This document shows, in pieces, positions 1 to 64,000 of a stretch of 64,000 nucleotides of DNA; the stretch's first letter is position 1; each line of letters starts with the position of its first letter. The position numbers were made by a program, and so were the translations under genes. The stretch is from NCBI GenBank assembly GCA_964017185.1, contig OZ024871.1:29116488-29180487 (forward strand). The letters run 5' to 3'. A model generated the notes under the pieces. It was not told the origin of the DNA, made no database searches, and saw only the letters and a program-made list of their open reading frames with translations. This DNA is from Rugalucina vietnamica (taxonomy: Eukaryota > Mollusca > Bivalvia > Lucinida > Lucinidae).

Positions 1-270
1 AAATAGGTCATGATGAACTATAAGTATATTGGGGTCAAAGGTCTGGTCATACTCACTCATAATCTAAAAGAACTGAGAAAATATACTAAATGAGATATAA
101 GGTAAAATGACTGAACCGTGAAATTAGGTCACAGTGACTTATAAGTAAATTGGGGTCAAAGGTCTGGTGATGCTCACTCATAATTTGAAATATGTTCGAA
201 AATATACTAATTGAGTATCAAGATATAAGGCAAATCACTAAACCATGGAAATTAGGTCAATCCACCTTTA
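1..270. repeat. Two-copy tandem repeat, ~121-bp period
   Basis: Two diverged direct copies share the segment around TTGGGGTCAAAGGTCTGGT (near 29 and 150), followed in both by CTCACTCATAAT and AAATATACTAA. The offset is about 121 bp. The repeat is probably the end of a longer array that starts left of the window. No coding potential is seen. Confidence 0.7.
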
Positions 271-1210
271 AGGTCATGACACACAAGTCAGTGTCACAAA
301 GTTAAAAGATGAATGACCAACCATCTACCTAAGTTGTTTCTATTTAGAAATAAAAAGAAAAAAAATATATATATATTTCATGGAGTTCTAGATTTTGACC
401 TTTAGCCCCACCCCCGACTCTGACCCAGTGGAACCTCAAGTGTATGAAATATGAACTTTGTTTGAAAGGGTAATTGTCATAAGAGATGTTCAGACTATGT
501 ATTGTCACATTTGATGTGTTTTCGTCGATGACAGATGAATGAATATAACCTACAGGACCTGTATAAGTATAACATTGCTAAAATGTCTGATTATTTTCAT
601 CCTGTGGCTTGTCGCTTGGATGCCAACATTTTCACGCTCAACATTAATGAGCTGTCCATTGGTTAATGTCACAAAACTAAAATAAATGTAACAGAGTCAT
701 GCTGTAGGTTTATCCTGCTCATATATATGTTAAATACACATTATGTAACGGATAGTTGGCACACAGAAAACAAATTTTGAGAATCATACAACGGCGGTAC
801 ATAGTGGGCCTCTTTTACATTATGTACTAACTTGTGTCCAAAATTAAAATTAAATTATTTCAAAGTTCAATACATGTACTTCATATATTTTACAATGCAA
901 AACGTAATAATTCGCGTCTTTCGCATTAAAATAACACACGAAAAATCAAACACGCTCCCCATCAATAATTAAAAATAGACTTCTTAAAACACAGTCTCTG
1001 AAATGAATGTCTTCAGACGCAAACTTCAACGAATGAACATCTAATGCCAGAGGCAAAATACTTGTAAGACAACGTTTATCCAATTTCAATATCAGGCTCT
1101 TATACAAATTGCTTGCCACGGTAAAATAACTGGCTGAAGTGTTCGTCATGAACCTACAATACGTAGATTTCGCCCCTGACTGCTACACACAAGTGCACTG
1201 GCAGTTCCTC
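271..1210. other. Intergenic stretch downstream of the P450 gene
   Basis: AT-rich non-coding DNA with a short (TA)n run near 366-377. The only open frame of note (946-1149, minus, 67 aa) resembles no family I recognise. This region should hold the P450 3' UTR, but I could not assign a polyadenylation signal. Confidence 0.4.
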
Positions 1211-2746
1211 TCACATTCTCGGAATAGCCCGACAACAATGTGGCTTGACCTTTAAGAAGGCCCCGGGAAGATAATCTCTCGGATCAGTATTAGGCACCTT
1301 ACCATCAGAAGCAGGAATAATATCAAAGGATTGTAGGATCGCAGCCAAATACAAGAATACGCTGGATTTCCCGAAATTTGCTCCGGGACATTCTCTCTGA
1401 CCTGTGGAAAACGCAAGTAGATTGCGACGTGTTGGGTGGTCTGGTGGGAACAGTAAACCATCACTGTCCAAAAAGCGTTCAGGCTCGAACACCCATGGAT
1501 TTTCCCAGACCTTAGGGTCATGATGGATAAACCAATGGTTGGATAGAATGACGCTCTGTTTTTCGATGAAATATCCTTCGAAGTTTTGGTCATCAAATGC
1601 TTGGTGTGGAAGTGAAAAAGGTGAGGCACCAGAAGTATACCGTAACACCTCGAAAACGGTAGCCATGGTGTATGGCATGGCCTCTCGGTCCGAAAATCTG
1701 GACAGTCTCGATGATCCAACGACATCATCAACCTCGTTTCGTATTTTCTGTGCCACGTTTGGATGCGTCAAGAGAAAAGCAAACGCGTTAATTAGAGTAG
1801 ACGCAGTTGTGTCAGTGGATGCAACACCTATGTCCAAAACAATACCTTTCATATCACTTTCAGTTATGATTTGTGATTTAGCATGTTTGTTAATTTCATG
1901 CTGTAAACGAATAAGGTTTATGACCATCCCCTGCTCATCTTGTTTTCCACCATCCGCTTCATTGGCAGCATTTTTCACTGAGAAATAAAACTTGTTTAAA
2001 AACAAATCTCTTGCAGCAATTGCTTCGCGAAACATATTTCCAAACATTCCAGGCAGTATTCTTACTATCGGCACAAAATCGAGCACAAAGCCCAAACCAC
2101 TCGCCAGTTGATTAATATTATCGTTCAATTGCCACAGCCTTTCCAAATCGTCCGTGTCCGCGGATTTTCCAGTCATAAGAGTAGAAGTGGTGTTAGCGAC
2201 AGACTTCTTTATTATATCACGCATATCAAAATCTTCTTGACGCGTCCGTTCCAGTTCTTTCATTAGTCTACACAATTCTTTATTTACAGTTTCTTCAAAA
2301 TGTTCCACTCCATTACCGTAAAACATGAGTGCTCTGTGAAACATTTTGCGTTTGAGCATAGTCTTTCTATTCATGTTTGCAAATGCTATGTCGCTACAAT
2401 CAAAAAATACGTATTTTCCAGCGAACGTGTCTGGCCGATCATTAAAATTGTGGCCAGATGTAGAACTACTGAATGCTTTCTTTACTAATTCAACGTCATT
2501 TAATACAACGACTGTTTGTGCAAATAATTTGATCTGAAAAAGGGCACCGTATGTTTTCACCATATCAAATAGACTAAGATGCAGCGATTGAAAATTAACA
2601 GCTAGCGCATTTCCGATAATTGGTAGCGGTTTGGGTCCTGGCAGCTGTGCACCCGATGCTTTACTTCGCCTTTTCCCGATTGTTTTTGTCATAATCACAC
2701 AAATAAAAAATGCCACTAGAAACAATAAAGCAGTTGTCGTATCCAT
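1211..2746 (-). CDS. Cytochrome P450 (CYP clan 2, CYP1/CYP17-like), single exon
   Basis: This is a complete, uninterrupted 511-aa microsomal P450, the usual length for the family. An N-terminal hydrophobic anchor (about residues 5-21) is followed by a basic stretch and the proline-rich hinge LPGPKPLPIIGN (35-46). The I-helix is at 303-316 (ASTDTT, 309-314). The K-helix ExxR is E366-R369, PERF is 422-425, and the haem loop FSTGQRECPG (446-455) supplies the thiolate ligand C453. P450s oxidise lipophilic substrates such as steroids, fatty acids and xenobiotics using electrons from NADPH-P450 reductase at the ER. The layout suggests clan 2, near CYP1/CYP17; substrate cannot be told from sequence. 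Oddities: the usual C-helix Trp (WxxxR) seems to be Met130, and the second Gly of the I-helix motif is Ser310. The start ATG is directly before the anchor, and no introns are needed. Confidence 0.93.
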   Translation of the reverse strand: MDTTTALLFLVAFFICVIMTKTIGKRRSKASGAQLPGPKPLPIIGNALAVNFQSLHLSLFDMVKTYGALFQIKLFAQTVVVLNDVELVKKAFSSSTSGHNFNDRPDTFAGKYVFFDCSDIAFANMNRKTMLKRKMFHRALMFYGNGVEHFEETVNKELCRLMKELERTRQEDFDMRDIIKKSVANTTSTLMTGKSADTDDLERLWQLNDNINQLASGLGFVLDFVPIVRILPGMFGNMFREAIAARDLFLNKFYFSVKNAANEADGGKQDEQGMVINLIRLQHEINKHAKSQIITESDMKGIVLDIGVASTDTTASTLINAFAFLLTHPNVAQKIRNEVDDVVGSSRLSRFSDREAMPYTMATVFEVLRYTSGASPFSLPHQAFDDQNFEGYFIEKQSVILSNHWFIHHDPKVWENPWVFEPERFLDSDGLLFPPDHPTRRNLLAFSTGQRECPGANFGKSSVFLYLAAILQSFDIIPASDGKVPNTDPRDYLPGAFLKVKPHCCRAIPRM

Positions 2747-2889
2747 GTGATTTCGACTCTGTTTTTTACTTTAAACTTTACATAGACAACACTAAAACTT
2801 GGTTTGAGCAATTGGCAGTAAGCGTTTCTTCTTACTTACTTAGTCTGCTTTGGTAACCAAATTGTCGTACTGAATAACGAACTTTCATT

Positions 2890-3181
2890 ACGAAAACACA
2901 CCCATGCAATATACAGAATTTTTTTTTTAAGTTTTGAAATTTTAAAGTTTTCAAAAGAAAAGTTTTGATATTTTTCTTATTTTTGCTCAAAACATATATT
3001 GTGGGTACACGTTAGAATCGCCTCGTTAGAACCGCCTCGCCGAGACGGTTCTAAAGAGTACCCACAATCTATGTTTTAGAGCAAACATAAGAAAAATAGA
3101 TATACCCCTCCATACCCCAGTTTTGCTATATAAAAGTGGGGTTCAAGGGGGTATACATTACACGGACATGTTATCCTGATG
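2890..3181 (+). mobile_element. MITE copy 1 (GTGGGTAC family)
   Basis: About 290 bp with imperfect terminal inverted repeats (GAAAACACACCCATGCAATA on the left; the reverse complement of the right end begins GATAACATGTCCGTGTAATG). In the middle is an interrupted palindrome in which GTGGGTAC and AGAACCGCCTC face GTACCCAC and GAGACGGTTCT. Similar copies lie near 16.7, 24.6, 25.3 and 36.8 kb, with fragments elsewhere. It is non-coding. The superfamily is not identified. Confidence 0.65.
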
Positions 3182-3404
3182 TTAGAACTCATGTACTGAT
3201 CGGTCAAAACCATTGCCGCCGGTAAAAGTAACTTCATTGCGATTGTATAACGCCTGTTTTGATTTATTTTATTTTCTTCTATTTTACGCATTGTACAAAT
3301 ATCACATTCACCAAGACGGTAAAATAAACATAAACTTGTCAAAATACAGAAAACAAAACAAAACAAAACAACAACAACAAAAAAAAAAACAAGTAGCCCA
3401 GGGG

Positions 3405-5851
3405 CAACGATCGCTCACCTGAGAGCCAACAAGTACAGTCACTGGACAAAGTAGTTGGGGTTTTTACCATATATGGGTATGATGGCCATCTTGGTCATGT
3501 GACCTTCCTACTTACATCAGCAGAAGAGCTCTTGTCTGGTTTGTGTATCCTCTTTTCTGCCATTTTGGTTCACTTGAAAAAAAAATCATCTAACAATGTC
3601 AGGGTCCTATAATGACCCCCGGGGTTGGGCCATATTTGACCCCAGGGGCAAGATTGGCAGGATTTATGTAGAGCTCCACATGACAATGTTGTATATCAAA
3701 TATACAAGCTTTGTGTCATGCTGTTGCAGAGAAGATTTTTTTCATATATTTCCATTATAAGTCTATGGTAGATAATGACATGCCTGGGGCGTGGCCTGCA
3801 TGGACCCCAGGGGCACTGTTGGCAGGGTTTATAAAGAGGAACACTATACATTGCTACAAACAAAATATGAAAGCTCTGGGCCTTGTGGTTTCGGAGAAGA
3901 TTTTTTTATGTTTTTCCCATGACGCCACCGGGGCGGGGCACGTGTGGATCACAGGGGCACGGTTGGCAGGATATATAAAGAGGATCACTATATATTGTTA
4001 CAAACAAAATATGAAAGCTCTGGGCCTTGTGGTTTTGGAGAAGAAGAGTTTTTATGTTTTTCCCATTGTAAGTCTATGGCAGCTAATGACCCCCGGGGCG
4101 GGGCCATTTTTGACCCCAGGGGCATGATTGGCAGGATTTATATAGAGGACCACTAAACATTGCTACATACAAAATATGAAAGCTTTGGGCCTTGTGGTTT
4201 TGGAGAAGATATTTTTGTTTTGCCAATGACGCCCCGGGGCGGGGCCCATGTGGACCACAGGGGCACGGTTGGCAGGATTTATAAAGAGGATCACTATATA
4301 TTGCAAAAAACAAAATATGAAAGCTCTGGGCCTTGTGGTTTCGGAGAAGAAGATTTTTTTATGTTTTACCCATGACCCCTCCCGGGGCGGGGCCCGTATG
4401 GACCCCAGGGGCACGGTTGGCAGGATTTATAAAGAGGACCATTATACATTGCTACTGACAAAATATGAAAGCTCTGGGCCTTGTGGTTTTGGAGAAGAAG
4501 ATTTTTTTATGTTTTTCCCAGTGTAAGTCTATGGGAGCTAATGACCCCCTGGGCGGGGCCATTTTTGACCCCAGGGGCATGATTGGCAGGATTTATATAG
4601 AGGACCACTAAACATTGCTACATACAAAATATGAAAGCTTTGGGCCTTGTGGTTTTGGAGAAGATTTTTTTATGTTTTGTCCCATCACGCCCCCGGGGCG
4701 GGGCCCGTATGGACCCCAGGGGCACGGTAGGCAGGATTTATAAAGAGGACCATTATACATTGCTACACACAAAATATGAAAGCTCTGGGCCTTGTGGTTT
4801 CGGAGAAGATTTTTCTATGTTTTTCCCATTGTAAGTCTATGGCAGCTAATGACCCCCGGGGCGGGGCCATTTTTGACCCCAGGGGCATGATTGGCAGGAT
4901 TTATATAGAGGACCACTCAACATTGCTACACACAAAATATGAAAGCTCTGGGCCTTGTGGTTTCAGAGAAGAAGATATTTTTATAATTTCATCATGACGC
5001 CCACGGGGCGGGGCCCGTGTGGACCACAGGGGCACGGTTGGCATGATTTATAAAGAGGAACACTATATATTTCTACAAACAAAATATGAAAGCTCTGGGC
5101 CTTGTGCTTTCGGAGAAGAAGATTTTTTTATGTTTTACCCATGACCCCCCCCCGGGGCGGGGCCCGTATGGACCCCAGGGGCACGGTTGGTAGGATTTAT
5201 GATGAGGACCACTAGACATTGCTACACACAAAATATGAAAGCTCTGGGCTTTGTGGTTTCGGAGAAGACGATTTTTTTATGTTTTCCCATTGTAAGTCTA
5301 TGGGAGCTAATAACCCCCGGGGCGGGGTCATTTTTGACCCCAGGGCCATGGTTGACAGGATTTATAAAGAGGACCATTAAACACTGCTACACACAAAATA
5401 TGAAAGCTCTGGGCCTTGTGGTTTCAGAGAAGATTTTTTTTTATTTTCCCCATGACGCCCCCGGAGCGGGGCCCGTATGGACCCCAGGGGCACAGTTGGC
5501 AGGATTTCTGAAGAGGACCACTAGACATTGCTACACACAAAATATGAGAGCTCTTGGCCTTGTGGTTTCAGAGAAGAAGATTTTTTATATGTTTTTCCCA
5601 TTGTAAGTCTATGGGAGCTATCTGTTGCCATGGAAACCAGAGTTCTGATCCGACCTGGCCCAAAACCTAACACAACCTTTCCCACTCCTCAATGATGCTT
5701 TAGATAAAATTTGGTCACACTTGGCCTTGCTGTCTTAGAGATATTCAAGTTTGAAAATGTGGACGGACGCACGGACGGACGAACGCCGGCTCGACTACTA
5801 TACTATAAGCTCACCTTGTGAGCCTTCGGCTCAGGTGAGCCAAAAAAAACT
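3405..5851. mobile_element. Pearl/Helentron-like element with GC-rich tandem core
   Basis: The left end carries GATCGCTCACCTGAGAGCC (about 3409-3427). The right end carries a hairpin with GCTCACCTTGTGAGCC and GGCTCAGGTGAGCC (about 5810-5840), preceded by a microsatellite of GGACG units (5760-5785). Between them is a tandem array. The plan (terminal motif, tandem core, microsatellite, terminal hairpin) matches what is known of bivalve pearl elements and non-autonomous Helentrons. Assignment to that class is inference. The many short ORFs inside are repeat by-products. Confidence 0.6.
3600..5620. repeat. Tandem repeat, ~141-165 bp unit, ~12 copies
   Basis: A marker around AAGCTCTGGGCCTTGTGGTT recurs near 3874, 4015, 4178, 4320, 4470, 4634, 4779, 4942, 5089, 5237, 5402 and 5547. 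Each unit has a GC-rich block (CCCCGGGGCGGGGCC followed by GACCCCAGGGGCA) and an AT-rich block. Two unit lengths occur because some units carry an extra TGTAAGTCTATGG segment. Confidence 0.85.
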
Positions 5852-6463
5852 CATACAATGTGTCAAAATAATAAAAATGGCATGCGTTTGCATTCATTTA
5901 TCACCATGTCTTGGCCCAATAATAAACGAGGCTTGGTTGGGAGGGGGGGGGGGGGAGGGCAGTATCCCATATCCCAAAATAAACCGTCCAAAATATCCCA
6001 TATCCCAAAATTAATTTAACTCGTATTTATTTTTATTTATTTATTTATACATTGTTTTAAGAGAGTAACACAATTAGCTTGAGAGCTATTCTACCTTGTG
6101 GCCCTCTTTAAATAACATATCATACAAATATATACACAAAAATAATGATAAAAAACAACAAAAACAACAACAGTATGCAATATTCAAGACAGATACAATC
6201 TAAAACCTGTTCCAAAATATTGACATGATCACATAAATATTCGATATTTATATAGAGAATGAGATTCAGTCGTAAGATACAGGTTAAGAGCCGTGCATTA
6301 TCTTGATAAAATCGTGCATACTGAGAGATTGCTAAAAAGAGATAAACTCATTGAGCGTATAAAACAGTATCAATAAATACATTAAGAATGTACATAGAAT
6401 TGTAAGACTTAAAATGTTTAAGTTACTTAAAGCCTATTTATGAACTGGCTTAAAATTGTAAAA

Positions 6464-8671
6464 TCATTCCTGTAAGTAAGTTTTAAGATTTTTCTTAAAA
6501 ACATTTAAGGAACCAGCATTTCTTATATTTTGAGGAAGAGCATTCCACAGCCTAGGCGCTGAACAAGAGAAAGAGCCCTCAAATATTGAAGTATATGATC
6601 TAGGTACGTATAGTGAACCATCGTTAGCAGATCGTAAATTTAGGGAATGTACTGTTGAAACAGGTTTCAGTAAGTTAGATATGTATTCAGGCGTAAGGTT
6701 ATTTAGTGCCCTATATGTAAATACGGCTTTATTGTACTTAATTCTCTTTGGCACTGAGTACCAACCGAGTTCTTTAAACATATGTTCAGAGGGTGTGTCG
6801 AATTCAGCTCGTAATATTATTCTTGCTGCGCGTTTTTGTAGTTTTGAAAGCCGTTCAATATGAACACCAGCAGCGGATCCCCATATTGCAGAACCATAAT
6901 CTATAAAAGGTAAAATGTAGCCTTGGTAAAACAGTTTTTGGGTTTCAACCGGAACATATTCAGATAGTTGTCGGAGAAGTGATATTTTTGAAGCAATGAT
7001 AGAGCAAAGATGATCGATATGTGTTGACCAGGTCATAGTTTCATCAATATAAATGCCAAGTAGTTTTTGCTTAGCTACATTCTGTAAACAATTAGTTTCG
7101 ATCTGAATGTTTAGTTTACGAGATAAATTCAATCGCTGCCTTGTACCAAGAAGCATACACGTGGTTTTTCCATAGTGAATTTTCATTTTATTAGGCTTAC
7201 TCCATTCAACAGCATTTCGGAAGTCGCATACCAAATGGTTTTCAATAGTGTCAACGTCTTCATTTTCGTCGTGGACAGTCGCATCGTCTGCGTATAGATC
7301 TGATTTGCAATACTCGAAACATAGAGGCAAGTCGTTAATGAAAATTAGGAACAACGTAGGCCCTAATATTGAGCCTTGTGGGACACCAGAGCGTACATAG
7401 GAAAAGTCACTCGGACCATTATCGCTTTCTATAATTTGTTGACGACTGCTTAGGTAAGAGTTAAACCACTGTAGACTAGATTGGCTAAATTTGTATATGG
7501 AAAGTTTTTTCATCAAGATTGCATGGTCCACAAGATCGAAAGCTTTTCGAAAGTCAATAAATAGGGCCCCGACCATATCACCGCTGTCAATGCACTTCAT
7601 CCAACTATCAATTAGTTTGATCAATGCAGTTTGACAGCTGTGCTTATGGCGGAAACCCGATTGACTTTCGTGAAGTAACTTATGTTTATTGAGAAAACCC
7701 ATGAGATGTTTATTTACATGTTTTTCGAAAATCTTTGATATAGTCGGCAAGATAGATATGGGTCTGTAATTTGATGGGTCTGATTTATCTCCTCCTTTAT
7801 AAATTGGTAAAACATTGGCTTGCTTTAGCTGAGACGGAAAACATCCCGTGACTATACTTTTATTTATTAACTCAGCAATGGAGGGGGAGACTGCATGTGC
7901 AGATAGTTTTAATATTCTTGGTCCAATACCATCTAGGCCCGTTGCCTTGGAACAGTCGAGATTATTTATATAATGTGTGACTTGTTCGGGAGTTATGTGA
8001 GGGATTGTGAAAAATGTATTACTAGGTATTTTATTATCTACATAACGGGTAATTTTTTCGGTATTAAAAGGTGTTTCATAGTCATCTTGATTTAGGATGT
8101 CAGCAATCGAAGTAAAGTATTCATTAAGTTTTTGTGCTATATCACTTGGCTGTGTGATGCTTTCATTATCAATAATAAGTTCTTCGGGTAAGCGCTTACT
8201 AGAAGCCTTAGAGTCTCCATTCAACGTGCGTAAGTGAGCCCAGATATGTTTTGAATCCTTCGACTTACTAATGGAATCAGAAAAGTATTTGCGTTTCGAT
8301 GCTCTGATTAACTGTCTGGTTTTGTTTCGGTACATCCTATATTCAGACCATTGTTTAAGACGTTTTGATTTGTTACGCAGTTTTTGCATGTTCCTAATAT
8401 CAGGGGAGAACCAGTCGGGTAGTCGACTGGATTTAACACGTTTGCTTTTAATCGGAGCATGTTTATTTAATTGTTGCATTATTATTGAGGACCATCTACC
8501 CATATCAGCATCGACGGTTTCTTGATTACTTTCAAACACATCCAGATCCTGTGTAAGTTCATTAAGAAAATTTACATCATCAAAGCGTTTGAAACTAAGA
8601 CGTCGTATGATGGTTATGTTTAGGAATTCTACAATTAACCTTACGAGAAAAGCAAACGGGAAAATGATCAC
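6464..8671 (-). pseudogene. LINE reverse transcriptase (ORF2 C-terminal part)
   Basis: A long open frame with an RT of the CR1/L2/Jockey superfamily. Visible motifs are NYRPISILPTISKIFEK, SGFRHKHSC, motif A FIDFRKAFD, motif B SGVPQGSILGP and motif C LYADDA, followed by a thumb and a C-terminal region ending in RLWNALPQNIRNA and LNVFKKNLKTY. It copies element RNA at the nicked target. The first ~30 codons are out-of-frame read-through, because the true reading enters from the endonuclease frame near 8600. One frameshift separates the two domains; otherwise the RT is intact, so the copy is fairly young but inactive as read. A sequencing indel cannot be excluded. Confidence 0.88.
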
Positions 8672-9473
8672 TTATGGAGATATCAGAAACAAAACAAGTC
8701 AATATATTATCAGGATGGGAGGAATAGACATGGTCTATCAATGTTGAGCTTTTCTGGGTAACACGTGTAGGCTCTCGAACGAATTGCGTGAGATCAAAAA
8801 CCTGTAACATGTTTATAAATTTGTTATTTGTACATACGGTCATATCAATGTTAAAGTCTCCCATCAGTATGAATTCCAAACCTGTCGCCTGGGCTATGCA
8901 AAGCTCTTCCTCAAAAAGATCTATCCACTCGCATTTTACATTTGGTGGGCGGTATACTGAACAAATCAAAAATGGCTTTGAGTTAGGCAATGATACTTCT
9001 GCCCAAATTGTTTCTATTTTCGATATTTCATATTCTTGTCTTCTTATGTATTTGAGTGATTTTCTCAAATAAAGAATAAGACCACCGCCAGTTTTGTTCC
9101 GGGTGTCCATTCTATCCTTACGTAACATATCATATCCTTCAATTGCTACCTGCTGGTCCAAGACACCTGGATCCAAGAATGTTTCACAAAGACCTAATAT
9201 ATCAGCACATTTATCGTTAGACAATAGAATTCGCAATTCGTCAATTTTAGGAAGAATGTGCTGTATATTGAGGTTACAGAAATGTAACCCTTTAGATGAG
9301 AAAGACAATTTAGGAGAATTTGTTTGTGAGTGCTGGGACAAACAGGTAGAATCGTCGGAAGGTGTATCGTCACGTTTATTCATACTATCTGATTCACAAA
9401 GAGAAACATCAGAAAGATTGCTAGGACACCGAGTATCATCGGAAATTTCAGCTGCATGCGAGTATGCTTGCAC
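8595..9473 (-). pseudogene. LINE APE-type endonuclease (ORF2 N-terminal part)
   Basis: An apurinic-endonuclease-like domain that nicks target DNA to prime reverse transcription. Catalytic motifs are visible: CNLNIQ (Asn), LCETFLD (Glu), ILMGDFNID (Asp/Asn), LIDHVYS and ISDHFPVC (Asp-His). About 75 residues rich in Ser and Asp precede the domain. The reading ends just after the SDHFPVC motif and is resumed in another frame by the RT (overlap 8595-8671), so the original ORF2 is broken by one frameshift. Confidence 0.85.
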
Positions 9474-9527
9474 AGTATGGGGAAATGTTTGATTCGAATG
9501 TGTTTGTATTATACGCCCTGTGATTTC

Positions 9528-10085
9528 CTATAAGTGGGAATACCTCGAGGTCCCAGTAATCTTTCCGTTATAATAACATTCTTGGGTACTATGGCCTTGC
9601 TTTGAGCATATATGGCAATATTTTTGGGAGGTACGCGGACCCCTGGCTCCTTGCGATCTAGGTCTGCCACCACCATAGCGATGATTTCTGTTAGAATGTA
9701 AGGTTTGTGTTTGAGAGTCTGGTCGGGTAACTTTACATAATTTGTCAATATTGGACAGGAGCTTCTTTGTTCCATTTACATTCAAGTGAATTTTGTCTCT
9801 ACCAAAGTAAGTTGCAGGAATTTCACCCGATGCAAACAAGAAATTATCAAAGTTATTTGCGAATTCAATGTTGTTCACTTCGCACAATGATTTGAGTTTA
9901 TCGTTATACGGCTTTAGGTCAATGTTTTTCCTAGGCAGCAAACCGGACACAATAATACGACGGTCTTCCTCAACTAAGGTTTCTAATAGTGAGATGTAAT
10001 CGTCGCAAAATGTTTCAAGGTCTTTACCGTCGTCGGCGTCATTTCCACCGACATGTAATATTATAGTTTTACAGTTCTCAACTTT
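9528..10085 (-). pseudogene. LINE ORF1 remnant: SGNH esterase and CCHC knuckle
   Basis: The open frame 9528-9950 has IHLNVNG (the His block of SGNH esterases), an RG-rich basic linker and the zinc knuckle CHICSKQGHSTQEC (C-x2-C-x4-H-x4-C). Reading the same strand further, 9950-10085 gives the esterase block HVGGNDADDG. Esterase plus zinc-knuckle ORF1 proteins are known from CR1/L2-type elements. A lysine-rich linker and a short helical stretch (AVFEKVKSHSENM) continue to about 10300 in shifting frames, so ORF1 is decayed and 5'-truncated. Confidence 0.75.
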
Positions 10086-10595
10086 TCTCAGGATTCAACT
10101 TGTTCGTGTTTTTTGCTGGGTGTTTTGTTCTATCCATTGGTTTGTTAATTTGTTTCACAGTTTGTTTCGCGTTCACCTTCGGCTGACTTAGGTTACATGT
10201 TGTGTTCGTCAAGATTGTTCATGTTTTCAGAATGGGATTTCACTTTTTCGAATACAGCTTCAGTTTTGTTTAGTATTTTGCAGGCTTTTTGATCTAGGGA
10301 TGTATCCCAAAATAAATTCCAATATCCCATATCCCAAAATTCCTGAATAGCCCATATCCCAAAATAAATAGGGTCAATATCCCATATCCCAAAATAAAAA
10401 TGGGTGAATATCCCGTATCCCAAAATACCCTAAACAAGCCTCATAAACGTTAAATCTAAACTGAAAGGGACTTCTGCTTGCAAACTATACAAAATACATG
10501 TAAATACAAAGAAAAAAGAATTGGTATGCCGATAACCACATAATACAAAACAAAACACATGAATTGAGAATCTCGACCTTACGATAATACTAAAT

Positions 10596-10780
10596 GGCAG
10601 TGGCTAGGGATACGGTACCGTATCTTTAGCCTGTGGGCTAGGGATACGGTACCGTATCCCTAGCCTGGCGGCTAGAGATACGGTACCGTATCTGTAGCCT
10701 ATATATCGGAAATGGCTAAAGGTACGGTACAGATTAAAAATCGATAATATAATACTTTCAGGTGAGTTTTAAGTTGAAGC
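10596..10780 (+). repeat. Left terminal inverted repeat of the 1.96-kb transposon
   Basis: It pairs with 12370-12554 with only a few mismatches. Three copies of GATACGGTACCGTATC and a shorter GGTACGGTAC are spaced about 40 bp apart and separated by TAGCC/GGCTA half-palindromes. Confidence 0.88.
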
Positions 10781-11054
10781 ATTTAAAGTTTTCTTATGAA
10801 TCATAAAAATAAACATTTACGGGTGTCTTACTTTTCTCACAGTTTCATGGTTGGGCAAACTCTACACATGCACAATAATCTTAACAGTGGTAGCGTTATT
10901 TGTTCTAATTGCTTGGGAAATTATGCATCTATATAACAACTAAAAACGTACGAGACAAAGACGGTTTGCATGTTTTTCAAACATATTTTTTGGAGTATCA
11001 GTTTGGTTAGTCTTGGTCATGATTAGATATGGTATAAAAATGTTATATTTGCAT

Positions 11055-11333
11055 TTTAGGCAATTTAATACTTGATTTTAATGGAAAATCGCTTGTACAC
11101 ATATAAGTAAAAAAAAGCTCCTTAGATAAAGGAACACACATGTATCTCAATCATTTCGACGCAAAAAGAAAGAAATCGATCGACATCTTAAGTTATTATA
11201 TAAAACAGTAATTTATAACATGATTTTAATGGAAAATCGCTTGTAAACCTTTAAGTTAAAAACAGCTCCTAAGACAAAAGAACATACAATGTATCTCAAT
11301 CATTTCGACGCAGAAAAAAAACAAACAAACAAA

Positions 11334-11372
<39 letters not shown>

Positions 11373-11395
11373 AACGATCGACATCTTAAGTTAAA
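11055..11395. repeat. Two-copy ~170-bp direct repeat with poly(A) tract
   Basis: The blocks starting TGATTTTAATGGAAAATCGC (about 11073 and 11221) share the downstream sequences ATGTATCTCAATCATTTCG and ATCGACATCTTAAGTT. In the second copy a poly(A) run of about 36 (11336-11371) sits between them. Confidence 0.75.
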
Positions 11396-11564
11396 TAGTA
11401 ATTGCCAAAGTATTACAACATTATTTCCAACTTAAAATAAGCGCATAAAGAACAATCACGAGAACAAGAAAACATGTAATCCAAGCGTAAAATTATATCA
11501 TCACGGAAAGAGTTCTTTGATAGACAATTTTTTCAACTGCAAATTCTAGCTTAGAAAGCGCAAG

Positions 11565-11566
11565 TT

Positions 11567-11661
<95 letters not shown>

Positions 11662-11662
11662 G
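11565..11662. repeat. (GATA)n microsatellite
   Basis: About 24 perfect GATA units inside the 1.96-kb transposon. The Ser/Ile/Tyr/Leu ORF on the minus strand is this repeat read in frame. Confidence 0.97.
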
Positions 11663-12369
11663 TCCCTCGATGTAACCTCATAGTATTTTAATATTTCGTT
11701 CCAACTTATACGAAATACGCACTTGCGCCTTTTCTATACTTCTATCTCTCTTACAGAACGGAACGCTTTCGGCATTCTGACAGCGCTCAGTAGCACTTTC
11801 AAATGGTTGAAAGTTTTCAACGTTTTGCCCGATGTGAAGTATACGAGCCATTCTGACGGTATGAATCAAGATTCGCATGCATGTCTTAAAATTGTACGGC
11901 GATTGAATTGAGTAATAGCTTAATTGTTTTATATTGCAGTTACTTACTTAACCATAACAAAAGTTAAAAGCATTCGCCGAATAATAATTGGCAAATAAAA
12001 CAATGCCAATGTCTTACTTCAGGGGTTTAGCGGTAAAACAGAATAAATCAACACTTCATTACTGTTTTGTTTGTTGTTCGCACATTGAGGCGTGGACATC
12101 GTATTGATGGTTAAGCATCCAATTAAGGCTAATATTATCTTGTTATTATTTTCACGCATCGTTAGAAACTTTCATACTGCGAGTTGGCTTTATATCCTTT
12201 GATGTCGGTCAAATAAATTGTAGATATTGCACAAACACACTCTCAAATTAACAGTTGAAAATTTCGTTCCATGGGGTTAGAAATAAATTTGAAATCTCTC
12301 AACTTTATACATTAACATTGTTTTCTTACGTCTGTGTCTCTAGTCTTCCGTACCTTAAGCCATTGCAAT

Positions 12370-12554
12370 GATTCAACTTAAAACTCACCTGAAAATATTA
12401 TGTTATCGATTTTTAATCTGTACCGTACCTTTAGCCATTTCCGATATATAGGCTACAGATACGGTACCGTATCTCTAGCCGCCAGGCTAGGGATACGGTA
12501 CCGTATCCCTAGCCCACAGGCTAAAGATACGGTACCGTATCCCTAGCCACTGCC
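12370..12554 (-). repeat. Right terminal inverted repeat of the 1.96-kb transposon
   Basis: Reverse complement of 10596-10780, ending AGCCACTGCC directly before the target duplication ATACTAAAT. Confidence 0.88.
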
Positions 12555-12659
12555 ATACTAAATAAATATTAAACGTGACCTACTTATAGTCCGGCAGGAA
12601 TATGGGATATTTTCACTGGACCTGGTAATCAGGTATAAAGTTTTTTTCTTCATGGATTT

Positions 12660-13230
12660 CCTTTACTATAGGCATTGTCCTTCAAGAATCTGACTGATGA
12701 CACTTTGTCATCATTGGGGGTTTTGAGAAATTGAGAAATTCAAGATGGCGTCCAATATGTCTGCCAAATACAGGGAGTTCAACTATAATTTTAGTAATAA
12801 TGATTTTAAAGTATTTCTGTGCTTATTTTGTCATCAAATCATGACTGATGATTAAAGGTGAAGCTTCACTCTTTGTAAGAAAGCTGTAAACATCAATCTT
12901 TTCAAGATGGCATCCAAAATGGCCGACAGACATATATTTTTCAACCAAATCATTTTTCACAATGACCTAAAAGTATTGTTGCGTTTATTTTAATGACATT
13001 TATAATGGGGGACAATTAAAGATGTAGCTTAATTCCTTTTTAGAAAGCTGTTGACATAAGATCTTTCAAGGTGGCATCCAAAATGGCTGCCAGAAATATG
13101 CGATTTTTCTTTAGTTTTCATGTCGGTGCAAAATTGGCAAAAAAAGGCCTGTGTATGATGATGCCATATATCTTTTAAGTCCATTAACAAGTGTTTTGCC
13201 TATATTTTAATGAATAAAAGCTTTGCTGCA
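12660..13230. repeat. Tandem repeat, ~175-bp unit, ~3 copies
   Basis: Three units each carry CAAGATGGC(G/A)TCCAA(A)ATGG or a close variant (near 12742, 12904 and 13067), preceded by GAAAGCTGT and followed by an AT-rich segment. Related units in inverted orientation are found at about 15.8-16.45 kb. Confidence 0.65.
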
Positions 13231-13689
13231 TCTCAATATCTAATGAAAAGTACAGATTTAACACAATAGAAGACTATATGTTCACAGTTCTAATATTGTA
13301 TTACTGAACATGAAATGACAAGTCGGAGAATATGATCCACGAATATATGGCTTCAATGTAATTGTATATTTAACACAAAGCAGTTATCGTTAGGCAATAA
13401 CTTCAACAGTAGCATAAACATAAACAGTGTAGCATAAGAGGTTGACAAAGATTTGTTAGCTTGTATATGTCTGTCCAATTTGATCAGAGTCTTTGCTTCA
13501 TACGTGGAAATCATAGTGACAATCTACTAAGCACACAGTGGGTACTTGTATGGTGTATAATGTCCAGGTTTCCATATTAATAAGTAATGCTCTGTATGAA
13601 TTGTTATATTCTTGCCAGACCAGATGCATCTTTTGAAAGTTACAATAAAGGGTCTGGTTTCCTGTCCACTAAGTGGTTTGACTCAAAAC

Positions 13690-14037
13690 TCAACTATAAT
13701 TGAGCCGCGACGTGAAAAAAAAACAGTCTTCGGGGTTTCCGACGAGGTCTGACACAGAAACAGCTTTAACTTGTAAATTTGCAATTGCTTTTAACTTAAT
13801 TTTACGTTGAGGTAAAGAAGACTTTATTAGAATAGAACTTCCACCAGAAGCTCTGGCACAATCCCAGTGGATGTGATTGTAAACATTAAAGCCTTTGAAA
13901 GTAAAGTTGTCAGTTTTCAGAAAAGTTTCTTGAAGACAGAAAACAGACGGTCCTAGAAGAGTTAAGTTTAACATTAATTCATCATAACGTGGTTTAATTC
14001 CACTGTATACATGCAATTCTTTGTTTATTCTTTCCAT
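13690..14037 (-). pseudogene. LINE endonuclease N-terminal fragment
   Basis: The stretch with YDELMLNLTLLGPSVFCLQE, TFLKTDNFTFKGF and SGGSSILIKSSLPQ matches the start of an APE-type endonuclease, with the catalytic Glu in LQETFL. The frame is lost after about 90 matching residues. The last ~20 codons are flanking repeat, and no RT follows, so the fragment is inactive. Confidence 0.7.
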
Positions 14038-14353
14038 TAAATAATTTTCAGAGAATTAAGAACTTGACCTTTCTTTATTATAAAAGACAGGAACCTACTT
14101 CCAGTATTGGTAATTCTTGGAAGATGCACTTTGCGAGGACTAGGAGGAGTGATATCCTCTTCCATGCTCTCACCAAGACAGTCATAGTAATTCTCAGATC
14201 TAAAGGGGTCTTAAGCCCCTTTAAGTATTTTCTCGGACAGAAGCTTCTGTTTTTTTCCTTTGCTGAGTGAGGTTTTGATGGTGGAAGAGGCTTTCCTCCA
14301 GCAGCTGAAGGTTTACCCCTTGCAGTTAGAGGCTTACCTTCTGCAGTTTTGCT

Positions 14354-14857
14354 CTACGGAGTGATTTGCACAGGGGGAGGATTGCCTCCTGCTAGTGCAG
14401 GGGATACTTTACCTCCTACAGTCTGGTTGGTACCAGAAGGGGCATCGCCTCCTGGATTTTTATGTTTTTTAGTCTGAACGTCGTATGTTTCATCAGTTTG
14501 CATCATGGCATCAACTAGTTTGACTTGTGTGCCAGCACTTTTTATGATGCTGGCGTAGTTCTTGTTTGTCATGGACGATTGCTATTCTACAATTTTTCGC
14601 GCTTCGAAGAAGGGCAGATTTCTTGTATATTTTATCTTAGGGAGCTCCTTTTCTTTGTGCCAAGTCGGACAGTCATGTGAAAAAGTTGGGTGTGGGCCAC
14701 TGCAGTTGACGCACTTTGCTGCTTTCTCAAAGTTGCCAAGGGTCGCAGGTTCTCCAGTCCGTCGGATGGGACTATAAACCAAGGTCCCGTCTCCATATGA
14801 CCTTAGCTGTTGGTGAGACGTTAAACCCCAATCAACCAACCTCTCCACAGTTTGCAC
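14354..14857 (-). pseudogene. LINE ORF1 (gag-like) with zinc knuckle, in-frame stop
   Basis: Two open segments (14582-14857 and 14354-14572) are in the same frame, separated only by TAG at 14582-14584 and three codons. The first has a knuckle CVNCSGPHPTFSHDC followed by ELPKIKYTRNLPFFEARKIV, the typical end of the gag zinc-knuckle region in Jockey/I-group ORF1. The second has NYASIIKSAG and a Pro/Gly-rich tail. ORF1 binds element RNA. Confidence 0.75.
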
Positions 14858-14914
14858 ATACTTTTTCCTGGTACATCTACTTTCATGATGGCCGAAAAAC
14901 TAGCTATTGTAACA

Positions 14915-15262
14915 TCATAGAGGATTTGGTAGGTATATCTCTACGTTGACAGATATATATGCTGCTTTTATTTTCTTTGGCAATATGGGCGTATTGAAAG
15001 TCAAAACGTAAGTGTTTGTTTGTTTGTTTGTTTGAGGACACCGTTTCTGCGAACGTGAATGTGTCGAATCTCTTTGACACCTTGAGTTTTCACCTTGAGA
15101 CTGCACGACTAAGAAGCGCGATACGTTCGAAGGTGATTGTGAAGTTGATTGTGTAATGGGCTGTCGAGTTGATGGTTCAGAATCCTAAGATTCATCCGAC
15201 TCTTCCGCGAATTTCTTACGCTTGGATGTAGTTTGTGACGATTGTTTATTCGAATCTCTCAT
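14915..15262 (-). pseudogene. LINE ORF1 N-terminal remnant
   Basis: The minus strand from 15262 reads a Ser/Lys-rich N-terminus (KQSSQTTSKRKKFAEESDES, then a stop). After a gap comes NTYVLTFNTPILPKKIKAAY and VEIYLPNPL, which resembles the segment just before the first zinc knuckle in Jockey/I gag proteins. Most of the RRM-like domain is missing, which implies an internal deletion around a (TTTG)n run at 15014-15034. Confidence 0.6.
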
Positions 15263-15800
15263 AATTAAATGGATGGATGATTCATCTCAAATGCACTCCG
15301 CCCTCCATTTAGCACTACAAGGGAACACATGAAATGAGCTTCCCAACTCAAAAGTGTTAGAAATACACAGAAATATACTCGTACAATCTTGATGCTTACA
15401 CGATTGACCCGTTGAGCCGCCGCCTTCTAGGAATGATAAAGATAGAAAGACGTTTATGGGCATATGGTAGGTATCAGGGACGATACTGAAAGACAGGACG
15501 AGAAAGCAAAAGGTATTCCTTGGGCTTGGCGCGACAAAGCCGATTGACCATACTCGAGTCCGCATGGCCTCCCGTCTAGCCGAAATCAGGGCCAAAGTGA
15601 TGTGTTGCATGCCGACTATTAACGTCAGCACAGCAGATACACTCAATCACCAGGATCCCTTAATCCAAACGACACGGGTCGCCGCTCATGGCAAACGAGC
15701 CGCTCCTCTATTCGAGCAGGTTTAATGGTTCCGCAAGAGGGGGTCGACCGGTCAATTCTAATGCGGGTCTGGCACAGGACGGAGGTTAATCATGTTTTGT
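15263..15800. other. GC-richer segment upstream of the LINE remnant, possible 5' UTR
   Basis: Base composition is more GC-rich than the surroundings up to about 15785. The open frame 15287-15646 (minus, 119 aa) resembles no known family. The position directly upstream of the ORF1 start suggests LINE 5' UTR (inference). Confidence 0.35.
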
Positions 15801-16450
15801 TTTTAATCATGCACCTTCTTGGACACAATTTTCTATGTAATGGCTGAGAAGTACTTATATCTGATGAGTCCATAATCTCCCTATTGTCAAAACTATTAAA
15901 CATCACAGACTTTCCACATTATGGCAGCCATCTTGGACATCATCTATGATTAACAATTGTTAATGCCAAGACTGTTGTCAACTTGAGTTAAAAGCACTAC
16001 GAGTGAATCCATAATTGCTATAAACAATATCACTGAAAATCAATATTCTGGCAGCCATCTTTGAAAACTATTGGCAATCAAATAAGAACCATATTGTGGC
16101 AGCCATCTTAAACATCGTGATTCAACGACAAATCTGTGAAATTATGACAGTCAGATATGGGAATGCGGACAGTTTTTATAGAAAACAATTTATGTTGATA
16201 TGCTAAATGCATTGTCAAACCTGTTAAAATTACCGAAAATCGATATTCTGGCAGCCTTCTTGGACACCATCTTTGATACACCAGTACATTCAGAATGACT
16301 ATGGTCAGATAAGTTGCTGTGTGCAATATGTGAAGGAAAAATGCATTTTTGATTCATTTACGGGGCGAAAAGTACCATTATATCCAAGCTTTGAATTTCT
16401 GGAAGACCTTTTGGACGCCATCTTGATTTTCTCCTATTCCCCAATGATAA
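15800..16450. repeat. Diverged tandem repeat with GGCAGCCATCTT motifs
   Basis: Units near 15921, 16047, 16096 and 16250 carry TGGCAGCC(A/T)TCTT with short spacers. They are the reverse orientation of the CAAGATGGC motif found at 12.7-13.1 kb. Confidence 0.5.
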
Positions 16451-16689
16451 CAAGGTGTCATCAGTTGGATTCTTTGAAGACAATGCCTAACCAACACGAA
16501 TCAGTAAAGAAAAAAAACTTTATACCTCATTACCAGGTCAAATTGATTTCCTGCTGGACTATTACCATCGGTTTATTTTGTTTGCTTTGTTTCTGTTTTC
16601 GTAGCCCATTTTAACATATTTGTTACAGTTTCGTCATCAGAAAGTTACTTTCCTCTGAGTGCTAAGGAAAAGCTTCACATTATTAAAAA

Positions 16690-16962
16690 GTGAAACTTGT
16701 CCGTGTAATATATACCCCCTTATACCCCACTTTTATATAGCAAAACTGGAGTATGCAGGGGTAAACCTATTTTTTTATACTTTTGGTCTAAACATAGATT
16801 GTGGGTACTCGTTAGAACCGCCTCAGAGAGAGGGGATCTAACGTGTACCCACATTCTATGTTTTCAGCAAAGATATTAAAAATGTCAAAATGTTCCAATT
16901 AAATGTTTAATTTTTATTGCTGAAAAAGTCTCTGCATATTGAATGGGCAAGTTTTCGTAATT
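16690..16962 (-). mobile_element. MITE copy 2 (GTGGGTAC family)
   Basis: Opposite orientation to copy 1. It begins CTTGTCCGTGTAATATATAC and ends ATGGGCAAGTTTTCGTAAT, with central GTGGGTACTCGTTAGAACCG and GTACCCACATTCTATG. Confidence 0.65.
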
Positions 16963-17120
16963 AGTAGGCAATAATCAGGAAAAGGCACAATCAGAAAGAA
17001 ATTCCCAATCCCAAAAATCGTGGGAAAAACCTAAATTGACAATTAGGTACTTATTCTAAGAAAACATATCGTAAGCCGAGTGAGCAGCTATTTCCCAATA
17101 GGCGGCCACTAAGCTACCCG
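16962..17120 (-). repeat. Dispersed ~160-bp repeat, second copy at 25.99 kb
   Basis: The reverse complement shares long runs with 25985-26155, for example GTGGCC(G/A)CCTATTGGGAAA, TAGCTGCTCA and CGGCTTACGA. The family is not recognised. Confidence 0.6.
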
Positions 17121-17309
17121 GACTTAACTAAAAATATGAAAACGAACATAAGGTTCAAACAGCAAAACATTTTATCATGAAAACATATAGAAATTAGTAT
17201 GTTCCATTGTTATGTTTTAAAGAGTTTTGAGAAGTTTGGGTCAATTTAAAAGTTTGTTGAGTTTGCCAAAAACCGGTGTGGCAAAAAAAAACATGTGGCT
17301 GTTTTACCT

Positions 17310-17435
17310 CAGGCGGTTCTAAAGTGTACACACAATGTTTTGAGCAAAAGTACTGGTATTAAACATTCAATATTTTTTCCAACGGAATTTTCGGCCTTTT
17401 TTAACTGCATGAGCAAGTTTTCGTAATGGAGTCAT
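17310..17435 (-). repeat. Fragment of the GTGGGTAC MITE family
   Basis: Retains GGCGGTTCTAAAGTGTACAC, the TTTTGAGCAAAA segment and the end GAGCAAGTTTTCGTAATGG. The other half is missing. Confidence 0.55.
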
Positions 17436-17887
17436 TGTAAAAAGCAGTTGTTTTTCCACTCTATCTAGTCCGAAATCAGCTTCAACAATGCGGTCATCTG
17501 CGACTGTACGACCCAGACTTTGCTTATTTTCTGTAATGCCGATTACATAAAACAAACCTATTCATGTCAGATGTTGTTACGCCAGAATAACGGGAAGCTG
17601 TCTATATTTGCCTGAATAATGCGCATGAGTTCATATTAGGTCAGATAAGAATTATAACTGAAGCAAACCAATGCAGATTCTGTCATATCGATGTCATATG
17701 TGCCACAAGGTCTTACGATTGCATATAATCCATATGCTTGACATGCTTATGTCGAAAGGAACGTGTAAGCTCTTTTAGATCAGGGCTTTATATTTTATTT
17801 ACACTTTACACTTTATTTCGATATCTCGATTTTTTAAATCACACGTCAGCTTCAAAACTAACTAGAAAAAGTGCCCTGAGAGGCACG

Positions 17888-18305
17888 TATACCCCCGGCT
17901 GGTAGCCACCAAGCCCCCTTCCCTACCCCGTGCCTAAACAACCCGGTACATGCTCACCCCTGACATTGAACATCACATCACCAACGAAAAACAGTACCCT
18001 TATCAAGTACATTTTAGAAACCACCAAGCCCCCTTCCCCATCCCCTACCAAAACAACCCGGCACATGCTCACCCCTGACATTGAACCTCACATCACCAAT
18101 GAAAGACAGTAACCTAATCAAGTACATTTTAGAAATAAGCAGTGTAAAGTACTTTACATACAAACATGGGGAAGTGTAGTTTTAGAATGACATATCTATT
18201 TTAGAGTGGTATACAGAGCTGACGTGTATACCCAATCTAGGACATAAGCGCGGACATTTTGGGTCAGGTCCTCAGTCCTAGATTGAAATGAGAGGAGAAT
18301 GTCAT

Positions 18306-18344
<39 letters not shown>

Positions 18345-19063
18345 TTAGATCTTGACCTCAGGTCCCACCCCCACCCCATGCATGGACCAGTGGGCCTAGC
18401 CCTTATGTGGTACCTATGTTGTGTTGTAAGCATGAACGCTTTCTAATGCATGGTTGTCAAGATATAGACACACAGAATATTAATCTTGGTAACTACTGTA
18501 TTTTATGTGTCCTAGATTTTGACCTCGAGCCCCACCCCTAGAGTTTGGTGCCATGGAATTTAATTCAACCCTAAAGGGTATCTATGATCCAAACAGGAAT
18601 ACATTCCTATAAGTATTTGTTAAGATATGAACTTAGAGATGAAAAAGCACTATGTAAATAGCACATTTTTAAGGTGACCTAGATTTTGACCTCTAGCCCC
18701 ACCCCCGGGCATGGACCCAAGGTCCGAACTGACAGAAACAAAGCAAACCCTATAGGGTACCTATGGTTAAAATATGAATGGTTTCTGATCACTGGTTCAT
18801 GAGATATACACCACCAGTGAAACTTAAACCAAAACTTCACAGAAACAAAGCAATCCCTATAGGGTACCTATGGTTAAAATATGAATGGTTTCTGATCATT
18901 AGTTCATGAGATATACACCACCAGAGAAACTTTAACAAAAACTTTGACATAAATTCCACGAACGTTCCGGAATAACGAACGAACTAACGAACGAACGAAC
19001 ATACGAACGGACGAACGGAAAAGCGAAAACTATATACCCGTCGGCATAAATGCCGGGGGTATA
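17888..19063. mobile_element. Hairpin-ended element with TATACCCCCGGC termini
   Basis: The left end TATACCCCCGGC (17888-17899) is inverted at the right end GCCGGGGGTATA (19052-19063). There it forms a hairpin with TATACCCGTCGGCA, preceded by an (AACG)n microsatellite (18972-19015). Inside are two units related to the 41-bp satellite of 37.1-39.0 kb (17945-18110), a poly(A) run and three diverged ~160-bp units with TTTGACCTC(G/T)AGCCCCACCC. This is the same plan as the elements at 3.4 kb and 34.9 kb. The second family member at 37.1-41.0 kb confirms it is a mobile family. Confidence 0.65.
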
Positions 19064-20580
19064 AATAGCTTGTTCCTGTGGACACTGGTCGCTACTCGGT
19101 CTACGAATTTACATCACGCACGCGGCACATTTCAAGTATTATTCGAATCACAGTCGTGCACTTAACACATATGAACCGTCTTGCTCAGCGGCATTCAATA
19201 AAAGTGTCACGGTTCTTAGCGAAATAAAATGTATTTAGATAGCAACCAGAGGATGTAAGGCATTATTATTGAACGTAGATAAAGTGACACGCGCTTACAC
19301 CGTTCTCGTTTTGTCGTTTCAAAGAACAGATTTTACATGTCAGATTTAATTTTGACAATGTCACTAAGTTTTAAATCTAGGTCAGCGACATAATGCTTTA
19401 GGCCTATTGCGCTAAAAATGACACTTGGCACTCGCATCAGTTAAACAAGGGGCACGTGGTCCTGGTAACACATATCTGAAACCTGGTATATATTCTTAAA
19501 GCCAGTAGAAACAATCTATTATCACTACGGTACATTTGGTAAAAATGATAATTCATCATCAATTTTAAAATTTCCAGAGACATTCATTACGTGTAATTCA
19601 GCCAATTTGAATTTTCTAACAAGCAACTTATTTGCACTAATCATTGAATTCGATGCGTTTTCTCAATAATTTTCTTGTTTTTATAACAGAATCAATATGC
19701 TATCTATTGAAAACTGCTCTATGAACTTTTAGGCATTTCTTTTTCAGGACCCATTGTTCAAAATTTCGTGAACTTAACGCTTTCGTTATGCCCTCAATAT
19801 GTGAGCGCAATGCAATGGATTCTCACAATTTTTTTAACAAAAAATAAGTTTTTCTTATCTAATATTCATGCTTGAAATTTTAACGAATCGTTAACTAACG
19901 ATGTCGTTAATTTTGAACAACTGGGCCCAGATAATTCTGTTTTGGCTAGCTCCCCATGTTGACCATAATACTGGTTCAGGTGGACCGAGGAACAGAATCT
20001 ACATAATCCAAAATCCAATTTGTACTACATGTAGTTAGTTACGCAGGACAGCTTTACTAAATGCGAACCTCGTTTGAGAATTCAGTTGCTCCCATGAACA
20101 AGAAATGACTTTCTAGAATTGGTCGACTGCTTTGCAAAGGCTTGTAGTCTCAAAGATTTTTTTTCTAAAAGCAGTGTTAGATGAAACAAAAATTGTGTCA
20201 CCATTTTTATCAAAATCCCTCATGCGGCTTTGTAGATGAGATAATTTTTCACCTTTTACAATGGTTGTTTCTCGTGGCTAGTCACGTGACCAAACTGCGA
20301 CAAAAAATAACTGGATTGGCTAAATTTTTACTCTTAAAACTTAACAAGTTTATTTCATTGAATGAATGAAAAGCATTTTGTTAGACTTCCTGCTTTATTA
20401 ACTTTACATAACACTTGTTTATATTTAACTTTTCTGTGTGTTTTGTTTTTATTTAGAATAAACATATTAATTACATCATATACAAACATTGTTATGTGAG
20501 CATCATTGATACATTCTATTATATACAGTCTTATTCTATCTGTGCATAGTGTCACTTAATAGTTCTAATTTACTAAAAGA
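19064..20580. other. Stretch without recognisable gene
   Basis: AT-rich sequence with no ORF above ~62 aa and no repeat I can pair elsewhere in the window. No promoter or RNA gene is evident. Confidence 0.4.
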
Positions 20581-23563
20581 GAAAGAGCGAAGAATTATTA
20601 ATTATAAGGTGTTGCAGGATGTCGGTCTATCGTTCATTTCTAGTAGATAAAATAACGGCTTGTTTCTATAGTATTTGGTACTACATGTTTCAGTATTCAT
20701 TTGATTATTTCTCTTTAACATATAAGACGATGCCTCATATATCAGAATTAATATAATTCTAAACTGAACTTCCGAATAGACTCAACTTTTAAGATAATCA
20801 TTTTCTTTTATCATCACCAACGAGACACTTCTAAAAGAGAAGTAAAAATAAAGAAATGGAAAAAAAAGTCTAATGAGTATTGAAACTTGTAGTATGTCAT
20901 AGCTTAAGGTCTACTGGACATTTACTATTCATTTACATATACATGTATACTAAATTGAAAAAAAAATTGATGCATGTGGAATACTCTTGTGAGCAGGTTG
21001 TTATGTCATAATTAATATTATTTTCAAGAATAAAACATTTCAGGAACAACGAAGAACTGCTCTAGACTGCCACTGTGGGAAAAAATAATTATATATGGGG
21101 GACCATATTTTAAAAAAGTTACCTAATTTGTTATTGATAAAAGCAATGTATTTCTCACTTAACATTTTCTTTTTCAGAAGTTTAATGAAACCTTGAATAC
21201 ACAAATTTCTATATATAAATTTATTCTGATATATATAATACTTTGCTACGACATAAATAAAGTTTTTTAGCTTATCTTTACCAGTATATGAGAATAAAAC
21301 TTTTCTTTCCTCTAAAGAAATATCCACATTAACATTTGTTTGCAGCCATACTCTTAGTTCTCTCCAAAACTTTTTTGTCTTGGGACATGAAATAAAAAGA
21401 TGGTATATTTTTTTCTGGATGTTCCATACAATAAGTGCAATTTCCATTTTATCTATTTTGTTAATTTTATGAAGAAAGGAGTTTGTAACTAATATTTTAT
21501 TATTAATTTTATATTGGAAATCTTGTAGTTTAACCTCATGCCATTGTTTTATATTTTGAAAGTGTTTTCCACTCACTTTCATTAATGTCCCCTATTTCCT
21601 CTTGCCATTTACCTTGTGGGATATATTCGTTTATATTGACAAATGTAGCATAAAATATTCTACTTCCTTTTTTAGTTTTAATTAGTTTTTTAACATAAAT
21701 ATTACAAATGACATTCATCTTGATTTGAACAATAAATATTTTGTTATCATTGATGTGCATTTTCCAAGAATGAGAAATATTGTTTATGACCTGTTGGTAG
21801 TCTAAAAAAGTGACTTTAATGCCGTATATTGTTTTTAATTGTTCTAATGTATAAATCTCTCCTGTTTGAGATAAAATATCTGAAATCATTCTTATACCTT
21901 TGTCATGCCAGTTTTTAAAAAAGATTTTCCCTCGTCCTATATTATCATTATACCAAAGTGGTGATTCTATAATTTGATTAATGTCTTCCACAGGTACAAT
22001 TTTGCAGAATTCTGCCCAAACATGCATTAGGTCTTTCCAAAACGGGTTTTGCAATTTGTCGCTCAATTTTGAAGCAAAGTTACCACCTGCAGAAAAAAAA
22101 AAACTGAAAATCAATATTGGATAAGTTTGACCATTCACATGTCTTTGATTGCTGAAGTATTCTTCGGAGCCATGATATTTTCAATGCTTTAATAAAAGAT
22201 CTTAACTCTATCATTCTTAGGCCTGCGCAACCAATATTTCTAATTATAATCCGTCTTTTTATCCTATTTGAACCTGAATTCCATAAAAATTTATAAAACA
22301 TTTTTTCTCTTTCTTTTATCAGATCATGAGGTGGGGCTGGAAGTGATATAAAAAGGTGGACAAATTTCGACATAGCAAGAGACTTAATAACCGTTATTCT
22401 GCCAGACAGGCTTAACTTTCGTTTTGACCATTGATTGATTATGTTTTTAATTTTTACTAAAATTTCTTTAATATTTAAGTCCCAAATATTGAAATCTAAT
22501 GGTGAAAATGTAACACCAAGGACCTTTAAGGGTTCTTGTGACCAGTCTAGAGCCAGTTCATTACACAGTTTCTGAGGAGCCACAGGAAGAGCCAATCCAA
22601 AGTGCCCTTGTTTTGTCAACATTTATTTTTAAACCTGACATTATATAGAATTGCCTTAGTAATTTTATTGCCGCTTTTAAAGATTTTTCTGAACCGTCTA
22701 GTATTAACTGGGTATCATCCGCATACTGTGATAGTTTATATTCTTTACCATTTATGAATAAACCTTTAATGTCTTTGTCTTTTCTCACCATCTTACTTAA
22801 AATTTCAGCACACAGGATAAATAGATATGGGCATCCTCGTTGCAAACTGAAAGCATCTGACATAAAACCATTTTGTAAAATACATGTTTCAGATCCTTTT
22901 TGAAATAAACCATACCATTGTTTAATAGAGTTTCCAAAATTAAAATAATATAATACATCTAAAATAAAGTTCCAGGATACAGTATCGAAGGCTTTTTTCA
23001 AAATCTATAGATAAAAGCAGACCAGGTATATTCTGTCTTTTAGCTTCAAACAGTACATCATAGATCAGTCTTATATTTGCTCCTAGAAATCGACCAGCAA
23101 TGAAACCTTTTTGGCTTTCATTTATTATACTATCTAAAACTTTTTTAATTCTGTTGGATATTACAGCAGATGCAAGTTTATATACAACATTTAACAATGA
23201 AATAGGCCTCCAATTCTTTAAGTTCATTCTAGAATTGTTTGGCTTAGAAATACATGTTATAACACCCTGCTTTTGAGTAATACTTAAAGACCCTGTGCGA
23301 TAACCGTAATTTAAAGACCGTAATATGTAATGACCAATATCTATCCAGAAAAATTCATAAAACTCTACTGTAAAGCCATCGAATCCAGGACTTTTATTAT
23401 TCTTCATGTTCTTCAATGCTACACCCAATTCAGAATATTCAATCTCACCCTCCAAACTTTGTGATTCTTTATTAGATAATTTGTTATTATTTTCTCCTAA
23501 AATTGAATGTATTGAATTATTTAATATGATTTTGAGGGAATGACGACATACATGTACCATCAC
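20581..23563 (-). mobile_element. L1/Tx1-type non-LTR retrotransposon, 5'-truncated, dead
   Basis: RT and C-terminal regions are readable in four successive overlapping frames from 23563 down to 21040, with an AT-rich presumed 3' UTR below. The endonuclease and ORF1 are missing. Frameshifts and a motif deletion show the copy cannot be active. The exact 3' end is uncertain. Confidence 0.75.
21040..23563 (-). pseudogene. L1/Tx1-like reverse transcriptase, frameshifted
   Basis: Visible motifs in order are NNKSPGFDGFTVEFYEFFW, LKNWRPISLLNVVYKLAS, KGFIAGRF, motif A SIDFEK (frame shifts by one nucleotide near 23000, then KAFDTVSW), motif C SQYADDTQLILDG, LKINVDKT, LSLSGRITVIKSLAMSK, FLWNSG, and the C-terminal HLFISCPKTKKFWRELRVWL. 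In motif B the usual RGCRQGDPLSPYLF is reduced to RGC-PYLF, an in-frame loss of seven codons. Further frameshifts lie near 22600, 22100 and 21560. The motif set matches L1/Tx1-type elements. Confidence 0.85.
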
Positions 23564-23689
23564 AGCCCCGTTCTGGATTCACACAATCAAAATTTCAACC
23601 TTCATAACTTTCTTAATACTTGAGACAATGTTCATGAAATTTGATGCAAATTGTTCAACTACATAGTCTTTCATTCAAAAAGGATTTAC

Positions 23690-23775
23690 ATTACGAAAAC
23701 ATGCCCATTATATACAGAGATTTTTAAGTTGTAAAAAAATGAAAAATTTCAGTAGCAAAATGTTTGATATTTTTA
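23690..23775 (+). repeat. Fragment of the GTGGGTAC MITE family
   Basis: Left-end piece only: CGAAAACATGCCCATTATAT followed by the AAAATGAAAAATTTCAGTAG segment shared with full copies. Confidence 0.55.
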
Positions 23776-24605
23776 TTATAGCAATGGCAGATGGCAGATC
23801 AATGTGTTCGGTCGGTGGTCGTATTCTGTTGAAAGCGTGTACCGTCCAATATTTTTATTTTATTGCCTTGCTAGTGCATTCAAACAGCTTCAATGCGTCT
23901 TATGTAAGGCACAAATTGCATAACCACAGCACTGTTACTGTAACATAAAAGAAACATTTTAATGTAACATAAAGGTGCAGGTTGATGACTGCCAAACTGC
24001 TCAGCTTTCTGTCCTCCGTACTGTTTATGTGCGACGGTGCAAGTAAAAAGCTGTTGTGAAAATTATTTCACCCTGCTAGCTGAAATGTGCTTTCTGATAT
24101 GCATTTTTTGATCTGACGGCTTCAAATAGGCCATGCGATTCGAATGAAATAACCAAGAAAGTCTGAGACATATCCACCTGCTTCATGTGACAAACTGTCT
24201 TATGTAACTGGATAGCACTTTGATAATATTTACAACACCCTGTATACGCGTGGTTCATCATTTGTCACCGTCAAAGTTTCGGTATATACAGGAATCATTC
24301 ATTGTTCCTTCATTGTTGTTTCACACCATCAAAAGACAATGATGAACTCAAGCCGACTTTTGTACAGTGAAGTCTTAACCCATTTAGGTTGGAGATCGTT
24401 TCAAATGATGATGATGGATTCGTGCAATTAGCGAATTTAATCGGTTTTGTGTCTCTGGTAACATGTTATTGTTGCTGTTTCTTAAAACATGTCTGGTTTA
24501 AAAACGAAGCATATCATATGGGATTGATTATCTTTCTAAATTAAAAAAAGAAAAAAAAAACACTCATGTTGTATCTTTATTCCCTAAGTTGGATTCAGAG
24601 TCTGT
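23776..24605. other. Stretch without recognisable gene
   Basis: No ORF above ~70 aa, no tandem repeat and no match to other parts of the window noticed. Confidence 0.4.
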
Positions 24606-24609
24606 ACCA

Positions 24610-24892
24610 TTAAGAAAACTTGCCCATGCAATATAAAGATATACAGGGATTTTTTTTTTCAGCATTAAAAATTGAAAACTTCATTGGAAATTTTTTGATA
24701 ATTTTAATATGCTTGCTCAAAACATTGACTGTGGGTACAAGTTAGAATGAGGTGGTTTAAACTTTAACGGGTACCCACAATCTATCAGTTTGGAACAAAA
24801 ATAAGATAAATAGGTATACCACTGCAAACCCCAGTTTTTCTGAAGTGGGGTCTAAGGGGGTATTCATTACACAGACATGTTTTCCTGATGAC
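24610..24892 (+). mobile_element. MITE copy 3 (GTGGGTAC family)
   Basis: Begins GAAAACTTGCCCATGCAATA and ends ACACAGACATGTTTTCCTGA. The core has GTGGGTACAAGTTAGAATG and GGGTACCCACAATCTAT. Confidence 0.65.
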
Positions 24893-25125
24893 TAGCGGTC
24901 ACCTAGAAAATTATAAATTTTAGGAAAAATAATTAATGTTTTAAATCATATGTATTTCTAAAATCACACTTTTGAATGTTATACTGAGAGTTTCCATCCA
25001 AAAGATAATCCAGAAACATCCAGTTATTTTATTGTCGGTAACGTAACCAACCACCACTTTATGAGTTCCTAAGTGTAGTCATCAACTGTTAATTAATATT
25101 GTTTTATTACGTATGCCCGCCATTT
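24893..25125. repeat. Dispersed repeat, second copy at 45.46 kb
   Basis: AATCCAGAAACATCCAGT, TTATTTTATTG and ACCACTTTATGAGTTC recur in slightly altered form at about 45455-45600. The same GCGGTCA lead-in is present in both. Class unknown. Confidence 0.5.
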
Positions 25126-25303
25126 GCATTGGCCACCACTTGTGATTGGCGTGTTTAAGGCCAAATGACTAGATTGGTTTGGGATATTTTTAAAACATTA
25201 TTCCTGTTGGAAGTTTTGTTATAACTGAACTACGAGGTTTAACAGAAAAGGATGTCATGTGAGGCCAGAATTGCCATACAAGTCTCTCAGTAAGCCCATG
25301 TCA

Positions 25304-25582
25304 TTGCGAAAACTTACCCATGCAATATACAGAATTTTTTTCTTATGTAAAAATGAAAATTTTCAGTAGAAAAATTTTTGATATTTTTCTTATTTTTGCT
25401 CGAAACATAGATTGTGGGTACACATTAAAACCGCCGAGCCGAGGCCGTTCTAACAAGTACCAACAATCTATGTTTTGGAACAAAAATAAGTAAAATAGGT
25501 TTACCCCTGCAAACCCCATTTTTTTCTATGAAAGTGAGGTTTAAGGGGGTATACATTATACAGACCTGTTTTCCTGATGATA
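25304..25582 (+). mobile_element. MITE copy 4 (GTGGGTAC family)
   Basis: Begins GCGAAAACTTACCCATGCAA and ends ATACAGACCTGTTTTCCTGA. The core is GTGGGTACACATTAAAACCG ... GAGGCCGTTCTAACAAGTAC. Confidence 0.65.
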
Positions 25583-25617
25583 TAAAAGCTTCAGAAATAT
25601 TAAATTTAACTAGAACT

Positions 25618-27035
25618 TGTTTTCTATGTGAAAACTGATGTCTCCCCCCTTTCTAATTGCATGTCCAAAACATGCAAGCAAGAGTTATAGTTCATGTGCA
25701 TCACAAATCCTGTCATTCTGTTTTATAAGTGTATCAGGTTTCAGGTGTACTAGATTTACTAGTTAGAGATTCACCACGAGGACCGAAGAACTAACTAAAT
25801 GTTATGAATCACTGCAGAAGCTGAGGGTGAGGTTACGGCCGTGTAAAATCGATTTAAACCCGCCAGTAACTTTGTGTTACTGATCGTTCCAAGTCGATAC
25901 TTCTGTGGTGATTATTTTTGTTTTATGTCTTGGTGTTTAAAATATTTTTGTGCTGTTGGCGCCTTATGTATGTTTGCATATTTTTAGTTAAGGTAACTGA
26001 GTGGCCACCTATTGGGAAAATAGCTGCTCATTCGGCTTACGAAATGTTTTCATGGTATAAGTACCTGATTGTTAGTTTGGTTTTTTCCCACCTTGGTTTT
26101 TGGAGTGGGAGTCTTTTTCTGAATGCGCCTTTTCCTGATCTTTGCCTACTTGTACTTTTTCATTGAAATATATCTTACCGTTTTTTATTTATAGAGCAGA
26201 CACGAAATTGTATGGAAAATAATCAAAGGAAAATAACTCCAAAAATACACAAGCAAGAGTTATAATTCTTGTGCATGACACATCGACTCATTGTGCTTTA
26301 TAAGTGTGCCAATTTTCATTGAAATATCTCTTTCCATTTTAAGTTATAGAGCGGACACGAAATTGTATGGAAAATAAAGGGAAATAACTCCAAAAAAAAC
26401 AAGCAAATATAATATAAAGAGTTATAATTCTTGTACATGACACATCCTCTCATTGTGCTTTATAAGTGTATCAAGTTTCATTGAAATATCTCTTATGGTT
26501 TTTGAGTTATACAGCGGACAAGAAATTGTATGGAAAATAATCAAAGGGAAATAACTCCATAGATATGCAAGCAAGAGTTATGGTTCTTCAGCATGACACA
26601 CCATCTCATTGTGCTTTATAAGTGTACCAAGTTTCATTGAAATATCTCTTTTGGTTTCTGAGTTATAGAGCAGACACAAAATTGTATGGAAGATAATCAA
26701 AGGGAAATAACTCCAAAGATATGCAAGCAAGAGTAATGGTTCTTTAGCATGACACATCATCTCATCGTGCTTGATAAGTGTACCAAAGTTCATTGAAATA
26801 TCTCTTACCATTTCGAGTTTTAGAGCGGACACGAAATTGTATGGAAAATAATCAAAGGTATTTAACTCCAAAGATATGAAAGCAAGAGTTATGGTTCTTG
26901 TGCATGACACATCATCTCATCATGCTTTAAAGATGTATCAAATTTCACTGAAATATCTTTGATGGTTTTCGAGTTATAGAGCGGACAAGATTTGTGACGG
27001 ACAGACAGACAGATGGATGGACAGACGGACGGCAG
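25618..27035. repeat. Tandem repeat, ~158-bp unit, ~6 copies, interrupted once
   Basis: The marker ATAGAGC(G/A)GACACGAAATTG or a near variant recurs near 26189, 26344, 26505, 26664, 26819 and 26976. The phrase ATGCAAGCAAGAGTTAT links them. A partial unit at 25650-25740 is cut off from the rest by an insertion of about 420 bp (about 25745-26165) that includes the dispersed repeat at 25985. The array ends in a GACGGACAGACAGACAGATGG-type microsatellite (26997-27033), as in pearl-like elements. Confidence 0.7.
25985..26155 (+). repeat. Dispersed ~160-bp repeat, paired with 16.96-17.12 kb
   Basis: See the shared runs listed for 16962-17120. The small hydrophobic ORF here is a by-product. Confidence 0.6.
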
Positions 27036-27500
27036 ACGGATGCACAGGGAAAAACAATCTCATGAAGGGTCGGGAGCCATACTGATCTGTGTTTTTGAAA
27101 GTGAAAATGTTAACATATATGCTAATTTCAGTACCCAGGAAGCTGATTCTGTTACTAAGGTAACGTTTTTCACAACCCCATATGAGTGGTAACTGTCCAG
27201 TCAACATGCTTGTTTCTAAGCACTGTTCTTTGATGGGCTTCCGTCTCATCATGATATTTGAGAAGCAAATTAAAGTGACATTGCAGATGTTCAAATTGGT
27301 GCAATTTCGGACTTTCTATCATGTTTCACTTGACCTTGATGGTGAAGTGAATTTACCTGTTTATAACGGCAATGATATGGTAATTTGAAGGTAATTTGAA
27401 GGTAATTTGAAGGTGACTGCTTAGAACTTTGGGTGAGTGTATATAAAATTTATTTTCCTTTTTCTTTTTGTTTTGTTTCCTTTTTTTTTTTTCTTTTTTT
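27036..27500. other. Non-coding stretch 3' of ELAC2
   Basis: It includes a short direct repeat GGTAATTTGAA (three copies, 27379-27411) and pyrimidine-rich tracts from 27455. No gene recognised. Confidence 0.4.
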
Positions 27501-28085
27501 TTCAGAGTCTGTTTTATCATTTAATGCAGGTGTATCATTGAATAGGTCACTAAATAATACTCTCAAGCACACTGCAGTCTTAAGCAAGCTTATCATTCTG
27601 TGTCTTATTGCACAATATCTTTTCTACTTTATTCCCTATATCACTGAAGTCACAGAAATTCTGATTCTGTTCCAATATTTGTTGATAACGCATTGGTTTC
27701 AGAGTCTGTTTTATCACCCCATGTCTTTGAGCAATTCACTATCTCTTACACATTGCAGTGTATTGGCCTCACGCATCTGTTTTTCAGGATTTTCATACTT
27801 TATTTTCCTGTCATTTGATGCTTCTAATGCTGTAGATTCTACCTTCATACTTCACTTTTTTTTCTTCTTCTTTTTTTTTTTTTTTATTTTTCAGAGTCTG
27901 TTGTATCAACCATGTATATGCTTCTTTGATCTTTTTACTATCTCTGACACCTGGCTTCTGTTTTTCACTCCAAGTATTTATCATATCTTGTATTTCTAAA
28001 GCACTGTATTCAGTATTTTCCGACTTTATTTTCTTATCATTTGACCCTTCTGCTGCTGCAGATTCTATCTCATCACTTGATACAT
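27500..28085. repeat. ~194-bp tandem repeat covering the ELAC2 C-terminal coding end
   Basis: AGAGTCTGTT(T/G)TATCA begins copies near 27504, 27701 and 27893. The third copy is inside the last ELAC2 exon, the second contains the stop codon region, and the first lies wholly 3' of it. Copies are diverged. Pyrimidine tracts of unequal length mark the joins. Confidence 0.6.
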
Positions 28086-28269
28086 CCAGCTCAGAGCTAC
28101 TTCCAACATGGAACATATTCTGGAGTATATCGTAGTCAAGAGTTTCAGTTGCTGGTTTCTTTGTTGTGATTATCTTTTCCCATCTTTTTGACTTATTGAT
28201 ATAACTCTTGAAGACCACTTTGAGAGTTGGTATGAGTCTTGCTAGCACATGAAGATCAGCTAAGGTAAC
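27811..28269 (-). CDS. ELAC2: ELAC2 last exon
   Basis: The acceptor is TTTATTTACAG before GTTACC. It begins VTLADLHVLARLIPTLKVVF, matching the ELAC2 region after AFDHMKV that ends in a PKLIPPLKALF-like stretch. The rest is a charged tail (DVSSDEIESAAAEGSNDKK, then a Lys/Glu run from a poly(A) tract), like the acidic/basic tails of other ELAC2 proteins. The frame closes with TGA at 27811-27813, and an AATAAA lies only 7 nt further on (27799-27804, minus strand). The tail is part of a diverged tandem duplication. One frame over, the second copy reads VESTALEASNDRKIKYEN, echoing IESAAAEGSNDKKIKSEN, so the present stop may result from slippage in the poly(A) tract. Confidence 0.78.
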   Translation of the reverse strand, partial: VTLADLHVLARLIPTLKVVFKSYINKSKRWEKIITTKKPATETLDYDILQNMFHVGSSSELDVSSDEIESAAAEGSNDKKIKSENTEYSALEIQDMINTWSEKQKPGVRDSKKIKEAYTWLIQQTLKNKKKKKEEEKKVKYEGRIYSIRSIK

Positions 28270-28894
28270 CTGTAAATAAACCAGAAGATCCATGGTCCTG
28301 ATATCGCTCACCTGAGATTTGGTCTTTGATATATGACCTTTGGCTAAGGTCATGTTCGTCAAGTTAAAAAGTAAACTTGACCTTGAATACTCACATAATT
28401 ATTAACACTGTAAGCTGTCTGTATCTACCAATTTTCAGGGCACAGGCTACTATACTTTCAGTAAAATCCAATGTTTCCACTTTTCCCCATTCAAAAGCCT
28501 ATGTAACAATATTTGACCTTGCTGTTTATTAGGTCAGAGTCCAAGGTCATGATTTATACAAACTATGATGGCCAGAATTCTAGATGCTACATACCCAGTT
28601 TCACCAATTCCAGAAAAGAAGATTAGTTTAAGGTTTTTACCATATATGGGCATGGTGGCCATCTTGGTCATGTGACCTGGACAATTTATACCACTTTGGT
28701 TCCCCCTTACTTTCATTTGATAGATACAGACAACATATTGTCATAATTGAGCTAATGAAGTGGTGTGAGTATTCATAGACATGTTTTTTTTCTTTACCTT
28801 GGCCAAAGGTCATTTACATGTTAAATGTATAACTTAATTTTCTCAGAAACCAATCAAAGCCAAATTTTATAATAGTATCCTTCGGAATACTGTT

Positions 28895-29040
28895 CTTATT
28901 TTTGCTGCAAAACATAGATTGTGGGCATTTGTTAGAACCATCTCATCAAGGCAATTCTAACATGTACCCACCATCAATGTTTTGAGCAAAGATTTGGAAA
29001 ACATCAAATTTTTTCAACTGATTTTTTTTTTTCACAACCG
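28895..29040 (+). repeat. Fragment of the GTGGGTAC MITE family
   Basis: Core only: AAAACATAGATTGTGGGCAT, AGAACCATCTC and ACATGTACCCACCATCAATG, followed by GTTTTGAGCAAA. Confidence 0.55.
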
Positions 29041-29554
29041 AAAATAAACCCCTGTTCATAGCATACATGTAGACATGTTTATGTAATGTTTGCAATGGGG
29101 GCCTTTGTGGCTGCCATTTCAAATATCAATTTCTTATATTTTTAGCATGGAGAAACATTGTTGGAAAATTTTATTTGTTCCTAACAAATCTGACTAACAA
29201 TTGCTATTGATATTTCACTATAGTTTTGATTTATTGATGACCATTTTGGCACATTGGGGGCAATGACAGAGCTGAATAATACATGTAATTATTGGCAGTG
29301 TAGAGAGAGTTAATACTGTATACAGTGATCTCTACATCAATTTTCATGTTTACAAACAAAATTTAGCAAAAGAAAAAGTAAACACTACAGACAAAAATGA
29401 AAATGCCGTATTCATTCTAATTGGCGCACAGTGCACTTTACTTTTCAAAATGGCTTTAAGTTAAAGTAACAAAATATCTTTCTCATAAGCGCACACTACG
29501 AAGGAAAACAACACATAAACTGCTGAATCAACCATGTCAAAAACATCGATGATT

Positions 29555-29791
29555 TGAGCCTCGACGCGAGAAAACCTGTCTTCGGGGTTTCCGACCAGGT
29601 CCGACACAAACCGGCCTGTACAAGCTCAGAAAAGAGCTAGAAGCTTGAAATTTCGGATTTAAGTAGAAGAGGAATTGTACTATCCGAGTAGCGAAAACAA
29701 AGGCGCTGATCAGCTTCGCAGTTACTGCGAAGCTGATCTGCGCCTTTGTTTTCGCATATGCAATAATCCGGTTTTCTCACGATGCGGCTCA
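29555..29791. mobile_element. Hairpin MITE, copy 1 (TGAGCC family)
   Basis: The ends TGAGCCTCGACGCGAGAAAA and TTTTCTCACGATGCGGCTCA are inverted repeats. The centre (29691-29754) is a near-perfect hairpin with ~32-bp arms (GCGAAAACAAAGGCGC ... GCGCCTTTGTTTTCGC). It is non-coding. A second copy is at 33.80 kb, and end fragments are near 13.71 and 30.17 kb. Confidence 0.75.
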
Positions 29792-30003
29792 TTTCATTTA
29801 AATGCTAAAATCATTGCAGACCTAAATAATGCAAAATCATTGTAAATCATTATAGCAGCTATTATAGTATTAATGTGTTAAATTGGTAAAAATACAAATA
29901 TGTTAGTCCAGCAAGGTGCACTTTTGCACATAGTTTTCGGAAACGACGAGACTGTGTGCTTATTGGAGCATAGGCCCTAATTAGCAAACATAATAATCCA
30001 TAC

Positions 30004-30148
30004 CCTCATGAGATCAAAAGCAACAGCTACATTCTTTGGCATTTTTCTTGGGAAGACAGGAATTGTCTCATATCTCTGACTGAAGTGGGTCAAAACTGTA
30101 AATTTAGCTCCCATTTCTCTGCCCACCTCGATTGCTTCAGACATAGTG
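30004..30148 (-). CDS. ELAC2: ELAC2 exon with the HFSQRY metal-ligand motif
   Basis: The acceptor is TTTTTTAACAG before CACTATG, and the donor is CATGAGG before GTATGG. It encodes TMSEAIEVGREMGAKFTVLT and then HFSQRYETIPVF and AVAFDLMR. In RNase Z the His of HFSQRY binds a catalytic zinc. The preceding Ser codon is split across the intron (AG + C), which restores the family's conserved THS. Confidence 0.85.
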
Positions 30149-30274
30149 CTGTTAAAAAATAGATAAATTATATGAGCCCCGATGCAAGAAAATGGGTCTT
30201 CAAGTTTACAACCAGGTCTGACACAAACTGACCTGTACAGTCACAGGAATTTCTAATTTAATGACTCTCGATAC

Positions 30275-33200
30275 TAATAAAAAAGACCAGAAGACCAATG
30301 GTCCTGTAAACGCTCATCTGAGATCTGGGTTATGTACCAATCAACTTGTTTGACTATTATGGTAATATACATGTAAATAGCCCCAGGGTAGGGACAGATG
30401 AACCACTGGGTCAATTTTATTTTCAGAATCATAAATATTCTGTACATTTGCCCATTTCCTGGAAGTTTTCTCCTTAAATGACATTTTAACAATGACATAT
30501 CAACATTTAACTACACATGCAACCTAAGCTGACCTTGCCATAAAATAGGTCATCACAGGGTCATAATTTATGTAAACATTGTAGTACACTAGTACCCAAT
30601 GATATATGCCAAGTTTTGTTGATATCAGTCCACTGGTTCCAGAGATTTTTAAAGGGGTTTTACCATAAACGGGCATGGCAGTCATCTTGGTCATGTGACC
30701 TGGATTATTTATGTAAACACTGGTTCCCCCTTCCTATAGATGCTTCATATAAAATTTGGCTTTTATTGGGAAAGCAGTTTCAGAGAAGATCTTTGAATAT
30801 TATAGTAATATACATGTACATTGACCCGGGGATGGGGGCAGACCAACCCCTGGGGACCAAGTTCTTTCAAAATCATAAATCTTTAGTCCATGTGCTCATT
30901 TCCTTCAAGTTTTTCCCTTCAAACAACATTTAATAGTTTTACCCATTCAAATGCATGGGCAACCTATGTTGGCTGCCATAAAATAGGTCAAGGTCACCCC
31001 AGGGTCATTATTTATATAAACTTTGTAGAGCTCCATTCCCTAAAGTTTCATGCCAAGTTTCAAAATCATAGGCCTACTGGTTCTGAAGAAGATATTTTTT
31101 AAATGTTTTTGCTATTTATAGCCATTGTGGCCATCTTGGTCATGGGACCTTGACCATTAATATAAACTTACATTCCCACTTCCTATCAATGCTCCACATA
31201 AAGTTTGGCTTTGATTGACCAAGCGGTTTCAGAGAAAAAGATGTTTGAATATTATGGTCATATACATGTACACAGCCCCAGGGCAGGGGCAGACAACCAC
31301 CAAGGGACAAAATTTTAGAGCCATTTTTGGGAGCCGGGAAGCCATTTTGGAGCGGTTTTTCACCACTATATAAGGCGCGTTACTGCTGTACCAGCATCAT
31401 TCAATTTTCAACTCTCCTAGAGTCAACTAATAGAGAAATTCCCTGAAGAGTCTTCATATAGACGAAACCATGGGCCATGTCTGCCAAGAACAAGGCTACG
31501 GAGCCATAAAGCAAAACAGCCCTGTCTAGACTTCTCAGTCATTTTAATTTTCTTTAGTTTCTTCTGCCAGTCTAGACATGGCTGGGTCCAGTTGTCTAAA
31601 CCTAGAAAACCCCACGAAGCAGCTTTAGCATCTCCAATAGCAAATAATAGCATAATATCTCTGACCAAGGTGTAATCAGCGTCATACCACCATGGCCGAC
31701 ACTGCCAACATGCACAAAAGAGATAGTGCTAGCCTAAAAAAGCAGTAACACATTAGCGTATAACTCAAACGCGCGCAGAGCGTATGAACCAGAGGACCAA
31801 TGGTCCTGTAAACGCTCACCTGAGACCTGAGATATATACATGTACCAATAAACTTGTTAGACTAGAATGGTACAATGCATGTATATAACCCTAGGGCAGG
31901 GTCAGAATAACTCCTGGAGTCAATGTCTTTTTCAAATCATAAAAATTCAGTCCATTTGCCAATTAACTGCAAGTTTTGTCCTTCAAATGACATTTTAACA
32001 ATTTTCTCCATTCAAATGCATGGGCGATCTAAGTTGACCTTGCCGTCAAATAGGTCAAGGTTATCCCAGTGTCATGATTTATACAAATTTTGTAGACCTC
32101 CGTTCCTTAATGCTTCATGCCAAGTTTCAAAATCATAGGCCTTCTGGTTCTGAAGAAGAAGATTTTTAAAAAAATTTGCTATTTATAGCCATGGTGGCCA
32201 TCTTGGTCATGTGACCTTGACCATTTACATAAACTTTCATTTCCTCTTCCTAAGGATCCTCCACTGACCACATAAAGTTTGGCTTTGATTGGCTAAGCAG
32301 TTTCTGAGAAAAAGCTGTTTGAATATTATGGTCATCTACATGTATATACATGTAGCTCTGGGGCAGGGGGCAGACAACCCCTGGGCCTAAAATATTTTCA
32401 TAAGCATAAATCTTCTGTCCATTTGCTCATTCCTAGCAAGTTTTCTGCCATTACATGACATTTTCCTTTTTTTCCCCATTCAAATGCATGGGCGACCTAA
32501 GTTGACCTTAACATAAAATAAGTCAAGGTCATCCCAGGGTCATGATTTATATAAACTTTGTAGAGCTCCATTCCCAGATGCTTCATACCAAGTTTCAAAA
32601 TCATAGGCCTTCTGGTTCTGAAGAAGAAGATTTTTAAACGTTTTTGCTATTTATAGCCATGGCGGCCATCTTGGTCATGTGACCTTGACCATTTATACAA
32701 ACTTTCATTCCCTGTTCCTAAGGATGCTCCATAAAAAGTTTGGCTTTGATTGGCCTAGCGATTTCAGAGAAGAAGCTGTTTCAATATTATGGTCATATAC
32801 ATGTATATAGCCCCGGGGCAGGGGCAGACAACCCCCTGGGCCCAAAATATTTTCTTAAACATAAATCTTCTGTCCATTTGCTCATTTCTAGCAAGTTTTC
32901 TGCCATTTAATAACATTTTCCTAGTTTTTCCCATTCCAATGCACGGGAGACCTAAGTTGACCTTGCCGTAAAATAGGTCAAGGTCATCCCAGGGTCATGA
33001 TTTATATATGCTTTGTAGAGCTCCAGTCACTGATGCTTCACACCAAGTTTCAAAATCATAGGCCTTCTGGTTCTGGAGAGGAAGATTTTTAAAGGTTTTT
33101 TCTATTTATAGCCATGGCGGCCATCTTGGTCCTGTGACCTTGACCATTTATATAAACTTTCTTTCCCCCTTCCCAAGGATGCTCCATATGAAGTTTGGCT

Positions 33201-33735
33201 TTGATTGGCCAAGTGGTTTCAGGGGAAAAGATGTTTCATTATCATGGAAATATACATGTGTATAGCCCTGGGGCAGGGGCAGACAACCCCCCAGGGGCTA
33301 AAATTTTCCATTAACATTAATCTTCTGTCCATTTGCCTATTCCCAGTAAGTTTTACCCATTAAATAGCATTTTACCATTTTTTCCCATTCAAATGCATTG
33401 GCGACCTAAGTTGACCTTGCCGTTAAATAGGTCAAGGTCATCCTAGGGTCATGATTTATATAAACTATGATGGGCCAGCATCCGCGATGCTACATACTAA
33501 GTTTCATGGAAATCGGCCCACTGGTTCTGGAGAAGAAGATTTTTAAACGTTTTTGCTATTTATAGCCATGGCGGCCATCTTGGTCATGTGACCAGGACCA
33601 TTTATATAAACTTTCGTTCCCCCTTCCTAAGGATACTCCACATGAAGTTTGGCTTTGATTGGCCAAGCGGTTTCAGAGGAGAAGATCTTTGAAATTGTGA
33701 AAGACGGATGGATAGACGCCGGAGCATGGGTGTAC
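30275..33735. mobile_element. Pearl-like repeat cluster (GGTCCTGTAAACGCTCACCTGAG)n
   Basis: Two starts with CCAATGGTCCTGTAAACGCT and CACCTGAG (30295 and 31796) are followed by diverged ~420-bp tandem units. Each unit contains TTTCAAAATCATAGGCCT, TATAGCCATGGCGGCCATC, TTGGTCATGTGACCTTGACC and GGGGCAGGGGCAGACAACC. The cluster ends in GACGGATGGATAGACGCCGG (33698-33720). It fills most of one ELAC2 intron. A 450-bp segment without these units (about 31320-31780) carries ACTATATAAGGCGCG and may be a separate insertion. Confidence 0.6.
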
Positions 33736-33799
33736 TATAATGTTAGAGTTTTACATCCCACTCAACACTTAAGGTCATATGCAGCTCACAATGTATACA

Positions 33800-34031
33800 C
33801 CGCGGCATGAGAAAATCTACATTTTGCACAATGCGAAAACAAAGGTGCAGATCAGCTTCGCAGTAATTGCAAAGCTGATCATCGCCTTTGTTTTTGCTAC
33901 AAGATAGTACCATTCCTCTACTTTCTAAATCCATAATTTCCAGCCTCTAGCTATCTTATGTTCTTATATGGCTTGATTTGTGTCGGACTGGTTCAAAAAC
34001 TACATTGTTGGTTTTCTCATGACATGGCTTA
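33800..34031. mobile_element. Hairpin MITE, copy 2
   Basis: The ends CCGCGGCATGAGAAAATC and GGTTTTCTCATGACATGGCT and the central hairpin GCGAAAACAAAGGTGC ... ATCGCCTTTGTTTTTGC (33833-33897) match the copy at 29.55 kb. Its inner end is only 17 bp from the donor of the ELAC2 exon at 34049. Confidence 0.7.
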
Positions 34032-34048
34032 TATATCGAAGCATGTAC

Positions 34049-34127
34049 CTGTGAGTTGTAAACAGAGCTCTTTCCATCAATTTATCAGAAAATGTAGCTT
34101 CATGAATAAGTAGGTCACATCCCATAC
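34049..34127 (-). CDS. ELAC2: ELAC2 exon with the HEAT motif
   Basis: The acceptor is ATGTTCTAG before GTATGG, and the donor is ACTCACAG before GTACATG. It encodes MGCDLLIHEATFSDKL and MERALFTTH, matching the ELAC2 stretch with LLIHEAT(L/F) and the TH(S) that precedes the next exon. It starts in phase 1 and ends in phase 2, both confirmed by the neighbouring exons. Confidence 0.84.
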
Positions 34128-34137
34128 CTAGAACATT

Positions 34138-34255
34138 ACAAAAACTTGCCCATGCAATATATTGAGATTTTTTCAAAAGCAAAAAATGAAAATTTCATTG
34201 GAAAAATTTGATATTTAAAATAATACTGATCAAAAAATTGATTGTGGGTGAGGCT
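34138..34255 (+). repeat. Fragment of the GTGGGTAC MITE family
   Basis: Left half only: AAAACTTGCCCATGCAATAT, AAAATTTGATATTT and TTGATTGTGGGTGAGG. It starts 11 bp upstream of the acceptor of the 34049-34127 exon. Confidence 0.55.
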
Positions 34256-34619
34256 GTTCCCTTGTGAATGGCGCAAATTTGCATAAATCACTAGAGATTC
34301 ACTAGCATTCAGAAGTATTCTTAAGCATTCACACAAATATTCAAGTTGTTGCAAAAATCAGGAGCATGCTCCTAAAATTCAAAAGGAAATAATTTTTTTA
34401 ACATATTTGTAAATTAATCATTAGCAATTAATTGATTGCAAGGCATTTGTAAGGATTTGCTATCATTAAATTCTATTGAGTTACTATGTACATAAAGATA
34501 TCACCAGTGAATCGCAGTATTTTCACATTGACGACTCAGCTTTTAGCTCATTTTTATTTATTCTAGCCCTATCCTTCAAGTAAAAGCCAATATATATGGG
34601 GTAGAGCTTTAGGCTATAC

Positions 34620-36565
34620 CATTGAAGTAGAAATTATTGTTCACAATGCGTACTGTACGCATTATAATGAATGAACACTGCATACCGACAATACAAAGGT
34701 GTAAACGTTTTCTGGGGATTCTTATTCTAACCCCTCATCCAGAATCAAACTTATGGATACATATGTATGTGTACACGTATGGATAAACCATTTATTCGAG
34801 TATCAAAATTTAAGTAAACTGGTTGATTATCCTGTAATTACATGTAATTCTACCATTAAGGCATGTTTAACCATATTGTGTCCCTTGCATAAATACTAAG
34901 AGAGAAACAAGCAAATTCAGAGAATTTATGTCCCCCGCCTTAATTGCTAAGTTACACATATATAATCTTTAATATAATGTATATACAAATCACATGTCAA
35001 GCATTAATCTGAGGATTATATTCAAACCACAAGCAAATCTTCAAATCATGGTCAGGGCATCTGTACAGTTTGAAAAGAATTGAAACAAAACTGGGAGTTG
35101 TGCACACAAGGTACCCAATGTCCATTCACTTTCATTGAATAATTGCCTGAAAAACAACTAAGTTCAAATTGCGAAAAACATTAACCTGAGGATTATATCC
35201 AAAGTACATGCATATCTTTGAAGCATCATAAAGACATCTGTAAAGTTTCAAAAGAATCGGAATAAAACTGTAGGAGGAGTTGCGCCCACAAGGTAGCCAC
35301 CATCCATTCACTTGCATTGTCAAAATGTCCGAAAAAATTGACTAAGTTAAAATTGCAAAAAAAGTGTCAAAAATTAATCTGAGGATTATATCCAAATCAC
35401 ATGCATATCTTCAAAGCATGGTCAAGACACCTGTAAAGTTTCAAAAGAATCGGAATAAAACTGTAGGAGGAGTTGCGCCCACAAGGTAGCTACCATCCAT
35501 TCACTTGCATTGTCAAAATGTCTGAAAAATTGACTAAGTTAAAATTGCGAAAAAGTGTAAAAATTAATCTGAGGATTATATCCAAATCACATGCACATCT
35601 TCAAAGCATGGTCAAGACACCTGTAAAGTTTCAAAAGAATCGGAATAAAACTGTAGGAGGAGTTGCGCCCACAAGGTAGCCACCATCCATTCACTTGCAT
35701 TGTCAAAATGTCCGAAAAATTGACTAAGTTAAAATTGCGAAAAAAGTGTCAAAAATTAATCTGAGGATTATATCCATATCACATGCACATCTTCAAAGCA
35801 TGGTCAAGACATCTGTAAAGTTTCAAAAAATTATAAAACTGTAGGAAAAGTTGCGCCCACAAGGTACATACTCCTATAGGGGGACGGAAGGACGGAAGGA
35901 CAGAAGGACGGAAGGACGGACGGAATGACGGAAAGCCAAAAACTATGTCCCTCCGCTTTTCTTCGAAAAGGCGGGGGACAAAAAAAGAAAAATGATATAC
36001 TGGGATAGCTGTAAAACATGGAATACCTCAAGTTTTAAATGGAAAACAATGACAAGAAACCAATGCAAAGCCTATTCCATAAACTAAAGTGACAAACTAA
36101 CATTAAACTTCATGACTAAACCTTTGGTAAACAATTTATCTGACCAAGACACTGGACTGAAAGCATATATTTGGTATAACTACTGAAGATACATAATACA
36201 TGGCATGATATGTAATATGGAACAATCAAAAGCTACATTAATATTGTAACTACTTTTCGATTGTTGACAGAGCAGTCAGACAAAACTATTTGAAAAGTTG
36301 TCATTTTGTGATAATTTTAAAGGTATTTTATCTGAGTATGGATTAAACCGAAAACTGTTTGCGTACCGCTGATTTTTACTGAGTACATGGTAGACACAGG
36401 TCTGATTTTTTTTTATGTGTACAAAGCAAAAAATCATGCACATTAGAATAAGAATCCTCAGAAAACCTGTACACAGTAACTGTTGTATTGTTGGTATGCA
36501 GTGTACATTCATTATGATGCGTACAGTATGCATTGCGAAAAATAATTATCTACTTCACTGCAAAA
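34620..36565. mobile_element. Element with ~110-bp inverted ends around a nested tandem-core element
   Basis: The left end (34627-34735) and right end (36432-36552) are inverted copies. They share GAAGTAGA(A/T)(A/T)ATTATT, GCGTACTGTACGCAT or a near variant, AATGAATG(A/T)ACACTGCAT, and GAGGATTCTTATTCTAA or GGGGATTCTTATTCTAA. The interior contains the TGTCCCCCGCCTT element. No transposase is seen. Confidence 0.6.
34928..35984. mobile_element. Pearl-like element with TGTCCCCCGCCTT ends
   Basis: The left terminus TGTCCCCCGCCTT (34928-34941) is inverted at AAGGCGGGGGACA (35970-35982), which also folds with TCCCTCCGCTTTT as a hairpin. About five tandem units of 175-196 bp (marker ATTAATCTGAGGATTATATC near 35003, 35182, 35371, 35567 and 35757) precede a (GGACGGAA)n microsatellite (35881-35930). 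All modules of the pearl/Helentron-like plan are present. Confidence 0.75.
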
Positions 36566-36612
36566 CCATGTCATAATGAACCATGTTACAAATCATTTGA
36601 AGCGTTACATAC

Positions 36613-36733
36613 CTGTGGAAATGATTTCACGACATGGACGTGTGTCGCCTGTATAGACTAGTTTCCAGCCCGATAGATTATGCATATATATGGCACGAGA
36701 ATGTTGAATATGACGAGATCTGGGAAGTTTCAA
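36613..36733 (-). CDS. ELAC2: ELAC2 exon with the SGWKLVYTGDT motif
   Basis: The acceptor is ATCCCTTTCAG before TTGAAAC, and the donor is TTTCCACAG before GTATGT. It encodes LKLPRSRHIQHSRAIYMHNL and SGWKLVYTGDTRPCREIIST. In RNase Z the Asp of GDT bridges the two zinc ions and the upstream His (here in IQHSRAI) is another ligand. The segment between that His and SGW is about three residues shorter than in human ELAC2, and the usual HC-x-x-AFG reads HSRAIYM, which is unusual. Confidence 0.85.
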
Positions 36734-36793
36734 CTGAAAGGGATGGAGACACATACAGTGAGAAATTGTGTGGCCTTAAATGACATCACAATC

Positions 36794-37062
36794 CATCAGG
36801 ATAACATGTCAATGTAATATGTACCCCCTTATACCCCATTTTCATATAGCAAAAGTGGGGTATGCAGGGGTATACCTATTTTTCTTATTTTTGCTCCAAA
36901 ACATAGATTGTGGGTACTCGTTAGAACCGCCTCACTGAGGAAGTTCTAGCATGTACCCACAATCAATGTTTTAAGCAAAAATATCAAATGTTTTCAAATG
37001 AAATTTTCAATTTGTAAAGCTGAAAAAAAAAAAAATATTGCATGGTTAAGTTTTTTGTCGTA
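36794..37062 (-). mobile_element. MITE copy 5 (GTGGGTAC family)
   Basis: Begins CATCAGGATAACATGTCAAT, with GTGGGTACTCGTTAGAACCG and ATGTACCCACAATCAATG in the core, and ends ATTGCATGGTTAAGTTTTTT. Confidence 0.65.
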
Positions 37063-37149
37063 TTATCATAAATGTTGACTAGAAAACGTGCCTTGTGAGA
37101 CATGTGTTCCCCCGGCAGTTAGCCCCAGCCCCCCACCACCCCCAACCTT

Positions 37150-39035
37150 CCCCTGGACATGCTCATCCCTGACACACTGAACCTCTATTCCTACTGGACA
37201 TGCTCATCCCTGACACATTGAACCTCAATTCCCACTGGACATGCTCATCCCTGACACATTGAACCTCAATTCCCACTGGACATGCTCATCCCTGATACAA
37301 ACCTCAATTCCCACTGGACATGCTCATCACTGATACACTGAACCTCAATTCCCACTGGACATGCTCATCCCTGATACATTGAACCTCATTTCCCACTGAA
37401 CATGCCCATCACTAATACATTGAACCTCAAACCCCACTGGACATGCTCATCCCTGATACATTGAACCTCAATTCCTACTGAACATGCCCATCACTGACAT
37501 ATTGAACCTCAATGCCCACTGGACATGCTCATCACTGCCACATTGAACCTCAATTCCCACTGGACATGCTCATCCCTGATACATTGAACCTCTATTCCCA
37601 ACGAACATGCTCATCACTGACATATTGAACCTCAATGCCCACTGGACATGCTCATCACTGACGCATTGAACCTCAATTCCCACTGAACATTCTCATCACA
37701 GACATATTGAACCTCAATGCCCACTGGACATGCTCAGGCATCACTGACACATTGAACCTCAATTCCCACTGAACATGCGCATCACTGACATATTGAACCT
37801 CAATTCCCACTGGACATGCTCATCACTGACACAATGAACCTCAATTCCCACCGGACATGCTCATCCTTATACATTGAACCTCAACACCCACGAGACATGC
37901 TCATCACTGATACATTGAACCTCAATTCCCACTGGATATGCTCATCCCTGACACATTCAACCTCAATTCCCACTGGACATGCTCATCCCTGACACATTGA
38001 ACCTCAATTCCCACTGGAAATGCTCATCCTTATACATTGAACCTCAATTTGCACTGGACATGTTCATCACTGACACATTGAACCTCAATTCCCACTGGAC
38101 ATGCTCATCCCTGACACACTGAACCTCAATACCCACTGGACATACTCATCCTTATACACTGAACCTTGATTTCCACTGGACATGTTCATCACTGACACAT
38201 TGAACCTCAATTCCCACTGAACATGCTCATCACTGACACATTGAAATCGATTCCCACTGGACATGCTCATCCTTATACATTGAGCCACAATTCCCACTGG
38301 ACATGCTCATCACTGACACAATGAACCTCAATTCCCACTGAACATGCTCATCCCTGACACATTGCACCTCAATTCCCACTGGACATGCTCATCCCTGACA
38401 CATTAAACCTCAGTTCCCACTGGACATGCTCATCACTGACACACTGAAGCTCAATACCCACTGGACATGCTCATCACTGATGCAATGAACCTCAATTCCA
38501 ACTGGACATGCTCATCACTGATGCAATGAACCTCAATACCCACTGAACATGCTCATCACTGGCATATTGAACCTCAATGCCCACTGGACATGCTCATCAC
38601 TGATGCAAAGAACCTCAATACCCACTGGACATGCTCATCCCTGATACATTGAACCTCAATTCCCACTGGACATGCTCATCACTGATACATTGAACCTCAA
38701 TTCCCACTGGACATGCTCTTCAATGATGCAATGAACCTCAGTTCCCACTGAACATGCTCTTCACTGATGCAATGAACCTCAATTCCCACTGAACATGCTC
38801 TTCACTGATGCAATGAACCTCAATTCCCACTGGACATGCTCTTCACTGATGCATTGAACCTCAATACCCACTGGACATGCTCATCACTGATGCAATGAAC
38901 CTCAGTTCCCACTGGACATGCTCATAACTGATGCAATGAACCTCAATTTCCACAGGACATGCTCTTCACTGATGCAATGAACCTCAATTCCCACTGGACA
39001 TGCTCTACACTGATGCAATGAACCTCAATTACCGA
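37150..39035. repeat. 41-bp satellite, ~46 copies
   Basis: The units contain CATGCTCATCCCTGACACAT, TGAACCTCAATTCCCACTGG and one A. Variants swap CTGATACA, CTGATGCA and CTGACATA. Two older units of the same family are at 17945-18110, so the array expanded from an element-internal repeat. Confidence 0.92.
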
Positions 39036-39097
39036 ATCAAAAAGAGCAACCTCAACAAGTATAGGTTAGAAATGTCAAAAAGCACTTTGCCTGCAAG

Positions 39098-40836
39098 AGG
39101 GTCTGGATGGGGTATAATGATTAATGAATAAAAATTTTAATGGTTGTTAATAAAGAGCAAAAAAATTAATGATTAGTGAATAATGAGGTCCTAAAGAATA
39201 ATGAATAAATGTATTTTTTAATGAATAGCAGAGTAATATAATGAATAGTGAATAATATCATTTTAAAGAATAATGAATATGCTAAAATTTGGTTATGGAA
39301 CTGTCTTAGATGGCCTCCCTGACATTCCAGAATTTCATTTTTTTCTGTGGTCTGGACGCTTTCAGACCCGATTTTGTTCAAATGTTGTATTCATACTTCA
39401 GAAATCCTTGAATGTTTGGAAAAATATATGTCTGGAAGCCAAGCATGTAGGGGCTCACCTCATGGACCAATTGAAAAAGAAATGTATCATTTGAAGGCAG
39501 AGACAAATAAATCATTCTGGATGTTTACTGAGCCAGATAGTATTTCACTGTTTTGTTTACTTATGTATATGTATTTTCTTTTCATTCTATTACCCCTTAC
39601 TATTGTATGAATGATACTCTTTTCTGTGGATGGACATCATCTTGCTTTTTTATATGACAGAACATAATTATAGTGTCTTTAGCAATCAGAAACAAGGCAG
39701 CACTAAGAACGTTAATGCAAAATCTGGCAATTTATATGGCGCTACATATTTTTTTCCTCGCTCGCTTCGCTAGCTCGGTATTTAAACAATATTAATATGT
39801 ATTGTACAATCAGGTACAAGCACAAATCCAAACATCACATAGTACTCCTATGCTAACTAGTTTACTAAATAAAACAAGAGTCAGCATTTTATTATAACTT
39901 TTACCCCTGAAGTTAGCATTTTATTATAACTTTTACCCCTGAAGTTAAAATTGTTCATACCTTTGGTATTCATAACTGAAGGGAAAGATTCAGGGTAAAA
40001 CTTAGGGCATATTAAAGGTGCAGGGAATTATACTCCCAACAGATTTAAAAGGGAATTAGGTTAAAAATTGGTATACTATTTCGGAAAGTTTCTATGAGGC
40101 AGTCTACAATTTACAGAAGGTGGACAAAAGTATTCGTCGCGTTTGTAAAACTCCATTGACTTCAATGTATTTTCATGTTTGCGAGAAAAATTATCCTGCT
40201 TCTCCTAGTTAACGTATTTTAATGTTTTTGGTGTCATTTGAAAGGTAAATGAATAAAGCAATAAACAAGGTATTTTCATTTTCATTGCATGCGTTTTCAA
40301 GCTACAAATTTTTAAAAAGTTGTGAAATATTTTTTGACAATTTTTGGGCGACGTCACCATTGACGTCAATGGGAAAATGACTTTTTCAAAATTTCCTGAA
40401 ACTTTAAACTGTTGTTTTGGAACAATGCAATGTCGGAACTTCGTCAGATGACCTTTATTTATTGCTTTATTTATTTAACTTTCAAATGACACCAAAATCA
40501 TGAAAAAATGTTGACCAGAAGAGGCAGGATAATGTTTCTTGTAAACATGAAAATACATTGAAGTCTATGGAGTTTTCAAAAGTGACGAATACTTTTGTCC
40601 ACCATCTGTAATATCATAGTACTAGTCCTTGTGGCTTGAGATAAGGGATGCCTTTGGTGGAGAACACCTATCTGCTTATAGATATTAGCTGGGTGAAGAA
40701 GGCGTGATAAGTAATTATCATATTTTAATGAATAATCAAGCTTATTTTAATGAATAAGCTAAAAATTTAATGACTGTGAAAAAAAATGGCTAAATTTTTA
40801 GTGATTCGTGAATACCAGAACCCCCATCCAGACCCT
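39098..40836. mobile_element. hAT-like non-autonomous DNA transposon
   Basis: The ends AGGGTCTGGATGGGG and CCCCATCCAGACCCT are 15-bp perfect inverted repeats. The flanks CCTGCAAG (39090-39097) and CCTACAAC (40837-40844) are an 8-bp duplication with two changes. The related uninterrupted element at 17.9-19.1 kb has one such copy (ACATACAAAC near 18155), which serves as an empty site. AT-rich subterminal repeats of TAATGAATAA type are present. No transposase is recognised. Confidence 0.75.
40114..40608. mobile_element. Tc1/mariner-type MITE (495 bp, TA duplication)
   Basis: The termini CAGAAGGTGGACAAAAGTAT and the inverse ATACTTTTGTCCACCATCTG are flanked by TA on both sides (40112-40113 and 40609-40610). 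The inverted repeats extend about 200 bp inward (GTGTCATTTGAAAG against CTTTCAAATGACAC). CAG..GGTGGACAAAAGTATT ends are known from Tc1/mariner elements. It is nested inside the hAT-like element. Confidence 0.85.
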
Positions 40837-41027
40837 CCTACAACCATTGTGGGGGCGGCAGAAGAATGACATACATGTATCTATTTTATAGCAATATACA
40901 GAGCTGAACAGAGCTGACTAATATACTCAATCTAGGACTTCACCAGAGACATTGAGGGCCAGGTCCTCGGTCCTGTACATGCAAAATGAAAATAGAATCT
41001 TATTCTTCAATGGTCGTTCGTCTCTCA

Positions 41028-44000
41028 CTAATGAGAAAGACCATCATTATTTCTTGAATAGGTTCGTGTGTGTTGGTGAGTTCTTTGATGGCTGACTAGG
41101 CCAATTCTAGCTCTAAACTGTCGGTTGCAAGTAGAGCAAGTCAATGTCATTGAATCAGCTGGTGGCCCATTGGTATTGGCTTTGCGTTCTCTGCGCTTTC
41201 TTTCAGCTTCACAGATTCTCTTTTTTTCATGGAGAGCTGCTCCTTTGTTGATGAGACCTCGCCACTTTGATCGCTCCTGCGCAGTCTGTTCCCAAGACCC
41301 AATTGGTATGTCAAAATCCTTCAGAGAGGCTTTCAGGGTGTCTTTGTAGCGTTTCTTCTGGCCACCTTGAGAGCGCTTTCCCTCTTGTAGTTCTCCATAG
41401 AAGACTTTCTTTGGAAGTCGCTCATCAGGCATTCTTATAACATGGCCGGTCCACCTTAGCTGTGCTAGCTTTAAGACAGTATGCATGCTTTGCATCCCTG
41501 CTTTCTTCAGGACCTCTGTGTCTGGGATCTTGTCTTGCCACTTGATTTTTAACAGCTTTCTCAAACAGCTTAAGTGGAAATGGTTAAGTCTCTTTGCATG
41601 ACGCTGGTATACTGTCCAGGTCTCACATGCATACAAGAGGGTTGGAAGTACCACAGCCTTGTAGACTTTCAGCTTGGTGTCAAGCTTGATTCCATTTCGC
41701 TCCCAGACATTTGCACGGAGTCTTCCGAATGCCACACTAGCTTTTGCAATTCTTGCAGTGACCTCATCATCAATGTGCACTGCTCTGGAAAGAGTGCTTC
41801 CCAGGTAGGTGAATTTATCAACAACTTTCAGTTTTTCTCCATTCACAGTGATGGTTGGTTCATTGTACGGTTTTCCAGGTGCTGGCTGGTGTACAACCTC
41901 TGTCTTTTTTGTGCTGATTGTGAGATCATAGTTATCACATGACTGTGAGACTTGATCCATGGCTCTTTGCATTTTTGCCTCTGAGCTGGCATTCTTATCC
42001 ATATCATCTGCATAGAGGAGCTCATCTAGCACATCGGTCTGCACCTTAGTTTTGGCTTGCAACCTTCTAAGGTTGAATATATTGCCATCAAAACGGTACC
42101 TTATTGGAAAACCAGTGTCACTGTCCTGAAAAGCATCCATGAGCATGGCAGAAAACATCATGCTGAACAGTGTTGGTGCCATAACACAGCCCTGTTTGAC
42201 CCCATTTGTTACCTCAAAGGGTTCAGAGAACTCTCCATCATTTTGCACACGTGCCTGCATGCCATCATGAAATTGCCGCACCATTGCTATGAATCTGGGT
42301 GGACAGCCAAACTTGGCCATGATTTTCCACAGTCCATCACGACTTACTGTGTCAAACGCTTTGGTGAGGTCGACAAACGTCATGTATAGATCTACATTCT
42401 GCTCTTGGCATTTCTCCTGAAGCTGTCTTGCTGTGAAGATCATGTCTATCGTCCCCCTGTCCTTTCTGAATCCACATTGACTTTCTGGGATAAGTCCCTT
42501 CTGATCAAGATGAACATTCAGGCGGTTCAACAGAATTTTTGCTAGTATCTTCCCAGCAATCGATAGGAGGGAAATGCCTCTGTGGTTGTCACAGACTTGT
42601 GGATTTCCTTTCCGCTTGTATAGGTGGATTATGGATGCATCCTTAAATTCTTGTGGGATGGCCTCCTTCCTCCACATACAGTGAAACAGCTCGGTCAGTT
42701 TGTCTGCCATGGGTAGCCCCCCGGCCTTATAAACCTCTGCAGGAATTGCATCTGCACCTGGAGCTTTGCCAGAAGACAGTTGTTGAACTGCTTTTCTTGT
42801 TTCCATGACGGTTGGAAATTCATCTAACAGAACATTGCACTCTATCTGTGGCAGTCTGTCAATTGCATCCTCATTGATGCTTGATGGTCGATTTAGCACA
42901 CTATTGAAATGTTCTGCCCACCTTTTCAAGATAGCCTCTTTGTCTGTGAGGAGAGTGTTTCCATCTGCACTGAGTAATGTGGTGGCTCCAGAACTCTTAG
43001 GGCCATAAATGGTTTTCAGTGCATCATGAAATTTCTTCATGTCCTTTCTGTCTGCAAAAGACTGAATTTCTTCTGTTTTCTTCCTCAGCCAGGAATCTTG
43101 CATGTCCCTAAGCTTGGTCTGGACTGTCTTACAAACGTTGCTGTAGGCTGCTTTCTTGGATACTGAGCTAGTATCATCTTGATGTGCCTTGTGCAATCTG
43201 TGTTTTTCTTCAAGAAGCTTCTGAATTTCGTCATCATTCTCATCAAACCAGTCTTGATGTTTGCGAGATGGATGTCCTAAAGTAGTAGCAGCTGAAGAAT
43301 GAACTGTTTTATGGAAGACTGTCCAGTTTTCTTCGGGGTTCTCTGAACTGAGATCGATTGCATCCAGTTGGTTGCAAATGTCTGTTAAGAAAGCTTGTCG
43401 CATGCTGTCTTGATTCAGCTTTGAGACATCCAGTCTTTTAGCAGCTTTCTTGCCTTGAGGTCGCCTCGCAGGCTGGATTCTAAGGTTGAGTTTGCTGACA
43501 ACCAGTCTATGGTCTGTCCAGCAGTCTGCACCACACATAGTCTTTGTCACTCTGACATCCTGCCTATCTGTTCTCCGCACTATAACATAGTCTATGAGAT
43601 GCCAATGTTTGGAACGGGGATGCATCCAGGATGTTTTATTTCTGTTAGGTAGACGAAAGACTGTGTTGGTGATTAGAAGATCATGTTCAGCACACTTCCT
43701 TAGAAGCAAGAGACCATTGCTGTTGCACTTTCCAACACCTTCTGGACCTATAACTCCTTCCCAGGTCTGGTGGTCTGTACCAACTCTGGCATTAAAGTCT
43801 CCAAGAAGGATAAGTTTGTCTGTACGGGGTGTAGCAGAAATAATGTCGTCTAAGTCATTATAGAACTTGTCTTTAACCTCATCTGGATTGGTCATCGTGG
43901 GTGCATAGGCACTGACAATAGTTGCATGTTTATTGCCTGACAGAGGAAGTCTCAATGTCATTAGGCGGTCATTGATGCCTTTTGGCAATCCTGAAAGCTT

Positions 44001-44258
44001 ACCAACAAGTTCTGTTTTAATGGCAAAGCCAACTCCTGCTTCACGCCTCTCTTCACTTTTGCGTCCACTCCAGAAGAAGGTGTATCCAGCACCAACTTCT
44101 TTGATCTCCCCAACATCTGCTAACCGAGTCTCACTCAGAGCTGCTATCTGAATTCCATACCTCCCAAGTTCTCTGCCCACAAGGGCCGTTCTACGCTGCG
44201 GTCTATTTGACCCAGCACTGTCCATCAATGTTCGCACATTCCATGCGCCAATCCTCAA
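41028..44258 (-). CDS. LINE polyprotein: APE endonuclease, RT, C2H2 finger (intact)
   Basis: 1,076 aa without stop or frameshift. Endonuclease, residues 1-255: WNVRT (Asn7), SETR (Glu43), LLGDFNARVG (Asp154, Asn156), WTDHRLV (Asp249, His250). RT, about 495-825: SSGKAPGADAIPAEVYKAGG, HRGISLLSIAGKILAK, QCGFRKDRGTIDMIF, motif A FVDLTKAFD (628-636), motif B GVKQGCVMAPTLFS (686-699), motif C YADD (749-752), FTYLGSTLS. The C-terminal part has LRWTGHVIRMPDERLPKK and a canonical C2H2 finger (C1041, C1044, H1057, H1061). It nicks target DNA and copies its RNA there. All catalytic residues are kept, so the copy may be active or very recent. The start is the Met just before the first endonuclease strand. 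Confidence 0.93.
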   Translation of the reverse strand: MRIGAWNVRTLMDSAGSNRPQRRTALVGRELGRYGIQIAALSETRLADVGEIKEVGAGYTFFWSGRKSEERREAGVGFAIKTELVGKLSGLPKGINDRLMTLRLPLSGNKHATIVSAYAPTMTNPDEVKDKFYNDLDDIISATPRTDKLILLGDFNARVGTDHQTWEGVIGPEGVGKCNSNGLLLLRKCAEHDLLITNTVFRLPNRNKTSWMHPRSKHWHLIDYVIVRRTDRQDVRVTKTMCGADCWTDHRLVVSKLNLRIQPARRPQGKKAAKRLDVSKLNQDSMRQAFLTDICNQLDAIDLSSENPEENWTVFHKTVHSSAATTLGHPSRKHQDWFDENDDEIQKLLEEKHRLHKAHQDDTSSVSKKAAYSNVCKTVQTKLRDMQDSWLRKKTEEIQSFADRKDMKKFHDALKTIYGPKSSGATTLLSADGNTLLTDKEAILKRWAEHFNSVLNRPSSINEDAIDRLPQIECNVLLDEFPTVMETRKAVQQLSSGKAPGADAIPAEVYKAGGLPMADKLTELFHCMWRKEAIPQEFKDASIIHLYKRKGNPQVCDNHRGISLLSIAGKILAKILLNRLNVHLDQKGLIPESQCGFRKDRGTIDMIFTARQLQEKCQEQNVDLYMTFVDLTKAFDTVSRDGLWKIMAKFGCPPRFIAMVRQFHDGMQARVQNDGEFSEPFEVTNGVKQGCVMAPTLFSMMFSAMLMDAFQDSDTGFPIRYRFDGNIFNLRRLQAKTKVQTDVLDELLYADDMDKNASSEAKMQRAMDQVSQSCDNYDLTISTKKTEVVHQPAPGKPYNEPTITVNGEKLKVVDKFTYLGSTLSRAVHIDDEVTARIAKASVAFGRLRANVWERNGIKLDTKLKVYKAVVLPTLLYACETWTVYQRHAKRLNHFHLSCLRKLLKIKWQDKIPDTEVLKKAGMQSMHTVLKLAQLRWTGHVIRMPDERLPKKVFYGELQEGKRSQGGQKKRYKDTLKASLKDFDIPIGSWEQTAQERSKWRGLINKGAALHEKKRICEAERKRRERKANTNGPPADSMTLTCSTCNRQFRARIGLVSHQRTHQHTRTYSRNNDGLSH

Positions 44259-45237
44259 AGGGATTATCTTTGTTTTTTTCTTATTTTTTCCACCGCTAAA
44301 AAGGGATCCCCGCTGATCGCGGTTAACCAGCCAGGGGGTTTGAAGCAGGCAATTGTTTAGGGCACCTTTTCTAGCCCCTTCCCCATGCTACGGGGGTGAG
44401 CAGTGCGGTCCTAAATAGGTCTGCTCAGTCGCTCAGCCGACTGCCGAATTTCGCTTACTGCTTCTCCTCACGGAAAACGACCATATAGAACTGAGCCGCC
44501 TGCGTGCAGGTCTGCAACTACAGCTCCCAGTGTGTCCTACACCTGCTGCTTCGCCGCTCGCCCATCGCCACAGGACTTTTGTAGGTATGTGGGTGCATGT
44601 GTGATGAAATTGTTGTGTATGCAAGTGCTTGTGTGTTGAGAAATAAGATGACGTGCGCTATGAAATTGGATTATAGTGAGGAAGAGGTGCGCAGCGTCAA
44701 CCTCACTCACTCGTCCTCACCCAACTGTGCCCAGAGGCAAGACACAGGTCAAGACGTCTGGAGTTAGGTTTGGATGCAGTGGATGACCGTAACATCTATA
44801 GTGCCTTATCACGCTCTGCATGTTCCACAACATGTTGCTGTATCGCTTTCCGAACCGTTGAATCTGATGATTTCTTCCGCTCCGTCTACCGAAACAGTCT
44901 TTGCATATCTGGACCAGGCATATCCAGACACACAGGTTTTATTTTGGAATTACCTTTTCCTAGATGAATTGCTGGCCACAGCTGAAGGGCTCCATCTACC
45001 CTTTCATAGGTTTTGTTTAGAGACCTGTGAACTCCTAGGAGGACTGTCAACCAAAACTAATGAGTTCCCCCTGCCCAGCTAGGTTTTTGTGTAGAGAACT
45101 AGCAAACTCCTAGATGGGTTGCCGTCCAAGGCTAACGAGCCCCATCTGCACCGCATGGCAACAGGTTGTACTGATTACATGTTACAGTAGCAGATAATCT
45201 GACCTGACCTGAAGATAATCTGACCTGACCTGAATAA
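44259..45237 (-). promoter_or_regulatory. 5' region of the full-length LINE
   Basis: GC-richer than its surroundings. Near its outer end are about three imperfect ~80-100 bp units (marker AACTCCTAGGAGG or AACTCCTAGATGG, with CCATCTACC, CCCCTGCCC or CCATCTGCA, 44955-45165) that may act as promoter monomers (inference). A TCTGACCTGACCTGAA duplication sits at the very 5' end. Confidence 0.5.
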
Positions 45238-45305
45238 TTATTCTTCAATAATAGTGTAATTATATACACGTGTATATTTTCTCATGATAATTTTGAAAAT
45301 CTTAC

Positions 45306-45390
45306 CAACTTCAGATCCAGCTTCTGCAATATTGACGGCACTTTATACTTCTTGGCATAAGTATCATTTATAATCCCTATAGATTTGTTC
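45306..45390 (-). CDS. ELAC2: ELAC2 exon upstream of the SGWKLVYTGDT exon
   Basis: The acceptor is CGTTTTAG before GAACAAATC, and the donor is AAGTTG before GTAAGAT. It reads NKSIGIINDTYAKKYKVPS and ILQKLDLKL with no stop, and ends in phase 0 as the next exon requires. PSILQKLDLK aligns by position with SSLLRTCDLE, which precedes the conserved RHC in human ELAC2. It starts with one nucleotide of a split codon, so at least one more exon lies upstream. The identification rests on a short stretch and on phase. Confidence 0.66.
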
Positions 45391-45454
45391 CTAAAACGAA
45401 AACATGCATTTGTTAATATATGAGCCAACTAGGCAAATACACTCAACCAAAGTT

Positions 45455-45605
45455 CTTGGAAGCGGTCATATGGAAAATTAAAAATTTCATGGAAAACAGA
45501 ATCCAGAAATATCCAGTCATTATTTTATTGCCCTTAACATAACCTTACCCCCACTTTACAAGTTCTCATTTGTAGATTTTGGCTGTTTTTCGATATTCTT
45601 ATGGT
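45455..45605. repeat. Dispersed repeat, paired with 24.89-25.12 kb
   Basis: Shares AATCCAGAAATATCCAGT, TTATTTTATTG and CCCACTTTACAAGTTCTC with the earlier copy. Confidence 0.5.
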
Positions 45606-45712
45606 ATATTACTTGTTTGTTATCGGGAAATCAAGACTAAAGAGGATACAGTACACTGAAACTTCAGAGAGACAGTGATTGTTTAAGCAGTTGGGCTAGG
45701 GAATGGGAAATG

Positions 45713-46796
45713 CAGGCTGTCAACCAAGTCTTGTAAAAAATCTAGGAGTTTATATAGGAAATTTTTCTAGGAAATATAGGAGGTTTTAGCTCATTTTAAG
45801 GGAAAAAAATAGGAGTTTTATCGTGAAAATCGCTTCATTCTATGCTCTTATACTAACAATCCTTACCTCCACACTCACTTTTTCTACATTAATTAATGTC
45901 TAAAATATCTAGATAAAGTAACCATTCAGTTCCAAAGCATCACAATCCAGACAGGTGACCATTCATGTGATGAAGCATTATGCAGGACGGTGATACTACA
46001 CAGGCCCATTAGCTGACTCTCACAGAATTTCATTGAAAATATATATATATACAAAGAATAAACAGAAAACTCAGGTCAACTTTTTCTCTTCTTCTTAGAC
46101 CTACTTTTATTTTCACACTGATCATTTATAATAGTAAAAAATATAAAATTTTCATAGTGAAAGAGTGAGCTATCATATTGTTTCTAAAAGATAAAATAAA
46201 TCCACACCCCTGAATCATAGCTGAAATTTCAAGGACCATAATGTAGAAACAGAATGTTATTAATACATGTACTGTATGTAATTAGGCGGGGGTCTGGGGA
46301 CCGCCTAGGCCCCCAGAAGCTCTAGAGTACATTCCCTTGTCTTCTGTGATCTCAGCCTTTCCTGGGATCAATTGTACACTGTACAGTTGCATCAATTTAC
46401 CACAAAATTAAGGCAAAGGAAGAAAGAAAACAGATAAAAAAGACACAATATAAAAACATGACAACTTTCATGGAAACTAGGCTATATGTATAATTTATTA
46501 ATTTTTATGAAAATGGGACATGGGACATGACCATTAAATTTTATGCACTATTTAATAAACAGTATGAATATGATTTTATTTTAAAAAAACAAAGAAAGAA
46601 AAATAAAGAGGCAAAAGGCAGTATCAGAGCACTACTTTTTACTATATATTCATGGGCAACAAATTTTCCTAAAAATATAGGAAATATTTTCAAAATATAG
46701 GAGAACTTATAGGAATATAGGAGGTGCTTAAAAATATAGGATTTGGACCTAAAATATAGGAGTTTAATAGGAATATAGGAATCAGTTGACAGCCTG
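45713..46796. mobile_element. Small DNA transposon, TIR CAGGCTGTCAAC, 6-bp TSD
   Basis: The ends CAGGCTGTCAAC (45713-45724) and GTTGACAGCCTG (46785-46796) are exact inverted repeats flanked by GAAATG on both sides (45707-45712 and 46797-46802). Subterminal regions are rich in (A)AATATAGGA(G) motifs on both sides (45750-45830, 46665-46775). There is no ORF of note. The superfamily is unclear. Confidence 0.75.
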
Positions 46797-46802
46797 GAAA
46801 TG

Positions 46803-47340
46803 AGATTTCAACCCGTCAAATGCAACATGATGCAGCTGACAAATAAACGGTCTAGTAAAATACAGGCTAATTACGGCAGGTACTTCATACTCCCGGTCCC
46901 GAAATGTATCCAGGCATGTGCACATACTGTTTTACTCTGAAGAAAGCACATCTGATTATTTGTCCTGTGCTTATAAGAGCGTCTAATTTCGGGACACGGA
47001 GTATGAAGTACGAAGCCAAATAGCAAACATGTATTTTGTATGGGCCAAAAATTTCGGGACAATCATAGCTATGTAGGTATATAGGGATTGTGTCACACAT
47101 TTGTACATTTGATGCTGGTGTCTACGTAGCTATCTGGCAGTTAAGTTGCCTGAGTTGTGTAAGTTATAATAATTACCTTTGTTAGGACGACATAATCGAA
47201 ATGTAGATGGAAAAAGCTATAAAAAACAGATTTTTTTTTTTTGCGTATTGTCATCATGTTTTAAGGCCTTACGATAGTCCTGAAGCTCTAACTATTCCTT
47301 TCCAAGGAAACGGCCGTCAAACATATGTATCATAGACCAC
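46803..47340. other. Stretch with a ~130-bp fold-back
   Basis: GTACTTCATACTCCCGGTCC (46879-46901) is roughly inverted as GGGACACGGAGTATGAAGTA (46991-47010). The rest has no gene. Confidence 0.45.
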
Positions 47341-47720
47341 TATTGTAAGTTAAGTTCTGTAAGTTGTCATAGCTGACAGTGATAAAAGATAAGTTCATTA
47401 AGTTGGACTTAAGAACATTAGATCAAAACAACATGGCAAGATAGTTATACTGTTGCATCCAGGGCTGAGCTAAGTTCGATAAGTTACAATAGTTGCACAC
47501 AATAGCAAAGCTAAATGCACGTACATGTCTGCATCTAAGTTAAGTTTGATGAGTTGTATAAGTTAAGCAAGCTGAGTTATATAGGTTTTAGATTAATAAC
47601 TTGGATGAGTTAAGTTAAGCAAGTCGAAGTCTGGGTTTAATTAGCTATATGAGTAAGATATGTTATATGTATCACAGGACAAGCTAAGTTTGTTAAGTAG
47701 AGTAAGTTAAGCATGCTAAG
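47340..47720 (+). repeat. Degenerate edge of the 30-bp satellite
   Basis: AAGTTAAGT, TAAGTTGT and AAGTTCGATAAG-like words become denser and more regular towards 47720 but without stable period. Confidence 0.6.
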
Positions 47721-50700
47721 TTGAAGACTAAGTTTGATGAGCTGAATAAGTTAAGCGATGAGTTGGATAAGTTGAACAGTAAGTTCGATGAGTTGGATAA
47801 GTTGACCGATGAGTTAGATGAGTTAGAAAAGTTGAGCGTTGAGTTAGATAAGTTGGATAAGTTGAACATTAAGCTCGATGAGTTGCATGAGTTATACGCT
47901 GAGTCAGGTAAGTAGAGCGACGAGTTGGGTAAGCTGCATAAGTTTAATAGTAAGTTGGATGAGTTGGATAAGTTATACTTTGAGTTCGATGAGTTGGATA
48001 AGTTGAAAAGTAAGTTGGATGAGTTAAATAAGTTGTAAGCTGAGTTCGATGAGTTGGATAAGTTGCATGTTGATTTGGATGAGTTCGATAAGTTGAACAG
48101 TAAGTTGGATGAGTTGGATAAGTTATACGCTGAGTTCGATGAGTTGGATAAGTTGCATTCTGAGTTCGATGAGTTGCATAAGTTGAACTATAAGTTCGTT
48201 AAGTTTGATAAGTTGAACAGTGAGTTGGATGAGTTGTATAAGTTGTAAGCTGAGTTCGAAGAGTTGGATAAGTTGTAAGCTGAGTTGGATTAGTTGGATA
48301 AGTTTTAAGCTGAGTTGGGTAAGTTGCATAAGTTGAACAGTAAGTTCGATGAGTTCGATAAGTTGAACAGTAAGTTGGATGAGTTGGATAAATTGTAAGC
48401 TGAGTTCGATGAGTTGCATAAGTTGAACAGTAAGTTGGATGAGTTGGATAAGTTGTAAGCTGAGTTGGGTAAGTTGCATAAGTTCAACAGTAAGTTCGAT
48501 GAGTTCGATGAGTTGAACAGTGAGTTGGATGAGTTGGATAAGTTGTAAGCTGAGTTCGATGAGTTGCATAAGTTGAACAGTAAGTTGGATGAGTTGGATA
48601 AGTTGTAAGCTGAGTTGGGTAAGTTGCATAAGTTGAACAGTAAGTTCGATGAGTTCGATAAGTTAAACAGTAAGTTGGATGAGTTGGATAAGTTGTAAGC
48701 TGAGTTCGATGAGTTGGATAAGTTGCTTGTTGAGTTGAATGAGTTGGATAAGTTACACAAAGAGTTCGATGAGTTGGATAAGTTGCATGCTGAGTTCGAT
48801 GAGTTGCATAATTTGAACTATAAGTTCGTTAAGTTTGATAAGTTGAACAGTAAGTTGGATGAGTTGGATAAGTTGTAAGCTGAGTTGGGTAAGTTGCATA
48901 AGTTAAACAGTAAGTTGGATGAGTTGGATAAGTTGTAAGCTGAGTTGGGTAAGTTGCATAAGTTGAACAGTAAGTTGGATGAGTTGGATAAGTTGTAGAT
49001 GAGTTGGAGGAGTTGGATAAGTTGCATGTTGAGTTGGATGAGTTGGATAAGTTATGCGAAGAGTTCGATGTGTTGGATAAGTTGCATGCTGAGTTGGATG
49101 AGTTGCATAGGTTGAACTATAAGTTCGTTAAGTTTGATAAGTTGAACAGTAAGTTGGATGAGTTGGATAAGATGAAAGCTGAGTTGGGTAAGTTGCATAA
49201 ATTGAACAGTAAGTTGGATGAGTTGGATAAGTTGTAAGCTGAGTTGGATATGTTGCATAAACTGAACAGTAAGTTCGAAGAGTTCGATAAGTTGAACAGT
49301 AAGTTGGATGAGTTTGATAAGTTGTAAACTGAGTTCGATGAGTTGGATAAGTTGCATGTTGAGTTCGATGAGTTGGATAAGTTATTCGAAATGTTCGATG
49401 AGTTCGATAAGTTGAACAGTAAGTTGGATGAGTTGGATAAGTTGTAAGCTGAGTTGGGTAAGTTGCATAAGTTGAACAGTAAGTTCGATGAGTTTGATAA
49501 GTTGCTTGCTGAGTTGGATGAGTTGCATAAGTTGAACTATAAGTTCATTAAGTTCTATAAGTTGAACAGTAAGTTGGATGAGTTGGATAAGTTGTAAGCT
49601 GAGTTGGATAAGTTGGACAAGTTGAACAGTAAGTTCGAAGAGAACGATAAGTTGAACGGTAAGTTTGATGAGTTGGATAAGTTGTAAGCTGAATTGGGTA
49701 AGTTGCATAAGTTGATCAGTAAGTTTGATGAGTTGGATAAGTTGTAAGCTGAGTCGGATAAGTTGCATAAGTTGAACAGTAAATTCGAAGAGTTCGATAA
49801 GTTGAACAGTAAGTTGGATGAGTTGGATAAGTTGTAAGCTGAATTCGATGAGTTGGATAATTTGCATGTTGAGTTGGATGAGTTGGATAAGTTATACGAA
49901 ATGTTCGATGAGTTCGATAAGTTGAACAGTAAGTTAGATGAGTTGAATAAGTTGTAAGCTGAGTTGGGTAAGTTGCATAAGTTGAACAAAAAGTTCGATG
50001 AGTTGGATAAGTTGCATGCTGAGTTGGATGAGTTGCATAAGTTGAACTATAAGTTCGTTAAGTTCGATAACTTGAACACTAAGTTGGATGAGTTGGATAA
50101 GTTGTAAGCTGAGTTGGGTAAGTTGCATAAGTTGAACAGTAAGTTGGATGAGTTGGATAAGTTAAACGAAATGTTCGATGAGTTCGATAAGTTGAACAGT
50201 AAGTTGGACGAGTTGGATAAGTTGTAAGCTGAGTTGGATAAGTTGCATAAGTTGAACAGTAAGTTCGAAGAATTCGCTAAGTTGAACAGTAAGTTGGATG
50301 AGTTGGATAAGTTGTAAGCTGAGTTGGGTAAGTTGCATAAGTTGAACAGTAAGTTCGATGAGTTCGATGAGTTGAACAGTGAGTTGGATGAGTTGGATAA
50401 GTTGTAAGCTGAGTTCGATGAGTTGCATAAGTTGAACAGTAAGTTGGATGAGTTGGATAAGTTGTAAGCTGAGTTGGGTAAGTTGCATAAGTTGAACAGT
50501 AAGTTCGATGAGTTCGATAAGTTAAACAGTAAGTTGGATGAGTTGGATAAGTTGTAAGCTGAGTTCGATGAGTTGGATAAGTTGCTTGTTGAGTTGAATG
50601 AGTTGGATAAGTTACACAAAGAGTTCGATGAGTTGGATAAGTTGCATGCTGAGTTCGATGAGTTGCATAATTTGAACTATAAGTTCGTTAAGTTTGATAA

Positions 50701-53700
50701 GTTGAACAGTAAGTTGGATGAGTTGGATAAGTTGTAAGCTGAGTTGGGTAAGTTGCATAAGTTAAACAGTAAGTTGGATGAGTTGGATAAGTTGTAAGCT
50801 GAGTTGGGTAAGTTGCATAAGTTGAACAGTAAGTTCGATGAGTTGGATAAGATGAAAGCTGAGTTGGGTAAGTTGCATAAATTGAACAGTAAGTTGGATG
50901 AGTTGGATAAGTTGTAAGCTGAGTCGGATAAGTTGCATAAGTTGAACAGTAAATTCGAAGAGTTCGATAAGTTGAACAGTAAGTTGGATGAGTTGGATAA
51001 GTTGTAAGCTGAATTTGATGAGTTGGATAATTTGCATGTTGAGTTGGATGAGTTGGATAAGTTATACGAAATGTTCGATGAGTTCGATAAGTTGAACAGT
51101 AAGTTAGATGAGTTGAATAAGTTGTAAGCTGAGTTGGGTAAGTTGCATAAGTTGAACAGTAAGTTGGATAAGTTGGATAAGTTGTAAGCTGAGTTGGGTA
51201 AGTTGCATAAGTTGAACAGTAAGTTCGATGAGTTCGATAAGTTGAACAGTAAGTTGGATGAGTTGGATAAGATGAAAGCTGAGTTGGGTAAGTTGCATAA
51301 ATTGAACAGTAAGTTGGATGAGTTGGATAAGTTGTAAGCTGAGTCGGATAAGTTGCATAAGTTGAACAGTAAATTCGAAGAGTTCGATAAGTTGAACAGT
51401 AAGTTGGATGAGTTGGATAAGTTGTAAGCTGAGTTCGATGAGTTGGATAAGTTGCTTGTTGAGTTGAATGAGTTGGATAAGTTACACAAAGAGTTCGATG
51501 AGTTGGATAAGTTGCATGCTGAGTTCGATGAGTTGCATAATTTGAACTATAAGTTCGTTAAGTTTGATAAGTTGAACAGTAAGTTGGATGAGTTGGATAA
51601 GTTGTAAGCTGAGTTGGGTAAGTTGCATAAGTTAAACAGTAAGTTGGATGAGTTGGATAAGTTGCATGCTGAGTTGGATGAGTTGCATAGGTTGAACTAT
51701 AAGTTCGTTAAGTTTGATAAGTTGAACAGTAAGTTGGATGAGTTGGATAAGATGAAAGCTGAGTTGGGTAAGTTGCATAAATTGAACAGTAAGTTGGATG
51801 AGTTGGATAAGTTGTAAGCTGAGTCGGATAAGTTGCATAAGTTGAACAGTAAATTCGAAGGGTTCGATAAGTTGAACAGTAAGTTGGATGAGTTGGATAA
51901 GTTGTAAGCTGAATTCGATGAGTTGGATAATTTGCATGTTGAGTTGGATGAGTTGGATAAGTTATACGAAATGTTCGATGAGTTCGATAAGTTGAACAGT
52001 AAGTTAGATGAGTTGAATAAGTTGTAAGCTGAGTTGGGTAAGTTGCATAAGTTGAACAAAAAGTTCGATGAGTTGGATAAGTTGCATGCTGAGTTGGATG
52101 AGTTGCATAAGTTGAACTATAAGTTCGTTAAGTTCGATAACTTGAACAGTAAGTTGGATGAGTTGGATAAGTTGTAAGCTGAGTTGGGTAAGTTGCATAA
52201 GTTGAACAGTAAGTTGGATGAGTTGGATAAGTTAAACGAAATGTTCGATGAGTTCGATAAGTTGAACAGTAAGTTGGACGAGTTGGATAAGTTGTAAGCT
52301 GAGTTGGATAAGTTGCATAAGTTGAACAGTAAGTTCGAAGAATTCGCTAAGTTGAACAGTAAGTTGGATGAGTTGGATAAGTTGTAAGCTGAGTTGGGTA
52401 AGTTGCATAAGTTGAACAGTATGTTCGATGAGTTCGATGAGTTGAACAGTGAGTTGGATGAGTTGGATAAGTTGTAAGCTGAGTTCGATGAGTTGCATAA
52501 GTTGAACAGTAAGTTGGATGAGTTGGATAAGTTGTAAGCTGAGTTGGGTAAGTTGCATAAGTTGAACAGTAAGTTCGATGAGTTCGATAAGTTAAACAGT
52601 AAGTTGGATGAGTTGGATAAGTTGAAAGCTGAGTTCGATGAGTTGGATAAGTTGCTTGTTGAGTTGAATCAGTTGGATAAGTTACACAAAGAGTTCGATG
52701 AGTTGGATAAGTTGCATGCTGAGTTCGATGAGTTGCATAATTTGAACTATAAGTTCGTTAAGTTTGATAAGTTGAACAGTAAGTTGGATGAGTTGGATAA
52801 GTTGTAAGCTAATTTGGGTAAGTTGCATAAGTTAAACAGTAAGTTGGATGAGTTGGATAAGTTGTAAGCTGAGTTGGGTAAGTTGCATAAGTTGAACAGT
52901 AAGTTCGATGAGTTCGATAAGTTGAACAGTAAGTTGAATGAGTTGGATTAGTTGTAGATGAGTTGGAGGAGTTGGATAAGTTGCATGTTGAGTTGGATGA
53001 GTTGGATAAGTTATGCGAAGAGTTCGATGTGTTGGATAAGTTGCATGCTGAGTTGGATGAGTTGCATAGGTTGAACTATAAGTTCGTTAAGTTTGATAAG
53101 TTGAACAGTAAGTTCGATGAGTTGGATAAGATGAAAGCTGAGTTGGGTAAGTTGCATAAATTGAACAGTAAGTTGGATGAGTTGGATAAGTTGTAAGCTG
53201 CGTTGGATATGTTGCATAAACTGAACAGTAAGTTCGAAGAGTTCGATAAGTTGAACAGTAAGTTGGATGAGTTTGATAAGTTGTAAACTGAGTTCGATGA
53301 GTTGGATAAGTTGCATGTTGAGTTCGATGAGTTGGATAAGTTATTCGAAATGTTCGATGAGTTCGATAAGTTGAACAGTAAGTTGGATGAGTTGGATAAG
53401 TTGTAAGCTGAGTTGGGTAAGTTGCATAAGTTGAACAGTAAGTTCGATGAGTTGGATAAGTTGCTTGCTGAGTTGGATGAGTTGCATAAGTTGAACTATA
53501 AGTTCATTAAGTTCTATAAGTTGAACAGTAAGTTGGATGAGTTGGATAAGTTGTAAGCTGAGTTGGATAAGTTGGACAAGTTGAACAGTAAGTTCGAAGA
53601 GAACGATAAGTTGAACAGTAAGTTGGATGAGTTGGATAAGTTGTAAGCTGAATTGGGTAAGTTGCATAAGTTGATCAGTAAGTTTGATGAGTTGGATAAG

Positions 53701-55497
53701 TTGTAAGCTGAGCCGGATAAGTTGCATAAGTTGAACAGTAAATTCGAAGAGTTCGATAAGTTGAACAGTAAGTTGGATGAGTTGGATAAGTTGTAAGCTG
53801 AATTCGATGAGTTGGATAATTTGCATGTTGAGTTGGATGAGTTGGATAAGTTATACGAAATGTTCGATGAGTTCGATAAGTTGAACAGTAAGTTAGATGA
53901 GTTGAATAAGTTGTAAGCTGAGTTGAGTAAGTTGCATAAGTTGAACAAAAAGTTCGATGAGTTGGATAAGTTGCATGCTGAGTTGGATGAGTTGCATAAG
54001 TTGAACTATAAGTTCGTTAAGTTCGATAACTTGAACAGTAAGTTGGATGAGTTGGATAAGTTGTAAGCTGAGTTGGGTAAGTTGCATAAGTTGAACAGTA
54101 AGTTGGATGAGTTGGATAAGTTAAACGAAATGTTCGATGAGTTCGATAAGTTGAACAGTAAGTTGGACGAGTTGGATAAGTTGTAAGCTGAGTTGGATAA
54201 GTTGCATAAGTTGAACAGTAAGTTCGAAGAATTCGCTAAGTTGAACAGTAAGTTGGATGAGTTGGATAAGTTGAAAGCTGAGTTCGATGAGTTGGATAAT
54301 TTGCATGTTGAGTTACATGAGTTGGATAAGTTATACGAAATGTTCGATGAGTTCGATAATTTGAACAGTCTGTTGGATGAGTTTGATAAGTTGTAAGCTG
54401 TGTTGGGTAAGTTGCATAAGTTGAACAGTAAGTTGGATGAGTTGGATAAGTTGCATGCTGAGTTGGATGAGTTGCATTAGTTGAACTATAATTTCGTTAA
54501 GTTCGATAAGTTGAACAGTAAGTTGGATGAGTTGGATAAGTTGTAAGCTGAGTTGGGTAAGTTGCATAAGTTGAACAGTAAGTTGGATGAGTTGGATAAG
54601 TTATACGAAATGTTTGATGACTTCGATAAGTTGAACAGTAAGTTGGATGAGTTGGATAAGTTGTAAGCTGAGTTGGGTATGTTGCATAAGTTGAACAGTA
54701 AGTTCGATGAGTTGGATAAGTTGCATGCTGAGTTGGATGAGTTGCATAAGTTGAACTATAAGTTCGTTAAGTTCGATAAGTTGAACAGTAAGTTGGATGA
54801 GTTGGATAAGTTGTAAGCTGAGTTGGGTAAGTTGCATTAGTTGAACAGTAAGTTGGATGAGTTGGATATGTTGTAAGCTGAGTTGGGTAAGTTGCATAAG
54901 TTGAACAGTAAGTTCGATGAGTTCGATAAGTTGAACAGTAAGTTGGATGAGTTGGATAAGTTGTAAGCTGAGTTCGATGAGTTGGATAAGTTGTAAGCTG
55001 AGTTGGGTAAGTTGCATAAGTTGAAGAGTAAGTTCGATGAGTTCGATAAGTTGAACAGTTAGTTGGATGAGTTGGATAAGTTGTAAGCTGAGTTCGGTGA
55101 GTTGGATAAGTTGCATGTTGAGTTGGATGAGTCGGATAAGTTATATGCTGAGTTCGATGAGTTGGATAAGTTGAACAGTAAGTTGGATGAGTTCGATAAG
55201 TTGGTTATGTTGCATGCTGAGTTCGTTGAGTTGGATAAGTTATACGTTGAGTTCGATGAGTTGGATAAGTTGCATGCTGATTTCGAAAAGTTGCATAAGT
55301 TGAACAGTAAGTTGGATGAGTTGGATAAGTTGTAACCTGAGTTCGGTGAGTTGGATAAGTTTTACGCTGAGTTCGATGAGTCGGATAAGAAGCATGCTGA
55401 GTTCGATGAGCTGCATATGTTATACGCTGGGTTTCGATGAGTCGGATAAGTTGCATGCTGAGTTCGATGAGTGTCATAAGTTGCATGAAAGTTGGAA
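47721..55497 (+). repeat. 30-bp minisatellite array 1 (G-rich strand on top), ~260 units
   Basis: The basic unit is 30 bp and built of modules ending in AGTTG: GATGAGTTG, GATAAGTTG and a 12-base AACAGTAAGTTG or a variant (CATGCTGAGTTG, TAAGCTGAGTTG, GGTAAGTTG). Read in one frame it is a decapeptide such as DELDKLNSKL, but the common TAAGCTGAG variant places a stop every few units. The register is kept almost exactly for kilobases. The only lasting shifts are the same 1-nt loss at about 48994 and 52954 (TAAGCTGAG to TAGATGAG) and a 9-bp gain near 55201. Overlapping ORFs on both strands are by-products. The upper strand is poor in C. Confidence 0.95.
48482..54400 (+). repeat. Nested block duplications (1,859 / 2,070 / 3,959 bp) in array 1
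   Basis: A distinctive run (GAGTTGAACAGTGAG after two TTCGATGAG) recurs near 48482, 50341 and 52411. A TTACACAAAGAG marker is at 48752, 50611, 51481 and 52681. TAGATGAGTTGGAGGAG is at about 48994 and 52954. Segments 49382-49867 and 53341-53826 differ at only a few codons. All offsets equal a multiple of 30, or a multiple of 30 minus 1 when they span the shared 1-nt loss. Confidence 0.85.
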
Positions 55498-56375
55498 CGA
55501 CTGCGATGATTTAGCAAGATTATCAATTTGTAATCAACATGGACTCGGCATCTGGTGTCAAACTAATGACCCGTCTAGTATATATACTGATAAAAAAAAA
55601 ATGAAAACGCCACAATCAGTTTTCTGTAAAATTTGTACATACTATGATTTTGTTAAGTACAAATGCATGTTGTTTAGATATCAGACGACAAAATGCAAGA
55701 AATTTGTTTTTTATTTAACGTGGATAGCATGTTATTTATTCAATGTCGACCAAAGAAGTGCCAAAGTAAGTAAATGATGCAACACACGTGCGCAATCATT
55801 GGATCAATGAAAGGATTAAAATTAGCTATGTGTCCCCATTCCAAACTTCAATATACTGCTCAGCAGTAAACTGACAGCATGTTTGTACTGCGATTTGGTA
55901 CGTATTATATTGGGGATGCAAATAAATCTTCTCCTGGTAATTTTTAAGTTTTAAAATGTGCGCATGTGCAGTTAATTTGTTTACTTGCTTGCACTATTTT
56001 GGTCATCTCTTCAGTGTTTAACAAGCTGAAAATATGGTTTGTGCATTGCCGTTGTACAAATGACTTCGTGTGATATAGAGTCAAATCGGAAAATGTAGGT
56101 GTTGTATCCTTAATTGAGAAAAATGATAGTTTGTTGCATTTTTTTTCAGTATAGTTATCTTAGATATTTGGTCATGTAGGACAGTTTTGGTATTAGACGC
56201 CCCTACACCTAACAATTACACGTATCACTTCAGCTGGACCACATTTCTGAAACTCTCTGGATCGGTATATTTTAACCTCAGGCACTTCAAAAGACCGACT
56301 AGCACGTGGAAGGTTAATCAGTACGATATATCGCATGTCGGTTGCTCGCACACTACTGAAGTATTTGTAAAGCTC
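55498..56375. other. Left part of the spacer between inverted satellites
   Basis: AT-rich, apparently single-copy within the window, with no recognisable gene. Short ORFs only. Confidence 0.4.
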
Positions 56376-56519
56376 GGTCAAGTAAGCAGAAAATTTGCTA
56401 CAGCAAAAAACGGTCAAGTTAGCAGCAAATTTGCTGCAGCAATAAACGGTCAAGTTAGCAGCAAAATTGCTGCAGCGAAAAACGGTCAAGTTAGCAGCAA
56501 ATTTGCTGCTAGCAGAAAA
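56376..56519 (+). repeat. 36-bp tandem repeat, four copies, palindromic core
   Basis: Four consecutive 36-bp units starting GGTCAAGT(T/A)AGCAG (56376, 56412, 56448, 56484). The centre is palindromic. The last copy contains the perfect 20-bp palindrome TAGCAGCAAATTTGCTGCTA (56492-56511). Confidence 0.9.
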
Positions 56520-56539
56520 ATAGAAAAAAAATGTCGATT

Positions 56540-56937
56540 AATTCTTTTGTTTTAGTTTGGCTGTCATCGCTATAGAAAACGATGACGAAGGCCGAAAACA
56601 GAACTTTTCTATCTCACCTATGGTCGGATTTATGGTGTACCAAACCCTCCCGGAGCAGAAAAAAATGAAAAAAAAACAATTGTCAAAGATTTTTTCGTTT
56701 TAGTCTGGCTGTCATCGCTATAGAAAACGATGACGGAGGCCGAAAAAAGAACTTTTCTATCTCACCTATGGACGGAGTTATGGTGTACCAAACGCTCCCA
56801 GCAGAAAAAAATGAAAAAAAAAAAAAAAAAAAAGGCACAGATTTTTTCGTTTTGGTCTGGCTGTCATTGCTATAGAAAACAATGACGAAGGCCGAAAACA
56901 GAACTTTTCTATCTCACCTATGGGCGGAGTCATGGTG

Positions 56938-56968
<31 letters not shown>

Positions 56969-57378
56969 TTTTCGTTTTGGTCTGGCTGTCATTGCTATAG
57001 AAAACAATGACGAAGGCCGAAAACAGAACTTTTCTATCTCACCTATGGGCGGAGTCATGGTGTACCAAACCCTCCCAGCAGAAAAAATGAAAAAAAAAAT
57101 GTCAAAGATTTTTTTCGTTTTAGTCTGGCTGTCATCGCTATAGAAAACAATGACGAAGGCCGAAAACAGAACTTTTCTATCTCACCTATGGGCGGAGTTA
57201 TGGTGTACCAAACCCTCCCAGCAGAAAAAATTGAAATTTTTTTTTGTCAAAGATTTTTTTCGTTTTAGTCTGGCTGTCATCGCTATAGAAAACGATGACG
57301 AAGTCCGATAACAGAACTTTTCTATCTCATCTATGGGCGAAGTTATGGTGTACCAAACACTCCCAGCAGAAAAAAATG

Positions 57379-57420
<42 letters not shown>

Positions 57421-57825
57421 TCAAAGATTTTTTTTCGTTTTAGTCTGGCTGTCATCGCAATAGAAAACGATGACGAAAGCCGAAAACAACACTTTTCTAT
57501 CTCACCTATGTGCGGAGTTATGGTGTACCAAAACCTCCCAGCAGAAAAAATGAAAAAAATTGTCAAAGGTATTTTTTGTTTTAGTCTGGCTGTCATTGCT
57601 ATAGAAAACGATGACGAAGGTCGAAAACAGAACTTTTCTATCTCACCTATGGGCGGAGTTATGGTGTACCAAACCCTCCCAGCAGAAAAATTGAAATTTT
57701 TTTTGTTAAGGATTTTTTTTTTCGTTTTAGTCTGGCTGTCATCGCTATAGAAAACGACGACGAAGGCCGAAAACAGAACTTTTCTATCTCACCTATGGGC
57801 GGAGTTATGGTGTACCACCCGCACC
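56540..57825 (+). repeat. 125-180 bp tandem repeat with homopolymer joins, ~9 copies
   Basis: Units start around TTTTAGTCTGGCTGTCATCG near 56551, 56696, 56847, 56972, 57116, 57261, 57438, 57588 and 57724. They share CTTTTCTATCTCACCTATGG and GGTGTACCAAACCCTCCCAG. Units are joined by A or T runs of 8 to ~39, whose length explains the variable period. The Lys- and Phe-rich ORFs are artefacts of these runs. Confidence 0.9.
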
Positions 57826-58100
57826 TCAAATCTCCGCATCAACCATGCGGAACTCCGCACAACATCTGCGGAATTCCGCTAAAACATGCGGAATATCAGC
57901 ATTTTTTGTGCGGAATTCCGCATGAACATGCGGAACTCCGCAGAGGTTTCACAATATGCGGAATTTCTTCCGCATCTCTCATCGGAAACTTTTCCGCACC
58001 AGCAGCGGAAAAATCGGACTTAATACTTTTTTAGTGCGGAAACAATGCGGAAAGTGTAGACTCAGACAATTTTTGAAGCGGAAAATATCTTAGATTATTT
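57826..58100. repeat. Cluster of GCGGAATTCCGC-type palindromes
   Basis: More than ten GCGGAA or TTCCGC words in 275 bp, several as full palindromes: TGCGGAATTCCGCA at 57909-57922 and the near copy TGCGGAATTCCGCT at 57867-57880. Spacers are 8-25 bp. A second cluster is at 58893-58950. Confidence 0.8.
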
Positions 58101-58890
58101 TGCATGCGGAAAATAACTTAGAAAAATTTTACTTGGACAATTTTTGTATATGGGACTTTTCTTAGTGTCATTGTCCCACTGTATCTTAGGAAAATTATAG
58201 TGCAGAAATTTTGACTTTTTACAAACAAAAAAATTCATAAAAAAGATACCAAATTATCGCTGCCATGTATTTCTGGAGTCAAACTGTCAAATGTTAGAGA
58301 CCATGCGCAAAGGATATCATTATCGGGAGATTTTAAATTATGTCCGGGAATAATCTGGGAAATGTCAGGTAATTTCGCTTCCGCCCGAGAGTGGCAACCC
58401 TTTCTTGGAGGTCCAACCAAATACTCCATAGACTCTGACAAAGATGAATAATAAAGATGCAGACGATTTCGTGGAAACAATTTAGTTTATTGAAATTTTA
58501 TAACTTATGCAATTCGTTTTGGCAAACTTTATAATGTTAGGAATTATATATGTGTACCAGAAGATGGCTCAAAAGTTAGCATGTTCGATTCCACACATGA
58601 AAATATTTCTAATCCCATTTTCGCTTCCACTGATTCAAGAGCACTTTTAAGTTTCAACTGACAAAAGAAATGTACCCTAAGTACTAGTAATCTGCCCCAA
58701 ACATGCTTGTCTAGGAATAGTGTGGTTAGGATAGCTGACTGTCCAGATATGACCATAGCTGTTGACTACATGTGGACATAAAGCAATGAAACAAACAAAC
58801 ACAACCATATTGAGATAATGTAATAATATACGTACATTTCTTTTGTCTCTCTTGACTTTAAACCAGCACCTCAAACCCCTGTATCGCATT
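58101..58890. other. Spacer segment between palindrome clusters
   Basis: No convincing gene. It is enclosed by the two GCGGAATTCCGC clusters, so the whole 57826-58950 block may be one element. Confidence 0.35.
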
Positions 58891-58950
58891 GAGCGGAGCT
58901 CCGCATCACATGCGGAATTTTTTCCGCACCACATGCGGAATTCCGCATCA
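58891..58950. repeat. Second GCGGAATTCCGC cluster
   Basis: GCGGAGCTCCGC, two ATGCGGAATT words and the perfect TGCGGAATTCCGCA (58934-58947) within 60 bp. Confidence 0.8.
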
Positions 58951-59577
58951 GACCATTTTGAATATATTATTGCTGACCAATAGGAAATCAGAATTTCAAG
59001 TACTGACTCACTTCCTGTTTTCAAATATTAGAGGGAGCATTGTTTGAAAGGAAGTGTTCTAACATGTGCCATTTTTAAAATTGTGTTATAATGAAAATTA
59101 TAGTTAAGGAGTTTAGTTCTTTAGCATTGTAAGTAGCCAGTATTTATATGAATTGTCTTTTTATGTTGCTCTATGCCTTCTCTGTGTTGAACTTTGCTAC
59201 TGCAGATTGCTTCAATAAATTTTGTCTCAGTCCATGAATTTAGTCCAACAAAACAATGATTAGAACATTAGAATCTCTAGAGTGGGATGTTAAACCACAA
59301 TACAAAATTACAGGTCTTCATATAAAATAGTTATTTCTCAAAGCAATTCAGACATAACTTTCTCCAGATTAAAATGTGTTTCCTTTGCATTCTCTGAAAC
59401 AGCTTGACCTTTAGCCTTGTTCTTACTGTCCCGGTTCTACCCCGGTGAAGGCAAGCCAGTATACTGTGATAAACCGAGTAACGGTTTCTACCAACGTTGA
59501 TCGTGTTCTCAGTCAGGGTGTTACCGTGTAGCCTCAGTCTTGTTCCTAGTTTTACCATGCTGTTGTCCTGGTGCTCA
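58951..59577. other. Right part of the spacer
   Basis: Non-coding. It includes an AATAAA (59214-59219, plus strand) after an AT-rich stretch that could be a 3' UTR end, but no ORF leads into it. Confidence 0.35.
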
Positions 59578-62500
59578 ACATGCAACTTATCCAACTCATC
59601 CAACTCAGCTTACAACTTATCTAACTCATCCAACTTACTGTTCAACTTATCCAACTCATCGAACTCAGCTTACAACTTATCGAAATCATCGAACTTACTG
59701 TTCAACTTATGCAACTTACCCAACTTAGCTTACAACTTATCCAACTCATCCAACGTACTGTTCAACTTATGCAACTTACCCAACTCAGCTTACAACTTAT
59801 CCAACTCATCCAACTTACTGTTCAACTTATCGAACTTCACGAACTTATAGTTCAACTTATGCAACTCATCCAACTCAGCATGCAACTTATCCAACTCATC
59901 GAACTCACCTTACAACTTACCCAACTCACCTAACTTACTGTTCAACTTATCGAACTCATCGAACTTGCTGTTCAACTTATGCAACTTACCCAACTCAGCT
60001 TACAACTTATCCAACTCATCCAACTTACTGTTCAACTTATGCAACTTACCCAACACATCCATCTTACTGTTCAACTTATCGAACTTAACGAACTTAGAGG
60101 TCAACTTATGCAACTCATCCAACTCAGCATGCAACTTATCCAACTCATCGAACATTTCGTATAACTTATCCAACTCATCCAACTCAGCTTACAACTTATC
60201 CAACTCATAGAACCCACCTTACAACTTACCCAACTCACCTAACTTACTGTTCAACTTATCGAACTCATCTAACTTGCTGTTCAACTTATGCAACTTACCC
60301 ATCTCAGCTTACAACTTATCCAACTCATCCAACGTTTTGTTCAACTTATGCAACTTACCCAACTCATCCATCTTACTGTTCAACTTATCGAACTTAACGA
60401 ACTTATAGTTCAACTTATGCAACTCATCCAACTCAGCATGCGACATCCAACTCATCGAACTCAGCGTATATCTTATCCAACTCATCCACCTCAACATGCA
60501 ACTTATCCAACTCATCAAACTCAGCTTACAACTTATCCAACTCATCCATTTTACTCTTCAACTTATCGAACTCATCGAACTTACTGATCAACTTATCGAA
60601 CTAATCGAACTTACTGATCAACTTATCGAACTAATCGAACTTACTGTTCAACTTATGCAACTTACCCAACTCAGCTTACAACTTACCAAACTTACTGTTA
60701 AACTTATCGAACTTAACGAACTTATAGTTCAATTTATCGAATTCATCAAACTTACTGTTCAATTTATGCAACTGACCAAACTCAGCTTACAACTTATCGA
60801 ACTATCGAACTTAACGAACTTATAGTTCAACTTATGCAACTCATCCAACTCAGCATGCAACTTATCCAACTCATCGAACTCAGCGTATAACTTATCCAAC
60901 TCATCCAACTCAACATGCAACTTATCAAACTCATGGAACTCAGCGTATAACTTATCCAACTCATCGAACTTACTGTTCAACTTATGCCACTTATCCAACT
61001 CATCCAACTTACTGTTCAACTTATCCAACTCATCGAACTCAGCTTACAACTTATCCAACTCATCCAACTTACTGTTCAACTTATCGAACTTACTGTTCAA
61101 CTTATCGAACTTACCCAACTCAGCTTACAGCTTATCCAACTCATGCAACATACTATTCAACTAATGCAACTTACCCAACACAGCTTACAACTTATCCAAC
61201 TCATCCAACTTACTGTTCGACTTATCGAACTCATCGAACACAGCGTATAACTAATCCAACTCATCCAACTCAACATGCAACTTATCAAACTCATGGAACT
61301 CAGCGTAAAACTTATCCAACTCATCCAACTCAACATGCAACTTATCCAACTCATCCAACTCAGCTTACAACTTATCTAACTCATCCAACTTACTGTTCAA
61401 CTTATCCAACTCATCGAACTCAGCTTACAACTTATCGAACTCATCGAACTTACTGTTCAACTTTTGCAACTTACCCAACTTAGCTTACAACTTATCCAAC
61501 TCATCCAACTTACTGTTCAACTAATCTAACTTAACGAACTTATAGTTCAATGTATCGAACTCATCGAACACTGTTCAATTTATGCAACTTACCCAACTCA
61601 GCTTACAACTTATCGAACTATCGAACTTAACGAACTTATAGTTCAACTTATGCAAATTATCCAACTCAGCATGCAACTTATCCAACTCACCGAACTCAGC
61701 GTATAACTTATCCAACTCACCCAACTCAACATGCAACTTATCAAACTCATGGAACTCAGCGTAAAACTTATCCAACTCATCGAACTTACTATTCAAGTTA
61801 TGCCACTTATCCAACTCATCCAACTTACTGTTCAACTTATCCAAGTCATCGAACTCAGCTTACAACTTATCCAACTCATCCAACTTACTGTTCAACTTAT
61901 CAAACTTACTGTTCAACTTATGGAACTTAACCAACTCAGCTTACAACTTATCCAACTCATCCAACATACTGTTCAACTAATGCAACTTACCCAACTCAGC
62001 TTACAACTTATCCAACTCATCCAACTTACTATTCGACTTATCGAACTCATCGAACTCAGCGTATAACTTATCCAACTCATCCAACTCAACATGCAACTTA
62101 TCAAACTCATGGAACTCAGCGTAAAACTTATCCAACTCATCCAACTCAACATGCAACTTATCAAACTCATCCAACTCAGCTTACAACCTATCTAACTCAT
62201 CCAACTTACTGTTCAACTTATCCAACTCATCGAACTCAGCTTACAACTTATCGAACTCATCGAACTTACTGTTCAACTTATGCAACTTACCCAACTTAGC
62301 TTACAACTTATCCAACTCATCCAACTTACTGTTCAACTTATGCAACTTACCCAACTCAGCTTACAACTTATCCAACTCATCCAACTTACTGTTCAACTTA
62401 TGCAACTTACCTAACTCAGGTTACAACTTATCCAACTCATCCAACTTACTGTTCAACTTATCGAACTTAACGAACTTATAGGTCAACTTATGCAACTCAT

Positions 62501-64000
62501 CCAACTCAGTAAGCAACTTATCCAACTCATCGAACATTTTGTATAACTTATCCAACTTATCCAACTCAGCTTACAACTTATCCAACTCATCGAACCCACC
62601 TTACAACTTACCCAACTCACCTAACTTACTGTTCAACTTATCGAACTCATCTAACTTGCTGTTCAACTTATGCAACTTACCCAACTCAGCTTACAACTTA
62701 TCCAACTCATCCAACGTTTTGTTCAACTTATGCAACTTACCCAACTCATCCATCTTACTGTTCAACTTATCGAACTTAACGAACTTATAGTTCAACTAAT
62801 GCAACTCATCCAACTCAGCATGCGACATCCAACTCATCGAACTCAGCGTATATCTTATCCAACTCATCCACCTCAACATGCAACTTATCCAACTCATCCA
62901 ACTCAGCTTACAACTTATCCAACTCATCCAACTTACTCTTCAACTTATCGAACTCATCGAACTTACTGATCAACTTATCGAACTAATCGAACTTACTGTT
63001 CAACTTATGCAACATACCCAACTCAGCTTAAAACTTACCAAACTTACTGTTCAACTTATCGAACTTAACGAACTTATAGTTCAGTTTATCGAACTCATCG
63101 AACTTACTGTTCAATTTATGCAACTGACCCAACTCAGCTTACAACTTATCGAACTATCGAACTTAACGAACTTATAGTTCAACTTATGCAACTCATCCAA
63201 CTCAGCATGCAACTTATCCAACTCATCGAACTCAGCGTATAACTTATCCAACTCATCCAACTCAATATGCAACTTATCAAACTCATGGAACTCAGCGTAT
63301 AACTTATCCAACTCATCGAACTTACTGTTCAACTTATGCCACTTATCCAACTCATCCAACTTACTGTTCAACTTATTCAACTCATCGAACTCAGCTTACA
63401 ACTTATCCAACTCATCCAACTTACTGTTCAACTTATCGAACTTACTCTTCAACTTATCGAACTTACCCAACTCAGCTTACAACTTATCCAACTCATGCAA
63501 CATACTATTCAACTAATGCAACTTACCCAACACAGCTTACAACTTATCCAACTCATCCAACTTACTGTTCGACTTATCGAACTCATCGAACACAGCGTAT
63601 AACTAATCCAACTCATCCAACTCAACATGCAACTTATCAAACTCATAGAACTCAGCGTAAAACTTATCCAACTCATCCAACTCAACATGCAACTTATCCA
63701 ACTCATCCAACTCAGCTTACAACTTATCTAACTCATCCAACTTACTATTCAACTTATCCAACACATCGAACTCAGCTTACAACTTATCGAACTCATCGAA
63801 CTTACTGTTCAACTTTTGCAACTTACCCAACTTAGCTTACAACTTATCCAACTCATCCAACTTACTGTTCAACTAATCTAACTTAACGAACTTATAGTTC
63901 AATGTATCGAACTCATCGAACTTACTGTTCAATTTATGCAACTTACCCAACTCAGCTTACAACTTATCGAACTATCGAACTTAACGAACTTATAGTTCAA
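59578..64000 (-). repeat. 30-bp minisatellite array 2, inverted, runs off the window
   Basis: The same modules as array 1 on the opposite strand (CAACTTATCC, CAACTCATCC, CAACTTACTGTT, CAACTCAGCTTA). Period is 30 bp near the edge, then drifting more than array 1 because of small indels. A block of about 2.35-2.38 kb is repeated: 60288-60587 matches 62670-62969, and 60984-61354 matches 63336-63706. The array continues past 64000. Its unit order differs from array 1, so it is not a simple mirror copy. Confidence 0.95.

What the first reader, a model, noticed from the sequence alone, without database searches (positions are those of the whole stretch)
47340..64000. Two huge convergent arrays of one 30-bp minisatellite separated by a 4.1-kb spacer
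At least 12 kb of the same 30-bp unit occurs in opposite orientations (47.7-55.5 kb forward, 59.6-64 kb and beyond reverse). The arms are highly similar, so the locus could form a giant hairpin, produce double-stranded RNA if transcribed, or mark an inversion breakpoint. Edges and internal order differ, so it is not a plain palindromic duplication. No known satellite family with this unit comes to mind.
Basis: partly seen in the sequence, partly recalled or inferred. Interest (0 to 1): 0.8.

Follow-up and report, generated by a model that had tools for sequence, protein, structure and literature searches.

The report
Giant transposon with minisatellite arms
The two huge mirrored repeat arrays are the arms of one 22.5-kb jumping DNA element that has dozens of relatives elsewhere in this genome, so the odd structure is a mobile element rather than an assembly error or an inversion scar.

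Summary
Array A (47757-55487, +) and array B (59574 to coordinate 69009, beyond the window, -) lie inside one DNA transposon, 46875-69362 (22,488 bp). It has imperfect 29-bp terminal inverted repeats (GGCAGG/GGCTTA plus a shared 23-bp core) and a perfect 8-bp target-site duplication, CTAATTAC. The end pattern occurs 288 times genome-wide (reversed control 0). From 191 listed ends I paired 44 elements of 192 bp to 36.7 kb; 43 join a left to a right end. Of 36 pairs checked, 30 have a perfect 8-bp duplication, including 16 of 20 above 13 kb. The left 7.8 kb of two large copies on different contigs differ by 21 substitutions plus whole-unit array changes, so large copies moved recently. It works like a Foldback/Galileo/Tetris element, with arms several times longer than the Galileo arms I read about. 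No transposase was found inside the 44 pairs. GG termini, 8-bp duplications and end layout point to the Merlin superfamily (about 50%, unproven). Misassembly and locus-specific inversion are not supported.

The parts
46867..46874 (.). left target-site duplication CTAATTAC; the identical 8 bp follow the right end, outside the window (coordinates 69363-69370)
46875..46903 (+). left terminal inverted repeat GGCAGGTACTTCATACTCCCGGTCCCGAA; the right end (rc, outside the window, about 69334-69362) reads GGCTTATACTTCATACTCCCGGTCCCGAA
46988..47017 (-). internal inverted TIR-like copy (GGCTTCGTACTTCATACTCCGTGTCCCGAA on the minus strand)
46875..47756 (+). left terminal/subterminal region, including a degenerate AAGTT-rich lead-in from about 47340; 93.6-97.3% identical over its whole or nearly whole length in 16 of 18 fetched copies (L023 is split and L031 partial)
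47757..55487 (+). left arm: array A, about 258 units of 30 bp (9+9+12), consensus about GATGAGTTGGATAAGTTGAACAGTAAGTTG, with kb-scale internal duplications (offsets 3959, 2070, 1859)
55488..59573 (.). central spacer; its first about 0.9-1.3 kb is shared with three other fetched copies (L019, L027, L028); contains a 36-bp x4 repeat (56375-56520) and an about 145-bp tandem repeat (56511-57817); no Pfam domain in the six overlapping ORFs scanned
59574..64000 (-). right arm: array B, the same unit inverted; continues beyond the window to coordinate 69009 (9,436 bp in all), followed by a 353-bp right terminal region ending at 69362

Best explanation
It is one copy of a non-autonomous, foldback-like cut-and-paste DNA transposon. 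Left end, array A, spacer, inverted array B and right end form a 22.5-kb unit bounded by matching ends and one 8-bp target duplication (shown), so it inserted as a whole (inferred from that). A transposase supplied from elsewhere would recognise the 29-bp ends, excise the element and reinsert it (inferred). The inverted layout is part of the family, not of this locus (shown by its recurrence); the two arms probably diverged before the family spread (clear for right arms, weak for left arms). Arms gain and lose whole 30-bp units and carry kb-scale duplications, and central DNA differs or is missing between copies (shown between copies; the recombination or replication route is inferred). The array unit resembles a motif 64-91 bp inside the right end, so the arms may be amplified accessory binding sites for the transposase, as proposed for Galileo (weakly supported). 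The source transposase is most likely of the Merlin superfamily (about 50%; not found). The confidence below is for the mobile-element reading, not for Merlin.
For: Perfect 8-bp duplication around the window copy. 288 end matches with 0 in the reversed control. 44 convergent pairs, 43 of them left-right; 8/8 duplications in 30 of 36 checked, 16 of 20 large. Copies share the left 0.9 kb at 93.6-97.3% identity while outer flanks differ. Arrays abut head-to-head in five other copies. Five right arms share 36-49% of their 40-mers with the window's right arm and 9-25% with its left arm. C16 and C6 copies: 21 mismatches over the left 7.8 kb, gaps of 90, 30 and 60 bp plus 1-2 bp. Merlin elements L045, L050 and L052 of this genome have 8-bp duplications and GG-variable-core ends; Merlin is described with 5'-GG, terminal repeats of 24-462 bp and 8-9-bp duplications (PMC8101967, passages). 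Right-end motif: 11 of 500 shuffles reach the observed score.
Against: No transposase domain lies inside the 44 pairs: 0 of 56 Merlin, 0 of 59 MULE, 0 of 2 KDZ hits and 0 of 116 hAT hits (by eye; 150 of 199 hAT candidates were scored). P-type transposases were not searched. 6 of 36 checked pairs lack a perfect duplication, among them the C16 copy (6 of 8); the C14 R-R pair is probably a wrong pairing. Many ends stay unpaired, and about a third of the 288 end matches were not listed by position. For left arms the same-side signal is weak: 15 of 16 share more with the window's left arm, 12 of them by only 1-9 points, and one is tied. Array lengths rest on one assembly. The terminal-repeat core does not resemble the array unit and the left end shows no array-like motif, which weakens the binding-site idea. 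The core differs from those of the Merlin elements seen.
Confidence: 0.93

Rival explanations
1. Same mobile element, but mobilised by another superfamily that makes 8-bp duplications (Zisupton/KDZ, MULE, hAT or P) rather than Merlin. This competes with the Merlin sub-claim only.
For: Zisupton and hAT make 8-bp duplications (PMC12730594 passages). Tetris, a foldback element with 8-10-bp duplications, was assigned to Mutator by its authors (PMC4079207 section 17). KDZ, MULE and hAT domains exist in this genome.
Against: No such domain lies inside the 44 pairs (hAT by eye; P not searched). The duplication consensus nAAATTTn is not the hAT pattern nTnnnnAn (recalled). GG termini fit Merlin; the two Kyakuja families have CA..TG termini.
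Confidence: 0.45
2. Assembly artefact: one array assembled in two orientations.
For: Long tandem arrays are hard to assemble; I had no reads.
Against: Both outer ends carry one perfect 8-bp duplication. The layout recurs at other sites. The two arms have different internal duplications, and right arms of other loci match the window's right arm better than its left arm.
Confidence: 0.02
3. Locus-specific inversion breakpoint or segmental inverted duplication of a satellite array.
For: Opposite orientation of one unit; sharp inner edge of B.
Against: Paired copies with the same outer ends lie on contigs C1-C6 and C8-C16, with target-site duplications in 30 of 36 checked.
Confidence: 0.02
4. The arrays are (or were) a repetitive coding exon (DELDKLxAEL decapeptide).
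For: 30 bp is 10 codons; A keeps sub-repeat spacing in multiples of three almost throughout; few indels.
Against: 324 stops in that frame of A; variability does not peak at third codon positions (0.67, 0.44 and 0.63 bits for positions 1-3 in A); indels shift the frame in B.
Confidence: 0.01

Closest known systems
Drosophila Foldback (FB/FB-NOF) elements (recalled, no paper read)
   Same: Long inverted arms built of short tandem sub-repeats around a central loop
   Different: 8-bp rather than 9-bp duplications (FB value recalled); arms up to 9.4 kb here; asymmetric left and right termini; no gene found in the spacer
Galileo (P superfamily; PMC3573991 passages, PMC3688188 abstract)
   Same: Long internally repetitive inverted arms; arm length varies with repeat number, independently in each arm; the longest-armed copies are non-autonomous; transposase sites in the tandem repeats, the most proximal about 70 bp from the end
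   Different: Galileo arms reach about 1.26 kb in D. mojavensis and its duplications are 7 bp; here 7.7 and 9.4 kb, 8 bp, GG ends
Tetris of Drosophila virilis (PMC4079207: abstract, sections 17 and 20)
   Same: Non-autonomous foldback element with tandem repeats in its inverted arms; no autonomous copy found; its repeats also form arrays of up to 66 copies
   Different: Unit about 220 bp; only three structurally complete copies; assigned by its authors to Mutator
Merlin superfamily (PMC8101967 passages; L045, L050 and L052 in this genome)
   Same: 5'-GG ends, 8-bp duplications, variable bases after GG that differ between the two ends, then a shared core
   Different: Different core sequence; no transposase found; 22.5 kb rather than about 1.6 kb
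Teratorn of medaka (PMC6431247 passage, PMC5601938 listing)
   Different: piggyBac superfamily with an active transposase, largely herpesvirus-derived; not array-built as far as I read
Cg_HINE Helentrons of oyster (PMC7492417 abstract)
   Same: Non-autonomous mobile elements carrying satellite-like arrays
   Different: Helentron class with central repeats; ours has terminal inverted repeats, 8-bp duplications and two inverted arrays

Membership tests
Cut-and-paste DNA transposon (TIR order) | Terminal inverted repeats at both ends | tested here: met
   26 of 29 bp identical between left and right ends; 288 genome matches, control 0
Cut-and-paste DNA transposon (TIR order) | Fixed-length target-site duplication | tested here: met
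   8/8 in 30 of 36 pairs checked; window copy CTAATTAC
Cut-and-paste DNA transposon (TIR order) | Encodes a DDE transposase (autonomous copy) | tested here: not met
   0 of 56 Merlin, 59 MULE and 2 KDZ hits and 0 of 116 hAT hits (by eye) fall in the 44 pairs; other superfamilies not searched; filed as non-autonomous
Foldback-type elements (structural class) | Long inverted arms with internal tandem sub-repeats around a loop | tested here: met
Foldback-type elements (structural class) | Forms a hairpin in vivo or in vitro | not testable with these tools
   Follows from about 80% complementarity of the arms; not measured
Drosophila FB family proper | 9-bp duplication (recalled) | tested here: not met
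   8-bp duplications; FB terminal sequence not compared
Merlin superfamily | 5'-GG termini, terminal repeats of 24-462 bp | tested here: met
Merlin superfamily | 8- or 9-bp duplications | tested here: met
Merlin superfamily | DDE_Tnp_IS1595 transposase within the family | tested here: not met
   0 of 56 hits inside 44 pairs; the one hit 7.4 kb inside a right end belongs to its own nested element
Merlin superfamily | Terminal-repeat core related to known Merlin ends | tested here: inconclusive
   Same GG-variable-core layout as L045 and L050 but different core letters
Helitron/Helentron | No target-site duplication, no terminal inverted repeats (recalled) | tested here: not met
Zisupton/KDZ | 8-bp duplications plus KDZ transposase | tested here: inconclusive
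   Duplication length fits; 2 KDZ hits, neither near a listed end; KDZ ends not compared

The most novel reading that the evidence does not exclude
A class of giant, apparently protein-free transposons (up to about 37 kb between paired ends) whose bulk is two convergent satellite arrays amplified from a transposase accessory-binding motif near one end. The arms would recruit the transposase in trans, keep tens of kilobases of non-coding DNA mobile, and seed dispersed inverted satellites: a foldback lifestyle for the Merlin superfamily.
Probability: 0.25. Interest if true: 0.72.

Novelty: new variant of a known kind. Interest (0 to 1): 0.55.

Why it matters
The foldback elements I read about have arms of about 1 kb. 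Here 20 of 44 paired elements exceed 13 kb, 16 of them with intact target-site duplications, and one pair of large copies is nearly identical where compared. Non-coding cargo of that size moved by a cut-and-paste system, and long convergent satellite arrays delivered to many sites, give a direct way to study how satellites arise, how inverted repeats of 8-9 kb persist, and whether arrays attract transposases. It also warns that such loci can look like misassemblies and yet be real.

Tried and rejected
Coding exon: rejected. Hairpin-guided loss of the spacer: the junctions of five spacer-less copies plus L036 scored 22-39 against a null median of 25 from 400 random joins, so nothing special. 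Array as copies of the terminal repeat: not supported (192 of 200 shuffles reached the score; 92 of 500). The Merlin gene 7.4 kb inside a right end (C12) looked like the missing transposase but is a separate 1.6-kb Merlin element with its own duplication GAAAGATG. Six ORFs overlapping the window spacer gave no Pfam domain; other ORFs of the spacer and of L019, L028, L042 and L043 were only read by eye. Solo right ends L037, L038 and L040 and solo left end L041: no transposase recognised by eye. The unit outside this genome: 3 stretches in viral contigs with an 18-mer, not followed; 0 in prokaryote genomes with a 33-base pattern. Literature: the rows shown by the searches (20 of 84; 9 of 9; 12 of 59; 8 of 24; 6 of 6; 10 of 41; 10 of 49) include no Merlin foldback or minisatellite-armed giant transposon; I saw listings, abstracts, passages and two short sections, and Repbase and most subscription journals are not held.
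Full report
Check of the observation. TRF, motif spacing and a profile parse confirm two arrays of one 30-bp unit in opposite orientation. The unit is 9+9+12 bp, roughly GATGAGTTG GATAAGTTG NNNNNNRAGTTG. Array A occupies 47757-55487 with a degenerate lead-in from about 47340; array B begins sharply at 59574. Local alignments between A and the reverse complement of B reach about 80% over 4.4 kb. The frame of A that reads DELDKL has 324 stops; minus-strand frames stay open up to 289 aa but read as simple repeats. Column variability does not peak at third codon positions.

The decisive step was the genome search. The window lies at C3:29116488-29180487 of a 1.09-Gb, 47-contig assembly of an unnamed organism. 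The outer edge of array A (47700-47999) has a nearly full-length match at 40 sites, its own included, at 91-100% identity; only 40 of 330 candidates were scored, so this is a lower bound. I fetched 20 stretches of 10 kb: two continuing the window and 18 around other copies. Array B continues to window coordinate 69009. All 18 loci share the left end region with the window; in 16 it is whole or nearly so from 46875 inward (L024 lacks the first 14 bp), in L023 it is split and in L031 partial, and the sequence outside differs. The right end region beyond array B is shared by six of the 18: L015, L016, L017, L018, L023 and L031.

The ends are those of a DNA transposon. Left: GGCAGGTACTTCATACTCCCGGTCCCGAA; right, reading inward: GGCTTATACTTCATACTCCCGGTCCCGAA. 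The window copy is 22,488 bp (46875-69362), flanked by CTAATTAC on both sides. A pattern for these ends with up to 2 mismatches hits 288 places and its reversed control none. I had 191 ends by position: 88 left ends with up to 1 mismatch, the 100 listed of 104 exact right ends, and three right-like variants. They give 44 convergent pairs: 25 L-R, 18 R-L, 1 R-R. Sizes run from 192 bp to 36.7 kb, 20 above 13 kb, 520,737 bp in all. The R-R pair at C14 is probably a wrong pairing, because L024 lies between its ends and holds a left end whose first bases are changed. Flanks were examined for 36 of 44 pairs: all 20 large and 16 of 24 small. Thirty have an identical 8-bp duplication, including 16 of the 20 large; the misses score 2, 3, 4, 5, 5 and 6 of 8. 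One miss (L033) carries a second end-like sequence just outside, after which AAAATGGC matches (sequence). The duplications are A+T-rich (73%), consensus nAAATTTn.

How the arms behave. In five fetched copies (L016, L017, L018, L023, L024) the + and - arrays abut without a spacer, each at a different junction; L015 and L036 look similar with short right arms. The first 0.9-1.3 kb of the window spacer is present in L019, L027 and L028 but not in the part of another spacer held in L043. Right arms are side-specific: L016_R, L017_R, L018_R and L023_R share 39-49% of their 40-mers with the window's right arm and 9-18% with its left; the partial L024_R shares 36% and 25%. For 16 left arms of other copies the trend is in the same direction but mostly weak: 15 share more with the window's left arm (12 of them by 1-9 points, L015, L016 and L017 by 15-25) and L030 is tied; the window's right arm is the longer target, which works against this. 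So the inverted layout belongs to the family, and the arms probably diverged before it spread. Each arm has its own kb-scale duplications: offsets 3959, 2070 and 1859 bp in A; 2672, 5026 and 2352 bp in B. L020 on C16 (pair of 36,189 bp) and L026 on C6 (29,553 bp) sit in different flanks, yet over 7.8 kb of left end plus array they differ by 21 substitutions, gaps of 90, 30 and 60 bp, and gaps of 1-2 bp. The rest of these two elements was not compared, and the C16 duplication is 6 of 8 (C6: 8 of 8). A large copy thus moved recently, and its array changed by whole units. Left-end divergence among 17 copies has median K2P 0.029 and maximum 0.041.

Which transposase. Domain searches found 56 Merlin, 2 KDZ, 59 MULE and 116 hAT matches (for hAT 150 of 199 candidates were scored). 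None lies inside the 44 pairs (by script for the first three; hAT by eye). P-type transposases were not searched. The only Merlin gene close inside an end (C12, 7.4 kb) belongs to its own element with duplication GAAAGATG. Of eight Merlin loci taken from the 56 hits, L045 and L050 are complete elements with 8-bp duplications and ends of the form GG + variable bases + shared core; L047 and L048 show end-like pairs (20 and 18 of 24) without a duplication; L044, L046, L049 and L051 gave none in the fetched stretch. L052 later gave a third complete one. The layout and duplication length match our element, the core letters do not. PMC8101967 (passages) describes Merlin by 5'-GG ends, terminal repeats of 24-462 bp and 8- or 9-bp duplications. 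I put Merlin at about 50%.

Possible role of the arms. A stretch 64-91 bp inside the right end aligns 26 of 28 bases, with two gaps, to an array unit; 11 of 500 dinucleotide shuffles score as high. The left end (340 of 500) and the terminal-repeat core (92 of 500) do not stand out. For Galileo, the most proximal transposase site lies about 70 bp from the end, with further sites in the tandem repeats (PMC3688188 abstract). The parallel is suggestive only. Junctions in spacer-less copies are not enriched for hairpins.

Comparison with known kinds. The architecture is that of Foldback (recalled), Galileo and Tetris. Galileo arms reach about 1.26 kb (PMC3573991 passages); Tetris has about 220-bp repeats, arrays of up to 66 copies, and no known transposase. 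Giant TIR elements with long inverted repeats exist, such as Teratorn, but that one carries an active transposase (PMC6431247 passage). Here arms reach 7.7 and 9.4 kb and pairs up to 36.7 kb. I call it a new variant of a known kind. The rows shown by searches describe no such element, but the library lacks Repbase and most subscription journals.

Limits. Array lengths and orders depend on one assembly; no reads were available. Copy counts are lower bounds.

Noticed in passing
window 10596-12554: A second, apparently unrelated foldback-like element of 1,959 bp: terminal repeats identical over the first 110 of 110 bp and extending to about 188 bp with 3 mismatches, built of 34-bp palindromic units (GGCTAGGGATACGGTACCGTATCCCTAGCC), flanked by a 9-bp duplication ATACTAAAT.
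   Followed up: partly
window 1211-2770, minus strand: A single 519-aa open frame matching cytochrome P450 (PF00067, E 1.2e-88).
   Followed up: no
window 6464-10094 and 41028-44387, minus strand: LINE-type reverse transcriptase plus endonuclease frames, the first followed by a GDSL-esterase-like frame just below its cut-off; reverse transcriptase pieces at 22561-23578.
   Followed up: no
window 37148-39030; also 3730-5620, 26417-26990, 31878-33678, 34995-35866: Other tandem arrays: 46 copies of a 41-bp unit with strong GC skew, and arrays of 148/309-, 156-, 455- and 190-bp units.
   Followed up: no
window 46988-47017: The left end holds a second, inverted terminal-repeat-like copy, so its first about 146 bp look like a small complete element; the large element may have arisen as a composite (inference).
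   Followed up: partly
L033 about 867-920: A right end directly followed by another end-like sequence in the opposite orientation, with the matching target-site duplication outside it (sequence).
   Followed up: partly
L037, L042: Both loci hold a repeat reading about YINHDPVMTLTKFMARSTWVA, probably another dispersed element; in L042 it lies in an about 2-kb insertion relative to L028.
   Followed up: no
L052 7013-8658, L045 598-2202, L050 631-2223: Complete 1.6-kb Merlin elements with perfect 8-bp duplications; L052 is 96% identical to L045 and 92% to L050.
   Followed up: partly
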